Origin: Oleiharenicola sp.
Lineage (GTDB): Bacteria > Verrucomicrobiota > Verrucomicrobiia > Opitutales > Opitutaceae
Assembly (NCBI GenBank): GCA_025363455.1
Contig: JANYDW010000040.1
Span: 1 to 64,000 of the forward strand
Reading direction: 5' to 3'
Length of the DNA: 64,000 bases
A program made the position numbers and the translations under genes. Numbering within the stretch: the first letter of the stretch is position 1; each line of letters begins with the position of its first letter. This document shows, piece after piece, positions 1 through 64,000 of this stretch. The notes under the pieces are model-generated. The model searched no databases and was not told the DNA's origin. It worked only from the letters and a program-made list of their open reading frames with translations.

Positions 1-285
1 CTGCCGGCGGACATGGGCCTGCGGCTGGGCGGCCACACCGCACCACTGGTGCCGGTCTATGATCCGGTGTTGCGCATGCCGATGGTGATGGGGCGCGGCC
101 TCACCCGCGCCGCCCGCATCGAGCCGCGCACCCCCGCGGGCGAGGTCTATGTCACGACGGGCTTCGCGGCGTTGCTGCGACTCGAACCCGGCTGCGGCGT
201 GACCTCCGAATACGTGGGGCACCTCACGACGGCGAAGAATTTCGAGACCACGCCGATGTATCTGCTGCGACGCCAGGGCGCCTGA
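1..285 (+). CDS. C-terminal part of a class III nucleotidyl cyclase-like domain protein (5' end outside window)
   Basis: The frame is open from the first base and stops at TGA 283-285, so only the last 94 residues are seen. The segment RAARIEPRTPAGEVYVT followed by FAALL and EYVGHLTTAKNF has the layout of the end of guanylate/adenylate cyclase-like domains: a TRAARIEP helix, then the strand that places new signalling substrate loops. Similar C-termini occur in large verrucomicrobial proteins with TRAF-binding-like or TPR regions ahead of the cyclase domain. Catalytic aspartates would lie upstream, so activity cannot be judged. The assignment rests on recalled family motifs. Confidence 0.5.
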   Translation: MPADMGLRLGGHTAPLVPVYDPVLRMPMVMGRGLTRAARIEPRTPAGEVYVTTGFAALLRLEPGCGVTSEYVGHLTTAKNFETTPMYLLRRQGA

Positions 286-313
286 AGCCGTTTGAGTGCG
301 GGCAGATCCTCCC

Positions 314-664
314 ATGCCAACCATTCTCTACACCGTCAGGGCCACCTGCCCTTCCGTCCAAGTCCGCGGTCGCGTCCTGGCCTGGCTCGCCCCCGGTCAT
401 CTGTTGCAGGTCAAGGCTGGCGGCGCGACGACCGTGCGCGTCGTTCTGCCCGACCGGGCCGGCGACCGCGACCCTGCCCGCCCTGAGCTTGCCGAACGGG
501 CCGTCATCGAAACACAATACGTGTTCCCCTCGCGCACGGCCTTCGACACCTACATGCGCGTCCACGCGCCGGCGTTGCGCGCCGACGCGGTGAAAAACTT
601 CCCGCCGGAGAGTGGCGTCACCTTCGAGCGCCAGATCGCCGAAATCGCCTGCGAGCTGGAGTGA
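314..664 (+). CDS. DUF4286 family protein
   Basis: This 116-residue protein begins ILYTVRATCP and ends with a TQYVFPSRTAFDTYMRV segment, then APALRADAVKNFPP. That is the pattern of DUF4286, a small alpha/beta family of unknown function whose conserved core is strand, helix bearing Y..APALR, then a short F-rich strand. The ATG at 314 is preferred over an upstream in-frame GTG at 296, because the family starts directly at the first beta strand. It follows the cyclase-like gene by 28 bp in the same direction, so co-transcription is possible. No function can be given. Confidence 0.7.
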   Translation: MPTILYTVRATCPSVQVRGRVLAWLAPGHLLQVKAGGATTVRVVLPDRAGDRDPARPELAERAVIETQYVFPSRTAFDTYMRVHAPALRADAVKNFPPESGVTFERQIAEIACELE

Positions 665-674
665 CGGGGTGAAT

Positions 675-725
675 TGGAGGGTCGGGCTCCCGCCCGACCG
701 AGGCCGGGCCGGAGCCCGGCCCTCC
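675..725. repeat. Palindromic repeat, family D (GGAGGG...CCCTCC)
   Basis: The block between the DUF4286 stop and the HDOD stop consists of two nested inverted repeats bounded by GGAGGG and CCCTCC. The inner arms are GTCGGGCTCCCGCCCGAC and GGCCGGGCCGGAGCCCGGCC. A copy with the same layout lies at 23104-23153. It sits between two convergent genes, where it could also act as a bidirectional terminator-like hairpin, although no T-run follows. Confidence 0.8.
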
Positions 726-746
726 AGCGTGATCTGGCCCACCCAC

Positions 747-1607
747 CTACCCCGCCGCCAACATGTCCCGGGATTCCTGCATCTGGATGCGGATCTCGTC
801 GAGCAACCCTTCCATCTGGGATTGGGTCAGGTGCAGAACATGCAGCGAGCCCGGATCGGGAGCCTCCGGCGGCGGCGGATAAACCCCACTGGCGAGATTG
901 CGCAGCCACTTGGCCAGCCGGAGCACGGCGACCATCCGGACATGCTCGGCGGGAACCTCGGCGGCGTATTGCAGCCGGATCGGCATGATCATCTCGGCGG
1001 GAAACTCCCAGTGTTCCAACAGGGCGGCGGCCGCCTCGGCCTGGGTGAAACTGAGCTGACCGGTCTCGTCGTGGCCGAATTCATTTTCAAAACTGCGATA
1101 CGTCAGGCGCACGGCCGGCATGGTCTCCTGCAGCCAGCTGTCTATCACCACCATGCCCAGCCCGTGCAGCAGCCCGATGGTGTAGGCCACATTGCGATCC
1201 TCGTCGGTCAGCACGGCCAGCCGCTCGGCAGCCAGTCCGCCTGCAACGGAAAGCTTCCAGAATTCCTCCGCTTTCAGGTTGTAGCTCTTGAGGGGACGGA
1301 CGAGGGACTCCGAACAGAGGGCATTGCTGACCACGTTGTAAACCTGCCGGAAACCGATGCGGTTAATGGATTCCTCCACGGTCTGGCAGTGCGCCCCCTT
1401 GCTGTAGAACGGGCTGTTGCTGATCTGCAGCACGCGGGTGGCGATGCCCTGGTCGAGGCGGATGGGCGCAATGATGTCCTCCAGGCTGGAGTTGCCGTCG
1501 GCGAGCAGACGCTGGAGCCGGGGCAAAATGCGCGGCCCAGAGGGAATGTTTTTGACGCACCGGGCGAGGAATTGCGGACTCGGCGCCTTCTGCGCGGACA
1601 TGGTCAT
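747..1607 (-). CDS. HDOD domain protein
   Basis: The 286-residue protein has an HDOD domain covering most of its length: the N-terminal IPSGPRILPRLQRLL and SLEDIIAPIRLDQGIATRVL, then ISNSPFYS, INRIGFRQVYNVV and GLLHGLGMVVID. HDOD proteins are HD-related domains that usually lack metal ligands and act in signalling (chemotaxis, cyclic di-GMP, biofilm) rather than hydrolysis. ATG at 1607 or the in-frame ATG at 1601 both fit. It faces the DUF4286 gene across a palindromic repeat and is followed upstream by another repeat. No output domain is fused. Confidence 0.85.
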   Translation of the reverse strand: MTMSAQKAPSPQFLARCVKNIPSGPRILPRLQRLLADGNSSLEDIIAPIRLDQGIATRVLQISNSPFYSKGAHCQTVEESINRIGFRQVYNVVSNALCSESLVRPLKSYNLKAEEFWKLSVAGGLAAERLAVLTDEDRNVAYTIGLLHGLGMVVIDSWLQETMPAVRLTYRSFENEFGHDETGQLSFTQAEAAAALLEHWEFPAEMIMPIRLQYAAEVPAEHVRMVAVLRLAKWLRNLASGVYPPPPEAPDPGSLHVLHLTQSQMEGLLDEIRIQMQESRDMLAAG

Positions 1608-1684
1608 GTGCCCGCTTAATCGACCCGTTTGGCCGGAAGTGTGGGGCTTTTACGCGGGGCCAACACTACTCCGTTGAGAAGAGA

Positions 1685-1791
1685 ACACACCCCGGCGCTT
1701 CGCGCCACCCCTCTCCAGAGGGGACCCAATCCTCGGAGACTGCCGCCTTGATTCCCCTCTGGGAGAGGGGTGCCCGCAGGGCGGGGTGTGT
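1685..1791. repeat. Palindromic repeat, family F (ACACACCCC...GGGGTGTGT)
   Basis: A long imperfect palindrome of about 107 bp. Outer arms ACACACCCCG and CGGGGTGTGT enclose CACCCCTCTCCAGAGGGG and CCCCTCTGGGAGAGGGGTG. A second copy with the same arms stands at 32717-32827. It lies between the divergent starts and stops of the HDOD and TonB receptor genes and contains no credible ORF. Confidence 0.85.
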
Positions 1792-1819
1792 CGGGTTTCA
1801 GCAACCTTACGGAGTGCTG

Positions 1820-4159
1820 TCAGAACCGGAACTTCACATAGCCCTCGAGACGGAACGGCTGTTCCTGGAACACGAGGATACTACCGGAGAAGGCGTCGCC
1901 GTTATGCGACCAGTTGCGCTGGTTGGTGACGTTGAGCAAGTCGAGGTTCACGATCCACTTTTTCGTTTCGTAGAAGAGTGAGGCGTTGAGCAGGTATTGC
2001 GGCGGGATGTGCCACTGGCGGTCGAGGTTGCCCTCCTGCCGGCTGGTCCACTGGGCGTTGCCGCCCACGCCAAAGCCGCTGGCGAAACGGTAGCGCACGC
2101 TGCCGTTGAGGATCGTCTCGGGGAAGCCGAGGAGCGGCCAGTCGCCGTTCGGCACTTGGTTGCCAAAAGGATTGAAGCGGCCCGACGAGGTGCCCTTCCC
2201 ACCCGGGCCCTGGCCGATGAGGTAGGCGGCGTAGATGTCGCGCCCGCCCATTTGGAACGGCCGCGAGTCAAGGTAGTGACCGCTCTGGAACGTGGCGTTA
2301 AAGGTCGCGTTCAGCTGCGTGTCCGGCTGGTAGACGGCCTCGAATTCGAGGCCGCGCACGACAATGTTGTTCTTCTTGCCGCCGAGGGAGACACGGGAGC
2401 GCGTCTGGTCGAACGCCGCGACACCGGCGAAGAGCTTGTTGTCCACGAAGGAAAACTTGGCGCCGGCCTCGGCAAGTTCGCTGAGGTTGCGGAAGTCGTC
2501 GCGGTTGATGAGGCCGTCGGGCGTGTTGAGGATGACGCCGCCGCCGGTGACGTTGCCGTTGGCCGCGCGGATGCGCTGGTAGGTGGCGTAGTAAGAGCTC
2601 TTCGCTGTCGGCCGCCAGAGCAGGTTCACGTTGTTGGAGAATGAGGCGACGGTGGCCTTGTCGTGGTAGGGAAAGCCAGTGACCGCCTCGAACGGGTCGC
2701 GCGCCTTGGCGACGAACCAGTCCTCGCGCACGCCGACGAGCAGGCTGATCTGGTCGGTGAGCTTCGCCTCGTGCTGCCAGAAGGCGGCGGTGTTCCAGAG
2801 CGTGGAGATGACGGTCTCGGGCGAATCGTAGGAGTTGGGAAAGAAAAGCATCCCGTCGGGCCCGGGGAAGCCGGGAAAGTAGGAGTTCGGATATTGCGCC
2901 GCCTGGTTGAAGGTACGCGACGGGTCTGTGACGTCGAAGTTGTAGAGGTACTCGTCGAAGTAGCTGGTCCAGGACTCGCGGCCCTCGTAGCGCACAGTCC
3001 CGCCAACGATGGCGCTCTGCGGCCGGCCGAAGAACGGAAAATCGATGTGCGCCTCGGTGCGGTTCTCGACGGTATTCTGCTTCACGAACTCGATGTATTC
3101 GGAGGCGTTGTAGCGGCGGCGCTCGATGCGCTCGAGCAGCGTGCGGTTGATGAGGGTGAACGTGGGCGAGAACTCAAAAGTGGCGATGAGTTGCACGTGA
3201 CCAGCGTTGGAATTGGAGAGGTCGCCCTTCGAGAATAGCACCGCATCGCGCGGGATGATGACGGTGCCGGTGACGTTGATCGGGCCGGGGCCGGAGAAGA
3301 GGTCGGCTGACACGCCCTGATAGTAGATGCCATGGTTGATGAGGTCCTGGTTGGGACGGTTGACGCCGAGGATCTCGGGCCAGTTCTGCCATTCCCACTG
3401 GGCGTTGAATGCGAAGGTGCGGCCGGGCGCGGGCTTCCACGTCAGCGCCACGAAGAGATCCTCGCGGTCATCCTTCACCCCGTTTTTCTTGTAGAAGGTG
3501 TCGCCCGTCTTGCCCTCGTAGCTGATGCGCCACGCGAGCTTGTCTGAAACGGGAGCCGTCGCGTCGATCTGCACCGAGGCGTTGAGGTAGGAGGTGCCCC
3601 CCGAGGGCACGATCGTGCCAAGGCGGGTGGTGAGGGTTGTTTCCTTGCCGGAAAACTTCGGCGCCTTGGTGACGTAGTTGACGTAGCCGCCGCTGAAAAA
3701 ACCCGCGCCGAAGACGGCGGAGCCCGGCCCGCGCACGATGTCGACGGCCTCGATGCCGTTCCAGCTCGGGAGGAAGCCGTAGAGGTTGTAGCTGCGCCGC
3801 TGGCCGTTGATGTAGGTCTCAGCGGTGTCGCCGCGGAGGTTGGGCGTGGTGGCGAGCCCGTAGCTGGCCGGCGCGTAGCCGCCCGGCGTGTAGGCGATGA
3901 ACTCGCGCACGCCGTGGATGCCGCGCTCGTTGAGCAGCGCCTCGGTGATCGAGCTGACCGCGCGCGGCGTGTCGAGGATGCCGCGGGCGTCGCCCATGAT
4001 GGCGGACAGGTCGCGCGTGAGCGGGTTGACCGACTGCTCGACGGGCACGCCGGTCACGACGAGTTTGTCGAGCTGGAGCGTTGAGCTGTCCTGGGCCTGG
4101 ACGGCCAGGGTGGCGGCGCCAGTGAGGCTGAGAACGAGAGAGCGAAGCGGAGTTTGCAT
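1820..4159 (-). CDS. TonB-dependent outer-membrane receptor, probably for thiamine or a precursor
   Basis: A 779-residue protein with a signal peptide (MQTPLRSLVLSLTGAATLAV, cut near AQA-QD). A plug domain (about 50-200) has VVSSITEALLNERGI-like and GPGSAVFGAG motifs (ALDIVRGPG-type), and a 22-strand-type barrel ends in aromatic FRLEGYVKFRF. The C-terminal F and the plug motifs are diagnostic of TonB-dependent transporters, and the plug resembles ferric-siderophore receptors. A TPP riboswitch lies directly upstream on the same strand, so the natural inference is uptake of thiamine or a thiamine moiety rather than iron. No TonB/ExbBD gene is nearby. Confidence 0.85.
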   Translation of the reverse strand: MQTPLRSLVLSLTGAATLAVQAQDSSTLQLDKLVVTGVPVEQSVNPLTRDLSAIMGDARGILDTPRAVSSITEALLNERGIHGVREFIAYTPGGYAPASYGLATTPNLRGDTAETYINGQRRSYNLYGFLPSWNGIEAVDIVRGPGSAVFGAGFFSGGYVNYVTKAPKFSGKETTLTTRLGTIVPSGGTSYLNASVQIDATAPVSDKLAWRISYEGKTGDTFYKKNGVKDDREDLFVALTWKPAPGRTFAFNAQWEWQNWPEILGVNRPNQDLINHGIYYQGVSADLFSGPGPINVTGTVIIPRDAVLFSKGDLSNSNAGHVQLIATFEFSPTFTLINRTLLERIERRRYNASEYIEFVKQNTVENRTEAHIDFPFFGRPQSAIVGGTVRYEGRESWTSYFDEYLYNFDVTDPSRTFNQAAQYPNSYFPGFPGPDGMLFFPNSYDSPETVISTLWNTAAFWQHEAKLTDQISLLVGVREDWFVAKARDPFEAVTGFPYHDKATVASFSNNVNLLWRPTAKSSYYATYQRIRAANGNVTGGGVILNTPDGLINRDDFRNLSELAEAGAKFSFVDNKLFAGVAAFDQTRSRVSLGGKKNNIVVRGLEFEAVYQPDTQLNATFNATFQSGHYLDSRPFQMGGRDIYAAYLIGQGPGGKGTSSGRFNPFGNQVPNGDWPLLGFPETILNGSVRYRFASGFGVGGNAQWTSRQEGNLDRQWHIPPQYLLNASLFYETKKWIVNLDLLNVTNQRNWSHNGDAFSGSILVFQEQPFRLEGYVKFRF

Positions 4160-4237
4160 GGAGGAAGGATGCCCGGACCCCGCAACGTCCCCTACCGTGA
4201 GTGAAACCGACGGACCGATGAGGGACCGTCTTGCTTG

Positions 4238-4333
4238 TTTCCTTCGCCGGTATGATCCGTTTCAGGTTCAGAGGGTTTAGCGATCGTGCGAACCGCAATC
4301 TCAGCCCTCCGCGGAGGACACCCCTACGAGCAC
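4238..4333 (-). promoter_or_regulatory. TPP riboswitch (THI element) upstream of the TonB receptor
   Basis: Read on the minus strand, the segment contains the conserved TPP aptamer blocks in the right order: GGGGTGTCC, GGAGGGCTGAGA, a variable arm with TGCGGTTCGCACGATCGC, then ACCCTCTGAACCTGA and ATACCGGCGAAGGAA. These correspond to the P2/P3 pyrimidine sensor with CTGAGA and the P4/P5 pyrophosphate sensor with ACC..GAACCTGA. The aptamer ends about 80 nt before the receptor ATG, leaving room for an expression platform. It should repress the receptor when thiamine pyrophosphate is plentiful. Confidence 0.93.
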
Positions 4334-4670
4334 CGCCAGCAAGATAGTTTTCCCGGGCGGTCGTCAACTCCCGGCTGTGTCACCCCCTATAAACATGAAG
4401 GGCGCCCCCTGCGGGACGCCCTGCATGACCTAACACCAAGCAAACCGTAAGAACTACAAACAATGATCGTTACCTAAAACGACGCACTGATGTCGTTAGG
4501 ATAGACGCGGGCCTCGGCAAAACGTTGAATCTTTTTTCAGGATTTCTTGTGAATAAGTTTTCCAAGATAGGACTGGTACTTGCTAATGAGCCCCAGTTGT
4601 TTACGCAGCGGTGAGGTTCCTGTTCCCGGGTGCGATGGCGCGCCCCGAATTGTTATAAACTTACGAAAAC
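4334..4670. other. Intergenic region without a recognised gene
   Basis: This AT-richer stretch separates the TPP riboswitch from the SIMPL gene and presumably holds both divergent promoters. A GC-rich imperfect hairpin (GGGCGCCCCC and GGGACGCCC) stands at about 4399-4421. On the minus strand, short open segments between about 4490 and 4630 read like protein (for example LGLISKYQSYLGKL) but are broken by stops and have no start. I do not call a gene. Confidence 0.5.
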
Positions 4671-5420
4671 ATGAACCCAACTGTTCCGTCCCGTCCTCAT
4701 CTCTTCGGCGTGCTCGCCGGTCTCGCGCTGGCCGCGGGCCTGGTCTTTGCCGCCTTGGTCTTCGCCAACGCGTGGACCCGCATCTCCGAATCCCAAGTCA
4801 TCAATGTCACCGGCTCTGCGCGCAAGAATGTGCGTTCCGACCTCGTCGTGTGGCGTGCCAATTTTTCCAGCGAAGCCGAAACCTTGCTGGCCGCACAGGA
4901 GAAGCTGCGCGCCGATCTCGGCAAGGTCACCGCGTTCCTCACCACGCACGGCCTGGCCGAATTTTCCGCCGCGCCCGTGCAGATCCGCGAAATCACGGCG
5001 AGGCAGCGTCACGAGGAGGACGACACCGTGACAAACGTGCGCGTCGGTTACCGGCTGACCCAGATGGTCGAGGTGCGCTCTGCGGACGTCGAGCGCGTGC
5101 CACGGCTCGCGGGTGATTCCGGGGAACTCCTGCAGCAGGACGTAGCGTTTGTGTCGGATGGCTTCGAGTTCATCTACACCAAGGCGGGCGACGCGAAGGT
5201 GGAGATGATGGCCGAGGCGACAAAGGATGCGCGCAGCCGCGCCGAGCAGATCGCGACGCAGGGCGGCCGGGCGATCAAGGAATTGCGCAACGCGCGCATG
5301 GGCGTCGTGCAGATCAACCCGCTGTATTCCGGTTCCACCAGCGCGGAGGGCAACAATGACACCTCTTCACTCGAGAAAACCATCACCGCCACCATCGGCG
5401 CGACGTTTGCACTGCGGTAG
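4671..5420 (+). CDS. SIMPL (DUF541/YggE-like) domain protein, membrane anchored
   Basis: A 249-residue protein with a cytoplasmic N-terminus, one hydrophobic segment (about 12-32, LAGLALAAGLVFAALVFA) and a SIMPL domain from about 40 to the end. The domain starts with INVTGSARKNVRSD and contains SEAETLLAAQEKL, QIREITARQ and the C-terminal ATIGATFAL strand. SIMPL proteins are periplasmic or surface proteins of uncertain role, linked to oxidative stress and signalling. The first segment looks like an uncleaved anchor or signal peptide. It is a single transcription unit followed by a palindromic repeat. Confidence 0.85.
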   Translation: MNPTVPSRPHLFGVLAGLALAAGLVFAALVFANAWTRISESQVINVTGSARKNVRSDLVVWRANFSSEAETLLAAQEKLRADLGKVTAFLTTHGLAEFSAAPVQIREITARQRHEEDDTVTNVRVGYRLTQMVEVRSADVERVPRLAGDSGELLQQDVAFVSDGFEFIYTKAGDAKVEMMAEATKDARSRAEQIATQGGRAIKELRNARMGVVQINPLYSGSTSAEGNNDTSSLEKTITATIGATFALR

Positions 5421-5443
5421 GCATGTCTTCCTTCTTCCCGAAG

Positions 5444-5513
5444 GTAGAACCCGGCCTCCGGACGGGTTTTCAGGACGCACGCAAACGAACCCGCCCGGAG
5501 GGCGGGTTCCACC
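5444..5513. repeat. Palindromic repeat, family C (GTGGAACCCG...CGGGTTCCACC)
   Basis: Left arm GTAGAACCCGGCCTCCGGAC and right arm CCCGGAGGGCGGGTTCCACC enclose a short spacer. Related copies are at 18692-18795 (inside hrpA), 34859-34926 and 39276-39336 (inside nirV). Its right end reaches within 2 bp of the stop codon of the convergent aminomutase gene. Confidence 0.9.
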
Positions 5514-5515
5514 CC

Positions 5516-6703
5516 TCACAAATGAATCTCCGCCGGCATCACGAGGCCGGCGGATTTTTCCGGCAGGGGTGACGCCTTGAGCGGATAACGGAACTGCTTC
5601 CCTTCGAAATTGCGGAAGATGACCTCGTCGTCGGTGATCTCCTCCACGTAGTCGGGGTTCACCGGCACCTTGCCGCCGCCGCCAGGCGCGTCGATGACGT
5701 ATTGCGGCACGGCGTAGCCGGTCGTGTGGCCGCGCAGCGCGCGGATGATCTCGATGCCCTTGCGGACATCCACCTTGAAGTGGGCGCCACCGGTGATGAG
5801 GTCCATCTGGTAGATGTAATAGGGCCGCACGCGCATCCGCAGCAGGCGGTGCACGAGCGCCGTCATGACCTCGGGATCGTCGTTCACGCCCTTGAGCAGC
5901 ACGCTCTGGTTGCCGAGGGGGACGCCGGCGAACGACAGGCGCTCACACGCGTCCTTCAATTCCTGCGTGGCCTCCTTCGGGTGGTTGACGTGGATGCTCA
6001 TCCAGATCGGACCGTGTTTCTTGAAAATCTCGCAGAGTTCCGGAGTGATGCGCTGGGGCAAAAACACCGGAATGCGTGAGCCGATGCGGATGAACTCCAC
6101 GTGCTTGATCGCGCGCAGGCGGCCGAGCAAGTGATCGAGCTTCTTGTCCGAGAGCAGCAGCGGATCGCCGCCGGAAAGCAGGACGTCGCGAATCTCCGGG
6201 TGCGCCTCAATGTAGCGCAGCGCCTGCTCGTATTCGGGATGGAAGTTGTAGTCTTGCGCGTTGCTCACGAGTCGGCTGCGCGTGCAGTAGCGGCAGTAGG
6301 CGGCGCAACGATCGGTGACAAGGAACAGCACGCGGTCCGGGTAGCGATGCACGAGGCCGGGCACGGGCGAATGCTCATCCTCGCCCAGCGAGTCGAGCAT
6401 CTCGCCGGAGGAGATCACCATTTCGTCGCTCCGGGGGATGACCTGCTTGCGCAGTGGGCAGTCCGGATCGTCGCGGTCGATCAGGTTGAAGAAATAGGGC
6501 GTGATCGCGAGAGCCAGCTTCTGGTTGGCAAAAAGGCAGCCAGCTTTTTCCGCCGGGGTGAGCGTCATGTAGCGCTCCAATTGTTCTACGCTCGTGATCC
6601 GGTTCTTGAGCTGCCAGGTCCAATCCTGCCAATCCGTCGCCGGAATGTGGGACCAAAGGCCCTGCCCTTGAAACCAGATGGCGCGATCTTCGTGGTAGGG
6701 CAT
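5516..6703 (-). CDS. kamA: KamA-family radical SAM aminomutase (lysine 2,3-aminomutase type)
   Basis: The 395-residue product carries the radical SAM cluster motif CAAYCRYC after VLFLVTDR, the SAM-binding LLSGGDPLLL segment, and the PLP-lysine motif APGGGGK near residue 335. These are the two cofactors of lysine 2,3-aminomutases, which interconvert alpha- and beta-amino acids in the cytoplasm. The start MPYHEDRAIW at 6703 is chosen over the longer in-frame ATG at 6778 because the family aligns from here. Substrate (lysine or glutamate) cannot be decided. No epsilon-acetyltransferase (ablB) or efflux gene is adjacent, so use in osmolyte synthesis is not supported by context. Confidence 0.88.
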   Translation of the reverse strand: MPYHEDRAIWFQGQGLWSHIPATDWQDWTWQLKNRITSVEQLERYMTLTPAEKAGCLFANQKLALAITPYFFNLIDRDDPDCPLRKQVIPRSDEMVISSGEMLDSLGEDEHSPVPGLVHRYPDRVLFLVTDRCAAYCRYCTRSRLVSNAQDYNFHPEYEQALRYIEAHPEIRDVLLSGGDPLLLSDKKLDHLLGRLRAIKHVEFIRIGSRIPVFLPQRITPELCEIFKKHGPIWMSIHVNHPKEATQELKDACERLSFAGVPLGNQSVLLKGVNDDPEVMTALVHRLLRMRVRPYYIYQMDLITGGAHFKVDVRKGIEIIRALRGHTTGYAVPQYVIDAPGGGGKVPVNPDYVEEITDDEVIFRNFEGKQFRYPLKASPLPEKSAGLVMPAEIHL

Positions 6704-6943
6704 TTGCGTGGAGGGAGAGGTAATCGGTTCGCGGGGGCTGTCAAATGGATGGCCGGAAGAGCCACCGGACCGCCTCAAAGGAATGTAGTTGGTCGTCCAG
6801 GCAGCTGCTAATCATAAAGTTAAAGAATGGCGCGGGTCGCCCTCACATCCCGCGGAGCACAGATTCCGGATAAGGAAGCAGGTGATTGTGCCGATAAGCC
6901 ACACGATGCACCCAGGCTGTTTACCCACCTCGGAGCAACCCTG

Positions 6944-7102
6944 ATGCCCCCGACACCCCAGTCCTACCGAAAAAGCTTTTCCCCCGACATCCGGATACTG
7001 GCTGTCTTGGCGGCTGTGGGCACATTGCTCATCATCGCGGGCCTGGCCTGGCTCGGGTCAGACCTCGCGGGTCAGGCCGTGGCCGGCCGCGTCGCCGGGT
7101 AG
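6944..7102 (+). pseudogene. 5' fragment of the hybrid histidine kinase (first membrane helix), cut off by a 5-bp duplication
   Basis: From ATG 6944 the frame encodes [17 protein letters not shown] and one hydrophobic helix ([20 protein letters not shown]), then stops at TAG 7100. The stop is created by a tandem duplication of GGGTA (7097-7101 and 7102-7106). With a single copy the frame would run on as [13 protein letters not shown] into the kinase gene at 7111, giving a two-helix membrane anchor. It is therefore read as the detached start of the downstream kinase and not as a separate small gene. Confidence 0.7.
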
Positions 7103-7106
7103 GGTA
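7097..7106 (+). repeat. GGGTA tandem duplication causing a frameshift
   Basis: Two adjacent copies of GGGTA, in the linker between the two predicted membrane helices of the kinase. Losing one unit restores a continuous reading frame from 6944 to 9738. It may be a real recent mutation, a slippage site, or a sequencing error. Confidence 0.8.
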
Positions 7107-7110
7107 TGCC

Positions 7111-9737
7111 GTGACCTGCGCCATTGTCACCCTGACCGCACTGGCCTACGCCGGTTGGGTCAGCCTGGCCGCCCAGAAAAATCGAGCCACGGAACAGCAG
7201 TTGCACACCACCCTCACCCAGTTGAAGGCCGTCTGGGAACACTCTCCCCTGTGCATCATCCTCTTCGACCCGCACGACACGCAGGTGCGGGTCAAGATCG
7301 TCGACTGCAACCCGATGGCCTGCGACATGCACGGCTATAAACGCGAGGAGATGATCGGAAACTCGATTGACCTCATCGAGGCCACGCCGTGGACCCACAA
7401 TGCCCCGAACTGGATCGACCAATTCCGCAACCGGCAACGCCATGAGGGGGAAAGCCAGCACCGGCGCAAGGACGGCTCCACCTTCTGGATTGAGTATTTC
7501 ACCAGCCTGATCGTCGTCGACGGCCGCGAGCTGGTCATCGGTATGGACCGTAACGCGACGGCCCGCAAACTCGCCGAACAGGCGCTCCGGGACAGCGAAG
7601 AACGCTGGCATCTGGCAGTGGCGGGCAGCAACGAGGGCGTGTGGGACTGGAACCTGGAGGATGATTCCATGTGGTTCTCGCCCCGCTGGAAAAGCATGCT
7701 GGGCTTCTTCGACGACGAGCTGCCCAGCCGCCGCGACGCGTGGATGGACCGCATCCATCCCGATGACCGCACCCTCGTCGACACGGCCTTCGCCACCCAC
7801 CTGATGCAGAACACGCAGATCCTCCATTGCGAATACCGCATCATGCACAAGGACGCCTCGTGGATCTGGGCCCTCGTGCGCGGCAAGGGCTTGTTTGGCG
7901 CGGACGGCCACCCCCGGCGCATGGTCGGCACCCACACCGACATCACCCGTCAGAAGGAGGCCGAGGCCGAATTGCGCCAGGCCAAGGAATCGGCGGAATC
8001 GGCCGACCGCGCCAAGAGCGAATTCCTCGCGGTCATGAGCCACGAGATCCGCACCCCGATGAACGGCGTGCTGGGCTTCACCAGCCTGCTCCTCGACACC
8101 CCGATGACCGCCGAGCAGCACGACTGGCTCGGCACCATCCGCTCCAGCGGCGAATCACTGCTCACGCTCATCAATGATATCCTCGACTTCTCCAAGATCG
8201 AGTCGGGCCGCATGGAGTTCGACCAGCACCCCGTGTCCGTCCGCCGCTGTGTCGAGGAGGTTCTCGACCTGCTCTGGAGCAAGGCCAACGAGAAAAAAAT
8301 CGAGCTGCTGCATTGGATCGAGGGCGACGTGCCCGAGTGGATCCTCACCGATGGAGTGCGCTTGCGGCAGGTTCTCGTCAACCTCGTGGGCAACGCCATC
8401 AAGTTCACCATCAAGGGCGAAGTCGAGGTGCGGCTCAGCCTCCACCCGCCCGGCAACGGTCAGACCTCACCCCTGCTCGCCATCAATGTCCGCGATACCG
8501 GCGAAGGCATCCCTGCTGACCGCGTGCACCGACTCTTCAAGGCTTTCAGCCAGGCCGATTCCTCCACAACTCGCAAATACGGCGGCACGGGGCTCGGCCT
8601 GGCCATCAGCCGCAATCTCGCACACTTGCTCGGGGGCGACATCAAACTCGCCTCCAGCACTCCCGCCGGTTCCTGCTTCTGCTTCACCCTCTCGGCCAAC
8701 GCCACTGGCGCCCCGGCCGACGCCCACGACGCCCCGGCTCCGATCCAGCCCGCCGTCGCCCTCGGCGGCCGGCGCGCCCTCGTGGTGGATGACAATGAGG
8801 CCAACCGCCGCATCCTCACCAGTATGCTCCAGCGCTGGGGCCTCACCTGCCTCGGCTTTGAACACCCCGCTGCCGCGATCGAATATACCCGCACCCATCC
8901 CGACTTCGACCTCGCCGTGCTCGACATGATGATGCCCGAGATGAACGGCGTCGAACTTGCCGCCCGCCTTCACCACCTCCCGGGCCGCGAAAAGCTACCC
9001 CTCATCCTCCTTTCGTCCATCAGCCGCGAAGATCTGCGGGCCTTCAACCCCATGGATCATTTCTCGGTCGTTTTGACCAAACCCATCCGGCAGGCTTTAT
9101 TACTCGACGCCATCAACAAGACCCTCACCCCGGTCCCCGCAAACACCCTCAGCGCACCGCCGGTCGAGCCGCCCAAACCCGTCCGACAGCTTGATCCCAC
9201 CCTCGGCCAGCAGCTGCCCCTGCGCATCCTCGTGGCCGAGGACAACGCCGTGAACCAGAAACTTATCTCCGGATTGTTGCGCCGGCTGGGCTACCAACCC
9301 CGGATTGTCGGCCATGGCATTGCGTGCCTGGAGGCCTTGGGTCGGGAATCCTACGATCTTGTGCTGATGGACTGCCAGATGCCAGAGATGGACGGCTATG
9401 AAGCCACCAAACGCATTCGCCAAGGCGAGGCCGGAGAGCACAACCGCGAGATCCGCATCATCGCCCTGACCGCTGCCGCCATGGTCGGTGATCGAGAGCG
9501 TTGCCTCCAGGCGGGAATGAGCGATTACCTGACCAAGCCACTCCAGGCCCCCGAGATCATCCGGGTGATCATGGAGACAAAGCCCGCCCAACAGGTTCGA
9601 TCTACCTTGCAGGAGCCTGCTTGCAGGCGATGGTTGGTCAAAATCGCCTGCCAGCAGGCTCCTCCAGCAAGCCCACCCGCAGAATTACACGGAAACCGCT
9701 TGGCAGCGGTGCATGAACACTTTTTCGTGCGTCTTTA

Positions 9738-9738
<1 letters not shown>
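7111..9738 (+). CDS. Hybrid sensor histidine kinase: PAS-PAS-HisKA-HATPase-REC-REC
   Basis: Counting from GTG 7111, the 875-residue frame has one membrane helix (5-22), PAS 1 (about 45-150), PAS 2 of the PAS_3 type (about 165-290, RIHPDDR), and HisKA with [15 protein letters not shown] (His about 311). The ATPase follows with [17 protein letters not shown] and [10 protein letters not shown]. Receiver 1 is at about 556-670 ([11 protein letters not shown], Asp about 603) and receiver 2 at about 705-817 ([12 protein letters not shown], Asp about 754). It should autophosphorylate and relay phosphate to its receivers; no Hpt domain is seen. The true start is probably ATG 6944, separated by the GGGTA duplication. 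The last 45 residues are encoded largely by a family B repeat. Its TAA overlaps the carA ATG (TAATG). Confidence 0.88.
9608..9666. repeat. Palindromic repeat, family B, forming the kinase C-terminus
   Basis: Arms AGGAGCCTGCTTGCAGGCGA and TCGCCTGCCAGCAGGCTCCT enclose a short spacer. Other members are at 14818-14871, 24452-24506 and 38391-38447. It is translated as part of the hybrid kinase after its second receiver domain. Confidence 0.9.
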
Positions 9739-10910
<1,172 letters not shown>

Positions 10911-10914
10911 ACAG

Positions 10915-10984
10915 GTAGGGCGGGACCGCTGGGCCCGCCGTTATTCGAATGTGATGCGGCGCGCCCAGCGGTCGCGCCCTCCCC
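10915..10984. repeat. Palindromic repeat, family A, intergenic copy
   Basis: Left arm GTAGGGCGGGACCGCTGGGC and right arm GCCCAGCGGTCGCGCCCT bound the element between the convergent carA and kdsB genes. Read on the minus strand it is open and gives GRARPLGAP...GPAVPPYL, the same peptide that the copies inside tatD and hrpA encode. Confidence 0.92.
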
Positions 10985-10991
10985 ACGATCC

Positions 10992-11735
10992 CTAGCCTAG
11001 TAACGCTTCGAACTTCTTCGCATCCTCCGGCGTGTCCACGCCGATCGTCGGATCATCCGACACGTCGATGGCGATCGGGTAGCCGTTTTCCAGCACGCGC
11101 AACTGCTCCAGCTTCTCGATCTGCTCGAGTTTGCCCGGCGCCAAGCGCACGAATTTTTCCAAAAAATCCGCCCGGTAGGCGTAAAGGCCGAGATGCCTGT
11201 AGCAGGGGTTGGCCGTCACCCACGCGTCGTCCACCGTCAGCCCGAGATCACGCGAATACGGCATCCGGGACCGCGAGAAGTACAGGGCGCGGCCGGTCGA
11301 ACTCATGACCACCTTCACCTGGTTGACATTGTAGAAATCAACTACGCGTCTGAACGGCGTGGCCAGTGTGGCCATCGGACAGTCGCCTTGGATCAGCCGG
11401 GCCAAGGCCTGTAACTGCGCACCGGTCACCAGCGGCTCATCGGCTTGGACATTGAGCACGTAACTGGCTCGCACCGTGCGATTGGCCTCGGCGATGCGAT
11501 CGGTCCCACTCTGGTGCCCAGCATCGGTCAAAATCGCCCTAAATCCGGCCCCTTCAACACATTCAGCCAGCAAGGGATCATCCACCGCGAACCAGAGCGG
11601 ATACTCCGGGGCCTGAGCCGTTATCCGTTCCGCCACCCACAGCACAAGCGGCTTGCCCTTAATTGGATGCAACAGCTTGCGCGGGAACCGCGTGGACTCC
11701 AACCGACACGGCACGATGATGGCGAAGGCGGGCAT
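10992..11735 (-). CDS. kdsB: 3-deoxy-manno-octulosonate cytidylyltransferase (CMP-KDO synthetase)
   Basis: A 247-residue nucleotidyltransferase beginning PAFAIIVPCRLESTRFPRK, with the signature P-R-L-x-S-x-R-x-P-K. Further motifs are GTDRIAEA, VLNVQADEPLV, HLGLYAYRADFL, KLEQIEKLEQLRVLENGYPI and the C-terminal GVDTPEDAKKFE. It activates KDO with CTP for lipopolysaccharide inner core synthesis, consistent with a Gram-negative envelope. ATG 11735 is chosen because the family starts at this strand; a longer in-frame ATG exists at 11816. The gene is divergent from ptsH. Confidence 0.95.
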   Translation of the reverse strand: MPAFAIIVPCRLESTRFPRKLLHPIKGKPLVLWVAERITAQAPEYPLWFAVDDPLLAECVEGAGFRAILTDAGHQSGTDRIAEANRTVRASYVLNVQADEPLVTGAQLQALARLIQGDCPMATLATPFRRVVDFYNVNQVKVVMSSTGRALYFSRSRMPYSRDLGLTVDDAWVTANPCYRHLGLYAYRADFLEKFVRLAPGKLEQIEKLEQLRVLENGYPIAIDVSDDPTIGVDTPEDAKKFEALLG

Positions 11736-11815
11736 GCGGGGGTCTTTGAGGTTGCAAGCCGGGGCGCGACCGGCTTTTGCGTTAACCTTTAATCCGACCA
11801 CCCAGACCGACCGCA

Positions 11816-12112
11816 ATGGAAAAGAGCACTACCACAGCCGCCAAAACCCTCACGAAGGAGCTCCTCGTGCAGAACAAGATGGGCATCCATGCCCGTCCGG
11901 CCGCCATGATCGTGCGCGTTACCAATAAATTCAAAGCCGAGGTTTATGTGGAGAAGGACGAGGAGCAGGTGAATGGCAAAAGTATCATGGGTCTCATGAT
12001 GCTCGCCGCCGCCAAGGGCTCGACGGTCAAGTTTGTCGCCACCGGCGCCGACGCCGAACAGATGCTGGCCGAGCTCGAGGCTCTCTTCGCGAAGAAATTC
12101 GACGAGGCGTGA
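11816..12112 (+). CDS. ptsH: HPr phosphocarrier protein
   Basis: The 98-residue protein has the active-site motif MGIHARPAAMIV (phosphorylatable His) and the regulatory-serine motif NGKSIMGLMMLAA, followed by the usual C-terminal helix. It carries phosphate from enzyme I in the sugar phosphotransferase system, or acts in a regulatory PTS with HPr kinase; the conserved Ser-containing motif keeps the second role possible. The first 13 residues exceed the usual HPr start. No enzyme I or EII gene is adjacent. Confidence 0.93.
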   Translation: MEKSTTTAAKTLTKELLVQNKMGIHARPAAMIVRVTNKFKAEVYVEKDEEQVNGKSIMGLMMLAAAKGSTVKFVATGADAEQMLAELEALFAKKFDEA

Positions 12113-12120
12113 GATCCGGA

Positions 12121-12854
12121 TTGCCCGCGAATCACGCGAATTGACGCGAGAGCAGAGGCGGTCTTCCTCCTTCGCCAAGGCTACGGAGGACAAGCCGACC
12201 GGCCTTTTTATTCGGTAGTGGGTCCGTTTGATTGTAGGTCGGGCTTTATGCCCGACGATCAACGTCCATGTCGGGGATAAACGGCCAAGTGACAGCCACC
12301 CCCGAACACTCAAGTGACAGCCACCGCCGAACGCTTGGTATGGTGGTTAGCCCTGAGGCTGGGGAGGAGTGGAGGGGGCTTGGCCCCCTCCACCTTCTTG
12401 CCTGAGGGCGATGCGCGGAAGAAGTTGAAGGAATGACTCAACATGGGGCTGGCGAAAAGCGATGGTGCAATCGGTCCGCCAAGGGAGGAGCTACCGTGAA
12501 GCCGCCCGACGGTTTCGTGTGAGTGTGGCCACGGTGGCGTTGTGGATGAAGCGTGCGGCTGGCCGTAGGGTGCGCGAAGTGGATTGGCGGGATCGACCTG
12601 CTGGTGGTTTGCGCGCCCAAACGCGTACCAGCGCCCGGATCGTGCGCGCCCTTGGCCGGATCCCGATTGCTCACCCGCACCTTCCTCGTGCCCACTCGTT
12701 TCGTGACTCAAAAGCACCGACCGCTAACAAAAAGTGTTCAGGGGTGGGTGTCACTTGGCCGGTAAACCCCGACCTACAGTATCCCAAGCAGCGGTGGGAA
12801 ACCAAATGGACCCACTACCTTTTATTCGCGTATATTCGCGTCATTCGCGGGCAA
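12121..12854. repeat. Concentric inverted repeats around a decayed insertion element
   Basis: Four pairs of inverted arms are nested around one centre. The outermost is a word-type pair (TTGCCCGCGAATCACGCGAA at 12121 against its complement ending 12854). Next is GGTAGTGGGTCCGTTTG (12214) against 12803-12819. Third is GTAGGTCGGGC (12234) against CCCCGACCTAC (to 12777). Innermost is GGCCAAGTGACA followed by CCACCCCCGAACACT (12281-12308) against 12735-12761. A transposase remnant lies in the middle. The order suggests repeated insertion of one element into another. The outer arms abut the ptsH and tatD stop codons. Confidence 0.8.
12462..12650 (+). pseudogene. Transposase N-terminal remnant (helix-turn-helix)
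   Basis: About 62 residues read SVRQGRSYREAARRFRVSVA followed by TVALWMKRAAGRRVREVDW, a helix-turn-helix of the kind found at the start of IS630- or IS481-type transposases. The frame then degenerates and no DDE domain follows. The remnant sits between terminal inverted repeats with GGCCAAGTGACA. A tandem half-copy of the left end (AAGTGACAGCCACC) is present at 12310. It is a dead insertion element. Confidence 0.6.
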
Positions 12855-13704
12855 GTCCGAAAAACCGCTTCGCATTCGCCGTCGTGACCTCGGCCAGGCG
12901 CTCGTAACTCACGCCGAAGAGCCCGGCGCAGTACTCCGCTGTGTGACGCAGGAACGCGGGCTCGTTCGGCTTCCCCCGGTGCGGCATGGGCGTCAGGTAT
13001 GGTGCGTCGGTCTCGATCATCAGCCGGTCCAGCCCCTGCGCCAAGGCCGCCGCGCGGACCGGTTCGGCATTTTTGTACGTGACCACCCCGGTGAACGACC
13101 CATAGCCGCCGCGCTTCATCAGCTCGGCCATCTCCAGCGGTCCTTCCTTAAAACAATGGAACACCACCTTGCCCCAGTCGATCCCAGCGGCATCGATCAT
13201 TGCCACGCACTCGGCGAAGGCATTGCGGGAATGCACGACCAGCGGACACCCCAGTCGCTTCGCCAGCACCAGTTGCTCGGTGAACGCCGCCTTCTGCCAG
13301 CCGAATACCTTCTCCGCCTCCGCCGGATCCTTCGGCAGGTGAAAGCGGTCGAGTCCGGTCTCGCCCAAGGCGACGGGGTGGAGGTAGGGCGGGACCGCTG
13401 GGCCCGCCGCTCCGGTAGAATCATTCGGCGAGCCCAGCGGTCGCGCCCTACCCCAAAACGTCTCCAGCTGCGCCACATGCTCCGTCCAGTCCGCGCCTAC
13501 GTTGCACGGGTGCAACCCGACTGTGTAGCAGACGATGCCCTGATTTTCCCGGGCCAGGTCCAGGTTCAACGTCCAGTCGTCCGTATCGGTGCCGATGGCT
13601 ACCATGCCCTCCAGCCCGGCTGCAACCGACCGTTGCAGGATCGCCGGCAGTTCACCGCGCCGGGCAAAAGAATCGAGATGCGTGTGGGTATCGATAAGTC
13701 CCAT
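12841..13704 (-). CDS. TatD-family metal-dependent hydrolase with an embedded palindromic element
   Basis: A 287-residue TIM-barrel protein starting MGLIDTHTHLDSF (metal ligands H-x-H), with VGLHPCNVG, ALGETGLDRF, PLVVHSRNAF, VFHCFKEG and the final METDAPYLTP-type motif IETDAPYLTP. TatD proteins are cytoplasmic metal-dependent nucleases or deacylases. Residues about 85-107 are encoded by a family A palindrome and are not part of the normal fold; the flanking LETFW and HPVALGETG would be contiguous in relatives. The ATG at 13704 is chosen by homology. The stop codon lies in a word-type repeat arm. Confidence 0.92.
   Translation of the reverse strand: MGLIDTHTHLDSFARRGELPAILQRSVAAGLEGMVAIGTDTDDWTLNLDLARENQGIVCYTVGLHPCNVGADWTEHVAQLETFWGRARPLGSPNDSTGAAGPAVPPYLHPVALGETGLDRFHLPKDPAEAEKVFGWQKAAFTEQLVLAKRLGCPLVVHSRNAFAECVAMIDAAGIDWGKVVFHCFKEGPLEMAELMKRGGYGSFTGVVTYKNAEPVRAAALAQGLDRLMIETDAPYLTPMPHRGKPNEPAFLRHTAEYCAGLFGVSYERLAEVTTANAKRFFGLARE
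13384..13452. repeat. Family A palindrome inside tatD, in frame
   Basis: The element is 69 bp, a multiple of three, with the same arms as the intergenic copy at 10915-10984. It encodes GRARPLGSP, a short variable stretch and GPAVPPYL in the tatD frame. Confidence 0.93.
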
Positions 13705-13783
13705 GCCGTCATTGAACTCCCCGAAAACAGGGAAGCCAGCGCTTTCGCGCCGGCTTCCTGCACACACACACTGACAAATTAAT

Positions 13784-14725
13784 TTACCGGGTGCGAACGG
13801 TTACGTCGCCACCCGAGGAGCGCAGCTTCAACCGGGGACCGCCGCCATTCACGGCGCCGACTAACCGGCTTTTACCGGTACCGCCCTTCTCGATGGTGAT
13901 CGTGAGGCCCGAGGCCTTCACATCGCCGCCCGAGGTGCTGGCGTCGAGTTGGAACCCGGCGCCCTTCACCAGCTCCACATCCACGTCGCCGCCGGAGGTG
14001 CTGAGCAGCGTGTCCTGCTTGAGCGGCTCGGTGATGACCGCATGGATGTTGCCGCCCGAGGTCGTGGCGTTGGTCAGTTGGGCGACGGAATTGATCTGGA
14101 TGTTGCCGCCGCTGGTGGAGACATCCGTGGGGCCGCCGGCGCGGTCGATCTCGATGTCCCCGCCACTGGTGCGCAACAGGGCACGAGCCGTGCCTTCCTG
14201 CAGCGAGACGTTGCCGCCCGAGGTGCCAGCGTCGATGTCGCCGTCGATGCGGTCGAACTTCAGGTCGCCGCCGCTGGTCCGGGCGTGGACGTTGCCGTTG
14301 AGACTGGCGACGGATATGTTTCCGCCGGAGGTGTTGAGCTTCAGATTGTAATTCTTCGGGACGGTAACGACGAACGAGACGGTCACCGGCGGCCAGTTGC
14401 CGAACCAGGTGCCCGGGCCGCGCTTCTCATACTTGGCCTCGGCGGTCACGTCATTGCCCGATTGCTCAAGCGTCAGTGTCAGCTTGGCTAGGATCTCGTC
14501 GGCTTCCTGCTCGGACGAAGCATGGATGACCTGCTTGACCGCCACATGGACTTCCGCGCTGTCGGAGGTCTTGATTGTGATGTCACCACCTTGGGTGGCG
14601 GCCTTGAGATTACCGCCGGCTTGGACGGCAAAGGTCTTTTCGACGGTGCGGGTGATTTTGGCGGAGAGCACGAGCGGGGTAGCCAAGGCGATACCCAGCA
14701 GAAGGAGACGGATCAGTGATTTCAT
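13784..14725 (-). CDS. DUF4097-type beta-strand repeat protein, exported
   Basis: A 313-residue protein with a signal peptide (MKSLIRLLLLGIALATPLVL, cut near LSA-K). The rest is beta-rich, with at least eight repeats of TSGG(D/N) spaced about 18-22 residues (ISVASLNGNV, KFDRIDGDI, EIDRAGGPTDV, QINSVAQLTN). This spacing fits the coils of a beta-helix or beta-solenoid typical of DUF4097. Its role is unknown; such proteins are usually periplasmic or adhesin-like. The ATG at 14725 precedes the signal peptide directly. Confidence 0.85.
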   Translation of the reverse strand: MKSLIRLLLLGIALATPLVLSAKITRTVEKTFAVQAGGNLKAATQGGDITIKTSDSAEVHVAVKQVIHASSEQEADEILAKLTLTLEQSGNDVTAEAKYEKRGPGTWFGNWPPVTVSFVVTVPKNYNLKLNTSGGNISVASLNGNVHARTSGGDLKFDRIDGDIDAGTSGGNVSLQEGTARALLRTSGGDIEIDRAGGPTDVSTSGGNIQINSVAQLTNATTSGGNIHAVITEPLKQDTLLSTSGGDVDVELVKGAGFQLDASTSGGDVKASGLTITIEKGGTGKSRLVGAVNGGGPRLKLRSSGGDVTVRTR

Positions 14726-14817
14726 GGAGGTATGTGTCCGTGAAAACACGACCAGACGCCAAAAGTTACAGAATATCACCGCCCCTGACTTATTTTGCTG
14801 CGGCTTGGTTTCAGCCC

Positions 14818-14871
14818 GTGGGAGCGAGCTTGCTCGCGATGGCTCACAATCGCAAACAAGCTCGCTCCCAC
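14818..14871. repeat. Family B palindrome supplying the end of the ArsC/Spx-like gene
   Basis: Arms GTGGGAGCGAGCTTGCTCGC and AAGCTCGCTCCCAC, separated by a short spacer. The ArsC/Spx-like gene on the minus strand runs into it and stops inside it, so its last ten residues (LWERACLRL) derive from the repeat. Confidence 0.9.
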
Positions 14872-15209
14872 AAATCGGGATTAAAACCCACCAAGGCCAC
14901 GCCGGGCCCAAGCACAAAGGGCCGCTTAACGAGGCTGCCGTTGCCCGCGAGTAGTCTCAGTGCCTCGCCCTCGCTCATCAGCGGTAGTTTCTGCGCCAAT
15001 CCGAGCGCGCGGTATTCCAAGCCGGAGCTGTTGAAGAGCCGCCGCAACCCACCCGGCTGGCCGGCGAGCATCATGCGCAGCTCGGCCACGGTGGGTGGGG
15101 TTTCGCGAATGGGTTTCTCGACGAACCTGACGCCCCGCGCCGCGAGCCACGTCACGGCCGCGCGGCAGGTGCTGCACTGGGCCAGCGTGTAGACTGTGAT
15201 CGCCCTCAC
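14844..15209 (-). CDS. ArsC/Spx-family thioredoxin-fold protein
   Basis: A 121-residue protein starting with GTG 15209 and reading RAITVYTLAQCSTCRAAVTW, a thioredoxin-fold N-terminus with C-x-x-C. It continues KPIRETPPTVAELRMML and LRRLFNSSGLEYRALGL, typical of the ArsC/Spx/YffB family. Function (glutathione- or thioredoxin-dependent reductase, or Spx-like regulator) is not decidable. The GTG overlaps the TGA of the upstream dienelactone hydrolase by 4 bp, indicating translational coupling. Its C-terminus is encoded by a palindromic repeat. Confidence 0.82.
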   Translation of the reverse strand: MRAITVYTLAQCSTCRAAVTWLAARGVRFVEKPIRETPPTVAELRMMLAGQPGGLRRLFNSSGLEYRALGLAQKLPLMSEGEALRLLAGNGSLVKRPFVLGPGVALVGFNPDLWERACLRL

Positions 15210-16012
15210 TTGCTCTCCCCGAACACTTCCTTGAAGAATTGCTTCATGTGCCCCCACGAACGCTGGTCCGCGGCGGCGTTGTAAGCGACCGGGATGTGGT
15301 TGAGCTTGCCGAGTTCGTCGGCCCCCGGATTGGTGAAAGCATGCACGGCCCCCGCGTAACTGATGAACTGGTAGTCGAACTTTCCGTCATTCATCGCCTT
15401 GGTGAAGGCCGCGAGGGCCTCCGAACTCACAAAGCCATCGATCGCCCCATGGCACACGAGGATCTTGGCCTTGGTCCTGGCGGCGGCCTCGGCCGGTACG
15501 GGGATGAGCCCACCATGGAAGCTCACGATGCCCGCGAGCGGCGCCCCGCTGTAGGCCAGTGCCTGCACGGTGGAACCGCCGAAGCAGTAGCCGATCGCGG
15601 CGACCTTATCCGCCTGCACGAGGCCGCTCGCCAGCAACTGATCGAGCCCGGCCTGCGCCCGCTCCGCCATGAGTGGCTTGCCGTAGAATTGCGCCGCCAG
15701 CTCGTTGGCCTTCTTTGCGTCGGCAGTCGTGACCCCAGCCCCGTACATGTCGGCGGCAAACGCCACATAACCCAGATGGGCGAGCTGCTCGGCCCGGCTC
15801 TTGGCGTAGGCGGTCAAGCCCCACCATTCGGGCACGACGAGCACGCCGGGGGACTTTTTGTCTGCGGACGCGCTGGCATCATCGTAGGCGAGGTAACCCT
15901 CGAGTTTCGTGCCCGCATGCTCGTAGGCGACGGGCTTGGTGACGATCTTGGCATGCAGTGCGACGGCTGCGGCCAACGCCAGGCCGGCTGGGATAAGACG
16001 GGACAGGTTCAT
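15206..16012 (-). CDS. Dienelactone hydrolase family protein, exported
   Basis: A 268-residue alpha/beta hydrolase with a signal peptide (LIPAGLALAAAVALHA). The cysteine nucleophile is in AAIGYCFGGSTV, the acid in LVCHGAIDGFVS and the histidine in AGAVHAFTNPGA. Substrates are unknown; family members cleave lactones and esters, and the signal peptide places it in the periplasm. It is translationally coupled to the ArsC/Spx-like gene downstream. Confidence 0.9.
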   Translation of the reverse strand: MNLSRLIPAGLALAAAVALHAKIVTKPVAYEHAGTKLEGYLAYDDASASADKKSPGVLVVPEWWGLTAYAKSRAEQLAHLGYVAFAADMYGAGVTTADAKKANELAAQFYGKPLMAERAQAGLDQLLASGLVQADKVAAIGYCFGGSTVQALAYSGAPLAGIVSFHGGLIPVPAEAAARTKAKILVCHGAIDGFVSSEALAAFTKAMNDGKFDYQFISYAGAVHAFTNPGADELGKLNHIPVAYNAAADQRSWGHMKQFFKEVFGESK

Positions 16013-16057
16013 GTTCGCACGCTAGCCATCGGTGGACGAAAAACAATCCCGGCGGCG

Positions 16058-16519
16058 TCAGTGGCGCAACTCCACCACGTCGCCCGAACTGAGCAGAGGA
16101 TTGGTGGCTCCCGCGCGCACCTGCTTTAAATCGGCCGTTAGCATTCCGCCGTTACGGAAAATCTTCGCCGCGCTGAATCGGCCGCTGAACTTGCCTGTCT
16201 GCACCGCCTGATAGAGCTTCATTCCGTCCTGCCAGGGCAGCTCCACCAGCGCCCCGCTGCCGCCGTCCACCATCACCACCGTGCCAGTCTTAGCGAGCCG
16301 GGCGGCTGACTCCAGGGTCAGGGCCGTCACCTCGCTCGAGGAGGTAAGCGCGGCGCTCGCCACCCGGCCCGTGGTCGACACGGTGGCAACCGCGACCTTT
16401 CCGGTGGTCTTGACCGCGACAATGGCCACCGCACTCGCGGTCGAGACCACTGCCACCGCCAGACAACCACTGCACTGCAACAGAAGCGCGAGGGACAGGA
16501 GCGCCACCAATCTCCTCAC
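16058..16519 (-). CDS. Putative lipoprotein with a small SLBB-like C-terminal segment
   Basis: About 153 residues from GTG 16519. A signal peptide ends in a lipobox (LLLQCSGC), then comes an Ala/Thr/Val-rich region (VVSTASAVAIVAVKTTGKVA). A C-terminal segment with AAKIFRNGGMLTADLKQVRA and LLSSGDVVELRH resembles the soluble-ligand-binding beta-grasp motif of export proteins. The GTG overlaps the stop of the CBS gene by 4 bp. The function is unknown. Confidence 0.65.
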   Translation of the reverse strand: MRRLVALLSLALLLQCSGCLAVAVVSTASAVAIVAVKTTGKVAVATVSTTGRVASAALTSSSEVTALTLESAARLAKTGTVVMVDGGSGALVELPWQDGMKLYQAVQTGKFSGRFSAAKIFRNGGMLTADLKQVRAGATNPLLSSGDVVELRH

Positions 16520-16959
16520 GTCGTCAGGGCGCCGGCAATGTACTGCCGCAAGGATTCCGCCTCGGCCCGGTGCGAGTTGGCCACCCAACGGGACACGTCC
16601 CCAATGGAGATCAAGCCCACCAGTTTGCCGTGCTCGATCACCGGCAGGTGCCGGCAGCGTTTGTCCGCAAAGATGTCCATCACCTCCTGCACGGTCACCT
16701 CGGGCGCGACGGTGAGCACATTGGCCGACATGGCCTTGGTGATGGGCGTAACCTTGGGATCGAGACTGGCCGCGATCACGCGGGTCAGCACATCGCGCTC
16801 GGTGAAGATTCCGGCCAGCTTGTCGCCGTCCATCACCAGGACGGCCCCGACCTTGTGTTGATTCATTTTCTGGACGGCTTCAATGACCGTCACAGTCGTC
16901 GGCACTGCGTGCAGCGCCCGGCCCTTTCCTGCCAGCAAAGTGGCGATGGAGGTATTCAT
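16516..16959 (-). CDS. CBS domain pair protein
   Basis: The 147-residue protein consists of two CBS motifs: MNQHKVGAVLVMDGDKLAGI with FTERDVLTRV, and DIFADKRCRHLPVIEHGKLV with GLISIGDVSRWV. Paired CBS modules bind adenosine ligands and act as regulatory sensors; no catalytic domain is attached. It is coupled by a 4-bp overlap to the lipoprotein gene and lies just upstream of hrpA on the same strand order. Confidence 0.9.
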   Translation of the reverse strand: MNTSIATLLAGKGRALHAVPTTVTVIEAVQKMNQHKVGAVLVMDGDKLAGIFTERDVLTRVIAASLDPKVTPITKAMSANVLTVAPEVTVQEVMDIFADKRCRHLPVIEHGKLVGLISIGDVSRWVANSHRAEAESLRQYIAGALTT

Positions 16960-17024
16960 GGGGTAGGTAGATTGACCGCAGTTTACCGGGTCTGGTGCCG
17001 CCCGACAATGTCAATTCCCGGTCT

Positions 17025-20000
17025 TTATTTGCGAAACAACTGATCCAGCGCCCCGAGGCTCTTGAGCGGAACGGCTTTCTTTGCCGCCGTGGTGGAGGGC
17101 TTGAGGTAGGGCGCGGACTCCGCTCCGCGCCTCTCGGCGGGCTGCGGAGTGCCCGCCCTGTCCAGTTCATCCAGCAATCGCTGCAACCGCACCGCGGATA
17201 CCGGTTCCGCCGTGCCCAGTTCCTGGGCAAACAGGCTCACGCGGAATTCCTCTACCAGCCAGCGGAGTTCGGCGGCAGCCGGGCCGAATTTCTTCACCGC
17301 TGCGGTGAATGGCGCCAACTCCACCGCGCGTTGCGCGTCCTTGGCCGCATCCCGCTTCCAGCGGTCGGCCCGGGCCAGCCGGCCCTTCAGAAAACGCGGC
17401 AGGTGCCGCACGCGCTCGAAGGGCGTCGCCCGGAGAAAATCCGGTGACAGCAAGGCCGCGAGATCCTCTGCGAGGCCGGGATACGGCTGCGCATGTGTCT
17501 CCAGCGCCAGCCGCAAAGTGAATATTTCCTTCAGCCAGTCGCCAAGCTTGGGCACGAGGCCGCGCAGATCCTGCTTCGACTGCGCGACGGCGTGATCGAA
17601 CGCGGACTTGGTCAGAAGGTAGGGCGCGGACTCCGTTCCGCGCCGCTCGGCGGGCAGCGGAGTGCCCGCCCTACCCATACGCGCCCCATCGCGCACCCAG
17701 CTTCGGATGCTCTCCAGCGCGTCGGCCTGCAGCTGGTCCGCCGACACCAGCGTCACCGCCAGCGTGCCAAGCATCCGCAGCGCGCGCAGGTCCTTCTCCA
17801 GCCAGCCTAAGTCATGACGCAGCTGAATGCCCATCAGTTTCTCCACGCCCGTCCGCGTGGCCGCCGTCGCTTCCTCCGGCGTCGCGAACAACCGCACCGC
17901 GACACCGGCGGGCAGGGACTTCAGACCCGGATACGCCAGCACGGGCACGCCATGCTTTTCCTCGACGAGCACGGAGGCGGGGAGATCGCCAAATTTCCAT
18001 TCCGTCGCCGGCTCGCTTTCCCACTTGGTGCGAGCGGCCCGCCACGCGGCGTTCTCCGTGCTGGCGGCCTTGCGGCTCACTTCGCGACTGCTGCTGTGCA
18101 ATAAGGCCTGGATCTCGGCGAGGTCGCGGCTCGCGCACAATACCTGGTCGTTGCTGTCCACGACCTCCACGCGCACCCGGAGATGATCCGGCAGCGCCTT
18201 CGTCGTCCACAAAGCGGGGTCGATCCTCACGCCCAGCCGGGGCTGAAGCAATTCTGCCAACGCCGCCGCGAGCGTGGGCTGCGTTGCACGTGCGGCAAGT
18301 AGCGCCAGGTCACGGGTGAGCCTTTGCGCGGTCTCCGTCAGCGGGATCAGTTCACGCCGCTGCTCCTTCGGCAGGGCCTTGAGCATCAATTCGACCTTTT
18401 CCGGCAAATGGCCCGGCACCGCCCAGTCGAGCGCGGCGAAGGTCAATGCCTCCGCCTCGGCCGGGCTCACCCGCACGGTCACGCCGTCCTCGGTCTTGCC
18501 CGGCTGGTAGGCGTAGGCCAGCGGCAGCACGCGATTGTCCACTGGCAGTTCGACCGGGAATGCCGCCGCGTCATGCTCCGGTTCCTCCGCCGGGCGCAGG
18601 TCGGCCTCGGACAGGAACAGGAACTTCGGCCGCGTTGTCTGCTCGTGCCGCACGAAGTCTACTAACTCCCCGACGCTGCTGATGCCTTGGGGTGGAACCT
18701 GACCTCCGGGCAGGTTTGCCTTGGACTCATCCTGCGGAAAGCCCGCCCGGCCTGTCGTCCGTAGCCTTGGCGAAGGATGAAGGCCGGGCTCCACCCTCGC
18801 GAACTCCCGCGCGTAGAACCGGTAGATCCACTCGTCGAGGTCCATGTAACCTGCGCTGCGCATCCGGGTAAGTACCGTCTCGGCCTGGTCGCGCATCCGA
18901 CGGTTGTGTGCGATGAAATCAAAAGGCCAGGTCACTGTATCGCCGACGAGGCCCTCGCGAATGAAAATCTCGGTTGCGTGCGCGGGATTGATCTTCCCAT
19001 AGCTCACGGAGCGCGTCTCCAGCTCGAGGTTGTAGAGCCGGCGACGCTCCTTCACCAGTACGCGGCCGCCCTCCGCGTTCCAGAACGGCTCGCTGTGCGC
19101 GACCTTCAGCAGGTGCGCCCCGAGGCTGAGCATCCATTGCGGGTCGATCCGGGCGCAGGTGCGGGCAAAGAGCCGGCTCGTCTCCATGATTTCCGCCGCC
19201 ATGAGCCATCGGGCGACCTTGGCCTTGGGCGGTAGGGCGTGACCGCTGGGCGCGCCGCTCTTTCGAGCTTCCCGCTTCTCAAACAACGCCGACCCCGGGA
19301 ACACGTTCACCCGTCGGTCGTGCGCGGCGTGGTAGTCGCCCTCGTCGGTGCGAGTGGCCACATTGCCCAGCAGGCCAGACAGGATCGACCGGTGGATCGC
19401 CGCGTACGCCGGCGTGCCCAGGCGCAGGTCAGGCTCTTCCGTAGGAGAGGCTTTACGCCCCGACAGTTTTTGGTCGCGGGGTAGACCCCCTCCGACAAAA
19501 CCATCGTAGATCGATGTCCGCTTGAAACCGTCGCGCTCGCGGAGCGTATCCTCAAGTTGCGCATAAACATCGCGCCACTCGCGCATGCGCATGAACGACA
19601 GGAAGTGCGCCGTGCAGAACTTGCGGAGCTTGCCGAGCGTCATGGCCTCGAACTCGTCGTGATACGTCTCCCAGATCGATAGCAACGTCAGGAAATCGGA
19701 ATCCGGATGCGTGAAGCGCCGGTGCGCCGTGTCCGCCTTCTGCTGGTGGTCGAGCGGGCGCTCCCGCGGGTCCTGGATGCTAAGCGCCGCGGCGATGATC
19801 AGCACTTCGCGCAGCGCGTTCTCCGACCGGGCCCGCAAAATCATGCGTCCAACCGTCGGGTCCACCGGCAGGTGCGCCAGCTCGCGGCCGAGGTCGGTCA
19901 GCACCCCGCCGTCGTCAATGGCACCCAGCTCGTGCAACAAGGCGTAGCCCGCGCGAATGCCCTTGATCGGCGGGGCGTTCAGGAACGGAAACTCCTCGAT

Positions 20001-21239
20001 GTCCCCGAGCCCAAAAGCCTTCATGCGCAAAATTACATCCGCCAGGTTGCTGCGCTGGATCTCCGGCTGGGTGAAGCGGGGGCGGTCCTTGAAGTCCTGC
20101 TCGGAATAAAGCCGGATGCAAACACCGTCACTCACCCGGCCGCAGCGGCCTTTGCGTTGATCGGCGCTGCTCTGCGAAACCGGCTCGACCGGCAGGCGGC
20201 GCGTGCGGCTCTGCGGCGTGTAGCGGCTGAAGCGTGCCAGCCCGGTGTCGATGACGAAGCGGATGCCGGGGATTGTCAGCGAAGTCTCGGCGATATTGGT
20301 CGCAAGGACGATCTTGCGCGCCTGGGTCGGTGCGAATACGCGCTGCTGCTCGGCGTTGGTGAGCCGGCCAAATAACGGCACAATCTCGAGCCGTCCGAGC
20401 CGGCGGCCCTCCAGCAGATCGCGCGCCTCGCGGATGTCGCGCTCCGTGGGCAGAAAAACCAACACGTCGCCCGCCGAGCTCTCAAGCAACACGCGCTCGA
20501 CCGCTTCGACCGCCGCGTCGATGTAGGTGACATCATCGCGACTTGCCTTTGGGTAGGGCGGGACCGCTGGGCCCGCCGCTGATTCCCGCGGACGGCCCGG
20601 CGGTCCGTCCTTACCCATCTCTTCCAAGGGCGCGTAAATCACCTCCACCGGATAAACCCGCCCCGACACCTCGATGATCGGCGCGCCATCGAACGCCTTG
20701 GAAAAGGCCTCGGTGTCGATTGTCGCGGAGGTGATGACGATCTTCAGGTCCGGCCGGCGGTGCCGTAGCCGCCGCAGGTGCCCGAGGATGAAATCGATGT
20801 TGAGCGAACGCTCGTGCGCTTCGTCCACGATAATCGTGTCGTAGTCGCGCAGCTCCGGGTCCGCCTGCAGTTCGGCGAGCAGCATGCCGTCGGTCATGAA
20901 CTTGATCACCGTGTCACCCGAGGTCTGATCGGCGAAACGGATCTTGCAGCCCACCTCACGGCCAAAAGTCACATTCAGCTCCTCCGCCACCCGACGCGCC
21001 ACCGAGGTCGCGGCCACCCGCCGGGGCTGCGTGCAGGCGATGCGTCCGAGTTCGCCCCGGCCGGCCACCAGACACATCTTGGGGATCTGGGTGGTTTTGC
21101 CCGAACCCGTCTCGCCGGCCAGGATCAGCACCTGGTGGTGCTGGATGGCCGCGATGATCTCGTCCGCCCGGGCACTGATGGGCAGCTCGGGCGGATACTC
21201 GATCCGGAAGGGCCAGGGTTTCTTGGGCCGGGGTGGCAT
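17025..21239 (-). CDS. hrpA: ATP-dependent RNA helicase HrpA carrying six palindromic-element insertions
   Basis: A 1404-residue DEAH-box helicase with Walker A AGETGSGKTTQIPK, DEAH box IIVDEAHERSLN, SATIDTEAF, ATNIAETSLTIPG and QRKGRCGRVSDGVCIRL, followed by HA2, OB and the long C-terminal DUF3418 region. HrpA unwinds mRNA and rescues stalled ribosomes. It is longer than the roughly 1300 residues usual for the family. Six segments, at about residues 209-229, 577-600, 652-669, 815-849, 1188-1207 and 1359-1378, are encoded by dispersed palindromic repeats, all in frame, in loops or linkers. The helicase motifs are intact, so the protein is probably functional. Confidence 0.95.
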   Translation of the reverse strand: MPPRPKKPWPFRIEYPPELPISARADEIIAAIQHHQVLILAGETGSGKTTQIPKMCLVAGRGELGRIACTQPRRVAATSVARRVAEELNVTFGREVGCKIRFADQTSGDTVIKFMTDGMLLAELQADPELRDYDTIIVDEAHERSLNIDFILGHLRRLRHRRPDLKIVITSATIDTEAFSKAFDGAPIIEVSGRVYPVEVIYAPLEEMGKDGPPGRPRESAAGPAVPPYPKASRDDVTYIDAAVEAVERVLLESSAGDVLVFLPTERDIREARDLLEGRRLGRLEIVPLFGRLTNAEQQRVFAPTQARKIVLATNIAETSLTIPGIRFVIDTGLARFSRYTPQSRTRRLPVEPVSQSSADQRKGRCGRVSDGVCIRLYSEQDFKDRPRFTQPEIQRSNLADVILRMKAFGLGDIEEFPFLNAPPIKGIRAGYALLHELGAIDDGGVLTDLGRELAHLPVDPTVGRMILRARSENALREVLIIAAALSIQDPRERPLDHQQKADTAHRRFTHPDSDFLTLLSIWETYHDEFEAMTLGKLRKFCTAHFLSFMRMREWRDVYAQLEDTLRERDGFKRTSIYDGFVGGGLPRDQKLSGRKASPTEEPDLRLGTPAYAAIHRSILSGLLGNVATRTDEGDYHAAHDRRVNVFPGSALFEKREARKSGAPSGHALPPKAKVARWLMAAEIMETSRLFARTCARIDPQWMLSLGAHLLKVAHSEPFWNAEGGRVLVKERRRLYNLELETRSVSYGKINPAHATEIFIREGLVGDTVTWPFDFIAHNRRMRDQAETVLTRMRSAGYMDLDEWIYRFYAREFARVEPGLHPSPRLRTTGRAGFPQDESKANLPGGQVPPQGISSVGELVDFVRHEQTTRPKFLFLSEADLRPAEEPEHDAAAFPVELPVDNRVLPLAYAYQPGKTEDGVTVRVSPAEAEALTFAALDWAVPGHLPEKVELMLKALPKEQRRELIPLTETAQRLTRDLALLAARATQPTLAAALAELLQPRLGVRIDPALWTTKALPDHLRVRVEVVDSNDQVLCASRDLAEIQALLHSSSREVSRKAASTENAAWRAARTKWESEPATEWKFGDLPASVLVEEKHGVPVLAYPGLKSLPAGVAVRLFATPEEATAATRTGVEKLMGIQLRHDLGWLEKDLRALRMLGTLAVTLVSADQLQADALESIRSWVRDGARMGRAGTPLPAERRGTESAPYLLTKSAFDHAVAQSKQDLRGLVPKLGDWLKEIFTLRLALETHAQPYPGLAEDLAALLSPDFLRATPFERVRHLPRFLKGRLARADRWKRDAAKDAQRAVELAPFTAAVKKFGPAAAELRWLVEEFRVSLFAQELGTAEPVSAVRLQRLLDELDRAGTPQPAERRGAESAPYLKPSTTAAKKAVPLKSLGALDQLFRK
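17106..17163. repeat. Family A' palindrome in hrpA (C-terminal tail)
   Basis: Arms GTAGGGCGCGGACTCCGCTC and GGAGTGCCCGCCCTG. It encodes RAGTPQPAERRGAESAPYL in the hrpA frame, nearly identical to the copy at 17619-17676. Confidence 0.92.
17619..17676. repeat. Family A' palindrome in hrpA (second copy)
   Basis: The same 58-bp element as at 17106-17163, in the same orientation and reading frame. It encodes RAGTPLPAERRGTESAPYL. Confidence 0.92.
18692..18795. repeat. Family C palindrome in hrpA, with a second repeat nested in it
   Basis: Outer arms GTGGAACCTGACCTCCGGGC and GGCCGGGCTCCACC. The spacer contains CGTCCGTAGCCTTGGCGAAG, a word that also occurs at 12169-12195 and in the tRNA-associated repeats. 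The hrpA frame continues through all 104 bp. Confidence 0.85.
19232..19266. repeat. Half copy of a family A palindrome in hrpA
   Basis: Only the left arm, GTAGGGCGTGACCGCTGGGC, is recognisable and encodes the end of GAPSGHALPP. The right arm is eroded or was never present. Confidence 0.7.
19441..19509. repeat. Family D-like palindrome in hrpA
   Basis: Begins GTAGGAGAGGCTTTACGCCC and ends near CCATCGTAG, with internal GGTCGCGGGGTAGACC. It resembles the element split by the insertion sequence at 12234-12777. It encodes about 23 residues (GLPRDQKLSGRKASPTEEP). Confidence 0.75.
20553..20615. repeat. Family A palindrome in hrpA (helicase domain linker)
   Basis: The element is 63 bp with arms GTAGGGCGGGACCGCTGGGC and GCCCGGCGGTCCGTCCTTAC. 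It encodes GPPGRPRESAAGPAVPPY, sharing GPAVPPY in the same frame with the copies in tatD and upstream of kdsB. It lies between the two RecA-like domains after YAPLEEM. Confidence 0.92.
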
Positions 21240-21299
21240 GGGGGCGTAAAGGAGAATCCAAGCGAAGAATCCGGGATTCTAAACCAGATTATTGTGAAA

Positions 21300-21600
21300 A
21301 CTTAGGGCGTGTTTTCAAACCACCCTGAGAGGCCTAACCACTGATGCTTCGCCTACCGGCTGCGCTTCAATATCCCCTCCACCTAATCGGCTCCGGTTTT
21401 GGTTCCGGGGAGCGGCTAATCGCCGCTCGGGCATTTGGCTTATCTGTCGGCGATTAGCCGACCCCCGAAGCCCAGGGCGGAGCCGATAAGGCGGAGCGCA
21501 CCAAGTAGCAGAGCCGTTAGGCGAGGCATTAGTGGTTAAAACCGGATCGATGGTTCGCGGCGCTTTGGCGTTGGTTGCAGGGTTTGAAGACACACCCTCG
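21300..21600. repeat. Long structured repeat, family I (first copy)
   Basis: About 300 bp without a gene. Outer arms AACCACTGATGCTTCGCCTA and TAGGCGAGGCATTAGTGGTT enclose several smaller palindromes built on TAATCGCCG words and the block CCCCCGAAGCCCAGGGCGGA. The whole is flanked by a wider imperfect pair (TGTTTTCAAACCACCCTG and CAGGGTTTGAAGACACACC). A related element is at 30108-30385. It separates the hrpA and pyk starts, so the promoters must lie in or beside it. Confidence 0.8.
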
Positions 21601-21656
21601 TGTGTCATCCGGCCAGCCCGACCCGGACCCGGCATCCCTTGTGCTACCGGGGAAGG

Positions 21657-23099
21657 GTGAATTCTCCCGCCGTTGTCCTGCCCAAAGTGGCCTACCGCCA
21701 CACCAAGATCATTTTCACGCTCGGACCGGCCTCGGCGGACGAGTCGATGCTGGAGCAGCTGATTCTGACGGGGGTCGATGTCTGCCGGCTCAACATGGCC
21801 CACGCCGACCACACCTGGACTCGCGCCATGATCCAGCGGGTGCGCGAAGTGTGCCGCCGCACCGGCCGTGAGATCGCGATTCTCATGGATGTGAAGGGGC
21901 CGGAAATCCGCACCGGCGACCTGCCCGCGCCGGTCGAACTGGTCGCGGGCCAGCTCATCGACCTGCTTCCCCAGGGCGGCGGCGCAGAGGACGGTATCCT
22001 GGCCGTCTCGGTCAACTATCCCGGTCTCGGTCGCGACGTGCCCGCCGGTACAACGGTGCTGGTCGATAGTGGCCTCATTCGACTGGAGGTCGTCAACGCC
22101 GCGGCCACCCGCGTGCGTTGCCGCGTGATCGTGCCCGCTCGGCTCGGCAACCGCCGTCACATCAACCTGCCGGGGGTCAAGGTCCGCCTGCCCGCGCTCA
22201 CCGCCAAGGACAAGGCCGACATCGCCGTCGGCATCGAGGAGAAAGTGGATTACTTCGCCCTGTCGTTCGTGCGTGAGGCGGACGACATCGATATCCTGCG
22301 CCGCTTCCTCTCGGAACATGCCAGCACGGCGCACGTCATCGCCAAGATTGAGGATCAGTCGGCCATCGCCAACCTCGACGAGATTGTCCGCGCCTCGGAC
22401 GCCGTCATGGTCGCGCGCGGCGACCTCGGCATTGAGGTGCCAATGGAGGACCTGCCCCTCATCCAAAAGCGGACCGTCGACACCTGTATCCGCCTGCGCA
22501 AGCCCGTCATCGTCGCCACCCACCTGCTGGAATCGATGATCCTCTCGCCCGTGCCCACCCGCGCCGAGGTGAGCGACATCGCCACCGCCGTGTGGTCCAC
22601 GGCCGACGCCATCATGCTGTCCGGCGAGACCACCACCGGCCGCTATCCGCTCGAGTGCGTGCAATTCATGAAAAGGGTCGCCGGCCGCATCGAGGGCAGC
22701 GCGACCAAGGGCTACAACACCACGCTCCCGCTCAAGAACAACAAGGACCGCCTGCTCCGTTCGGCCGTCACGCTCGCGCAGGAGATCGGCGACGCGGGCA
22801 TCGTCGTTTTCACGCGTAGCGGCCTGCTCCCGCAGACACTCGCCGCGCTGCGCGCGTGGCGGTGCCCCATCTATGCTTTCACCGACAACCCGCAGGCCTT
22901 CCGTCATCTGTTGCTGATGTGGGGTGTCGAACCGTTTTTGGCGACGTTCTCCGCCGAACCCGAGCAGAGCATCCGGGACGCGTTCGCCTATCTGCTGCGC
23001 CGTGGTTGGGTGCAGCCCGGCGACTGGATGGTGGTCGTCACCAACGTCCTCGCCGGCGAGAAGACCATCGACACAATCCAGATGCGCCCGGTCGAGTGA
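21657..23099 (+). CDS. pyk: Pyruvate kinase
   Basis: A 480-residue enzyme with the PK barrel and C-terminal domain: KIIFTLGPAS, RLNMAHADH, MDVKGPEIRTG, catalytic AKIEDQSAIANLDEI, MVARGDLGIEVP, TRAEVSDIATAV and MLSGETTTGRYP. It makes pyruvate and ATP from phosphoenolpyruvate in glycolysis. The GTG at 21657 is the only plausible start close to the conserved N-terminus; the purine-rich GGGGAAG lies unusually close to it. A small palindromic repeat follows the stop codon. Confidence 0.93.
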   Translation: MNSPAVVLPKVAYRHTKIIFTLGPASADESMLEQLILTGVDVCRLNMAHADHTWTRAMIQRVREVCRRTGREIAILMDVKGPEIRTGDLPAPVELVAGQLIDLLPQGGGAEDGILAVSVNYPGLGRDVPAGTTVLVDSGLIRLEVVNAAATRVRCRVIVPARLGNRRHINLPGVKVRLPALTAKDKADIAVGIEEKVDYFALSFVREADDIDILRRFLSEHASTAHVIAKIEDQSAIANLDEIVRASDAVMVARGDLGIEVPMEDLPLIQKRTVDTCIRLRKPVIVATHLLESMILSPVPTRAEVSDIATAVWSTADAIMLSGETTTGRYPLECVQFMKRVAGRIEGSATKGYNTTLPLKNNKDRLLRSAVTLAQEIGDAGIVVFTRSGLLPQTLAALRAWRCPIYAFTDNPQAFRHLLLMWGVEPFLATFSAEPEQSIRDAFAYLLRRGWVQPGDWMVVVTNVLAGEKTIDTIQMRPVE

Positions 23100-23103
23100 A
23101 GGC

Positions 23104-23153
23104 TGGAGGGCTCGCGTCCCTGCGAGCCGGCCCGCAGAGACGCGGGCCCTCCC
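23104..23153. repeat. Family D palindrome after pyk
   Basis: Arms GGAGGGCTCGCGTCCCTGCG and CGCGGGCCCTCCC with the same two-hairpin layout as 675-725. It begins five bases after the pyk stop codon. Confidence 0.85.
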
Positions 23154-23260
23154 TAATTTCTACCGGTAAGGCCCAAGCTTGCCCGGCCCCTACGGGTTTA
23201 AGAGTACCGCAGTCGCGAAACAATCTCGCCGGACCCTGAATGGTGAAGTAGAGTCGACGG

Positions 23261-23803
23261 ATGACCATGCCCGAACCGACGCCGGCGCAGAAAGCCCTCA
23301 AGCGCGTCCTCACGGTTTCGCGCTTCAACGGCTGGAGCGTGATCATTATCGCCGGCCTGGGCATTCTCCTGACCCTCGTGATGGGCGACGTGCTCGGTAC
23401 GATCATCGGCCTGCTGGCGGTGGTCTCAGGTTGCATGGAGGTGCGCGGCGGCCGGAAGGTGGGGCGGCGCGATCCGGAGGGCATGAAGCTGCTCGTGCGT
23501 TCCCAACTGCTCCTGCTCAGCGTGATCCTCGCCTACTGCGCCAGCCGGCTGGGCAGCTTCGATGCTGAAACCGCCATGGGCAATCTCACTCCCGACATGG
23601 CGGCTTCGCTCAAGGAGGTTGGCTTGGAACGGGCCGATATCTTGTCGATGGTCCGCACGACCTTCTACGTCACCTATGTGGCGGTCGCGGTGGTCACCGT
23701 CTTTTACCAGGGTGGCATGGCGCTCTACTACCGGCGCAAAACCGCGCTGGTCACCGAGGCGCTGACGACGCCACCGCAGCCGCCACTGGCCGCCGACCAC
23801 TGA
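23261..23803 (+). CDS. Hypothetical integral membrane protein
   Basis: The 180-residue protein has about four hydrophobic helices (roughly 26-45, 46-60, 80-95 and 135-155: VIIIAGLGILLTLVMGDVLG, LLLLSVILAYCASRLG, TFYVTYVAVAVVTVFY). The termini are cytoplasmic-looking and rich in Lys or Pro. I do not recognise a family. It is followed closely by the inverted-repeat-enclosed GxxExxY gene. Confidence 0.75.
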   Translation: MTMPEPTPAQKALKRVLTVSRFNGWSVIIIAGLGILLTLVMGDVLGTIIGLLAVVSGCMEVRGGRKVGRRDPEGMKLLVRSQLLLLSVILAYCASRLGSFDAETAMGNLTPDMAASLKEVGLERADILSMVRTTFYVTYVAVAVVTVFYQGGMALYYRRKTALVTEALTTPPQPPLAADH

Positions 23804-23830
23804 GAATTTCCCAATGGGCCCAAACCGGTT

Positions 23831-24287
23831 GCCACAAAAAGGCACCACAAAGCACAAGATTAAGCCCATGAAATTCGCCCACATCAACGAACTCTGTGAC
23901 ATCGTACGGGAAACCAGCTTTGCCCTGCATCGATTCCATCGGCACGGTCACGTGGAGAAAATCTACGAAAACGCTCTCACCCATCGTCTCCGCAAGCAAG
24001 GCATCCAAGTTGTACAACAGCATCCCCTGAGTGTTCATGACGAAGACGGCACGCTGCTAGGCGACTTTGCAGCCGATCTATTCTTGGAAAACTGCCTGAT
24101 CGTAGAGTTGAAAGCCGTACGAATCGTGGCCGAGGAGCATGTCGCCCAGTTGTTAGGCTATCTTCGCTCGAGCCGGATCGAAACCGGGTTGATGATCAAT
24201 TTTGGCGCTCCGGTCATGTCCATCAAGAAGTACTTGATGACGAAACTACCAGACTGATTATTGTGCTTTGTTGTGCCTTTTTATGGC
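23831..24287. mobile_element. Candidate cassette: GxxExxY gene enclosed by a 27-bp word-type inverted repeat
   Basis: The left arm 23831-23857 and right arm 24261-24287 match at 25 of 27 positions when one is complemented. Each contains AAAAAGGCAC and CAAAGCACAA words. The gene starts 11 bp after the left arm and stops 4 bp before the right arm, so nothing else is carried. The same arm words (GCCACGAAAAGGCAC) recur, without a gene between them, at 24317, 28742, 31205, 34930 and 56151. Confidence 0.65.
23868..24257 (+). CDS. GxxExxY family protein (PD-(D/E)XK nuclease-like)
   Basis: A 129-residue protein with the signature GHVEKIYENAL (G-x-x-E-x-x-Y), then LGDFAADLFLENCLIVELKA, which supplies D, then E-x-K of a PD-(D/E)XK-like core, and QLLGYLRSSRIETGLMINFG. 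These features place it in the GxxExxY family, whose function is unknown but whose fold is nuclease-like. ATG 23868 is chosen because the family begins at this helix. It is bracketed exactly by long inverted repeats, unlike any neighbour, and is the best candidate for a protein involved in moving or maintaining them. Confidence 0.88.
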   Translation: MKFAHINELCDIVRETSFALHRFHRHGHVEKIYENALTHRLRKQGIQVVQQHPLSVHDEDGTLLGDFAADLFLENCLIVELKAVRIVAEEHVAQLLGYLRSSRIETGLMINFGAPVMSIKKYLMTKLPD

Positions 24288-24316
24288 CCGAAAGGATTGG
24301 GGTTCAGCCAAGCAGA

Positions 24317-24427
24317 GTGGCCACGAGAAGGCACGAGTGGTTACAAAAACGAACTAACGATTTTCCAGCAGGCTCAAGGCAACAACCTGCGCCTTTTCGT
24401 GCATTTTTGTGCCTCTTTGTGGCTAAC
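24317..24427. repeat. Word-type hairpin (GGCCACGAGAAGGCACGA)
   Basis: Left arm GTGGCCACGAGAAGGCACGA at 24317 and right arm TTTTTGTGCCTCTTTGTGGC ending at 24424. It follows the GxxExxY cassette immediately and uses the same words but carries no gene. Confidence 0.8.
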
Positions 24428-24451
24428 CTCCGGTGTCTTGGTCGCTGTTTT

Positions 24452-24506
24452 GTAGGAGCCTGTTTACAGGCTACCCAAGGCAATCGCTTGCCAGCAAGCT
24501 CCTACA
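24452..24506. repeat. Family B palindrome (intergenic)
   Basis: Arms GTAGGAGCCTGTTTACAGGC and GCCAGCAAGCTCCTAC. It lies 18 bp upstream of the sulfite-oxidase-like gene, in the region expected to hold its promoter or leader. Confidence 0.9.
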
Positions 24507-24523
24507 ACCTAAGCTGACAACCC

Positions 24524-25165
24524 ATGTCCAAGGAGCGTTACATCGAGGCCAAGCAGAAGTGGGCCGAGAAACAATTGGCCAAGGGCTTCAAGCCTCGCGA
24601 CGTCGCCGCCACCGACCGCCTGCCCCCCGGCCAGAAACTCACCACCGGTTTCCCCGTGCTCGACCTCGGCGTGCAGCCGGAGATTCCGCTGAACGAATGG
24701 ACGCTTTCCCTCGACGGGCTGGTCGAGAAGCCGGCCACGCTCAACTGGACCCAGTTCAACGCCCTGCCGCAGGTCACCGACGTGAGTGATTTCCATTGCG
24801 TGACGACCTGGAGCAAATACGACTGCGAGTGGAGCGGCGTGGCCTTCACCACACTGTTCGAGCTCGTGCAGCCCAAGCCCGGGGCGAAGTTCGTCTATTT
24901 CACCAGCTACGACGGCTACTCCACCAACGTCCCGCTGGAAATGTGCCTGGATGACGACGTGCTCGTCGCCACGAAATTCGGTGGCCTGCCCGTGTCACGC
25001 GAGCACGGCGGCCCGGCGCGCATCATCATCCCCAAGCTTTATGCGTGGAAGGGCGCGAAGTTCGTCAAGACGCTCAGCTTCCTCGCCGAGGACCGCCTCG
25101 GCTTCTGGGAAGTCCGCGGCTACCACAACATCGGCGACCCGTGGAAGGAAGAGCGGTATGCGTGA
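24524..25165 (+). CDS. Sulfite-oxidase-like molybdopterin oxidoreductase
   Basis: The 213-residue protein is a single oxidoreductase molybdopterin-binding domain: LTTGFPVLDLGVQPEIPLNE, WTLSLDGLVEKP, then the molybdenum-ligand cysteine in DFHCVTTWSKYDCEW, GGPARIIIPKLYAWKGAKFV and GFWEVRGYHNIGDPW. It lacks a signal peptide and the dimerization domain, so it is a short cytoplasmic member related to MsrP/YedY-like proteins. The substrate is unknown. Confidence 0.9.
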   Translation: MSKERYIEAKQKWAEKQLAKGFKPRDVAATDRLPPGQKLTTGFPVLDLGVQPEIPLNEWTLSLDGLVEKPATLNWTQFNALPQVTDVSDFHCVTTWSKYDCEWSGVAFTTLFELVQPKPGAKFVYFTSYDGYSTNVPLEMCLDDDVLVATKFGGLPVSREHGGPARIIIPKLYAWKGAKFVKTLSFLAEDRLGFWEVRGYHNIGDPWKEERYA

Positions 25166-25188
25166 CTCTGAGCCAAGGCCTTTTAACG

Positions 25189-25304
25189 ACTAAGCCACAC
25201 TAATGGACACTAATCCCGATCAGGTTTGTGTTCTACGTTTCCCGGTGGCGATTGGCCCCTGCTTCGTTTTCCATTAGTGGCCAATTAGTGGCCCTTAGTG
25301 GTTT
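25189..25304. repeat. Word-type hairpin (CACTAATGGACACTAAT)
   Basis: The left arm reiterates (C)ACTAATGG words (25189-25214) and the right arm reiterates ATTAGTGGCC words (25273-25304) with a period of about 11-12 bp. It lies between the oxidoreductase and deoA and has no coding potential. Confidence 0.85.
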
Positions 25305-25336
25305 CCCTCCGTTTGTCTTCCTCCCCTTCTCGCCCC

Positions 25337-26656
25337 ATGAACTTTTTTCCCCAGGACATCATCATCAAAAAGCGCGACGGCGGCGCTCTGACCAAAGACG
25401 AGATCGAGTTCTTCGCGCGGGGCGTGAGCGACGGCAAGTCGTTCGCCGATTACCAGGCCACCGCGCTGCTCATGGCGATTTTCTGGCGCGGCATGACGCC
25501 GCAAGAGACCGCCTGGCTGACCGACGCCATGATGCGCTCGGGCGACGTCATCGACCTGAGCGACCTCCCCGGCGCCAAGGTCGACAAGCACTCCACCGGC
25601 GGCGTGGGCGACAAGGTCTCGCTCATCCTCGCCCCGCTGGCCGTCGCCTGCGGCCTCAAGGTTCCGATGATGAGCGGCCGCGGCCTCGGCCACACCGGCG
25701 GCACTCTCGACAAGCTCGAGGCCATCCCCGGCTTCAAGGTCAACCTCAGCGTGCCCGAGTTCCGCACCATTTTGCAGAAAGTCGGTTGCGCCATGATCGG
25801 CCAGACCCCGCAGGTCGTGCCCGCCGACAAAAAACTCTACTCGCTGCGCGATGTCACCGGCACCGTCGAGTGCATCCCGCTGATCTGCGCCAGCATCATG
25901 AGCAAGAAGCTCGCGGAGGGCATCGACTCGCTCGTGCTCGACGTGAAGTTCGGCCGCGGCGCGTTCATGAAGAAAAAGGACGACGCACTCACGCTCGCCC
26001 GCGCCATGGTTGCGGTCGGCAAGGCCGGCGGCAAACCCGTCCGCGCCCTGCTCACGGCCATGAACCAGCCGCTCGGCCGCGCCGCCGGCCACACGACCGA
26101 GGTCATCGAGTCCATCGAATGCCTCAAGGGCCGCGGCCCCGCCGACCTCATGGAAGTCACCTATGCCCTCACCGGCCAGATGCTCCTGCTCGGCGGCAAG
26201 GCGAAGAATGAGGCCGACGCGCTCAGGCAGATGAAAGCCGCCATCACCAACGGTTCGGCGCTCAAGGTTTTCCGCGAGATGTGCGTGGCGCAGGGCGGCG
26301 ACCCGAAAGTCATCGACGACTACAGTATTCTTCCGACCGCGAAGAAGCTACTCCCGGTCAAGGCCCCGGCCGACGCCAAATGCTTCGTCAGCGAAGTCGA
26401 CGCCCTCAAGTGCGGCCACGCCATCATGGCGCTCGGCGGCGGCCGCGCCGCGGTCACTGACAAGGTGGATCACGCCGTCGGCATCGCCGACCTGATCAAG
26501 ATCGGCGCTCCGGTCGCCCCGGGCACGCTGCTTTGCACGCTCCACGTCAACGACGACGCCAAGGGCGCCCGCGCCGAGGCGTTGATCCGCGAAGCGGTCA
26601 AGTTCAGCGCAACCGCGCCGCAGCAGGAGCCGCTGATTCAGGATTTGATCCAGTAA
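25337..26656 (+). CDS. deoA: Thymidine phosphorylase
   Basis: The 439-residue protein has the pyrimidine-nucleoside phosphorylase signature STGGVGDKVSLILAPL with MSGRGLGHTGGTLDKLE, then MSKKLAEGIDSLVLDVKFG and the C-terminal domain with ALGGGRA and VDHAVGIADLIKIG. It splits thymidine (or uridine in Pyn-type enzymes) with phosphate. The ATG at 25337 precedes the conserved helix directly. Thymidine specificity is the usual assignment but is not proven by sequence. Confidence 0.93.
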   Translation: MNFFPQDIIIKKRDGGALTKDEIEFFARGVSDGKSFADYQATALLMAIFWRGMTPQETAWLTDAMMRSGDVIDLSDLPGAKVDKHSTGGVGDKVSLILAPLAVACGLKVPMMSGRGLGHTGGTLDKLEAIPGFKVNLSVPEFRTILQKVGCAMIGQTPQVVPADKKLYSLRDVTGTVECIPLICASIMSKKLAEGIDSLVLDVKFGRGAFMKKKDDALTLARAMVAVGKAGGKPVRALLTAMNQPLGRAAGHTTEVIESIECLKGRGPADLMEVTYALTGQMLLLGGKAKNEADALRQMKAAITNGSALKVFREMCVAQGGDPKVIDDYSILPTAKKLLPVKAPADAKCFVSEVDALKCGHAIMALGGGRAAVTDKVDHAVGIADLIKIGAPVAPGTLLCTLHVNDDAKGARAEALIREAVKFSATAPQQEPLIQDLIQ

Positions 26657-26673
26657 GCTGCGAAGAGCAAACC

Positions 26674-27234
26674 ATGAGCCTGCATCTACTCCAGCAAAAG
26701 CTCCCAGAGGTGAGGGCGTGGATCGACCGCACCCTTGCGGCCCACGCCGCCCAGGCGTGCCCGGTTGCTGATTTCGGCTTCAAGCGGCTGGGTTCATACT
26801 TTTCCACTGCGTTGCTGGCGTCGGCTAGGGCCATCCCGGTGGCCCAAGTGCCGGCACCTCCGCTGGCCAGTATGGGGCTGACCGGATTCGATGAGTTCGA
26901 AAATCTTGATGCCGCCGGTATCACTTATCTTTCCTCCTATTTCGTGAGGCAGGGCTATGCACGCAGTGAGTCACTGCACTTCCATGAACTCGTGCATGTG
27001 GTCCAGTGGCAGCATCTCGGCCCCGAGCGCTTCATCATGGCCTACGCCCTCGGCCACCTTCTGAGCGGAGGCTACCGGAGCAACCCCCTCGAAGAGATGG
27101 CTTATGGCCTACAAGCCCGCTTCGATGCCAACACCCCGGCCTTCGATCTCGCAGCCATCGTCCGCCCAGAATTGGATCGTATAGTTCCTGCCCTTCTCAG
27201 TCGCGCCACACTACCAGAGTCTTGTAAACAGTGA
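26674..27234 (+). CDS. Hypothetical protein with a zincin-like HExxH motif
   Basis: The 186-residue protein contains SLHFHELVHVVQWQHLG, an H-E-x-x-H motif followed by an aromatic region and NPLEEMAYGLQ, where a third ligand (Glu) could sit. There is no signal peptide. The arrangement resembles small zincin-like metallopeptidases of unknown role. It begins 17 bp after deoA and may be co-transcribed. Confidence 0.7.
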   Translation: MSLHLLQQKLPEVRAWIDRTLAAHAAQACPVADFGFKRLGSYFSTALLASARAIPVAQVPAPPLASMGLTGFDEFENLDAAGITYLSSYFVRQGYARSESLHFHELVHVVQWQHLGPERFIMAYALGHLLSGGYRSNPLEEMAYGLQARFDANTPAFDLAAIVRPELDRIVPALLSRATLPESCKQ

Positions 27235-27255
27235 TCTGCGGTGGCCGATTTGACA

Positions 27256-27276
27256 TGTGGTGTAAACTATACCACA
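27256..27276. promoter_or_regulatory. Palindromic operator upstream of the XRE regulator
   Basis: TGTGGTGTA, three bases, then TATACCACA form a 9-bp dyad with one mismatch, 17 bp before the regulator ATG. TTGACA stands directly to its left (27250-27255). The position suits autoregulation by the XRE protein. Confidence 0.55.
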
Positions 27277-27292
27277 GACACCCCCTCCTCCC

Positions 27293-27688
27293 ATGAACTT
27301 CGGCGCATTACTCAAGGATACCCGCATCGCGGAGGGCCTGACCCTCCGCCAGTGCTGTGAACTGCTCGGCGTTGATCCCAGCAACTGGAGCAAACTGGAG
27401 CGCGGTATCACGCCAGCTCCCAAAGACCCGGCCATTTTGAAAACCTGGGCCGACGCGCTGGAGCTGAAAGGCGGGGCCCGCCAGGGGTTTCTTGACACCG
27501 CCGCTCTCTCGCGACGCGAACTTCCCGCTGACATCGCCTCCGATGAAAAGGTGCTGGCCGCCCTGCCCGCCTTCTTCCGCGCGGCCCGCGGCTCCGAACT
27601 GGATGACGCCGCGCTCAAGCAGTTCGTGGAAGACGTGCGGGCGTTGCACAGCGCCAAGCCCAAAGCCAAGGATGAACGGATCAAGTAA
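27293..27688 (+). CDS. XRE-family helix-turn-helix protein
   Basis: The 131-residue protein starts with a helix-turn-helix (LLKDTRIAEGLTLRQCCELL, then GVDPSNWSKLERG), followed by a helical C-terminal half (LPAFFRAARGSELDDAALKQ) of unknown role. It overlaps the ImmA/IrrE gene by 17 bp, a common regulator-protease arrangement in which the protease cleaves or controls the repressor. A dyad operator lies just upstream. Confidence 0.88.
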   Translation: MNFGALLKDTRIAEGLTLRQCCELLGVDPSNWSKLERGITPAPKDPAILKTWADALELKGGARQGFLDTAALSRRELPADIASDEKVLAALPAFFRAARGSELDDAALKQFVEDVRALHSAKPKAKDERIK

Positions 27689-28283
27689 GGCGTGGGAGGC
27701 TGCCGAGGCGTTTCGCCGGGAATACTTGGCGCGGCTGGGCGGCGCGCTGCCAGTGGATGTCTTCTCGTTGGTGGAGCTGCAACTGCGGCTGGACGTGATT
27801 CCCTTCGACGACTTGCAGGCCAAATACCGCATCGACGCAGCCCTCACCCCGGATTTTGCGGGCATGTATGTCGATGCCGAGAGCTATATATTTTGGGAGC
27901 GGGGTCCGGTTTGGAAACAGAACCGCCTGCGCTTCACGGTGGCGCATGAAATCGGACATTGGGCGCTACACCGCGACTATGCCGCTAAGATAAAGTTCGG
28001 TTCCTTCGACCATTTTGCCCGACACTTCAAGGGCGACGACCCGGCCCGCTACTGGCTGGAACAGGAAGCCAACGAATTTGCCGGCCGGCTGCTGGTGCCG
28101 GTCGAAAGGCTGCGGGAACTCTTCGATCAGTTCGCCAAGCAGATAGGCGCCATCATGCCCACCTGGCTTCAGTCAGAAGACCTGCGGATCAAATTTGCCG
28201 AGCAGGTGGCACCGCGATTCGGCGTTCACACCCAGTCCATCCTCACCCGGCTCGATCGGGAAGGCCTCTGGCCCGCGCCGTAG
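27672..28283 (+). CDS. ImmA/IrrE family metallo-endopeptidase
   Basis: The 203-residue protein has the zinc motif in FTVAHEIGHWALH and a downstream EANEFAGRLLVP, which supplies the third ligand region. Both are diagnostic of ImmA/IrrE (DUF955). These proteases act on XRE-type repressors in mobile elements, stress response and toxin-antitoxin-like pairs. The start overlaps the XRE gene, supporting a functional pair. Confidence 0.9.
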   Translation: MNGSSKAWEAAEAFRREYLARLGGALPVDVFSLVELQLRLDVIPFDDLQAKYRIDAALTPDFAGMYVDAESYIFWERGPVWKQNRLRFTVAHEIGHWALHRDYAAKIKFGSFDHFARHFKGDDPARYWLEQEANEFAGRLLVPVERLRELFDQFAKQIGAIMPTWLQSEDLRIKFAEQVAPRFGVHTQSILTRLDREGLWPAP

Positions 28284-28292
28284 CTTTCACGA

Positions 28293-28579
28293 GGCGAAAG
28301 TGTAGGTGGGTGGCCTGCCATCCGTCTTGTCAGTCGTAGCGTTGCGCGAAAGCTGAAACCACTTGGGCCGCGTCGCATGTGAAAGGCTCTCCTTTGCTAA
28401 GGCTTCCGCCGTCGCAAAAGCTATGGCGGACATGACGGAGGGCATGGCCTGCCCATCCGTAGCCACTCTGGCCGCATCGCGAGTGAAAGGCGCGTCTTCG
28501 TTCCTCTTCGCGGAACTAAGCCGCGGCAGCCTTCGCCAAATCATGGCTTGCCGAGCCGTAGCTCCAGAGGAGCGAAGGC
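28293..28579. repeat. tRNA-associated repeat array, family H (beside tRNA-Leu)
   Basis: This stretch of nearly 290 bp carries GGTGGGTGGCCTGCC, CCGTAGC and GCGAAGGCTGG words in inverted and direct copies with no ORF. The same words flank tRNA-Arg at 41215-41408 in the same position relative to the tRNA 3' end. Confidence 0.65.
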
Positions 28580-28664
28580 TGGTGCCCGGAGACGGACTCG
28601 AACCGTCATGCTTTTAGGCACAGGCTTCTGAGACCTGCGTGTCTACCAATTCCACCATCCGGGC
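28580..28664 (-). tRNA. tRNA-Leu (anticodon CAG)
   Basis: The 85-nt sequence folds into a class II tRNA: acceptor GCCCGGA paired with TCCGGGC, anticodon stem CAGGT/GCCTG around loop CTCAGAA, a long variable arm, and a T arm with GGTTCGAGTCC. CCA is encoded (28580-28582 region on the complement). The anticodon CAG reads CUG leucine codons. Confidence 0.95.
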
Positions 28665-28677
28665 AAAAACCGAACGG

Positions 28678-29988
28678 TCATGGATACGTTTCGCCCGGGG
28701 TGGCGCAAGGCTTTTGTTCTACGACCGTTTCCTCCCTTTTCAGCCACGAAAAGGCACCACAACCCACGAAAAGAAACCTCAGCGCGGCCGCCTTTTTTGT
28801 GACATATCGTGCCTTTTTGTGGCCAATGCCTGGGACCCTCTTCCGCTCGTGCTCCAGCAGGCGCTGCTTGCGCCAGACGCCGCCGGCATAGCCGCAAAGA
28901 TCGCCGTTGGCCCGGATGACCCGATGGCAGGGAATCACGAGGGCCAACATGTTGGAACCGTTGGCGCGGGCCACCGCGCGATGGCCCCGGGCCAAGCCCA
29001 CCCGCGCGGCCACCTCGGCGTAGCTGCGGGTGCGGCCCAACGGAATGCGTTGCAATTCAGCCCACACCCGGAGCTGGAACTCCGAGCCGACGGGCGCCAG
29101 CGGCACATCGAATTGCTCGCGCGTGCCGGCGAAATACTCCGCGAGTTGCACCGCGGTCTGGTCGAGGATCGCATGGTTGCCCGGCACAATCGCGCACTTC
29201 AACCGACGACGAAGTCCCACCAGCTCGCGCTCAAGTCCACGTCGGTCGACGAACTCCAGCAGACGCAGCCCAGTATCATCGGCCAGCGCCAGCATGGTGC
29301 CGAGCGGGGTTTCGAGCCGGCGGGCCAACAGGCAGGCGACGCCTTTGGCTCCGCGGGGCGGGGCACCGAACACGCGGGCGAAGGCCTCGCGGAACCCGCT
29401 CGTGGATTCGTAACCGCGCGCCAGTTGCGCCTCGATGACCGGTTTGCCCGACTTCACGTCGCGCAAGGCCAGGCCCATCCGCCGGGCGCGCTGGTAGGCA
29501 TGAAAGGTCATGCCGTGATAGGCCTTGAATTGGCGGCGGGCCGTGGTGGGCTCGACGCCCATCGCGGTGAGATCCTTGTCCGACACGCGACCGTCGGGCG
29601 CGGCCTCGACCGCACGACGCAGGCGCTCGACCAGCGGGGGCGCGGGTTTGGTGCCGTTCATCGGACGACACAGCCGGCACGGCCGGTAGCCACCGTGCAG
29701 AGCCTCGGTCACCGTCGGGAAAAACTCGACGTTCTCCGCCCGCGGCCGCTTGGCCTTGCAAGTGGGCCGGCAGAAAATCCCCGTCGTCTTAACGCCGGTG
29801 AAGAACACGCCCTCATAGGCGGCATCGCGCCGCGACAATGCCCGGTACATCGTGCGCGGCGTGGGGAGGGATTGCGGGTGGGCGTCGGTTTCCACACCGA
29901 CGCCTGTCTGCGAGCCGTAGCCCGGACGAAGGCCTTTCGCCGGTGCGGAAACCGGCGACCACCTTGATTTGCGGGTTTGAACGGACAT
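28678..29988 (-). CDS. ada: Ada-type methylphosphotriester/O6-methylguanine-DNA methyltransferase
   Basis: The protein has an Ada zinc domain (TTGIFCRPTCKAKRPRAEN, FRPC-like YRPCRLCRPMNG), an AraC-type helix-turn-helix region (RRQFKAYHGMTFHAYQRARR) and an O6-methylguanine methyltransferase domain with the acceptor cysteine in VIPCHRVIRANGDLCGYAGG. It repairs alkylated DNA and activates its own regulon. The start is uncertain: ATG 29988 includes about 29 residues from a family E repeat, while ATG 29850 (MYRALSRRDAAYEG) matches where the family begins. The last 45 residues come from a word-type hairpin, so both ends have been altered by repeats. Confidence 0.9.
   Translation of the reverse strand: MSVQTRKSRWSPVSAPAKGLRPGYGSQTGVGVETDAHPQSLPTPRTMYRALSRRDAAYEGVFFTGVKTTGIFCRPTCKAKRPRAENVEFFPTVTEALHGGYRPCRLCRPMNGTKPAPPLVERLRRAVEAAPDGRVSDKDLTAMGVEPTTARRQFKAYHGMTFHAYQRARRMGLALRDVKSGKPVIEAQLARGYESTSGFREAFARVFGAPPRGAKGVACLLARRLETPLGTMLALADDTGLRLLEFVDRRGLERELVGLRRRLKCAIVPGNHAILDQTAVQLAEYFAGTREQFDVPLAPVGSEFQLRVWAELQRIPLGRTRSYAEVAARVGLARGHRAVARANGSNMLALVIPCHRVIRANGDLCGYAGGVWRKQRLLEHERKRVPGIGHKKARYVTKKAAALRFLFVGCGAFSWLKREETVVEQKPCATPGETYP
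28742..28824. repeat. Word-type hairpin forming the Ada C-terminus
   Basis: Left arm AGCCACGAAAAGGCACCAC and right arm ATCGTGCCTTTTTGTGGCC. The ada frame passes through both arms before it stops. Confidence 0.85.
29878..29962. repeat. Family E repeat at the Ada N-terminus
   Basis: The boundaries are GTGGGCGTCGGTTTCCACAC and GCGGAAACCGGCGACCACC. The complement matches the element at 46175-46261 in the mobile element over most of its length. It is open in the ada frame. Confidence 0.88.
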
Positions 29989-30107
29989 GGAAAGTTCGGG
30001 GTGAATCATGGTGTGACTTTATCACGGGCCGGCGCAAGTTTGCCGCCGCTTTTCGGGCAGGGTATTTTCAGCTCATGAACCCAATCGAGATCCCAATCCT
30101 CGGAGTT

Positions 30108-30385
30108 TTTAGCCACTAATGGATTTCTCCAAGGGAGAAATTTTGGTTGTCCCCTCCGGCTGATCGCCGCCGGACTTGGTTAAAGGGGTCTGCTGATCGC
30201 AGCCCGGATATAAACAGCCCGCGATTTCAGCCGCAGCGCAGGCTGCGCGACTGATCCCGGGCTGCCAGCAGGCAGCAACAGGAACCGGGCCCCCGAAACC
30301 CAGTGGCGGAGACGATCAGTCGGAGCCGGTCCTTCAAGGATTCACCCGTTGGTGAATCCCATTAGTGGTAAAAATTCCGTGGCCT
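30108..30385. repeat. Long structured repeat, family I (second copy)
   Basis: A gene-free stretch with outer arms CCACTAATGGATT and AATCCCATTAGTGG. Inside are palindromes built on CTGATCGC words and the block CCCCCGAAACCCAGTGGCGG, which matches the first copy at 21300-21600. Confidence 0.8.
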
Positions 30386-30395
30386 GAGGATCGGA

Positions 30396-31145
30396 TCACT
30401 TCTTCGGAAAAAACTCCCGCACGTCCGGGAGCTCCTTGTCACGTCGGCCGCTGGTCTGCCGAATGAAATACGGCTCGGGCGGCAGCAAGCCGGTATCCTC
30501 GTCGTCGGCCTCTAGATCGTCGGTCTCGAGGCCCTCGATCTCGTAGCTCTCGCCCTCGTCGAAATACTGCGTGACGCGGCGGACCGTGGGATCGAGCCAG
30601 ACGAGCGGCGTAGCGAGATGGCCCTTTGCCTTCACCTGCACGAAGTGGCAGGGGTAGCGCAAGTCCTTGAAGTGTTTGATGAAATCGCTGAGCCATTTGT
30701 TGGCCAGGCCCTCGCGGCGGGTGAGGAACACGACGTCGGCAAAATGAATGCAGGCGTCGAACCATTGCCGGAGCACCGGATTCTGCTCTGCCAGGTGACA
30801 GTCCACGACGCAAAAGATGCGGGCCAGCTCAGCGCCTTGTGACTCGAGCCAGGGCTTCAGCGCCTCCAGCTGGTCGATCTGGTTGGCGTGGGCATCCGCG
30901 AGAAAGAAAATCGTCGCGCCCGCGGGCACCTCGAGGGGCGGGATGATCGGCTCGGTCCAGGTCCAGCGCCGAATCTCGGCGTTGGGCAGCTTGGCCAGGT
31001 CCGCGTCCGTGGGATCGGCGGCCTCGCCCTCCGCCACCAACACCAGCGCCTTCTCCTCCGCCGCGAGCCCGTTCTCGATCAAGTCGCGCACGATCGCGCG
31101 CCGGCCGGAGCCGGGGGTGCCGAGGATGAAATAAACCGGCTTCAT
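30396..31145 (-). CDS. P-loop NTPase-like protein, CobW/COG0523-like
   Basis: The 249-residue protein starts MKPVYFILGTPGSGRRAIVR, a P-loop in which the usual Lys before Ser/Thr is Arg. It continues with VVDCHLAEQNPVLRQWF and HFADVVFLTRREGLANKWL, which resemble the GTPase and metal-chaperone fold of COG0523, and ends with an acidic tail (DDLEADDEDTG). No CxCC metal motif is seen. The Arg substitution may weaken nucleotide binding. The function is unknown. Confidence 0.7.
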   Translation of the reverse strand: MKPVYFILGTPGSGRRAIVRDLIENGLAAEEKALVLVAEGEAADPTDADLAKLPNAEIRRWTWTEPIIPPLEVPAGATIFFLADAHANQIDQLEALKPWLESQGAELARIFCVVDCHLAEQNPVLRQWFDACIHFADVVFLTRREGLANKWLSDFIKHFKDLRYPCHFVQVKAKGHLATPLVWLDPTVRRVTQYFDEGESYEIEGLETDDLEADDEDTGLLPPEPYFIRQTSGRRDKELPDVREFFPKK

Positions 31146-31151
31146 TTCATA

Positions 31152-31536
31152 CGAAGTTCGCCAAGGACGCCTAGAATGCAACCAATCCTAAACCCCAGAG
31201 TTTTAGCCACGAAAAGGCACAAAAACTCACAAAAGGGGATGCCTGGTTTGAAAGTCTTTTTTCGTGCCTTTTTCTGCCTCTTTGCCCGCCAGCGGTAGGC
31301 CAAGCGAAGGTTGGTGGCCAACCCTGCCTTGGCCTGATCCGTGCCCCTGACGGGATTCATTTTCACCCGAAGTTCGCCAAGGACGCGGAGAATGCAACCA
31401 AACCCAAGCCCGGATTTATTTTTGCCGCAAAAGAGCGCAAAGTGTGGTTCCCGCCCGCGACGATTTTCCGCGCGCCTATAGGCGCCTTGGAAGCTTCAAT
31501 CGCCGGCGGATCCTCTGCGTTCTTTCGCGGCTAAAA
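31152..31536. repeat. Duplicated module: direct repeat plus word-type hairpin, twice
   Basis: The segment CGAAGTTCGCCAAGGACGC with following AGAATGCAACCAA occurs at 31152 and again at 31368. Each copy is followed by a word-type hairpin: GCCACGAAAAGGCACAAAAA against TTCGTGCCTTTTTCTGCC (31205-31285), and TTGCCGCAAAAGAGCGCAAA against CTGCGTTCTTTCGCGGC (31419-31536). The whole region between the NTPase and aroC is therefore repeats and has no gene. Confidence 0.78.
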
Positions 31537-31544
31537 CTCCGGCC

Positions 31545-32636
31545 TCAGAATTTGAAACTGCCGTTTTGCGCGACGTGGCGCATCCAGTGGTCCACCAGCA
31601 CGAGTGCGGCCATGGCCTCGACGATCACGACGGCCCGCGGCACGACGCAGGGATCATGACGACCGCGGGCCTTGAGCTCGGTGCTCGCCCCCCGCACGTC
31701 GACCGTACGCTGCGTCTGGAGAATCGTGGCCGTGGGCTTGAAGGCGACACGGAAGACGATTTCCTCGCCATTGCTGATGCCGCCCTGCACACCGCCGGAG
31801 CGATTGGTCTGCGTGCCGATCCGGCCGCGCTTGTTGACGAAGACGTCGTTGTGCTGCGAGCCCTTGAGCATCGTGCCGGCGAAACCACTGCCGATCTCGA
31901 AGCCCTTGGTGGCGGGCAGGGAAAGCATCGCCTTGGCCAGGTCCGCCTCGAGGCGGTCAAACACCGGCTCGCCCAGCCCGACCGGCACGCCGCGCATGCG
32001 GCACTCGATGACGCCGCCGACGGAATCGCCCTTGGACCGTACCCGCTTGATGCGGCTGATCATCTTCGCCGCGGTGGCGGGATGCGGGCAGCGCACGGCC
32101 GAGGCCTCGACCTGGGCGAGCGTGGGGAACTTGGTGACGGTGGGTGCGATAATGTCGTGAATCTGGGCAACAAAGGCCCGTACCTCGACCTCGCCGGCCA
32201 GCTGGAGGATTTTCTTAGCCACGGCGCCGGCGGCGACCCGGCCGATGGTCTCGCGAGCCGAGGATCGGCCGCCGCCGCGATGGTCGCGGAAACCATACTT
32301 GGCTGTGTAGGTGAAGTCAGCGTGCGATGGACGGAATTTTTCGCGCATCTCGTCGTAGGCCTCGGATCGCGCGTCGGCATTGCGCACGAGCATGGCTAGC
32401 GGATGACCCGTGGTGCGGCCCTCGAACAAGCCGGAAAGGAACTCGACCGAGTCGGCTTCCTTGCGGGGGGTCGTGATATCGCTCTGCCCCGGCCGGCGGC
32501 GGTCGAGCTCGGCCTGCACCTCGGACGCCGTCAGCGGCAATCCCGGCGGGCAGCCGTCAATGACGACGCCGACCGCAGGCCCATGGCTTTCGCCCCAGGT
32601 GGAGATGGTGAAAAGTTTGCCGAAGGAGTTGGGCAC
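31545..32636 (-). CDS. aroC: Chorismate synthase
   Basis: The 363-residue enzyme has all family signatures: [33 protein letters not shown]-type [29 protein letters not shown] and the C-terminal [11 protein letters not shown]. It removes phosphate from EPSP to make chorismate, the branch point to aromatic amino acids, and needs reduced FMN. It is a stand-alone gene between repeat blocks. Confidence 0.97.
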
Positions 32637-32716
32637 AGGGGCGGGAGATTTGGGGCAAGGGGCCAGTCAGGCAAGCTCCTAGGCGTGTTGGGGAGAACAG
32701 GTGTTGCGCGTTTTCC

Positions 32717-32827
32717 AACACACCCCGCCCAGTTAGGCACCCCTCTCCAAGAGGGGATTAAACTCTAGGTCACCGGCTGATTGGGTCCCCTCTCGAGAGG
32801 GGCGGCACTTAGGGCCGGGGTGTGTTG
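32717..32827. repeat. Family F palindrome (second copy)
   Basis: Arms AACACACCCCGCCC and GGGCCGGGGTGTGTT, with inner CACCCCTCTCCAAGAGGGG and GTCCCCTCTCGAGAGGGG. The layout matches 1685-1791. Confidence 0.88.
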
Positions 32828-32877
32828 TCTTGGGATTGGCATCGACTCAACGGTGTCTGAACTTGACCGTAGCCGCC

Positions 32878-33870
32878 ATGAGCGACAGGTGGAAGCGCTG
32901 GGCCAAAAGCGGGGCACGAATCGTCCTGGCGGTCGGCGCGATCCTGGCGGTCGCCGCTTATGTGATCCGCCAGCCCGGGTGGAGCTCGCATCCCGCCTCG
33001 GCGGCCACGGTCGCCCCGGCCCGCCTCGAAGCCCACGTGCGGTTTCTGACGGAGCAATGCTACCCGCGCTATTCCCTGGCGCGTGAAAACCAGGCGAAGG
33101 CCATGGCGTACATTGAAGCCCGGTTGCGCGAGGCGGGCGGACGTGTGGAACGCCAGCCGTTCTCCACGCCTTCGGGCAACTTCGAGAACATCATCGTTCA
33201 CTTCGGGCCGGACGACGGACCGCGCTACGTTGTCGGGGCGCACTTTGACACCTGCGGGGTGCAACCCGGAGCCGACGACAACGCCAGCGGCGTGGCCGGG
33301 TTATTGGAACTGGCCGCGTTGCTCGGGAGGGAGAAGTCTTTGCCGGCGTATTTCGAACTCGTGGCCTACAACCTGGAGGAGCCGCCCTTTTTCGCCGGCC
33401 CTTACATGGGCAGCGCCGTCCACGCCCGAAAGCTGAAGGAGCAGAAAGTGAACGTCGCGTTGATGCTGTCGCTGGAAATGATCGGTTACTTCCGCGACGA
33501 ACGCAGCAGCCAGTCCTATCCCCTGCCCTTGCTGGGCCTGATGTATCCGTCGCGCGCCAATTTCATCGCGATCGTTGGCCGGCTGGATCAGCGGGCGGTC
33601 GTGGGCAGCTTCAAGCAGGCCTGTGTCGGTACGGCGGACATCCCGGTCGTCTCAATCGCCGCCCCGTCGTTCGTGCCGGCCGTCGATTTCTCCGATCACC
33701 GCAACTACTGGGCGGAGGGTTATCCCGCCCTCATGATCACGGACACCTCGTTCCTCCGGAACCCGCACTATCATCAGACCAGCGACACCGCCGACACTCT
33801 CGATTACCACCGCCTGGCCGAGGTCGTGCGGCTCGTGCACGCCGGTTTGCTCAACTATGCGAAGAAGTAG
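32878..33870 (+). CDS. M28-family metallopeptidase, membrane anchored
   Basis: The 330-residue protein has an N-terminal hydrophobic helix (ARIVLAVGAILAVAAYVI) and an M28 domain: ligands in VGAHFDTCG and GADDNASGVAGLLE, the catalytic and ligand glutamates in NLEEPPF, AVDFSDHRNYWAEG, and the last His in HYHQTSDTADTL. These are di-zinc aminopeptidases of the cell envelope. Start 32878 precedes the helix. Confidence 0.9.
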   Translation: MSDRWKRWAKSGARIVLAVGAILAVAAYVIRQPGWSSHPASAATVAPARLEAHVRFLTEQCYPRYSLARENQAKAMAYIEARLREAGGRVERQPFSTPSGNFENIIVHFGPDDGPRYVVGAHFDTCGVQPGADDNASGVAGLLELAALLGREKSLPAYFELVAYNLEEPPFFAGPYMGSAVHARKLKEQKVNVALMLSLEMIGYFRDERSSQSYPLPLLGLMYPSRANFIAIVGRLDQRAVVGSFKQACVGTADIPVVSIAAPSFVPAVDFSDHRNYWAEGYPALMITDTSFLRNPHYHQTSDTADTLDYHRLAEVVRLVHAGLLNYAKK

Positions 33871-33927
33871 CTGGTGTCGAGTGCCGCGCAATTGGGTGTG
33901 CCACGATCTGGCAGTGCCAACGATCGA

Positions 33928-34668
33928 CTATCGTCCCGCCGCCAGCGCCAGGGCGCGGGGGAACAGGATGTTGTTCTCCTTGTGCACGTGGCGGTGGAGG
34001 TCGGACTCGAATTCTGCCAGGCCGGCCAGCAACGCGCGGTGGGTGTTGCAGTCCTCGGCGTCGGGCGTGAAACCATCAGTGAGCAGGCGCAGTTCCGCCG
34101 TGAGGCTGCCGGCGGCCTCGTGCTCGGCTTCCATCTGGCGGATGGGATTGGCGATATCGCCGCCGCAATGCGTCACCGCCACCCCCGCCTCGATCTGGCG
34201 CACGAGGGGAAAGAGCACGATCTCCTCCTTTTGCATGTGGCTGAGCATCTCCCCGGCTAGGGCCCTCACGCCGTCTGCCACGCCCGCAAGCCGGGCGTCG
34301 CGCCAGCCATGCTTGGTCGCGACGCGATCGGCCATCTCGACGAGGCGCGGCAGCTCCGCCTTCAGGTAGGCGTGATGCGTGGTCTCGATGTGATCGGCCA
34401 GCTGCGCGAGGCTCATAGCCGCGGCATCCACCTCGGTGGGCCCGGCGGCCAGCGCGGCGCCGGCGGAATCCAACAGGGCGATCGTGGTGACAAGGTCCAA
34501 GCCGCGCCGGGCACAGGCCGCAGCGAGTGTCTGCCTTCCGCCGCAGCAATAGTCGATGTCCAGTTTCTCGAACAACCGCGCCAGCGCGGGCCGGGCGGCG
34601 ACAATGGCACCGATGGTGGTTTCCGGGGTGAAGGCAGACTGGGTGGAAGGAGCGAAGGTTGAGGACAT
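33928..34668 (-). CDS. ric: Iron-sulfur cluster repair di-iron protein (RIC/YtfE/ScdA)
   Basis: The 246-residue protein has the ScdA N-terminal domain with LDIDYCCGGRQTLAAAC and a hemerythrin-like domain with His ligands in HIETTHHAYL, LSHMQKEE, HEAAGSLT and HRHVHKENNILFP. RIC proteins repair Fe-S clusters damaged by nitric oxide or peroxide. Upstream is a Dnr-type site (34702-34715) and the gene ends the NO-related cluster, which fits the role. Confidence 0.92.
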   Translation of the reverse strand: MSSTFAPSTQSAFTPETTIGAIVAARPALARLFEKLDIDYCCGGRQTLAAACARRGLDLVTTIALLDSAGAALAAGPTEVDAAAMSLAQLADHIETTHHAYLKAELPRLVEMADRVATKHGWRDARLAGVADGVRALAGEMLSHMQKEEIVLFPLVRQIEAGVAVTHCGGDIANPIRQMEAEHEAAGSLTAELRLLTDGFTPDAEDCNTHRALLAGLAEFESDLHRHVHKENNILFPRALALAAGR

Positions 34669-34701
34669 GGCCCACTATCGCACCAAGGCGCGCCGTCCGC
34701 C

Positions 34702-34715
34702 TTGAGCCAGGTCAA
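34702..34715. promoter_or_regulatory. Dnr/FNR-type binding site upstream of ric
   Basis: TTGAGCCAGGTCAA matches TTGA(T/G)-N4-GTCAA, 33 bp before the ric ATG. Two related sites stand before the porin and nirK. Confidence 0.6.
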
Positions 34716-34744
34716 GGAACGGGGCGGTGCAGTTTAAACCGAAG

Positions 34745-34957
34745 TTTTGCCGCGAAAGAACGCATAGATCGCAAAGAAACGCGGTCTTGAAGCATGGTCT
34801 CCGCGCTCCTTGCGATCTTTTGCGGCAAAATAATCGGGCTGGCTCGGCCTTTCGGCGGGTGGAGCCCAGCCTCCGGACGGGCTTGCTTTGTTCAAGGGAG
34901 AACCTGTCCGGAGGCCAGGTTCCACCTTTTGTGCCTTCTCGTGCCTCTTTGTGGCCA
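34745..34957. repeat. Nested word-type hairpins around a family C palindrome
   Basis: One hairpin has arms TTTTGCCGCGAAAGAACGC (34745) and GCGATCTTTTGCGGCAAAA (to 34830). A family C palindrome follows (34859-34926), then the right-arm word TTCTCGTGCCTCTTTGTGGC (to 34957), whose left partner is not obvious. No gene lies between ric and the regulator gene here. Confidence 0.75.
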
Positions 34958-34995
34958 ATCCTTGCTGGGTTCAATTTCAACCACTCCCGGCCCGC

Positions 34996-35715
34996 TCAGC
35001 CTTCGCCGAGGTTTCGGCGCAACTGGGCCGCGAGGGCCGGGGCGGCCAACACCGTGATCGTGCGGGCGCCCACCGTGATCAACTTCTGGTCGCGCAGCCG
35101 GGCGAGCGTGCGGGAAAGCGTCTCACTGCTCGTGCCGAGCTCGGCGGCGAGCACACGCTTCGTGCCGGGGAGCTTGATGACGCCGCCGGCCGCGGTGCGC
35201 CCGTGCTTCACCAGCCAGTTGAGCAAACGCGACTCCACGTCCTTGAGGGTGAGGTCGTCGAGCATGCCGACGAGCACCCGCAGGTGCGCGCTCATGGAGC
35301 CGAGCATGCGCAGGGCGAGGTCGGGGCGTTGGCCGATAAGGTCGAGTACCGGGGCCTTGGGAATGAGGAGGACCGTGGAAGGCTCGACCGCACGGGCATT
35401 GGCCGGATAGCCGGTGAGCGAAGCAAGCGCCGCCTCGGCCAGGGACTCCCCGGCTCGGAAAACGTGGATGACTTGCTCTTTCCCCGTCGCGCTGACGCGA
35501 TGCACATTCACCGCGCCGCTTTGCACGAGATAAAAACCTCGCGAGGCCTCGCCTTCGTGAAAGAGGTAGTCGCCCTTGGCCAGCTGGAGCGTCAGGCTGA
35601 ATCCCGCGATCAGGGCGAGATCCTCAGTGGGCAGTCCAGTGAAGAGCTGGCTGCAGCGCATGGTGCCGATCAGGCCGGTGAGTTTCAGGTCGGCGGCTCG
35701 TGGCGTCGTCGGCAT
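34996..35715 (-). CDS. Crp/Fnr-family transcription regulator, Dnr/NnrR-like
   Basis: The 239-residue protein has a cyclic-nucleotide-binding-like sensor (AGFSLTLQLAKGDYLFHEGE, GFYLVQSGAVNVHRV), the long dimer helix and a helix-turn-helix with LAAELGTSSETLSRTLARLR. The E-x-x-S-R recognition pattern is that of FNR/DNR members reading TTGAT. N-terminal cysteines for a 4Fe-4S cluster are absent, which favours a Dnr/NnrR-type nitric-oxide sensor. It lies in the denitrification cluster and three matching sites are nearby. Confidence 0.85.
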   Translation of the reverse strand: MPTTPRAADLKLTGLIGTMRCSQLFTGLPTEDLALIAGFSLTLQLAKGDYLFHEGEASRGFYLVQSGAVNVHRVSATGKEQVIHVFRAGESLAEAALASLTGYPANARAVEPSTVLLIPKAPVLDLIGQRPDLALRMLGSMSAHLRVLVGMLDDLTLKDVESRLLNWLVKHGRTAAGGVIKLPGTKRVLAAELGTSSETLSRTLARLRDQKLITVGARTITVLAAPALAAQLRRNLGEG

Positions 35716-35754
35716 GCGGAGAACCTAATACAGGGCCGCCGGGCGAGTCCCGCC

Positions 35755-36102
35755 TTATTTCTCTGCGGCTGTCGCCTGCGTGAGCAGCATGGACATGGCT
35801 TCCACCGCGCGCACGGCGTGCGGCAGCTTCGGCGGCAGGTGCAGCAGGTCCCCGGCCGAGAGCTGGCGCGTCTGGCCGTGAAAGGTGAAGTCACCACGGC
35901 CGGACAGGACCTGGACAAGGGCGCGCGCGGAGCTGGTGTGCTCGGAGAGTTCCTGGCCGGCGGCGAAACGCAGCAGCGTCACGCGCAGGCCGGGGGCGGT
36001 CAGCACAGCCTGGCTGACGATGCCATGGGCGACGCTCGCGGCCGGCGCCAGCACCGGGCACACACCGGCGGTGTCGTTGGGGAGCAGGGCGGCGGCGCTC
36101 AT
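35755..36102 (-). CDS. Cupin domain protein
   Basis: The 115-residue protein is a single cupin: LRFAAGQELSEHTSSARALV, VLSGRGDFTFHGQTRQLSAG and LLHLPPKLPHAV. It overlaps the upstream DUF2249 gene by 4 bp, so the two are probably made together. Small cupins of this kind occur in Dnr-controlled clusters; the metal ligand set is incomplete (EHT, HLPP, H), so catalysis is uncertain. Confidence 0.88.
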   Translation of the reverse strand: MSAAALLPNDTAGVCPVLAPAASVAHGIVSQAVLTAPGLRVTLLRFAAGQELSEHTSSARALVQVLSGRGDFTFHGQTRQLSAGDLLHLPPKLPHAVRAVEAMSMLLTQATAAEK

Positions 36103-36341
36103 GCGGTTTCCTCGCGCCAAAAGTTGACCGCCCAGGCGCCATCTGCGCGGTGCTCCATTGTGGTATGAAAGCCCTCGCTCTTGAGCAGCTCGATCAGCGG
36201 GGCGGGCATGAACGGGGCGATGATGGTCACGCCCTGGCCGGGCTTGAGCGCGTCAACGCGGGCGCGGATGAGCGGAAACGGTTCCTCGCCGCGCGCGAGA
36301 TTGGGCCGGACATCGAAGATTTTGAATTTGGGGGCGCTCAT
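36099..36341 (-). CDS. DUF2249 family protein
   Basis: An 80-residue protein with the family pattern FDVRPNLARGEEPFPLIRAR, VDALKPGQGVTII and LIELLKSEGFHTTMEHRADG. DUF2249 proteins are small TusA/SirA-like folds common in denitrification gene clusters. It lies 12 bp after the porin and overlaps the cupin gene. Confidence 0.85.
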   Translation of the reverse strand: MSAPKFKIFDVRPNLARGEEPFPLIRARVDALKPGQGVTIIAPFMPAPLIELLKSEGFHTTMEHRADGAWAVNFWREETA

Positions 36342-36353
36342 GGGCGGGGCGGG

Positions 36354-37562
36354 TCAATAGTTGAATTCCACCTGGAACCAGAACTTCTGTACGTCCGGGT
36401 AGGCAGGACTGTCGTGGCGGAAATCGGCGTATTTGACCTGACCGGTCACGGACTTGCCGAATTTGCGGGTGAGCTGCAGATCGAGCTCGGTGCCGAGACC
36501 CACCCCGGTGGCGTCGGTCCGGAACCAGTGATAAAAGGCCGTGCCGGTGAAACCCTCCGGAAGATTCGCCGTACCCTTGAGGTAGGTGTTGCGCAGGCCG
36601 GCCGCCGGAGTGACGAGAAAGAGATCCGCCCAGCCGTTGAAGGCGTGGAGGGTGGCCAGGGGAGTCTTGAAGCCGACATTATTGTCCGAGCCGAGCACTT
36701 CATAACCGAGGGTGGCACTGCCCGGCTTGGCCGCGACGCCGGCCTCGCCAGCATAGTAATTCGCCGAGTAGCTCAGCAGGCTGGAGCCGTAGTCGGACTG
36801 TGTGGCGAGCTCGGCGCGGTAGGCCAGCTTGAGGCCGGCTGAAAGCTTGGCGGTGCCGGCGAAACTGGCGCCATACGTGGCGCAGGAATTGGGCGCGGCG
36901 ACTTTCTTGAAATCCAACAGGTAGGCGTAGGCCGTGAGTGTGCCGGCGGCGAAACCGGTGTAGCTCGCGTTGAACACGTGCGAGGCCGACTGCCATTTGC
37001 CCTGGGCGTGCCGGTCACTGAAGACGCGGTTGATCTGCCCGAGGAAGGCGTAGGTCAGCGTCGTTTTGTCCAGCGACATGTCGGTCAGGACGACGGCGTC
37101 GAAGGTCTGCATGTCCTGGCGCCAGCCGACGTCGCCGATGAAGCGGGCGTTGTCGAGTACGAGGCGCTGGCGGCCCACGGTCGCGGTGGTCTTGTCCTGG
37201 CTGAATGCGATCCAGGCCTGGTTGATCTCGGTGGTCTCGGGATCGGCGATGACTGCCTTGCCATTTCCACCGGGATTCAACCCAGCCTGGCTGTAGCTGT
37301 CGCCGTTAGCGGCGAAAATATTTTCCGCCTCCAGCATGGCTTTCCAGCCGTGCCACGGCACGGTGGTGTAGCCGAGCCGCGTACGCAGCGTGAGCGCTTC
37401 GGCATCGCGCAGGCCGGTTTGCTCCACGCTTTCATAGCGCAGGCGGGCGTTGAGCGAGACCTTGCCTTGGGCAAGGGCGTCGCTCACTGAGACCGCGTCG
37501 GCGGCGACCAGCGGAAGCGCGGAGAGGAGCAAAGCCAGGGAGAGGAGACGGGAGGTTTTCAT
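36354..37562 (-). CDS. Porin of the alginate-export type
   Basis: The 402-residue protein has a signal peptide (LLSLALLLSALPLVAADA) and a beta-barrel that runs through SLNARLRYESVEQTGLRDAE to FWFQVEFNY, ending in an aromatic residue as outer-membrane proteins do. The layout matches alginate-export family porins. A Dnr-type site lies 59 bp upstream, so it may be induced with nirK and could admit nitrite or nitrate. The substrate is inference. Confidence 0.85.
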   Translation of the reverse strand: MKTSRLLSLALLLSALPLVAADAVSVSDALAQGKVSLNARLRYESVEQTGLRDAEALTLRTRLGYTTVPWHGWKAMLEAENIFAANGDSYSQAGLNPGGNGKAVIADPETTEINQAWIAFSQDKTTATVGRQRLVLDNARFIGDVGWRQDMQTFDAVVLTDMSLDKTTLTYAFLGQINRVFSDRHAQGKWQSASHVFNASYTGFAAGTLTAYAYLLDFKKVAAPNSCATYGASFAGTAKLSAGLKLAYRAELATQSDYGSSLLSYSANYYAGEAGVAAKPGSATLGYEVLGSDNNVGFKTPLATLHAFNGWADLFLVTPAAGLRNTYLKGTANLPEGFTGTAFYHWFRTDATGVGLGTELDLQLTRKFGKSVTGQVKYADFRHDSPAYPDVQKFWFQVEFNY

Positions 37563-37620
37563 GGATGCAGGGCGAATGTATTGTCTGCCGCCAGCATAGC
37601 ATCCGGCGCGCGCTGGCGCC

Positions 37621-37634
37621 TTGATGCGCGTCAA
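37621..37634. promoter_or_regulatory. Dnr/FNR-type binding site upstream of the porin operon
   Basis: TTGATGCGCGTCAA matches the Dnr form TTGAT-N4-GTCAA exactly. Confidence 0.72.
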
Positions 37635-37704
37635 GCCCGGGCCGCCTTCGGCCCAGTCTGTCAGAGCATATGAAATATTACTGCAGCCGAAAAAACATCC
37701 GTGT

Positions 37705-37790
37705 CGTCATCCTGAGCGAAGCGAAGGATCCAAGCGGGTGGCGCACGTCCGTCCGTTCCCTGGGATCCTTCGCGCGGCTCAGGATGACGG
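37705..37790. repeat. Dispersed palindromic repeat with GTCATCCTGAGC ends
   Basis: Left arm TCGTCATCCTGAGCGAAGCG with AAGGATCC and right arm GGATCCTTCGCGCGGCTCAG with GATGAC. The same kind of sequence is found in many unrelated bacteria. It lies between the porin and SCO genes, which are transcribed in the same direction. Confidence 0.75.
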
Positions 37791-37845
37791 AGAGCAAAGG
37801 CCGGCGGGCGGATAATGGCCCGGCTACGACATTTTTTAGTCCGCC

Positions 37846-38490
37846 CTATCTGGCTGCCGTGACCAACGCCGCCGTGGCTTCGTCGAGCCCGCCCTTGAGG
37901 CCGGTGCGCTGGTGGACGATCTCACCGGCGGGATTGAGGATGGTGAGGAGGTTGGAGTGGGAGAACGCACCGTCGGCCTCCTGCTTGTACTTCACGCCGA
38001 CGAGCGCCGCGAGCTCCCGGACGACGTCGTCGCTGCCATGGAGCAGGATCCATGAGGAATCGAGCGCGCGTTGTGTGCGGTAGGCCGCCAGCGCGGCCGG
38101 GGTGTCGCGGGCCGAATCGAAGGATACCAGCACGAACACGGCGCGGGCTCGGAGTTCCGCCGGAAGTTTTGCGGCAATCGCTTCCATATCTGAAACGGTC
38201 AGCGGGCAGGCGTAGCCGCAGGAGGCGAAGAACAGGTCGAGCACGACGGGCCGCCCGTGAAGCTCGCCCAGTGTGAAAGTCCGGCCCGAATCGTCCGTGA
38301 ACTTGCCGTCGAGCTGGTAGATCGAGTCTTTGCTGAATGGTGCGCCGGCCATCGCTTCGCAGCAGGCGTCCTTGGTGGCTGCCTTTTCTGGTAGGAGCGT
38401 GCTGGCACGCGATGGATGGGCGGCATCGCCTGCCAGCAGGATCCCACAACAAACCAAGGCGGCGAGGACGGGAATGGATTTTGTTTTCAT
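37846..38490 (-). CDS. SCO family protein (copper chaperone type) with a repeat-derived signal region
   Basis: The 214-residue protein has a thioredoxin-like SCO domain with the CxxxC in FFASCGYACPLTV and the distal His in FSHSNLLTIL. SCO proteins deliver copper to cuproenzymes, apt beside nirK. Its start overlaps the nirV stop by 4 bp. Residues about 15-33 (CCGILLAG to TLLP) derive from a family B palindrome that forms part of the signal peptide. Confidence 0.9.
   Translation of the reverse strand: MKTKSIPVLAALVCCGILLAGDAAHPSRASTLLPEKAATKDACCEAMAGAPFSKDSIYQLDGKFTDDSGRTFTLGELHGRPVVLDLFFASCGYACPLTVSDMEAIAAKLPAELRARAVFVLVSFDSARDTPAALAAYRTQRALDSSWILLHGSDDVVRELAALVGVKYKQEADGAFSHSNLLTILNPAGEIVHQRTGLKGGLDEATAALVTAAR
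38391..38447. repeat. Family B palindrome inside the SCO gene, in frame
   Basis: The element is 57 bp, a multiple of three, with arms GTAGGAGCGTGCTGGCACGC and GCCTGCCAGCAGGATCCCAC. It falls just at the signal peptide. Confidence 0.9.
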
Positions 38491-39386
38491 GGCGAAGTGG
38501 CGACTTTGAGCGGCAAATCCCGCGCGCAGCGGAAGCCGAGCGCGGTGGTGGTGTTGTTGGCTTTGAGAGATGATCTGAGCGCCATCCGCATGAACGCGGC
38601 GTAGTCGGCGGTGTCCTTGGCACCGACGGAGCCGGCGCCGCAAAAGAGGTCGCGCTCGAGTCCGGAGTCGCCGCGGGATTCACCCGTGACCAAAGCCGTG
38701 TTGAAATCGTCGACCCATTCCCAAACAAGGCCATGGAGATCGCGGGCGCCGTGAAAATTGGGCCGGCCGGTGCCGGCCGCGGGATGGACTGCGGGCACGG
38801 GGCGCGCGAGCCACGCATAGAGATCGCGGTTGAGCGGCTCGTCATTCTTGCCGTCGGGCCGGGTATAGCCCGCGGACGCCGCGAGTTCCCACTCGGCGGT
38901 AGCGGGCAAGCGCTTGCCCATCCAGCGGGCGCAGGCGCGGGCGGCGAACCATGAGACCCGAACGACCGGCGAAGTGGCGGGCGCCTTGGGCCCGAGTTCG
39001 AGGTCGCCAGTCCAGTGTTCCAGGTAGGACGAGTCCGCGAAAAGCCGGCTCACCTGCGAGCGTTGCCATTTTGGGTTGGCGGTCACAAAGGCGAGGAACT
39101 CGGCGTTGGTGACGGGCCGATCGTCGAGGTGAAAGGCCGGGACGCTGACCTCCGCGGCATCCTTGACCGTGCGGAGGAGCGGAACGTAGGTGCCGGCCGG
39201 AATCACCACCATCCTGGCATTTTCGATTTTGGGTTTTGGATTTTCGATTGCCGAGGATTGCGCCGGCGGCATGCGGCGTCCGGACGCGTTTTCTTGGGCG
39301 AACATTGAACCAAACCGTCCGGAGGCCGGGTTCCACCCCAACGCGAGCGCGAGGGCGGCGAAGCGGATGAGCGTGGTGGGGTTCAT
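38487..39386 (-). CDS. nirV: NirV-like formylglycine-generating-enzyme-fold protein
   Basis: The 299-residue protein is an FGE-sulfatase (SUMF1) domain: MVVIPAGTYVPLL, DDRPVTNAEFLAFV, NPKWQRSQVSRLF, VSWFAARACARWMGKRLPA, EWELAASAGY, GLVWEWVDDFNT and ALGFRCARDLP. Genes of this type next to nirK are called nirV. A signal peptide (MNPTTLIRFAALALALG) is followed at once by about 20 residues from a family C repeat. The role in NirK maturation is not established. Confidence 0.85.
   Translation of the reverse strand: MNPTTLIRFAALALALGWNPASGRFGSMFAQENASGRRMPPAQSSAIENPKPKIENARMVVIPAGTYVPLLRTVKDAAEVSVPAFHLDDRPVTNAEFLAFVTANPKWQRSQVSRLFADSSYLEHWTGDLELGPKAPATSPVVRVSWFAARACARWMGKRLPATAEWELAASAGYTRPDGKNDEPLNRDLYAWLARPVPAVHPAAGTGRPNFHGARDLHGLVWEWVDDFNTALVTGESRGDSGLERDLFCGAGSVGAKDTADYAAFMRMALRSSLKANNTTTALGFRCARDLPLKVATSP
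39276..39336. repeat. Family C palindrome inside nirV, after the signal peptide
   Basis: The right arm AACCGTCCGGAGGCCGGGTT with CCACC is clear and the left arm GCGTCCGGACGCG is shortened. It encodes residues about 17-37 in frame. Confidence 0.8.
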
Positions 39387-39403
39387 GGTGGTGGTTTGTT
39401 TTT

Positions 39404-39475
39404 GTAGGGCGGGATCGCTGATCCCGCCACGAACATGTCGTCGTCTGCGAGGCGGGATCATCGATCCGCCCTACA
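39404..39475. repeat. Family A palindrome between nirK and nirV
   Basis: Arms GTAGGGCGGGATCGCTGATC and GATCATCGATCCGCCCTAC. It may weaken transcription from nirK into nirV by forming a hairpin. Confidence 0.9.
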
Positions 39476-39482
39476 GTTCTAT

Positions 39483-41006
39483 TTAGTGGATCTCGCTGCG
39501 GATCGCCTTGACCTTGGCGGTGGTGAAGGCGTCGCCCGTGTTGCCCCAGGAGTTGAAGACGTAGGTGAGGACGTCGGCGATCTGCGCGTCAGTGAGCACG
39601 GCCTCCTGCGGCGGCATCACGCTGTTGAGGGTCACGCCGTTGACGGTCACGGGGCCGGTGAGGCCCTTGAGCACGGTGCGCACGGCACGATCCCGGTCAG
39701 CGAGCATGTAATCGGAGCCGGCGAGCGGCGGGAAGGCCATGGGCAGGCCCTTGCCGTCGGGCTGGTGGCACGCGAAGCAGAGGCCCATGTAGACCTGCTT
39801 GCCCTTTTCCAGCTGCATTTCCTTGGTGAGGCCGGCGATGGTTGGGTTGGACTTCATCGCGGCCGCGATCTGCTTCTTCAACTCGGCCTCGCGCTTCGCG
39901 GAGTCGGAGCCTTCCTCGGCCTGCGCCCCGAGATAAACGGCGTCGATTTCCTTGCCGGAATAGATGACGCGATTTTCGGGGCCCGCGACCTTGAGCATGC
40001 CGAGCGCACCCTTGTTGAAAGCGCGCGTGAGCGAGTGGTCGACGAGGATGAAGGTGCCGGGCACATCGACCTTGAACTCGACGGCGCACGCACCGCCGGA
40101 GGGCACGAGCGTCGTCTGCACGTTGGCATTCGGCAGGCTGAGGCCGGCCTCCGGGTAGACCTTGTCAAAGATCTCGCCGATGATGTGGAACGACGAGGTA
40201 ATGTTCGGGCCGCCGACGCCGAAGTAGATGCGCACGTGCTCGCCGACGTTCGCCGTGAGGGCCTTATCGCCGACGAGTGAGCCGACCGAGCCATTGAAAA
40301 CGATGTAAGGTGGGCGCTCGTCGATGGCCTTGGCCATGTCGAAGGACTGCAGGCCCTCCTCGCCGTATTTGCCGGTGGCGTAGAATTCGCCCTGCATGAC
40401 GTAATATACCTTGTCGACCGGCGGCAGGCCGTCCTTGGGCTCGACGAGGATCATGCCATACATCCCGTTGCCGATGTGCATCGGCACAGGCGCCGTGGCG
40501 CAGTGGTAGACAGAGAGGCCGGGGTTCAGCGCCTGGAAGGTGAACTGCGAGCTATGACCCGGAGCAGTGAAGGTCGACGCCGCGCCGCCGCCCGGGCCGG
40601 TGACGGCGTGCAGGTCAATGTTGTGGGGGAGCTTCGAGGACGGGTGGTTGTTGAGGTGAAATTCGACGACATCGCCCTCGCGGATCCGAATGAAAGAGCC
40701 CGGGACGCTGCCGCCATAAGTCCAGAAGGTATATTCGACCCCGTCGGCCAGCCGGGCGACGACCTCCCGGACCTCGAGGTTCACAACGACGCGTGCGGAA
40801 AATTTGCGCTTGATGGGCGGCGGCACGTGCGGCGCGGCCGTGAGGATCGCCTGCTCAACCGGCAGGGCGACGACATCCGGGGGCAGGACGACGGGGCCTT
40901 TGGCATCAGCCGGGCCTTCGGCCTGAACGGCTACGGCGGGAACAAGGGCAGCGGCCAGCATGAGCATGGACATCGCGAAGAGGGGGGGGAGTTGTGGAGT
41001 TTTCAT
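39483..41006 (-). CDS. nirK: Copper nitrite reductase fused to a cytochrome c domain
   Basis: The 507-residue protein has a signal peptide and two cupredoxin domains. Type 1 ligands are in LPHNIDLHAV and VYHCATAPVPMHIGNGM; type 2 histidines are in PHNIDLHAV and SSFHIIGEIF. A C-terminal class I cytochrome c (about 395-495) has CFACHQPDGKG. It reduces nitrite to NO in the periplasm, with the attached heme domain passing electrons to the copper core. A Dnr-type site lies about 112 bp upstream. nirV and an SCO gene follow. Confidence 0.95.
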   Translation of the reverse strand: MKTPQLPPLFAMSMLMLAAALVPAVAVQAEGPADAKGPVVLPPDVVALPVEQAILTAAPHVPPPIKRKFSARVVVNLEVREVVARLADGVEYTFWTYGGSVPGSFIRIREGDVVEFHLNNHPSSKLPHNIDLHAVTGPGGGAASTFTAPGHSSQFTFQALNPGLSVYHCATAPVPMHIGNGMYGMILVEPKDGLPPVDKVYYVMQGEFYATGKYGEEGLQSFDMAKAIDERPPYIVFNGSVGSLVGDKALTANVGEHVRIYFGVGGPNITSSFHIIGEIFDKVYPEAGLSLPNANVQTTLVPSGGACAVEFKVDVPGTFILVDHSLTRAFNKGALGMLKVAGPENRVIYSGKEIDAVYLGAQAEEGSDSAKREAELKKQIAAAMKSNPTIAGLTKEMQLEKGKQVYMGLCFACHQPDGKGLPMAFPPLAGSDYMLADRDRAVRTVLKGLTGPVTVNGVTLNSVMPPQEAVLTDAQIADVLTYVFNSWGNTGDAFTTAKVKAIRSEIH

Positions 41007-41117
41007 GGATGAGGCAGGAAGGACATAATAGGAAGAACCAGGCTTGGTGACGATGTCATATGCGTGATGAGGATTAGGCTGCAGTCTCAAGCATGCCAGA
41101 TCACGCCTTAGGGTGCC

Positions 41118-41131
41118 TTGACCTGCATCAA
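41118..41131. promoter_or_regulatory. Dnr/FNR-type binding site upstream of nirK
   Basis: TTGACCTGCATCAA is, on the complement, TTGATGCAGGTCAA, an exact Dnr-type site. Confidence 0.72.
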
Positions 41132-41214
41132 TCTCTCTCACCGATGAATCCGCGTACTGGTGGTGATAAGCGGCAGCGATGCGGGGCCATCAGGATTCTC
41201 GCTGATCACATAGC

Positions 41215-41408
41215 GTCCTTCGCGACAAAGGCTGTCCGCCTACGCTCAGGCGCTTCGGTGAGACGCCTCGCCGTAGCCTTCGCGGAGCGAAGGCGCAGGC
41301 GGGTGGCCTGCCAGCCGTAGCCACGCGGGGTTCGCATCGAAAGTTAAATGCCGTCCTTCGCCAGGCTTACGGACGGCAGCCTCCGCTCTCGCTGTGCTCG
41401 GCGGAGGC
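41215..41408. repeat. tRNA-associated repeat array, family H (beside tRNA-Arg)
   Basis: It contains GCAGGCGGGTGGCCTGCC, CCGTAGCC, CGTCCTTCGCCAGGCTTACG and GCGGAGGCTGG words arranged as inverted and direct repeats. The last word runs into the tRNA CCA end. It is the counterpart of 28293-28579. No gene is present. Confidence 0.65.
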
Positions 41409-41484
41409 TGGTGCCCCCGCCCGGAATTGAACCGGGATCACACGTTTAGGAAACGCGTGCTCTATCCATTTGAGCTACGGGGAC
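41409..41484 (-). tRNA. tRNA-Arg (anticodon CCT), integration site of the mobile element
   Basis: The 76-nt fold has acceptor GTCCCCG/CGGGGGC, D arm GCTC/GAGC, anticodon arm CGCGT-TTCCTAA-ACGTG and T arm CCGGTTCAATTCCGG, with encoded CCA. Anticodon CCT reads AGG. The mobile element abuts its 5' end, so the 5' half (anticodon loop to start) is the shared att sequence and the upstream region, including the promoter, is now element DNA. Confidence 0.95.
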
Positions 41485-41487
41485 TAA
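41450..41487. other. attL (5' half of tRNA-Arg)
   Basis: A 38-bp stretch identical to 55744-55781, starting GAAACGCGTGCTCTATCC and ending CTACGGGGACTAA. It spans the anticodon loop to three bases beyond the tRNA 5' end. Confidence 0.93.
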
Positions 41488-41529
41488 TGTAAGTTAAGCA
41501 CTTACGAAAATAGCACACCAAAAAGGGGC

Positions 41530-41553
41530 AAAAGTTCTACCAAAAGTTCTACC
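41530..41553. other. Tandem integrase arm-type sites, left end
   Basis: AAAAGTTCTACC occurs twice in tandem, followed by TTGGTG. The same doublet is found at the right end, which fits binding sites for the integrase N-terminal domain. Confidence 0.75.
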
Positions 41554-41898
41554 TTGGTGCTCCATATTTACCCATGTCTTAGGTTGTGCACTCATGACTT
41601 CAAGGCGGAAGGTTCGGAATCATCGGCGGAATGCAGCCGGCCTACTGCGGGGCAGGCGTGAATCCGCCGACATCTCGATGCTGTTTTTCTCCCGGTCTGC
41701 ACTGGCAGGTTCGGGGTGTGACCACGAAGCAATCCGACGGCTTTCCCCATGTGGCCATTCCCACTGACATCATGTAGGCTACTGCTCAGCGCCCCTCACG
41801 CGCTGCGGAGCCTCCCACGCCTCACTTATCACGTCATCGTCATCCACATCCACATGCGGTTCGCCAATCCGGCTAAACTCGAACTGCGACAGCAATTC
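41554..41898. other. Gene-free left end of the mobile element
   Basis: About 345 bp after the arm sites contain an imperfect inverted pair (ATCATCGGCGG and CCGCCGACAT at about 41620-41675) and no convincing gene. A short plus-strand frame at 41749 lacks recognisable features. Confidence 0.5.
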
Positions 41899-42540
41899 TT
41901 ACAGTTTTCTCTCTGCCATTACCACAAGTGAGGGGAGAAGCAGATGGTGATTAGTGTTGAACTTGTTACTCCATTCCACGCAGTCCGCTGGCAACGTTTT
42001 CGGTTTGCCAGAAATCAGTAGCACCTCGAAAACAACAAGCCTGTGCCGCGAACCTAGATAATGATCTCTGAATTGTTGCGCTTCTTGCGGAGTTCGGATC
42101 TTCAAAGAAAACCAAGCTCCATCCCCGCGTAGGGCAGAGTCGAGATCGGGATCCTTGGCCTGCCATTGCAAATCCTTTAACCGTTGGTCTAAAGCGGCCG
42201 TATCCTCGGCGACAGTGGCATTGCTCCATGATTGCACCGTAAATTTCATGGTGACCGAATTCTTCAGCTTGGTCCCATTAACTGATTCCACTTTCAGCAA
42301 AAATCGCCCGGTCGGAGAATTGTCGAGAAGCAGGAGTTCGTCTTCGACAGTTGCCACGATCTCTACTGCTGTAAGAAGTGGCAGCCCCAGTTCGCCTAGA
42401 ACAACAGTATTGCCTTCATCAATTTCCTTTACTGAGACCGCATGTGGCTTAGTCGGAGCTGGTGCACTTTCGGCCAAAACCGAAGCGTCAGTCATCAGGC
42501 CAAGGACAAGAAGGAGTGCGGAAATCTGTTTCGGCTTCAT
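41899..42540 (-). CDS. Hypothetical exported protein
   Basis: About 213 residues from ATG 42540, with a signal peptide (ISALLLVLGLMTDASVLA) and a beta-rich body (VVLGELGLPLLTAVEIVATV, LLLLDNSPTGRFLLKVESVN). No family is recognised. Its ATG overlaps the stop codon of the upstream secreted-protein gene (ATGA), so the two are translationally coupled. It is the last gene of a four-gene exported-protein operon. Confidence 0.7.
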   Translation of the reverse strand: MKPKQISALLLVLGLMTDASVLAESAPAPTKPHAVSVKEIDEGNTVVLGELGLPLLTAVEIVATVEDELLLLDNSPTGRFLLKVESVNGTKLKNSVTMKFTVQSWSNATVAEDTAALDQRLKDLQWQAKDPDLDSALRGDGAWFSLKIRTPQEAQQFRDHYLGSRHRLVVFEVLLISGKPKTLPADCVEWSNKFNTNHHLLLPSLVVMAERKL

Positions 42541-43433
42541 GTACCATTTGGTACGCAAAACTTGATAAATATAGGACCATCAAAACTTCCCAAGGCCGGC
42601 ATCGGGACCGCGGAAAACTCAGTCATCGTCTGTGTGCTAATCCCTGGATAGTCATGGTTAATACCAATCCACGTTTGGGTGTCTGGCATATATACAACAT
42701 AGTCGAAGTTGTCGTTTGCATCTTTGTCACCCATGCTGCCCGGATCCACTTCTCCGTTGTTTCCTTGTTGAGGTAAGCCATTCTTCCATTTTCCGTATTT
42801 TGCCGCAATGACGGTATGGAATCCCGACGGACACGCAGCGGAATTATTCAAAGCGGCTAATGACAAATACGCCGTCTTAGTGCCATAAATCGGATTTGTT
42901 TCTGTCTCCGGGCGGCCAGTGGGCCCATAACCAGGATAACGGTGAGCTGTATTATTATTAAGATCCCGGCGCGCCATAATTCTGAGAAACCCGATGCAAC
43001 CGGTATCGAGCATTTTCTGCACACCAGGATCAATTGGGATTTGAAAACGATTATGCACGTAGGTCGCTATGGCGTCTCGACCTACCCCAACCGGAGTCGC
43101 GCTAAATCCGTAGTTGGGAAAATTGGTTGAGTTCCATGTGATGTGTGACCTCGCCGCAGGGGAGGGCAACCATGTCAAGCTCTCATAGCTGTAGGAATAA
43201 TAACAATCCCCGCTGACATAATCTAGTAATGTTACATCTTCTCCGAAGTTGAGATAATGCTCGCAGGTGAAAGTCGTCGAGTATCCCGACGCACAGCCGA
43301 TATTGCTACGGACGATTATTTTCTTAATACCCTCAATATCGCTATTGTTTATGTCGGTAACATCCGCTTGTGCGCTAAGTGGTAGTAGTGCGAGCACGAC
43401 CGCAAGGAAGAAGCCTTTGGTTTGTATCTTCAT
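42537..43433 (-). CDS. Hypothetical exported protein with several cysteines
   Basis: The 298-residue protein has a signal peptide (MKIQTKGFFLAVVLALLPLS, cut at AQA-D). Cysteine pairs (NIGCASGYSTTFTCEHYL, SGDCYY, DTGCIGF, AACPSGF, FCVPNG) suggest disulfides. It contains many Asn, Tyr and Gly and no family motif I know. It lies between two other exported-protein genes and overlaps the next by 4 bp. Confidence 0.72.
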   Translation of the reverse strand: MKIQTKGFFLAVVLALLPLSAQADVTDINNSDIEGIKKIIVRSNIGCASGYSTTFTCEHYLNFGEDVTLLDYVSGDCYYSYSYESLTWLPSPAARSHITWNSTNFPNYGFSATPVGVGRDAIATYVHNRFQIPIDPGVQKMLDTGCIGFLRIMARRDLNNNTAHRYPGYGPTGRPETETNPIYGTKTAYLSLAALNNSAACPSGFHTVIAAKYGKWKNGLPQQGNNGEVDPGSMGDKDANDNFDYVVYMPDTQTWIGINHDYPGISTQTMTEFSAVPMPALGSFDGPIFIKFCVPNGT

Positions 43434-43442
43434 AAATAGTCC

Positions 43443-44399
43443 TCAGTTTGTCTTTATTTCGCTGAACTTGAGCGCGCCGACCATCCCATGAAGTGGTGCT
43501 CCGTCAGGAGCGCACCACTCGGGGAAGCTGTCGGGCAGTGGTGTGGTGAGGACAAATTCGGATGGTGGACTGGATGCTCTGGCCACTTGCCAAGCGACAC
43601 GCAAATCTGCAAGCACTTCTGCACGAGCATTCGCGTTCAACGGTTTTCCCAAGGTCTTTATTTCGAAGTCATCCGGGACACCGTTGTCATTGATGTCCTC
43701 GAATAGCGGATTCTCATCGCTGCAAACGAGCCCGCATAACCAGGCCCCTCCTTTCCCGGCAGTAATATGAATTTCCGACAATCCATTTTCGGGGGCGGGT
43801 AAAGGCATATCTTCTGCCACGAGCGTGTCACGAAACCACATCGCCCACGTGCCCGCACCCTTGTCCAGTTTTATGGTGACTATATCGAGAGTCGCCATGC
43901 GCGCAGCTTCAAACAACATTAGAGGTACCTCGTGATTGATAAGCTTGTTTGTACCATTGCCATGAATTGCGGCATACGAACTATCCTTCAGGCTGGTCTC
44001 GATGACTATCGATGCACCACCTACACTGATCATACTTCCGATTGATGCATTCAAAGTGAAGGTTACGTAATTTGCTCCCGCTTTCTGGACCCTCAGGGGT
44101 CTATGCCACACCGAGCTTGGTTCGATTGCCAGATAGGGCGCGTCACCTCGGGCTTTTAGCTGGGAGTGTTGGTCAGTGGTGAGGCTGAGGACCTCGAATG
44201 CGTCGCCTCGCACCGGTTTCTTGCCGAGTTGATCTGCCTCAGAGGTTAAGCGAGGCAGGCCTAGCGGGGCTTTTCGCAAAATCGAAATAGTGGATTCAGT
44301 TCCGAATACTCGTGGTGCGATTAGTGATACGCAAAGGAGCGCCGAATATGCCAGCGCTCGTTGAGAAGATGGCGAAAATGCACATGTATGAATTCTCAT
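43443..44399 (-). CDS. Hypothetical exported protein with a calcium-loop-like motif
   Basis: The 318-residue protein has a signal peptide (ALAYSALLCVSLIAPRVFG), a jelly-roll-like middle (VTFTLNASIGSMISVGGASI, GTWAMWFRDTLVAED) and DENPLFEDINDNGVPDDFEI, a D-x-N-x-x-x-D loop of the EF-hand or thrombospondin-3 kind often placed before C-terminal segments of secreted verrucomicrobial proteins. Nine bases separate it from the next exported-protein gene. Confidence 0.72.
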   Translation of the reverse strand: MRIHTCAFSPSSQRALAYSALLCVSLIAPRVFGTESTISILRKAPLGLPRLTSEADQLGKKPVRGDAFEVLSLTTDQHSQLKARGDAPYLAIEPSSVWHRPLRVQKAGANYVTFTLNASIGSMISVGGASIVIETSLKDSSYAAIHGNGTNKLINHEVPLMLFEAARMATLDIVTIKLDKGAGTWAMWFRDTLVAEDMPLPAPENGLSEIHITAGKGGAWLCGLVCSDENPLFEDINDNGVPDDFEIKTLGKPLNANARAEVLADLRVAWQVARASSPPSEFVLTTPLPDSFPEWCAPDGAPLHGMVGALKFSEIKTN

Positions 44400-44591
44400 A
44401 GAGCAATTCCTCTTTATGGGTGGGACCGTCAGTTAATATATCCAAACGCTATACCTAGCGTGATATGTGGCCCTCACATCACAGTAGCAGTTATATTTTC
44501 TGCAGCGTCCGCGAAAACAAATCAAATTCATTCGCGCCCACGAGAGGTGCTTTTCAAAGTAGACATTGATTTGCAATGGGTCGCATCTGAG

Positions 44592-45257
44592 TCACCGCAC
44601 GAGCGCGTAAAGGAGGAACCGCTGGCTCGTCCCATCTGAAAAAGTTGCGAGGCAGAAGATTGTGGCGGTTGTCCCGGCCCATGTCGCCGAATCGGGAAGA
44701 ACTGTGAGCGTGTACTTGGCTTTTTCCTCGAGCGATTCGATCCGCGCTGTGGTCTTCGATGGATCGATGCGAACGATTTCAACTCTAGCGAATTTGTATC
44801 CCGTGGCAGGCGATATTGTCACCGACTTCGCGGCTTTCGCTTCGCCGTCGCGCCATAGCAACATCCGCGGTGAAAAGTTGACCAGATCCGGAATCATTAC
44901 TCTTAGAACAAGCAGTACCGAACTTGTTGGAATTTCGTCTGTCGTTACGGAGATGATATTTTCCTGCTGCCCTGTTCGTTCACCAAGCACGAAGATCGCT
45001 TTGATCTCGCCCGATTCCCCAGGACCATAGATCCGTTTCGTCAATTCTGCAGAAGTGCATCCGCAGCTCGTACTAATGTCGGTGATTGTGATGGGAGTGT
45101 TTCCTGAATTTTTGAAATAGAATACTCCCATAGCCTGTGTGGCGCCATGTGTGGCGGTTAGATCGATTTTTTGGGTATTCCAGCTGAGTGCCCCAAACCC
45201 GCACGTCGGCCCTAAGCATGCTGCAATGGTCAGAAATTTTGCTATGAACGCATTCAT
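44592..45257 (-). CDS. DUF1573 domain exported protein
   Basis: The 221-residue protein has a signal peptide and an N-terminal immunoglobulin-like domain of the DUF1573 type: FYFKNSGNTPITITDISTSC followed by GCTSAELTKRIYGPGESGEI and VLGERTGQQENIISVTTDE. These domains are extracytoplasmic and of unknown function. It heads the four-gene exported-protein run on the minus strand; a gap of 192 bp separates it from the next gene. Confidence 0.82.
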   Translation of the reverse strand: MNAFIAKFLTIAACLGPTCGFGALSWNTQKIDLTATHGATQAMGVFYFKNSGNTPITITDISTSCGCTSAELTKRIYGPGESGEIKAIFVLGERTGQQENIISVTTDEIPTSSVLLVLRVMIPDLVNFSPRMLLWRDGEAKAAKSVTISPATGYKFARVEIVRIDPSKTTARIESLEEKAKYTLTVLPDSATWAGTTATIFCLATFSDGTSQRFLLYALVR

Positions 45258-45474
45258 CGGTGGAGTTTGGTCATCTTGGCGAATTTAAGGATGTGTCCGG
45301 CAATCGACGGTCAGTACGCCAGCGCTTGATATTCTAAAGTCAATGACATCATCGCCGCTTTCGTCATGATTGCCGGCAATGCGGCCATTGGAAACATCCA
45401 AACGCCCGTAATCCTATAGCCTATTGATGTTCACTGGTTACAAACCAATGGACCCTCAGCGCCTCTCTCCCTTC

Positions 45475-45795
45475 TTACGCTCCCGGGATTCCGATCAAAT
45501 CGAGCGACGCTTGCTCTAGGCCGGTCGTCGCCGATACGGATGCTGCCGGTGCCATCTGCGTCGCGCGGCGGATGTAGTCGCAAACCGAATCGTAGGCGAC
45601 CAGACGTACCCCGCGCAGTGACCCGCGCTGCCGCAGTGCGACCATCTTGATTTCGCCGGAGCCGGCGGCCTTGTAATACCAGCCGCGCGAAAGCCCGAAA
45701 TGCGGGTCGCGCTTGCCGGGTGCCGGCAGTCGGAAGAATTCAACGCGCTGCATTGCAGCGTCGGTCGGCAGAGGAGTGTTTGGGAGTGAGTTCAT
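45475..45795 (-). CDS. Putative excisionase / AlpA-like DNA-binding protein
   Basis: The 106-residue protein contains FFRLPAPGKRDPHFGLSRGW, then YYKAAGSGEIKMVALRQRG and GVRLVAYDSVCDYIRRA. The order helix-turn-helix, basic wing (ALRQRGSLRGVRLV) and Y-D-S-x-x-x-Y-I is what excisionase-like winged helices of integrative elements in this phylum look like. GGA lies 8 bases before the ATG. Its position inside an integrase-bearing element supports the role; it remains inference. Confidence 0.55.
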   Translation of the reverse strand: MNSLPNTPLPTDAAMQRVEFFRLPAPGKRDPHFGLSRGWYYKAAGSGEIKMVALRQRGSLRGVRLVAYDSVCDYIRRATQMAPAASVSATTGLEQASLDLIGIPGA

Positions 45796-45822
45796 GGTTA
45801 TTCCTTTTGTTGTTGGTTGATT

Positions 45823-45969
45823 TCAAAAAATCTGAGTTCGGCTCGTGCGCTCGCCAATGACGCGCACCTGCTGAATTTGCGGTAGCCGGTCTCCCGCTTT
45901 TGCGGTAGGCGCAGGCGCATTGTTTGCCGCGGCGGGAGCTGCTGGGATCGATTCTTGGGATGAGTTCAT
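45823..45969 (-). CDS. Possible small protein (48 residues)
   Basis: From ATG 45969 a 48-residue frame rich in Ala, Pro and Gln (ESIPAAPAAANNAPAPTA, then LPQIQQVRVIGERTSRTQIF) ends just before the excisionase-like gene. Both begin with MNS. Coding is uncertain and there is no family match. Confidence 0.3.
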   Translation of the reverse strand: MNSSQESIPAAPAAANNAPAPTAKAGDRLPQIQQVRVIGERTSRTQIF

Positions 45970-46012
45970 GGGCGTTTGCTTTCGTTGTGGGCACATCTTA
46001 CAGCAACATTCC

Positions 46013-46168
46013 GCGCGAAAATAGGGGCAGCGTGTGAAGCGCGCGCTGATCCTATTTTCGCCCGATGCCAGCCCACGTGGTGATGCGATGCCTTCATGCC
46101 AGCATCATACCCCACCTCGGCACTCAGAAATAGGGGCAGCATTGGGGGTCCTATGCTGCCCCTATTTC
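46013..46168. repeat. Two hairpins with ATAGGGGCAGC arms
   Basis: The first hairpin (46015-46061) has arms GCGAAAATAGGGGCAGCG and CGCTGATCCTATTTTCGC. The second (46127-46168) has GAAATAGGGGCAGCA and TGCTGCCCCTATTTC. They resemble the hairpins associated with REP-type transposases, but no such transposase is in the window. Confidence 0.75.
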
Positions 46169-46174
46169 GCGGGG

Positions 46175-46261
46175 GTGGTCACGGTTTCCATGGCGGCGAT
46201 AGACTTTCTCAAGGTCTACGGGCCGCAGCGAGGCGTCGGTATGGAAACCGACGCCCACCCC
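46175..46261. repeat. Family E repeat in the mobile element
   Basis: Arms GTGGTCACGGTTTCCATGGC and TATGGAAACCGACGCCCACC. The complement of the ada element at 29878-29962 aligns with it over nearly its full length. Confidence 0.85.
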
Positions 46262-46878
46262 CCGCATCGTCGGCTCAGGCGGCTGGCGCGCCAACGAGCG
46301 CGCAACGATTGCTTTCTTGTTAGTTGCCCCGAGCCGGGGGTGCGGGGGCGGCGGCAAGCGCCCCGCCTTTTGCGGCGGCTACCCCCGAGGCGAAGCCGAG
46401 CCGCCGCAATCTCGGCACCGTCCGACTGCCGTGGCCCGACACCGCAAATGCGGCCCTGGGCCCAGCCACGGGTCGGCGGGCCGGAGGCGAAGCGCAGCCG
46501 GAGCCGTAGCGCCCGGCGTCCCGTGGTCCGAGCCCGACATGCCGCGATCTCCACGAGGGGACGCGGACAGACCGCCGCGGTTGCCTGCGTTCCTTCGTGG
46601 GTGTCAAACTTTCGTAAGTGCGAAACGAGGCAAGCTGTCGTGCCTGATCTGTGTGTTCATGGATGACGGAGCCGGCCCGGCAATTCGTTACCATTTTGGT
46701 AAGGGGTAATGTGTCTGCCTAAAAAAGAAACGCATCTGCGTTTCGGATCGGGGACCGTGGTCGGTCGGTTCGGGCGAGACTTACACTTTTCTCGGTAGGA
46801 CATCATTCGCACCGGGAGGCGTGTCGCATGTCTCCGTGTTGACTTCTCGCGCCTATAGTAGAGGGGCACGCATAAATC
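46262..46878. other. Gene-free region upstream of the relaxase, probable oriT region
   Basis: A very GC-rich stretch (46270-46600) without credible genes is followed by two compact dyads. TTACC-5-GGTAA at 46688-46702 is followed by GGGGTAATGTGTCTGCC, and GAAACGCA-TC-TGCGTTTC lies at 46727-46744. Short hairpins followed by a T-G-T-C-T tract just upstream of a MobF relaxase gene resemble the nic region of R388-like origins. No biochemical signal can confirm it here. Confidence 0.45.
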
Positions 46879-49632
46879 ATGTTGAGACCAAAACCTCAGT
46901 TGAATCTGCACAATGCGCGGGAGTATTTCCGCGAGCATCTGTGCGTGGGCGACTACTATTCGGAGGGACAAAAGATCGCTGGCGAGTGGTACGGAAAGGC
47001 GGCAGAAAAGCTGGGGCTGGCAGGTGTAGTTACGGAGAAAGACTTTCTCGCCCTGTGCGAAGGACTTCATCCGCAGACCGGCAAACGGCTGACGCAGCGG
47101 ATGAACACCGTCCGCTATGAGAACGGCCGGACTGCGGCCAATCGGCGAATCTTTCATGATTTTACCATCAGTCCGCCGAAGAGCGTGTCGGTGGTTGGGC
47201 TCTATCAGGATGCCCGCATCATCGAGGAACATCATCGGGCGGTGCTTTGCGCGCTGGCGGAACTGGAAAAATTGGCTGAAACCCGGGTCCGTAAGGCGAA
47301 GCAGAACGGCGAGCGCGTCACTGGCAGCATAGTCGCGGCGTGTTTCCGGCATGATACCAGCCGGGAACTCGACCCTCATCTCCACTCACATTGCGTCGTT
47401 TTCAACGCCACCCATGACCCGGTGGAGGACCGCTGGAAGGCCCTCCAAACGGGCGGGATGTATCGGGCCCAGAAATTTGCCGAGAACATCTACTTTCATG
47501 AGTTGAGCAAGGGCCTCCACTCACTCGGCTATGAGATCGAGAACAATGCGCGCAATTTTGAGATCAAGAACGTGCCGGCGAGTGTCATTGCCCGGTTCTC
47601 CAAGCGACATGCCCAAATCGATGCCGAGGCCAAACGGCAAGCTGCCACGGGCTATGCTGGTGACCTGGGCGAGCTACGCACGCGGGTCGCACACGAGCAT
47701 CGCCGCCGCAAAATCAAGAACTCCTCCGCCGACGAACTGCGACCACATTGGAGCAGGCAACTCGCACCCGACGAACAGCGGGCGCTTGCGTGGCTCCGTG
47801 TCGCATCGGCCGGTCCTTCCCAGACCGCCGATGTGCGCGGAATCGTTGCCTGGGCCGACGAGCACCTTTTCGAACGCCGGTCAGTAGTGAACGACTATGA
47901 ACTGATGGCCGCAGCGCTCGCGCGTGGCCGCGGTCACGACTTCGACCTCGTCGATCTCAGGCGCGCGATTGAGGAACGTGACTACGCCCGGAAAGAAGAC
48001 TCACCGAAACTCATCTCGCGGGAATTGCTGCGTTGCGAGTTGGAGATCGTGGTTGCCGCCCGCGATGGCCGCAATTGCTTCTTCAACTTGGGGCCCAACA
48101 ACTATCAGCCGGACTCGGGCCTTTCGCCGGAACAGGCACAGGCGGCACGACGGATTCTGACCAGCCACGACTTTATCACTCTCTTCCGTGGCGGCGCGGG
48201 CACCGGCAAAAGCCATACGCTGAAGGAGGTCGCGCGTGGTATCACGGCTGAGGGTAGTCCGGTCATGGTGCTGGCGCCCCAACGCCAGCAGGCGCAGGAC
48301 CTGCAAAACGAGGGGCTGCCCGCGCAGACCCTGGCCCAGGCCCTCACGACCCGCCAGTTTACGCCCCACGTGGTTGTCATCCTGGACGAAGCCGGCCAGG
48401 TCGGTGGCAAAGACCTCCGGGAGCTGATCGTGCTCGTGAAGGCCCAGCGTGGCCGGCTGATCCTCTCTGGCGACACCCGCCAGCATGGCGCCGTCGCGGC
48501 GTCGGATGCCCTGCGGGCCATTGAAAAGCACTCCTACCCGCGCGTGGCCGTGCTCCGCACCATCCGCCGGCAGAATCCTGAGCTTGCCCGGTCGGCAGAA
48601 GAAAAGCAGTTCATCCGGAGCTATCGCACCGCCGTAAAGGAAGCGGCTTCGGGCAAGATTGCGGAGTCTTTCGATCGGTTGGAAAAGCTGGGCTGTGTGC
48701 GGGAGCTGCCGGACGAACCGCGCCGGGTGGCACTGGCCTGCGAATACCTCAACGCCATCGGCCGCGATGAGCGCCCGCTTGTCGTCGCCCAGACCTGGGA
48801 CGAAGTCCGTGCGGCCAACGATGCGGTCCGGGCGGCGCTGCGATCGGCCGGGAAATTGGAAGCGGGCACGATGCTGACCACCTACCAGCCGCTCGACCGC
48901 ACCGAAGCGCAAAAGCGCGATAGCCGCTTTTACGAGCCGGGCCAGTCGGCGGTTTTTCTCAAGCGGTATGGCCGTTTCAAAAAAGGGGACCTTTGCGGAA
49001 TTGGCGGAGCCAATGAGCGCGGCGTCGTCATCGTGAAGGATGGCCGGGCATCAACGGTGAGCTATCGGTATGCCGACCGGATCGCCGTCGCAAAGGCGAC
49101 GGAAATGGAAATTGCGCCCGGCGACCGCCTTCAACTCAAGGCCAATGGCCGCAGCATCGAGGGCGCCCGCCTGCACAACGGCGAGTTGGTAACCGCCGCC
49201 CGCGTCGAACCGACGGGTGCGCTGGTGGTCACCGATGAACGCGGAACAACGAAAACGCTCGCACCGTCCCACCGGCTGCTCGTCCGGGGATACGCCGTCA
49301 CCTCCTACGGGTCGCAAGGCCAGACCACAGACACCGTAATTGTTGCCGATGCTGGCAACCGAGCCGCAACAAGCGAGGAGCAGTGGTATGTGAGCATTTC
49401 CCGCGGCCGAAAGCGTGTCGTCGTGTTGACGCCGGACAAGGCGGCACTGCGCGAGAACATCCAGCGCAACAGCGAACGCGAGCTGGCACTGGAAAACACC
49501 CCAGACCGCAAACGTGCCGAACGTGAATATCAAGGCTGGCACAGGAGGCATGAGATAGTCCGTCGCAATGTGATGCGGCACGAGTTCGTGATGCGGCAGA
49601 TTCAGCGTCAACAAATCCGTCAACGCATATGA
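46879..49632 (+). CDS. MobF-family relaxase-helicase (TrwC/TraI type)
   Basis: The 917-residue protein has an N-terminal TrwC relaxase domain: an early Tyr pair in GDYYSEGQK, FTISPPKSVSVVGL, and the 3-His metal motif in FRHDTSRELDPHLHSHCVVF near 157-172. A helicase follows, with Walker A RGGAGTGKSHTL (about 439), Walker B VVILDEAGQV, GDTRQHGAV and the final SYGSQGQTTDTVIVAD motif. It nicks oriT and unwinds the transferred strand. No coupling protein or mating-pair genes accompany it, so it defines a mobilizable element. Confidence 0.95.
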   Translation: MLRPKPQLNLHNAREYFREHLCVGDYYSEGQKIAGEWYGKAAEKLGLAGVVTEKDFLALCEGLHPQTGKRLTQRMNTVRYENGRTAANRRIFHDFTISPPKSVSVVGLYQDARIIEEHHRAVLCALAELEKLAETRVRKAKQNGERVTGSIVAACFRHDTSRELDPHLHSHCVVFNATHDPVEDRWKALQTGGMYRAQKFAENIYFHELSKGLHSLGYEIENNARNFEIKNVPASVIARFSKRHAQIDAEAKRQAATGYAGDLGELRTRVAHEHRRRKIKNSSADELRPHWSRQLAPDEQRALAWLRVASAGPSQTADVRGIVAWADEHLFERRSVVNDYELMAAALARGRGHDFDLVDLRRAIEERDYARKEDSPKLISRELLRCELEIVVAARDGRNCFFNLGPNNYQPDSGLSPEQAQAARRILTSHDFITLFRGGAGTGKSHTLKEVARGITAEGSPVMVLAPQRQQAQDLQNEGLPAQTLAQALTTRQFTPHVVVILDEAGQVGGKDLRELIVLVKAQRGRLILSGDTRQHGAVAASDALRAIEKHSYPRVAVLRTIRRQNPELARSAEEKQFIRSYRTAVKEAASGKIAESFDRLEKLGCVRELPDEPRRVALACEYLNAIGRDERPLVVAQTWDEVRAANDAVRAALRSAGKLEAGTMLTTYQPLDRTEAQKRDSRFYEPGQSAVFLKRYGRFKKGDLCGIGGANERGVVIVKDGRASTVSYRYADRIAVAKATEMEIAPGDRLQLKANGRSIEGARLHNGELVTAARVEPTGALVVTDERGTTKTLAPSHRLLVRGYAVTSYGSQGQTTDTVIVADAGNRAATSEEQWYVSISRGRKRVVVLTPDKAALRENIQRNSERELALENTPDRKRAEREYQGWHRRHEIVRRNVMRHEFVMRQIQRQQIRQRI

Positions 49633-49779
49633 ATTTAAAGCAAGAAATCGAGCAACGCAACGCAGCCGAAGGGTACGTGCCATGTCATGAGGCCGGTTCG
49701 AACGCGAGAATGGTCACGCTTGAATGAGACTAACTTTCGTACCCAACAAGTACGGTAATTCGACGGACGATTACTCCGA

Positions 49780-50934
49780 TCAGAATGGAGCGAGGCCTAG
49801 CTTCCGCCACTGCTCGACATTAATGAACAGGATATCATGCATCGCGAGATGCTTCCGTGCTTCATCAGAAGCATCCTTGTTTGCCTGAAAGAAGGCCCGC
49901 GCGGAAATTTTTTGCCTGTTTTGCTGTGCCAGTTGAGGATTCCCGCCCGCTCTTGAAGAGGGGCCCAGATCAGTGTTCCCAAGTTCGGTTGTCTCGATGT
50001 AGAAGGGCTTGGATGATTTCTTGTCCAGATAAACTAAGACGAAGCAATGCCCTGGGACGGTGACGAGTTGGGTATGTAATCCAATTTTCCTAAAAATTGA
50101 GGCGAACAGCACGCTTCTATCCACGCAGTTGGCCTGTTGATATTGGAAGGACTCGGAAATCGGCCGCACGGTTTGGCTGAAAACCTGATCTGACTCAGCT
50201 GAGGGCGTGACGATGTTGCTATATTTTATCCCGCGATTTTGCAGCACATACCAAACGGAGAATATCTGCTTCAGCACATCACGTTCATCGTGTTGATAGT
50301 CCGCGAAACTGTTGGTGAGACCGACATGCGAAGCCTCTTGGAGAATCTGCTCAATGATCGGACTGTTCTCGTTGACGTAGGCGGCAAACATCCAGCGCCA
50401 ATCCTCCCGTCCTCGGGAAAAAGGACAGTCTGTGATGGAGCGGACCTGCACGGTTTTGGTCTTTGTGGTAACCATGGGACGACCGTTTTGAGAACTGCTC
50501 TTTTCCATAACCCGGATGGTTATCGTTTCCGGCAGCGGAGTCGTTTGCGCCCGCAATGCGCTGTAGTCCAATTCGAGTGTGGGGTAGACAAAATACGTCA
50601 CCCCGCGTGCCGGGAGCGTGACACTGATCCGGCTCGGTTTGATAAACTTGGTGCTGCTGACTTCTACCAGAACCTGGGTATTGGGTCTGGTAGCTTCGAT
50701 CCCGACCCCAATTAGTTTCTTCCAGTCACCAAAGTGGTTGGGCATCGCTTTTGCTGGGGGCCTCATAGTCGCAGTCGCAATCAGGAATGACGGGAATAGG
50801 TCGTTACCCATCACCAAAGCCGGTCCCCAACGCGTAGTCTGGTTTTGCCCAAAAACTGGGGAACCGGTAAGCCCCAGCAATAGAACCCAACGAACGGCCT
50901 TCCAAAGCAGAGCACTGATACCTACCAAATCCAT
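49780..50934 (-). CDS. Exported transglutaminase-like protein
   Basis: About 384 residues from ATG 50934, chosen because a signal peptide follows (MDLVGISALLWKAVRWVLLL to VFG-Q). The C-terminal half has VWYVLQNRGIKYSN, then QQANCVDRSVLFASIFRKIG and TVPGHCFVLVYLD, which supply the Cys and His of a transglutaminase-like (papain-fold) core. ETTELGNTDLG may give the Asp or stabilising region. The N-terminal half is beta-rich. Substrates are unknown. It faces the relaxase and is divergent from the Septu-like pair. Confidence 0.72.
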   Translation of the reverse strand: MDLVGISALLWKAVRWVLLLGLTGSPVFGQNQTTRWGPALVMGNDLFPSFLIATATMRPPAKAMPNHFGDWKKLIGVGIEATRPNTQVLVEVSSTKFIKPSRISVTLPARGVTYFVYPTLELDYSALRAQTTPLPETITIRVMEKSSSQNGRPMVTTKTKTVQVRSITDCPFSRGREDWRWMFAAYVNENSPIIEQILQEASHVGLTNSFADYQHDERDVLKQIFSVWYVLQNRGIKYSNIVTPSAESDQVFSQTVRPISESFQYQQANCVDRSVLFASIFRKIGLHTQLVTVPGHCFVLVYLDKKSSKPFYIETTELGNTDLGPSSRAGGNPQLAQQNRQKISARAFFQANKDASDEARKHLAMHDILFINVEQWRKLGLAPF

Positions 50935-51247
50935 GGATTCCGAGCTTTGCCATCCACTCGGGAGTAGCAACGCTCTTTGCGGGAGAACTCGCTCCTGTAG
51001 GCCAGTGTCCACCGTTTCGCTCGGGCTGATACCGCAATGCCAGCGCAATTTTCGTGCGGTGGAATTATTTTGGCAGAAACTTACTGCCGCGTCCTGCCCC
51101 CAACTCCACTCTAGCGCGAGGCGTGGCGGTTTGGATTGCGCTTTGGACCAATCATTCAATCTTCAGCAGGCGCTTCGGGGGCCGACGGAGCGATGGTGGA
51201 TTATAGATCTCACCCTCTTTTAACCGTACCACCGGGAATAAAACGTC

Positions 51248-52726
51248 ATGCGCATCTTATCGATAGAGTTGGCGGACGTGCGCCAGTTTCCTGAAAAGGT
51301 CATCAAGCTTGAACCCGGATTTAATTTGATCGTTGGGGAAAACGGTGCGGGAAAGAGCACGGTGTTGCGTGCGTTGGCCAGTGCGTGCGGGAAGGTTGCG
51401 AATTTCGATGCACGCAACCGACTGGGAGATCCAGACATTAGATCGTTTGCCGAGCAAAGCCGTGTCCGAGTCGAATTCGACGTCGAAAGCACGGTCGGAT
51501 TCTTCGGGCTAACGCGGTCCAGATTTGATCAGGTGAAACGCACGGGCCGGCGACCGGCGCTTAAAATGATTTGGTTCGGCGCCAATGAGTCGTTGGCTCG
51601 GCCCTTTTCAGGACAAAAGACGAGGAAACGTCGGGCAGGAGGCAAGGAAGACTTCGATCGCAGAGAGTCGCTGCGCTATCGCGAGGAATACCTTTTTCGG
51701 GAAGAGTTCATGGATTACGACGATGACGAGAGCGAACACGTGGAATTCGGTCGGAGCCATGTCGTACGCAATTTCGTTAGCCGTATCCTGGGAAACTTTT
51801 CGGACAAATTTGAGCGATTCGCCTGGCGGTTCGTTCCCTACGACTGCGTCGTGACTGTTGGCGAAGTTGATCCAAAAGACGTGCTAAACGCTAAGTCGTT
51901 TACGCGGTCAGTGGAGAACGGAATCATGCGATATCTTGAAATGGAAGAACCGCCGACCCGCAGGCGGGGCTGGGGTAACCGCAGACGTGTGCGATTTGAC
52001 GGTCACGGGCGCCCGATATCGAATGAAAAGCGGATTCGGCCTTTCCATGAATTGCATCGCATCATCGATGAGGCGACCCATCGGTCGAAATTCCGGGTGG
52101 ACATGGAAAAGATGACGGTGGAATTGAAGCTCTCACCGCGAATTTCTATTTTTAGCCCCGAAGGTCCATTTTCACTCGATCAACTTTCGGACGGGGAAAA
52201 ACGCATCTTTTCGTTGGTCGTGGACATTGCCCGACAGCTCAGCCTCCGACCTTTTCACATGCGGGAAATCAAGTCCGCTCGAGGCATTGTGCTGATCGAC
52301 GAAATTGACTGCCACCTGCACCCGAAATGGCAACGGATGATCGTGAAAGCATTGGAGGATCTTTTCCCATCCTGCCAGTTCATCGCAACAACCCACTCCC
52401 CGTTTGTAATTCAGGGGGTGCAACCGGGGCGTCTGCATACTTTGGACAATGCTCCCCTGGCTGACTTCACAGACCGAGGAATTGAGGAAATTGCGTTCAA
52501 CGTGATGGATATCAAAAATCCTCAAGTGAGCAAACGGTACCTTGAAATGCTCACTGTCGCCAAGGAGTACTATACTCTGCTTGGGGAGGCGAAACCCGAC
52601 ACCGTCCAAAAACGAGCTGAATTAAAGGTGAAGCTTCAGGCCCTCTCCAGTCCTTATGCCCGTAATCCCGCGTTTCAGGCATTCTTGGACATGAAAACAA
52701 CCGCGGCTTTGGGACCGGAGGACTAG
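51248..52726 (+). CDS. ptuA: Septu-like AAA ATPase (PtuA-type)
   Basis: The 492-residue ATPase of the ABC/SMC-like AAA_15/21 type has Walker A VGENGAGKSTVLRALA, a signature FSLDQLSDGEKRIFSLVVDI, Walker B GIVLIDEIDCHLHPKWQ and the switch His in IATTHSPFVIQ. An HNH protein follows one base after its stop. This pairing defines Septu anti-phage systems, in which the ATPase complexes with and controls the HNH nuclease. The middle region, with Arg/Asp-rich insertions, does not match anything I recall and may be a lineage-specific sensor. Confidence 0.85.
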   Translation: MRILSIELADVRQFPEKVIKLEPGFNLIVGENGAGKSTVLRALASACGKVANFDARNRLGDPDIRSFAEQSRVRVEFDVESTVGFFGLTRSRFDQVKRTGRRPALKMIWFGANESLARPFSGQKTRKRRAGGKEDFDRRESLRYREEYLFREEFMDYDDDESEHVEFGRSHVVRNFVSRILGNFSDKFERFAWRFVPYDCVVTVGEVDPKDVLNAKSFTRSVENGIMRYLEMEEPPTRRRGWGNRRRVRFDGHGRPISNEKRIRPFHELHRIIDEATHRSKFRVDMEKMTVELKLSPRISIFSPEGPFSLDQLSDGEKRIFSLVVDIARQLSLRPFHMREIKSARGIVLIDEIDCHLHPKWQRMIVKALEDLFPSCQFIATTHSPFVIQGVQPGRLHTLDNAPLADFTDRGIEEIAFNVMDIKNPQVSKRYLEMLTVAKEYYTLLGEAKPDTVQKRAELKVKLQALSSPYARNPAFQAFLDMKTTAALGPED

Positions 52727-52727
52727 C

Positions 52728-53429
52728 ATGAGGCCGGTTGAAAAAGGCGTGTACCTTGGCAAATTCGCCGAGCACGGCGACGCGAAACCCGAACTGATTA
52801 ACCGGCTGGGGAAGCACTGTTGCTACTGCGAAGCATTTGGCGAAGCGACAGCTCTGGACGTAGAGCATATCTACCCTCAGAAGGCACATCCGAAGAGAGC
52901 CAAAGAGTGGGACAATTTCTTGTTGTCGTGCAAATCATGTAACTCAAAAAAGAATAGCCACCTTGGCAGCGGGAAGCAACGGGCGCTCATGAAGCGCTAC
53001 CTCTGGTCGCACACCGACAATACCGCGAGAGCCTTCCAATACCATGGCGACGGGAGAGTAGAACCCGCACCGACGGCGTCAGCGCCGGTGCGCAAACTGG
53101 CCGAAGCAACCATCAAAATGATTGGTTCATTATCAAGCCCGGCAGCGGCTGGCCCCTTCGAGGACCTCTCGATAGCTTATACCGGAGTGAGCATTCGCAG
53201 CGAAGTGTGGGCTGAGATTGCAGAAATTAAGAAGTGTTACGTCGCCAATCCATCACCTGGCTTAGCTCGCGCACTAGCCAATCTCGCTGTCGCTAGAGGG
53301 TACTTCAGCATTTGGATGGAAGTGTTCAAGGATCGTCCCGAATACCGACGTGAATTGATTGTCGCCTTCAAGGCTGACCCTAAATGTTTCGACGCCGCAT
53401 CAAATACCGTACCCAAAGGGCGAACTTAA
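52728..53429 (+). CDS. ptuB: Septu-like HNH endonuclease (PtuB-type)
   Basis: The 233-residue protein starts MRPVEKGVYLGKFAEHGDAK and has the HNH layout HCCYCEAFGE, ALDVEHIYPQKAHPKRAKEW and NFLLSCKSCNSKKNSHLGSG: two zinc C-x-x-C pairs with D-x-E-H. This is the retron/Septu-associated HNH (TIGR02646-like) type. It should cut DNA when the partner ATPase senses infection. The ATG is one base after the ptuA stop, so translation is coupled. Confidence 0.87.
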   Translation: MRPVEKGVYLGKFAEHGDAKPELINRLGKHCCYCEAFGEATALDVEHIYPQKAHPKRAKEWDNFLLSCKSCNSKKNSHLGSGKQRALMKRYLWSHTDNTARAFQYHGDGRVEPAPTASAPVRKLAEATIKMIGSLSSPAAAGPFEDLSIAYTGVSIRSEVWAEIAEIKKCYVANPSPGLARALANLAVARGYFSIWMEVFKDRPEYRRELIVAFKADPKCFDAASNTVPKGRT

Positions 53430-53508
53430 TCACTCGGACCAGCTCCCCGCTCTCACAACGGGACCAATTCAACCTTGAGCGTCCTCCGGCACAGGTTACA
53501 AAATTTCC

Positions 53509-53982
53509 ATGCCCGACTGGCTCAAAATTGTACTCCCCGGTATTTTCGGGCTAATGACGGCGGTTATCGCGGCGTTTTTCTCGGCGCGTTGGGCCGTTCA
53601 GCGTGCTTTCCGCGAAAAATGGTGGGAGCGTAAGGAGAAAGCATATTCCGATATAGTCGATGCACTCCACGATATGATTCGCTACTCTGCTCTCATGGCT
53701 GATATCGAATTGCACGTCGGCGAAGATAAGCCCGAGCACCCCAAGAAAAAGGAATTCGGAGAAAGGTATACTGCAGCGTATTGGCGGATTTTGAAGGCGA
53801 CAGACATTGGCGCATTTGTGATTTCCAACGACGCGGAAGCAGTGTTGAAGAAGCTGCAGAATCGTCCGCGATTGAAGTGGGAAGAAAATCCACCTTGGGA
53901 GATTTACGAAGCGGATGAGAAACACTATCGCCAAGCGTTAGCTGTTATTCGATCGATTGCTCACAGAGAACTCGGCGTATGA
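53509..53982 (+). CDS. Hypothetical membrane-anchored protein, downstream of the Septu pair
   Basis: The 157-residue protein has one N-terminal helix (WLKIVLPGIFGLMTAVIAAFF) and a charged cytoplasmic-looking body (FREKWWERKEKAYSDIVDAL, RPRLKWEENPPWEIYEADEK). No family is known to me. It begins about 80 bp after ptuB in the same direction and overlaps the next gene by 4 bp, so it may belong to the same unit. Confidence 0.68.
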   Translation: MPDWLKIVLPGIFGLMTAVIAAFFSARWAVQRAFREKWWERKEKAYSDIVDALHDMIRYSALMADIELHVGEDKPEHPKKKEFGERYTAAYWRILKATDIGAFVISNDAEAVLKKLQNRPRLKWEENPPWEIYEADEKHYRQALAVIRSIAHRELGV

Positions 53983-54413
53983 AAAGAGAGCCGATACAGA
54001 CGCCAAACCAACACCCTCCAACGTGGCCCATCTTGACCGTCTCGGCGAAGATGATCCGCGCGGCGGTCAGGACTGTCTCAGTGATCTTAGGGCTATGTAT
54101 GATCGCAGTGACTCTTTTCGGACATGTTAGATATCAGGGTTTCGACAGTCCATATTTCGGTCTCATGGTTGGCTTTGCACTCATTGTCACACCTGGAAGC
54201 ACACTTGTTATGGTCTTAACGTATTTCACATTGATCGTGCTGTTGGTCATCAGCGGTATTGTAGTGGGCGCACTGTTCTCACGCTTGCTTGGAACCTTTG
54301 GAGCATATCTCGGATTCACGCTCGGACTCGCTCTCGGTTGTTGGATTGCCGCCGTTTCGAGAGGATTTGAGCTAGCCGGCAAGGTCGGTGAGTGGATAGA
54401 TCGAAAGCCGTGA
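53979..54413 (+). CDS. Hypothetical membrane protein
   Basis: The 144-residue protein has about four hydrophobic helices (TVSVILGLCMIAVTLFGHV, YFGLMVGFALIVTPGSTLVM, LTYFTLIVLLVISGIVVGAL, GAYLGFTLGLALGCWIAAVS). Its start overlaps the stop of the anchored protein gene (ATGA). No family is recognised; together they could be an accessory of the Septu-like pair or independent cargo. Confidence 0.65.
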   Translation: MKREPIQTPNQHPPTWPILTVSAKMIRAAVRTVSVILGLCMIAVTLFGHVRYQGFDSPYFGLMVGFALIVTPGSTLVMVLTYFTLIVLLVISGIVVGALFSRLLGTFGAYLGFTLGLALGCWIAAVSRGFELAGKVGEWIDRKP

Positions 54414-54473
54414 AGGCCCCCATCCAAAGTCGTTACAATTGACCTCACAGGGAATCAGATCCAGCTCTTGTCG

Positions 54474-55622
54474 TCATCGCCAGCCACCAATCGACGATAG
54501 CTTGGCAAGCGCCTCGGTCTGCTTCGTGAATGCCAGGTGGGTGTAGCGCGCGTGCGCCTCGTCGGTGTCGTGGCCGGCGAGTGCTTTCCGCACGTCGGCG
54601 GAAACGTCCGCATTCGCGAGGCGGGAAACGAAGGTGTGCCGCAGGCTGTGGAAACTCTTCGTGCGCACCTGCCGGCCCCGGCCTTGCTTCTCGCGGCCCA
54701 CCGGGGCGGCGATTTTGGCGCGTTCCATCAGACGGCCAAACTCGTTCGATAGTCCGCCGTTGCGGCCCGTGATCCGCCCGTGCAGCGACGGAAACAGCGG
54801 CGCCTTGCCCACGCCTGCGGGAAGCGATGCCAGAAAATCGCGCAGCTCGCCCGCCAGCGGCTGCACCAGCGGCTTGTCGGTTTTGCTCGGGGTGGCGGTC
54901 AGGGTGCGGGCCGCCATATCCACGTTTTTCCATGTCAGGCCGGCCATGTCGGCCAGACGCAACCCCGTCCACACGGCCACCAGCACCGCTCCCTGCCAGT
55001 CGGTCCCCTTCGCCGTGCGGAGCAGCGCGGCAACGTCGGAATCGGTGAACGGCTCCCGCTCGTCCGATCTCTCGGCGAGGTTGGCAATCGCATCGCACGG
55101 GTTGTGCAGGATTTCACCGCGGCGCTTGGCGGCGTTGAGCGCGGCCCGCAGCACGCCCAGCCCGAGATTCGCCGACTTGCCCGACACACCCGCCGCCAGC
55201 TCGGCGTTGCGCCAGCTTTCGACCTCGGAAACGCTGACAGACGCCACGGATGCCCCTGCCCTCACCTCGCCGATATGCGCGAGGAATCGCGTGAAGATGG
55301 GTCGATACCGCGCCTGCGTACTCGCCGCCCCTCCAGTCGCCTTGCACGCGTCGAGGTAGCCGTTGAGCGTGTCCCGAGTAGAGGGTGTTTTCAGCTTCTC
55401 ACCCGTGCTCTGCTCCATCAATTCGCGGAGCACCTTGACGCTGGCGGCCTGGGTCAGCTCGCCGGCCCGGGCTTTGGTCGCGGAGTCCTCCCAAGCCAGC
55501 GCGATCTTCAATGCTTCGCGGTGCACCTTCTCTTTGGTCGAACGCATCACGATGCGACCCGTCGAGTCGCGGTACTTCGCCATCCAATATGGCGACCTTG
55601 GTTTCTGGCAGAGACATGGCAT
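54474..55622 (-). CDS. int: Tyrosine-type integrase
   Basis: The 382-residue recombinase has an N-terminal arm-binding region, a SAM-like core-binding domain (LNGYLDACKATGGAASTQAR) and a catalytic domain with Arg in VWTGLRLADMAGL, Lys in TPSKTDKPL, HSLRHTF, the second His in LAGHDTDEA and the nucleophile Tyr in HARYTHL. ATG 55622 (MPCLCQKPRSPYWMAKYRDS) is preferred over an upstream GTG. It lies at the right end, beside attR, as integrases of this kind do. Confidence 0.93.
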   Translation of the reverse strand: MPCLCQKPRSPYWMAKYRDSTGRIVMRSTKEKVHREALKIALAWEDSATKARAGELTQAASVKVLRELMEQSTGEKLKTPSTRDTLNGYLDACKATGGAASTQARYRPIFTRFLAHIGEVRAGASVASVSVSEVESWRNAELAAGVSGKSANLGLGVLRAALNAAKRRGEILHNPCDAIANLAERSDEREPFTDSDVAALLRTAKGTDWQGAVLVAVWTGLRLADMAGLTWKNVDMAARTLTATPSKTDKPLVQPLAGELRDFLASLPAGVGKAPLFPSLHGRITGRNGGLSNEFGRLMERAKIAAPVGREKQGRGRQVRTKSFHSLRHTFVSRLANADVSADVRKALAGHDTDEAHARYTHLAFTKQTEALAKLSSIGGWR

Positions 55623-55638
55623 GGCAAAAGGGTAGACA

Positions 55639-55662
55639 AATAGTTCTACCAAAAGTTCTACC
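55639..55662. other. Tandem integrase arm-type sites, right end
   Basis: AATAGTTCTACC and AAAAGTTCTACC in tandem, followed by TTCCACCCATG, match the doublet at 41530-41553. They lie just upstream of the integrase start. Confidence 0.75.
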
Positions 55663-55743
55663 TTCCACCCATGTTTTTACATGTTCACAAAAGTTTCAAG
55701 TGTTGATTATGAACATCTAACACATCCGTGAACCTAGGGGATA

Positions 55744-55781
55744 GAAACGCGTGCTCTATCCATTTGAGCTACGGGGACTAA
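55744..55781. other. attR (partial tRNA-Arg copy)
   Basis: The 38 bp identical to attL carry only the 5' half of tRNA-Arg and cannot form a tRNA. The sequence to its right is the ancestral upstream region of the tRNA gene. Confidence 0.93.
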
Positions 55782-55880
55782 AGGCAGGCCCAAACATGTC
55801 CGGCGTAGGGGATTGGCAAACCAAAAAATGTCCGTTGACAGAGGGAGAGCGATTCCCAACCTTCCGCCTCCTTTTCCAAC

Positions 55881-56075
55881 ATGAGCACCACCGAAACCAA
55901 GCAGCAGACCCTTACGCCCCAGCAGATCCCGATGACCCAGCCGCAGCTGATGAGCCGCTACATCACGGACACGGGCAAGATTCTGCCCCGCAAATACACC
56001 CATCTGTCCGCCAAGGAGCAGCGCAGCGTGACGAGCAAGATCAAGCAGTCGCGCAACATGCTCACGATGCAATAA
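55881..56075 (+). CDS. rpsR: 30S ribosomal protein bS18
   Basis: The 64-residue protein contains LMSRYITDTGKILPRKYTHL and SAKEQRSVTSKIKQSRNM, the core of bS18 (R-F-I-T-x-x-G-K-I-L-P-R and an Arg/Lys-rich helix). It binds 16S rRNA with bS6 on the platform. It is slightly shorter than typical and has a Gln/Thr-rich start. It is not beside rpsF or rplI, so it may be a single or second copy. A clear terminator follows. Confidence 0.9.
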   Translation: MSTTETKQQTLTPQQIPMTQPQLMSRYITDTGKILPRKYTHLSAKEQRSVTSKIKQSRNMLTMQ

Positions 56076-56097
56076 GCCCCTGCCCGCGCAGCGCTTC

Positions 56098-56126
56098 CGC
56101 CGGAGCCTCCGCTCCGGCTTTTTTGT
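56098..56126 (+). terminator. Rho-independent terminator after rpsR
   Basis: GCCGGAGCCTCCGCTCCGGC is a stem of eight pairs followed by TTTTTTG. Confidence 0.9.
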
Positions 56127-56150
56127 GCCCAAGCAAGACAGCAGGAGAAA

Positions 56151-56328
56151 TGGCCACGAAAAACACCAAGAACACAAAAACAGACTCCGGCATTTTACCG
56201 CGGATCACGCGGATAGAGGCACGGATTCAGGTCAAATCCACCGAGGAAAATCCCATCCGCATTCATCAGCGTAATCCGCGGTAAAACTCGGCCGCATCTT
56301 TTCGTGCTTTTCGTGTTTTTCGTGGCTA
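56151..56328. repeat. Two concentric word-type hairpins
   Basis: The outer arms TGGCCACGAAAAACACCAAG (56151) and TTTTCGTGTTTTTCGTGGC (to 56326) enclose inner arms TTTTACCGCGGATCACGCGG (56193) and AGCGTAATCCGCGGTAAAA (to 56286). Each arm reiterates short words. It lies between the rpsR terminator and the Sua5-type gene and has no coding content. Confidence 0.88.
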
Positions 56329-56341
56329 AATCTTTTCCGGA

Positions 56342-57319
56342 ATGAAGGCCAAGATCCACGCCCCCACCCCCGCCAACCTGCGCCGGCTTGCCGCGGTGCT
56401 GCGGCGCGGTGGCTTGGTCGCAATCCCGACCGAGACGGTCTACGGCCTCGCCGCCCACGCGCTCGACGCGAAGGCCTGCCGCGCGATCTTCCGCGCCAAG
56501 GGCCGGCCGGCCAATGATCCGCTCATCGTCCACGTGCTCGATCTCGCCCATGCTGAGGAGCTGGCGAAGTTCAACGCTGCGGCCCGCCAGGTCGCCCTAC
56601 GCTTCTGGCCCGGCCCGCTGACCGTTGTCCTACCCAAGAAATCTTGCGTGCCCGGCATCGTGACCTCCGGCGGACCAACCGTCGCTCTGCGGGCGCCCGC
56701 CCACCCGCTCGCGCGAAAACTCCTCGCGCTCGCCCAGGTTCCACTCGCCGCACCCAGTGCCAATCCCTTCAGTTACATCAGCCCGACCACTGCGGTCCAC
56801 GTACAACAGGGCCTGGGGGGCAAGATCGGTCACATCCTCGACGGCGGCAGTTGTACCGTCGGGGTTGAATCCACCGTACTCGACCTGACCCACCCCGCCC
56901 GTCCGCGCATCCTGCGTCCCGGGGCGATCACGGCGGCCCAACTGGAAAAGGTGCTGGAAAGGAAAGTTTTTACGAAGAATCGTTCAACCAAGAGCAGTGT
57001 CCGCCTGCTGGCGCCGGGCATGCTCGAGCGGCACTACAGCCCGCGCACGCCATTGCGGCTGACTCCCCGACCGGTCGGCACGAACCAGCAGAACGCACTC
57101 ATTTTTCTCCGTCAGCCCGCTGGCAAATCGCCCGCTCATGTTTATTGGCTGAGCAAACGTGGCGCCCTCGACGAAATCGCCCGCAACCTTTATCGCGTGC
57201 TGCGCGAAGCTGACGCCGGCGGACACCGTGAAATCCAGCTGGAAAAGTTGCCCGCCACCGCCGGTGGACTAGCCGCCGCGCTCAACGACCGGATGAAGCG
57301 GGCGGCCGTAAAACTGTAG
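56342..57319 (+). CDS. tsaC: Threonylcarbamoyl-AMP synthase (Sua5/YrdC type)
   Basis: The 325-residue protein has the YrdC domain (GGLVAIPTETVYGLAAHA, IFRAKGRPANDPLIVHV, WPGPLTVVLPK, VALRAPAHPLARKLL, PLAAPSANPF, VGVESTVLDL) and a Sua5-type C-terminal extension with APGMLERHYSPRTPLRL. It makes threonylcarbamoyl-AMP for the t6A37 modification of tRNAs. Its TAG stop is the second to fourth base of a family A repeat. Confidence 0.95.
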   Translation: MKAKIHAPTPANLRRLAAVLRRGGLVAIPTETVYGLAAHALDAKACRAIFRAKGRPANDPLIVHVLDLAHAEELAKFNAAARQVALRFWPGPLTVVLPKKSCVPGIVTSGGPTVALRAPAHPLARKLLALAQVPLAAPSANPFSYISPTTAVHVQQGLGGKIGHILDGGSCTVGVESTVLDLTHPARPRILRPGAITAAQLEKVLERKVFTKNRSTKSSVRLLAPGMLERHYSPRTPLRLTPRPVGTNQQNALIFLRQPAGKSPAHVYWLSKRGALDEIARNLYRVLREADAGGHREIQLEKLPATAGGLAAALNDRMKRAAVKL

Positions 57320-57383
57320 GGCGAGATCTCAGCATCTCGCTTGAATTACTGGCAATCCGGCGCAGTTCGGACACCGCCCTACC
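57316..57383. repeat. Family A palindrome containing the tsaC stop codon
   Basis: It starts GTAGGGCGAGATC and ends CACCGCCCTACC; the middle is diverged. The tsaC stop is part of its first bases, and it ends five bases before the convergent hydrolase stop. Confidence 0.8.
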
Positions 57384-57387
57384 CAAA

Positions 57388-57984
57388 TCACTGCAGGTGC
57401 CGCTCCACAAACCGCGCACACTCCGTCGCGTGCGTCAGCGCAATCAGGTGCCCGCCGCCCAAGAGGAGGTCGCAATTTTTGGGCGCCGGAATCATCCGGT
57501 CCCTGCGCCCGTGGATCCGGAACACCTGCGTCGGGGTTTCGCCCAAGCCTTCCCATTGGAAAATGGCTGTGATCATACGCCGGACGAAGTCGGGATCAGC
57601 GTCCGCCAGCATGGTGGCCGCTTCGCCCGGTAGTTTTCCCGCGGAACGTTTCAGCCATTCCATCGGCACCTTGTCGGCCAGCGGGTGAAGCTTAGCGACC
57701 CAGGGATTCATCTCCTCCTTGTTCACCGCGCTGCCCACGAGGAACAGGCGCGGGATCCTCCGGAGCTTGGTGATCTCGCCCGCCACCATCCCGCCGAGCG
57801 AGCAACCGACCAGCACGTCGCCATCCGCGATTACGTAGCTCTTGATCATCGCCTCTGCGAGCTGCCGGATGCTGCGGATCCCCGGTGTGGTCACCCAATC
57901 GTGCGCCCGGAATCCGGGCAGAGTGCCCCACGGTTCCGGAAACATCCGGTGGTCGGCGCCCGTGCCTGGGAGGGCGTGGATCAT
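57388..57984 (-). CDS. Alpha/beta hydrolase
   Basis: The 198-residue protein has the nucleophile elbow in VLVGCSLGGMVAGE (G-x-S-x-G), the acid region FRIHGRRDRMIPAP and the catalytic His in LLGGGHLIALTHA. The cap is minimal. The substrate is unknown. There is no signal peptide, so it is cytoplasmic. Confidence 0.87.
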   Translation of the reverse strand: MIHALPGTGADHRMFPEPWGTLPGFRAHDWVTTPGIRSIRQLAEAMIKSYVIADGDVLVGCSLGGMVAGEITKLRRIPRLFLVGSAVNKEEMNPWVAKLHPLADKVPMEWLKRSAGKLPGEAATMLADADPDFVRRMITAIFQWEGLGETPTQVFRIHGRRDRMIPAPKNCDLLLGGGHLIALTHATECARFVERHLQ

Positions 57985-58000
57985 CGTAGTTGTGATTCAG

Positions 58001-58178
58001 TTTGTCTTGTCATCGCGAGACCGGCGCAGCCGGGCGTGGCGATCCAGTCCCTCGACAAGCTCGGGACCTTGAGTGGATTCGACTTCGCTCACCACCCTGA
58101 GCCTGTCGAAGGGCTCGTCGAAACGGCTTGATGGATTGCTTCGTCGTCCGCTGCGCGGACTTCTCGCAATGACAAACT
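58001..58178. repeat. Nested palindromic repeat with GTCATCGCGAGA ends
   Basis: Outer arms TTGTCATCGCGAGACCGGCG and GCGCGGACTTCTCGCAATGA with CAAA. Inside are CCTCGACAAGCTCGGGACC and GAGCCTGTCGAAGGGCTCG. Both layers are dispersed repeats known from many bacteria; one has inserted in the other. Confidence 0.8.
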
Positions 58179-58190
58179 GTTTCATCACCA

Positions 58191-59291
58191 TTATTTCCCG
58201 GCCAGCACCCCGCCGAGCGACTTCAACAATCGCTCGTTCTGCATTTTCGTGCCGACCGTGACTCGCAGCCACTCGGGTAGGCCGTAGCCCTTCACCGGAC
58301 GCGTGATCACGCCGAGCCGCTGCAGGGCGTCGAACACCGTCATCCCGTCGCCGACCTTCACCAGCACGAAGTTTCCCTGCCCCGGCACGAACTCGAGCCC
58401 GAGCGCCTTGAATCCGAGCTGAAGCTGCGCGAGGCCGGCGAAATTCTCGCGGCGGCAGCGCGCGACAAACTCGCCGTCATCGAGCGCCGCCGTGGCCGCG
58501 GCGGCCGCGATCGCGTTCACGTTGAACGGCTGACGGACGCGCTGCAGGATTGCGATCAACTCCTTCGCGGCGTAGCCGTAGCCGATGCGTAGCGAGGCCA
58601 GGCCGTAGATTTTTGAAAAGGTGCGCAGGCAGATGACCTTGCACCCCTCGGCGATGAACGGGCGCAGATCAGGTGGATTCTCGAGATATTCGACGTAGGC
58701 CTCGTCCATCACGAGCAGCACGTGGGGCGGCAGGGCGCCGATAAGCGCCGCTAGCTCCCCCGCAGTGTTCGCCACGCCGACCGGGTTCGCCGGGCTGGCG
58801 AGAAACACCAACCGCGTGGCCGGCGTGATCGCCGCCAGCAGCGCCGGCAGGTCCTGCCGCAGGCCCGTCGCCAGCGGCACTTCGACCGGCTTGGCCCCAA
58901 ACATCAGGGCCACCAGCTTGTAGCAGATGAAGGCCGACTGGTGCATGACACATTCTTTGCCGGGCGAGAGAAAGACGTGACCGAGCAGCTCGAGGAGCTC
59001 ATTTGAGCCGTCGCCGATCACGAACTGGTCCATGCCGAGGCCGAACTTGCCGGCCAGTTTCTGCCGCAGCGCAAAGTAGCCGCCGTCCGGGTAGAGATGG
59101 GCTTCCTGCAACGCCCGCTGGGCCGCCGCGAGTCCCCGTGGCGAAGGGCCGTGCGGGTTCTCGTTGGAGGCCAGCTTGATGATGCCCGCCGGATCGAGCC
59201 CGAGTTCGCGAGCCAGGGTCTCAATCGGCTTGCCCGGCTCGTAGATGGGCTGGGTCAGGATGCCCGGGTTGGCCAGCTCGGCGAAAGTCAT
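58191..59291 (-). CDS. hisC: Histidinol-phosphate aminotransferase
   Basis: The 366-residue class II aminotransferase has KLASNENPHGPSPRGLAA, DGSNELLELLGHVFL, VFLASPANPVGVANT, LVMDEAYVEYLE, the PLP lysine in RTFSKIYGLASLRIGYG and the phosphate-binding Arg in GLPEWLRVTVGT. It converts histidinol phosphate and 2-oxoglutarate in histidine synthesis; aromatic substrates are also common. ATG 59291 is preferred over an upstream ATG because the family starts here. Confidence 0.93.
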   Translation of the reverse strand: MTFAELANPGILTQPIYEPGKPIETLARELGLDPAGIIKLASNENPHGPSPRGLAAAQRALQEAHLYPDGGYFALRQKLAGKFGLGMDQFVIGDGSNELLELLGHVFLSPGKECVMHQSAFICYKLVALMFGAKPVEVPLATGLRQDLPALLAAITPATRLVFLASPANPVGVANTAGELAALIGALPPHVLLVMDEAYVEYLENPPDLRPFIAEGCKVICLRTFSKIYGLASLRIGYGYAAKELIAILQRVRQPFNVNAIAAAAATAALDDGEFVARCRRENFAGLAQLQLGFKALGLEFVPGQGNFVLVKVGDGMTVFDALQRLGVITRPVKGYGLPEWLRVTVGTKMQNERLLKSLGGVLAGK

Positions 59292-59345
59292 GCGCTGAAA
59301 CGATGCCGGTTGGCGGAGTGGTTCAATCCTAAACACCGAACGACT

Positions 59346-59432
59346 AACCGCTAATTTTCGCTAATCTCCGCTAATTCAGAAATGAGACGGGAACGGCCCG
59401 GGATTAGCGTCCATTAGCGCCTATTAGCGGTT
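59346..59432. repeat. Word-type hairpin (CGCTAATT words)
   Basis: The left arm carries CCGCTAATTTTCGCTAATCT and CCGCTAATT; the right arm ATTAGCGTCCATTAGCGCCT and ATTAGCGG. The word repeats every 10-11 bp. It lies between hisC and the HAD gene. Confidence 0.88.
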
Positions 59433-59445
59433 CCTGTTCTGAAAT

Positions 59446-60039
59446 TCAAACGGTCCGGCTCGGGACTTTCACGTACTGCATGCCGGCGGCCACCGCCGCT
59501 TCGAAGCCCGGTCCCGCATCCTCGAACACCAGGCACTTCTCCGGCGGCACGCCCATTTTTTTAGCCGCGAGCAAAAACATATCGGGCGCGGGCTTGCCGT
59601 GGGCGACATCTTCCGGCGTCACGACCACCGGGAACAGGTCGGCGATGTGCATCAGCTCAAGCGTCTTCTTGACCACCGGCCGCGGTCCGCCCGACGCCAC
59701 GCTCATCGGCGCCCGGCCGTGCAGCTTGCGTGCGAAGTCCACCACCGGCTTGATGACCTTCATCTCCGCCTGCATCTCGAGGAACAGCTCCTCCTTGTGA
59801 TGGAAGACATGGTCGACATCGAGGGTAATGCCGTAGTGCTTGGCGAAGACTGCCGCCACCTTCCGCGTGGGCATGCCGCCGAGGGAGTAGAACAGTTCCT
59901 CGCTCAGCGTCCCCTTGAGCCCGGCCTGCTGCATGGCCCGGTCCCAGGCACGGTAATGCAGCGGCATCGTGTCGACGAGGGTGCCGTCGCAGTCAAAGAT
60001 GTAACCAGCGAAGTCGCCGGACGGGATGTCGAGTTTCAT
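59446..60039 (-). CDS. HAD-superfamily hydrolase, phosphoglucomutase/phosphatase-like
   Basis: The 197-residue protein has the HAD motifs YIFDCDGTLVDTMPLHYRAW (nucleophile Asp), SVASGGPRPVV, KPAPDMFLLAAKKMG and CLVFEDAGPGFEAAVAAG. The cap is the small helical type of beta-phosphoglucomutases and fructose-1-phosphate-like phosphatases. The substrate is uncertain. Confidence 0.9.
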   Translation of the reverse strand: MKLDIPSGDFAGYIFDCDGTLVDTMPLHYRAWDRAMQQAGLKGTLSEELFYSLGGMPTRKVAAVFAKHYGITLDVDHVFHHKEELFLEMQAEMKVIKPVVDFARKLHGRAPMSVASGGPRPVVKKTLELMHIADLFPVVVTPEDVAHGKPAPDMFLLAAKKMGVPPEKCLVFEDAGPGFEAAVAAGMQYVKVPSRTV

Positions 60040-60079
60040 GCGGAGCGGTCAGCGAAGCGCACCGCATGCCACGCGCAAT

Positions 60080-60529
60080 TCATTTCGCAGCCGCCTTCAG
60101 CGCATCCCGACGCCCATCAACATAGGAGATAAAGGTGCGGCGGATTTCGTTCCGGACGCGGCGGAACACCGCCAGTTTCTCCTCCTCCGTGCCGGTCGCA
60201 TGGGCCGGATCGTCGAACGGCCAATGGTGCCGGTTCACCTGGCCCGGAAAGACCGGGCAGGCCTGGTCGGCGTTGCCACAGACGGTGATCACCGTCTCGA
60301 CCGGCGTCGTCAGAAACTCATTCATGGACTTAGACCGATGGCTGGAGATATCGATTCCGATTTCCTGCATCACCCGGATTGCCAGCGGATGCACATAGCC
60401 CGCCGGTTTCGAGCCGGCACTGTGCACCTCGAACAGGTCGCCGGCAACCGCGCGCAACAGGCCCTCGGCGAGGTGACTGCGGCAGGAGTTCCCGGTGCAG
60501 AGGATCAGGATCGTCGGCTTCACTCCCAC
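60080..60529 (-). CDS. arsC: Arsenate reductase, low-molecular-weight phosphatase type
   Basis: The 149-residue protein has the P-loop LILCTGNSCRSHLAEGLLR, SAGSKPAGYVHPLAIRVM, EIGIDISSHRSKSMNEFL, VITVCGNADQACPVFPGQ and WPFDDPAHATG. The cysteine set C-x5-R plus CGNAD-x-x-C matches thioredoxin-coupled arsenate reductases. It turns arsenate into arsenite for efflux; no ars transporter is adjacent. It ends close to the DEAD-box gene start-to-stop order on the same strand. Confidence 0.93.
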   Translation of the reverse strand: MGVKPTILILCTGNSCRSHLAEGLLRAVAGDLFEVHSAGSKPAGYVHPLAIRVMQEIGIDISSHRSKSMNEFLTTPVETVITVCGNADQACPVFPGQVNRHHWPFDDPAHATGTEEEKLAVFRRVRNEIRRTFISYVDGRRDALKAAAK

Positions 60530-60534
60530 CCGCT

Positions 60535-62028
60535 TCAGCGCCGGCCGCCGCGTGTGAGCCGGCTCTTGGGCTTCTCGGGCGCGACCTGCGGCATGCCGCC
60601 GCCGTCGAAGATGCCCGAATAGGTGTAGTTGAAGCCGTCGACCTTCTTCCAGTCGATGCTCATGCCGATGAAACGCTCGATGCTCCGCGCGTCACGCCAG
60701 GTCTCCTCGGTCACGAGGGTGAAGGCGTCGCCGCTCTTCTGCGCCCGGCCGGTTCGGCCGATGCGGTGGACGTAGTCCTCGGGATTTTCCGGGACGTCGA
60801 AATTAATCACGTGCGACACGTCGGCGATGTCGAGGCCGCGGGCGGCAATATCGGTGGCGACGAGCACCTCGTGCTTGCCAGACTTGAAGCCCTTGAGCGC
60901 ATCGACGCGCTCCTGCTGGCTGCGGTCGGAGTGCATGACGGCGCAGGTGTGGCCGGCCTGTTTCAGGCGGCTGGCCACGTAGTCCGCGCCGCTCTTGGTG
61001 CGCGAGAAGATGATGACGCTGTGATATTGGGTCTGCTCGAGCAGGTGCGCGAGCAGTTCGAACTTCTGCGCCTGCACCACGGGGTAGAACGCGTGGGTGA
61101 TGGTCTCGGCGGTCGAGCGCTCGCGGCTGACGGCAATCTTGAACGGGTCGCGCAGCGCCCACGCGGCGAGCTGCTCGATCTCGGGCGGCAGAGTGGCGGT
61201 GAAGAAGAGCGTCTGGCGCGACTTCGGCACCTTGGCCACTATGCGCTTCACATCGGGCAGGAAACCCATGTCGAGCATGCGGTCCACCTCGTCGAGCACG
61301 AGGGTCTGGATGTGGTCGAGCCGGATTTCGCCCTGCTCCATGAAGTCGAGGAGCCGGCCCGGGGTTGCGACCAATATGTCCATGCCGTGCGCGAGATCCT
61401 CGCGTTGCTTGCCGTAGCCGACGCCGCCGTAGATGACGGTCGTGCGCAGGTCGGTGTATTTGGAGTAATTCTTGAAGGACTCTTCCACCTGCAAAGCGAG
61501 CTCGCGGGTGGGCTCGAGCACCAGGCAGCGAATGGGGCCGTGCGTGCCGAGACGCTGCAAAATCGGGAGGGAGAAGGCCGCGGTCTTGCCCGTGCCGGTC
61601 TGGGCCGAACCGATGACATCCTTGCCGGCCAGCACGACGGGGATGGCCTGCACCTGGATCGGCGTAGGTATCTCGTAGCCTTTCTGCTGCACGGCATAGG
61701 CGAGCCGGTCACTGAGGCCAAGCGCGGTGAACGCGGTGGCGAGCTTTGGTACTTCGGGCAGGGGCTTGGCGGCGTGGGCCGCCCGGGGCGTGTGCGCCGC
61801 CGGCGTGGTCCGGGCCGGGGCGTGGGCGGGCCGGGGTGCCGGAGCCGGGCGGGCATGGCCGGAATGACCGGACTGGCCGGAGTGCGGGGCCGGTTTGCGC
61901 TCGGGGCGGTGGGCTCCTTCCCGGCTGGCGGGTTTGCCGTGCTTGGCTCCGGTCGCGGGTTTGGGCGCGGCCGGTGCGGCGCCCGATTTGAAAGTCTGCT
62001 TTAGCTTGGAGAGGAACTTGCGGAGCAT
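60535..62028 (-). CDS. DEAD-box-type RNA helicase (DEVD variant)
   Basis: The 497-residue protein starts with a basic, low-complexity His/Pro/Ala tail (GHARPAPAPRPAHAPARTTP) and then the helicase core: Q motif GYEIPTPIQVQAIP, SAQTGTGKTAAF, PTRELALQ, ATPGRLLD, LVLDEVDRMLD in place of DEAD, FFTATLP, VATDIAARGLDI and HRIGRTGRA. It unwinds RNA in ribosome assembly, decay or cold response. The Val in the box is an unusual but known substitution. The long N-terminal tail may bind RNA. Confidence 0.93.
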   Translation of the reverse strand: MLRKFLSKLKQTFKSGAAPAAPKPATGAKHGKPASREGAHRPERKPAPHSGQSGHSGHARPAPAPRPAHAPARTTPAAHTPRAAHAAKPLPEVPKLATAFTALGLSDRLAYAVQQKGYEIPTPIQVQAIPVVLAGKDVIGSAQTGTGKTAAFSLPILQRLGTHGPIRCLVLEPTRELALQVEESFKNYSKYTDLRTTVIYGGVGYGKQREDLAHGMDILVATPGRLLDFMEQGEIRLDHIQTLVLDEVDRMLDMGFLPDVKRIVAKVPKSRQTLFFTATLPPEIEQLAAWALRDPFKIAVSRERSTAETITHAFYPVVQAQKFELLAHLLEQTQYHSVIIFSRTKSGADYVASRLKQAGHTCAVMHSDRSQQERVDALKGFKSGKHEVLVATDIAARGLDIADVSHVINFDVPENPEDYVHRIGRTGRAQKSGDAFTLVTEETWRDARSIERFIGMSIDWKKVDGFNYTYSGIFDGGGMPQVAPEKPKSRLTRGGRR

Positions 62029-62303
62029 GAATGAAAGGCGTGCTTATCAGGGGCAACTTGGGGCATTGCAACCCCGCAAAAAAACACGCCCCAAACGACC
62101 CGCGCATGCCCTGCCGTCACAGCCCGGCGACGGCCCCCGCGGCAGCCCCGTCGGCAATCGCGACGCAACCGGAAATGAATGACACCTGCCGAACGTCAAC
62201 CGGCAGAGGGGAATGAATTTACGGAAACCAACGACGAATCGATTGATTGTATCTATCCCCGCTCGGACCGCCGCGTGCTTATGTGCACCGCGTCTCCTAA
62301 AAA

Positions 62304-64000
62304 TTATGTCGGATTCCCCGGACCATCCAGCACCCCGCGCATCACCTTGGTGAGTTGCTCGAGGCCGTACGGCTTGGGGAGGACCGCTTGGAAGCCATGG
62401 GCCTGATAATTGGCGAGCACGGGATCGCGCGAATAGCCGCTCGAGACGATGGCGCAGACCGCCGGGTCCAGCCGGCGCAAGTGCTCCATCGCCTCGCGCC
62501 CGCCCATGCCGCCGGGGACAGTCAGGTCCATTACTACCGCCTCGTATTTCCGCCCAGCCGCCAGCGCTTCCTGGTATTTCCGCACGGCCTCGGCGCCGTC
62601 GACCGCCACCTCGCAGTCGTAACCGATGCGCTGCATAAACAGTACCGCCATCCCACGGATCGACGGCTCGTCATCCATGAACAGGATCCGGGCCCGGAAA
62701 GGCGACCGGCTGCCGTTGGCGCCCGGCGCATGGGAGGCGTTCGAGCCGAGCACGGCCGGCAGCCACAAGCGGAACAGCGTGCCCTTGCCGGGTTCGGACT
62801 CCACCACGATGTGCCCCCCGTGCTTCCGCACGATGGAATAGGCCGAGGCCAGCCCGAGGCCGCTGCCCTGCTCCTTGGTGGTGAAGTAGGGATCGAAGAT
62901 CTTGGCCAGATTTTCCCGGGCGATGCCCACGCCGGTGTCAGTCACCGTGAGCTGGACATAACTTCCCGGCGGCAGCGCCGGCGCGCCGGCGGTGGTCCGC
63001 GTGAGCTCCACGTTGGCGGCCGCGATCGTGACCACGCCGCTCTCCGGCATGGCCTGCACGGCATTGATCACGAGGTTCTGCACCACCTGGCCGACCTGAC
63101 CCTTGTCGGCGTTGACCTGCCATAGCCCTCGCGGGATCTGGAATTCACCGCGCGCCCGGGCCCCGTGCAGGGCAAAGCCCGCCGCTTCCTTGAGCAAATC
63201 CGGCAAGTCGATCGTCGCGCGCACGGGCTCGCCGCCCTTGGCAAAGGTCAGCAGCTGCAGGGTCAGGTCGCGGGCCCGCAGCGTCGCGCGCTTCGCCTCC
63301 TGCAACCGCGCACTGACCGGGCTGGCCGGCGGGGTGTCCGACTCCGCCAGGGTCACGTTGCCCAGCACGACCGTGAGGATGTTGTTGAAATCATGTGCGA
63401 TGCCGCCCGCGAGGATGCCGACCGCCTCGAGCTTCGAGGCGCGCCCGATCTCGGATTCCAGCTGCCGGCGGGCACTGATATCGGTCACGAAGCCCTCGTA
63501 GTACAGCAGCCGTCCCGCCTCGTCCCTCACGGCGCGCGCGTTCTCCGATATCCACCCGGTGCCGCCGCCGCGGTGCTGGATCTCGGACTCGAAATCGTTC
63601 AGTTGGCCGCGGGTGTTGAGGGCCGTGATGAACTCGTCACGCCGGCCGGGCTTCACATAAAGGATGGGAGCCGTATTGTTCTCGGACCAGGTGATCACCT
63701 CCTCCGGTTTGTCGAAGCCAAGGATTCGGGCCAGCGCCGGGTTGACCGAAAGAAAACGGCCGTCAGGGCTGGTCCGGTAGATGCCGCCGACCGCCTGTTC
63801 GAAAAGCTCGCGGTAGCGTTCCTCGCTCTGCCGCAGTGCCTGCTCGGCGGCCAGCCGCTCGGTGATGTCCACCAGCACTGTCTGGGTACGCCCGAAGGTG
63901 GGCCGGCCGGCCCCATCCGTCTGCATCCGCCAATGAAAAGATAACGTGCGCCTGTCGCCGTCCAGCCGCCGGACATCGAACTCCCCTGAGGCTGAGGTCG
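62304..64000 (-). CDS. Hybrid histidine kinase with PAS domain and C-terminal receiver (5' end outside window)
   Basis: The visible 565 residues include the end of one PAS domain, a second PAS (SEERYRELFEQAVGGIYRTS, NPALARILGF), a HisKA of the GGIAHDFNNILT type, HATPase with VVQNLVINAVQAMP, DTGVGIA and GSGLGLASAY, and a receiver (ILFMDDEPSIRGMAVLFM, phospho-Asp in VVMDLTVPG, Lys in VLPKPYG). No membrane helix is seen in this part. The frame is open at the window edge. The stretch 62029-62303 upstream of the helicase start holds no gene. Confidence 0.9.
   Translation of the reverse strand, partial: TSASGEFDVRRLDGDRRTLSFHWRMQTDGAGRPTFGRTQTVLVDITERLAAEQALRQSEERYRELFEQAVGGIYRTSPDGRFLSVNPALARILGFDKPEEVITWSENNTAPILYVKPGRRDEFITALNTRGQLNDFESEIQHRGGGTGWISENARAVRDEAGRLLYYEGFVTDISARRQLESEIGRASKLEAVGILAGGIAHDFNNILTVVLGNVTLAESDTPPASPVSARLQEAKRATLRARDLTLQLLTFAKGGEPVRATIDLPDLLKEAAGFALHGARARGEFQIPRGLWQVNADKGQVGQVVQNLVINAVQAMPESGVVTIAAANVELTRTTAGAPALPPGSYVQLTVTDTGVGIARENLAKIFDPYFTTKEQGSGLGLASAYSIVRKHGGHIVVESEPGKGTLFRLWLPAVLGSNASHAPGANGSRSPFRARILFMDDEPSIRGMAVLFMQRIGYDCEVAVDGAEAVRKYQEALAAGRKYEAVVMDLTVPGGMGGREAMEHLRRLDPAVCAIVSSGYSRDPVLANYQAHGFQAVLPKPYGLEQLTKVMRGVLDGPGNPT

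Follow-up and report, generated by a model that had tools for sequence, protein, structure and literature searches.

Six REP elements of four families lie in frame within the hrpA helicase gene of an Opitutaceae bacterium

REPs are usually treated as extragenic. An inverted pair of REPs is reportedly the mobile unit and a RAYT its likely mobiliser, as Bertels and Rainey are said to have argued in 2011 for the REPINs of Pseudomonas fluorescens, which were described as extragenic. Copies inside genes figure in a survey of 2013, whose O. terrae we take to be Opitutus terrae. That survey defines the GTAG REPs and reports intragenic copies, which are most numerous in O. terrae of the Verrucomicrobia, where the targets include RNA helicases, uvrA and DNA ligase (Di Nocera et al. 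2013, PMC3733652). The available portion of it further describes ORFs with two insertions, clusters in Thauera and R. conorii that code for 43-82 aa, and the recB gene of two Xanthomonas species, where different REPs sit at roughly one site, and it groups the intragenic RPE-4 and RPE-6 of R. conorii with CGTC-tagged repeats, for which no dedicated transposase seems to exist (Di Nocera et al. 2013). No further work on REPs in HrpA or in Verrucomicrobia appeared among the matches listed from the open-licence literature.

The window, the whole stretch of 64,000 nucleotides that was analysed from an Oleiharenicola sp. of the Opitutaceae, holds a gene for the DEAH-box RNA helicase HrpA (Table 1) with DEAD, Helicase_C, HA2, OB and DUF3418 domains, the best solved relatives being the HrpA chains 9ggr, 9gft and 6zww. 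A strong match (best E-value 0) is found in 17 of 20 genomes of the same genus, and the nearest matches that bear a name come from Lacunisphaera and other Opitutaceae. Purifying selection acts on hrpA, with a core dN/dS of 0.064-0.143 against six relatives, two of which are identical over the core; Rfam gives no match at the gathering score within the gene. As a preliminary description of this DNA had claimed, the gene carries six palindromic inserts, all of them open in the hrpA frame with neither stop nor frameshift. None overlaps GETGSGKT, TQPRR, TDGML, DEAH, SAT, LVFLP, ATNIAET or QRKGRCGR, the strings that we take to be the helicase motifs of HrpA. The count of four families also stood, while the names first given to them (A, A', C and D) are replaced here by A, C, D and E. 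S2 is a clean pair, whereas S1, S3, S5 and S6 each have a degenerate tag or arm and S4 consists of one REP.

Table 1. Positions in the window of hrpA, its six inserts and further REP copies
Feature	Position	Strand	Residues	Location
hrpA, DEAH-box RNA helicase HrpA	17025..21239	minus	1404	complete, hosts six inserts
S1, family A REP pair, second tag degenerate	17106..17158		18	aa 1361-1378, C-terminal tail
S2, family A head-to-head REP pair (REPIN)	17619..17674		19	aa 1189-1207, DUF3418 loop
S3, family C (GTGG-tagged) pair with a further short palindrome within	18692..18791		34	aa 817-850, linker before or at the DUF3418 start
S4, single family D REP, tag antisense to hrpA	19232..19256	+	9	aa 662-670, loop of the OB-fold region
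S5, diverged family E pair	19441..19497		20	aa 581-600, linker joining helicase module and OB fold
S6, family D head-to-head pair, second tag GTAA	20553..20615		21	aa 209-229, loop between DEAD and Helicase_C
Single family D REP	13384..13408	+		in frame in a TatD-type DNase gene (12841-13767, minus)
Family D copy	10915..10939	+		intergenic
Family D copy	39404..39428	+		intergenic
C-type head-to-head pair, tags GTAG and GTGG	5444..5512			intergenic

Elsewhere in the window a TPP riboswitch lies on the minus strand at 4222-4335. The 3' part of a tRNA-Arg (41450-41487) occurs a second time, as an exact copy, at 55744-55781. The interval encodes a phage-type integrase (54477-55652) and a TrwC-type relaxase (46879-49629), and the stretch 41409-55781 is probably a tRNA-integrated mobile element of 14.3 kb.

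In each repeat unit a short stem-loop follows a tag, GTAG or GTGG, and the six inserts are GTAG/GTGG-tagged REPs, mostly arranged as head-to-head pairs (REPINs). A scan for tag, stem and loop of families A, C, D, E and F in 2,377,273 bp of the window's genome (36 contigs including the window, 63.3% GC) recovers 518 REPs against two in the reversed, uncomplemented control, with 148 units of D, 132 of F, 107 of E, 88 of C and 43 of A. The family D pattern occurs at 175 places in the whole 4.23 Mb genome and its reversed counterpart at none. A family-free scan for a tag plus hairpin shows no excess over the reversed control, either in the window (74 versus 78) or in 71 hrpA genes (293 versus 342); the evidence therefore lies in the repeated families, since hairpins alone do not beat their control. 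REPs spaced by no more than 110 bp form 177 neighbouring pairs, 157 of which are head-to-head and of one family. Mixed-family adjacency, which concerns 15 of these pairs, was considered as a sign of REP insertion into REPs and rejected, there being no expectation to judge it against. The repeats are dispersed and occur also between genes, as had been stated: 270 of 356 elements are intergenic, 48 lie inside genes and 38 at gene edges. The 263 intergenic elements that lie between two called genes occupy 93 convergent, 148 unidirectional and 22 divergent spacers; relative to all 1220 spacers of at least 60 bp (219, 743 and 258, respectively), their share is raised in convergent spacers and not in unidirectional ones.

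The genome contains 11 Y1_Tnp matches, one of which lies outside the scanned stretch. Among the ten that were scanned for flanking REPs, six have REPs of the same family on both sides, namely family D at C62 and C60, family E at C25 and C42, and family F at C75 and C57. A seventh (C81) has a C REP at one end and a D REP 0.8 kb away, and the other three, one of them at a contig end, have no flanking REP. No RAYT with family A REPs is present among the ten, and for family C the association is one-sided. Of eight such proteins compared with the NCBIfam entry for the REP-associated tyrosine transposase, six score above its cut-off and two match below it. The tag, the head-to-head pairing and the same-family REPs that flank RAYT genes thus place the repeats in the REP/REPIN class with RAYT. 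The RAYT at C62 (L030:2481-2969) itself runs into its own flanking D REP, so that its last residues, GGPSGPALP, are REP-encoded.

Unlike the REPINs ascribed to Bertels and Rainey, some copies in this genome are read as protein. The elements resemble the GTAG REPs of the 2013 survey in their unpaired GTAG tag (GTGG in most of one O. terrae family), their stems of 6-9 bp with mostly short loops, their head-to-head dimers and RAYT-flanking copies and their insertion into genes as extra peptide, as well as in the verrucomicrobial host and the targeting of RNA helicases and repair genes (Di Nocera et al. 2013). They differ from the cases in the available portion of that survey in that hrpA has six elements of four families in one gene and in that slots are reused over many species with turnover of families, where the survey gives one same-site case in two species, the Xanthomonas recB gene; its lists of target ORFs, which are placed in additional files, may in part include the hrpA slots already (Di Nocera et al. 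2013). The likeness to the Rickettsia palindromic elements that the preliminary description had drawn holds good, as both are short palindromic repeats that have spread into reading frames and are translated. By the survey's description of RPE-4 and RPE-6 of R. conorii, it is the tag that sets them apart, CGTC in those elements and GTAG or GTGG together with RAYTs in these (Di Nocera et al. 2013). In-gene REPs are already in print and the class of element is not new, while the reuse of slots across species is, on the available portion of the survey, less well documented.

Genes called with a simple caller of our own cover 86.7% of the scanned 2.38 Mb and contain just 48 of the 356 elements, which means that the elements avoid genes. 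Counted over all six frames, the proportion without a stop hardly differs between in-gene and intergenic copies, at 0.608 (n = 17) versus 0.594 (n = 127) for pairs and 0.817 (n = 31) versus 0.795 (n = 143) for singles, and is 0.653 in random genome stretches of pair length. Choice of the translated frame for a hydrophilic peptide was considered and rejected, given that the used frame is the most hydrophilic in 5 of 41 cases where 9.7 are expected (one of 42 elements being unusable) and that used frames are slightly less hydrophilic (mean -0.50 versus -0.85). One fixed reading phase per family was likewise discarded, since several phases per family occur genome-wide in a table that omits 6 of the 48 in-gene elements because their flank does not score as coding. 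With open-frame shares alike and the used frame not the most hydrophilic, the in-frame copies look like the remainder of frame-blind insertion followed by loss. hrpA is an outlier, holding five of the 48 in-gene elements by strict detection, which the diverged E pair at S5 escaped; in random placement a maximum of five in one gene was reached in 1 of 20,000 draws, a figure to be read in the light of the window having been singled out for hrpA beforehand. The TatD-type DNase gene with its in-frame D REP is another possible DNA-metabolism target, and a family F REP lies near the 5' end of a called SCO1/SenC-type frame (37846-38490), where it may precede the true start.

AlphaFold2 models of residues 1-870 (mean pLDDT 75.1) and 800-1404 (85.0), each built from a 31-sequence alignment, place all six insertion points in predicted flexible linkers, loops or the tail. 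The pLDDT is below 50 at residues 210-235 (S6), 582-600 (S5), 658-672 (S4), 819-850 (S3) and 1365-1393 (the S1 tail), and S2 is in a predicted loop between helices at about residues 1192-1210, within a block of pLDDT 56-58. The remaining stretches below 50 in the first model are 1-6, 317-320 and 336-351, and because the latter two belong to the conserved core, low confidence by itself is no proof of a loop. Compared with most of 71 aligned full-length relatives the protein has five extra stretches, the fifth of which, at S1, amounts to only 7 residues. S4 and most of S1 fall within stretches of variable length in that alignment, and the length of the S4 linker varies among relatives generally.

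The same slots are occupied in other species. When a REP is assigned to a family at no more than five mismatches, S6 holds REPs of five families in 10 of the 71 genes, S5 of two families in 4, S4 of two families in 9, S3 of six families in 12, S2 of six families in 8 and S1 of three families in 6; by the same rule 10 of 400 random same-length segments of these genes fit a REP consensus, some of which may overlap real inserts. At S4 several relatives have a family C REP instead of D. The fewest state changes on the core tree, a quick one under a simple model, are nine at S6, four at S5, six at S4, 11 at S3, eight at S2 and six at S1, a total of 44 that excludes long slots lacking a consensus match and includes, at S4, loss of the label by decay. 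The 71 rows contain four pairs that are identical or nearly so over the core (L061/L047, L063/L049, L104/L050 and L069/L051) and several that end before S1, and the totals are the same with or without duplicate and truncated rows. The preliminary description had looked to relatives that lack the inserts, and in part these exist: L061 and L047, which share one core sequence and branch in the tree as the sister of the window's gene, show no recognisable REP at the slots (the L047 row ends before S1), with S6, S5, S3 and S2 short and S4 and S1 present as ordinary variable stretches. Other relatives are not empty and have REPs of other families there.

In several genomes the family found in the slot is also one that is dispersed in the genome. 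Slots are filled by X in G012 (41 X copies), by X and B in G017 (94 X, 72 B), by X in G018 (17 X), by B in G011 (15 B) and by B in G009 (6 B), whereas the window's genome, whose hrpA uses A, C, D and E, has no X copy and one B copy. The match is not general, as G004, G007 and G014 hold 20, 8 and 8 X copies without an X-labelled slot among the available rows. A family C insert at S3 is common to L031, L032 and L122 with similar flanks, and S4 has a family C REP in several species in varied states of decay. The related S3 inserts suggest that some insertions are old and were lost elsewhere, and together with the decaying S4 copies they indicate that not all are recent. Peptides of the AKAS/AKAT type (L052, L064, L070 and L096) and of the NQKSKIENS type (L059 and L078) also lie in HrpA slots and seem not to be GTAG REPs, and other dispersed repeats may therefore occupy these slots as well. 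The HrpA of L059, an Opitutaceae protein with an open frame of 1569 aa (G023, a single contig of about 6.0 Mb), has by eye long inserts at S5, S3, S2 and near residue 445, one insert bearing a GTGG-tagged palindrome.

The explanation that accounts best for these observations, and that we consider highly probable, is that RAYT-mobilised REPs of four families inserted without regard to frame and survived in tolerant linkers, in slots that have been refilled and emptied across species. The six inserts most probably owe their mobilisation to RAYT transposases of the same genome. Insertion as such would be blind to the reading frame, and most copies that hit genes would be lost. The hrpA copies, it is proposed, were spared because all of them landed where the chain is flexible, be it a linker, a loop or the tail, so that the 9-34 residues encoded by a REP leave the helicase undisturbed; the peptides themselves would then be neutral. 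In related species the few permissive slots would have been filled and emptied by various REP families through repeated gain, loss and family turnover, although the order of gains and losses at each slot is one that we infer. One observation counts against plain independent insertion into an empty site, namely that at S6 a flank that is not part of the REP (approximately QKKSRPDD) is found in genes with different REP families and is missing from the short ones.

The latter observation bears on an alternative that is on balance unlikely but keeps some force, in which each slot had an ancestral REP cassette and new families replaced old ones in place at the GTAG...CTAC boundaries, either through RAYTs that target existing REPs or through recombination between REPs. 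The near-identical register of inserts across species speaks for such an exchange: at S2, CTAC closes the inserts of families A, X, B, D and N alike, with a similar flank within about one codon, at S4 a single D REP (L031) and a single C REP (L032) end in CTAC/CCAC in the same register with homologous codons next, and the S6 flank is common to many filled genes whatever their REP family. Similar registers would, however, also result from a tight permissive loop with repeated insertion and selection, and the S2 register and the S6 flank fit equally well with repeated insertion into an older, longer loop that was later deleted in some lineages. Moreover, genes with empty slots are interspersed in the tree, so that empty intermediates may have existed. 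A bolder version, in which the Opitutaceae HrpA is a set of REP docking slots where REPIN cassettes swap at their GTAG/CTAC ends in a RAYT-driven exchange of linkers, is somewhat less probable again; if true, whichever mobile repeats are current in the host would continually rewrite the linkers of this one conserved enzyme.

Improbable, but deserving of mention, is that insertions were selected because they have a regulatory effect on HrpA activity or expression, through their peptides or through hairpins in the mRNA. The outlying count of in-gene elements in hrpA and the repeated refilling of slots across relatives are both compatible with such adaptive tuning, and similar speculation on replication and repair genes is found in the available portion of the 2013 survey (Di Nocera et al. 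2013). Against this, some close relatives have an intact gene without any labelled insert (L061), the encoded peptides differ among species, the used frame has no hydrophilic bias, and a long protein with many linkers simply offers more permissive sites. The preliminary description had considered an undescribed class of coding-tolerant repeats, and six open inserts in one gene might suggest a class specialised for coding regions, but this is now very hard to sustain: the tag, the dimer form and the RAYT link are those of known REPs and REPINs, genes are strongly avoided, in-gene copies are largely no more often in frame than chance and purifying loss would give, as their near-intergenic share of open frames indicates, and in-gene precedent is in print in what is available of the survey (PMC3733652). 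An assembly or binning artefact of this metagenome contig is barely credible, for although the genome is split into 83 contigs and assembly can go astray at short repeats, REPs occupy the same slots in further assemblies, including one that is a single contig (G012), and the hrpA frame is intact throughout.

With frame-blind, RAYT-driven insertion and survival in tolerant linkers as the preferred reading, the six translated copies and about 40 aligned relatives with varied filling form a natural record of repeats entering, sitting in and leaving a conserved enzyme. The inserts mark where a DEAH helicase tolerates insertions, and through the hrpA slots one can examine whether one REP takes the place of another at a fixed position.
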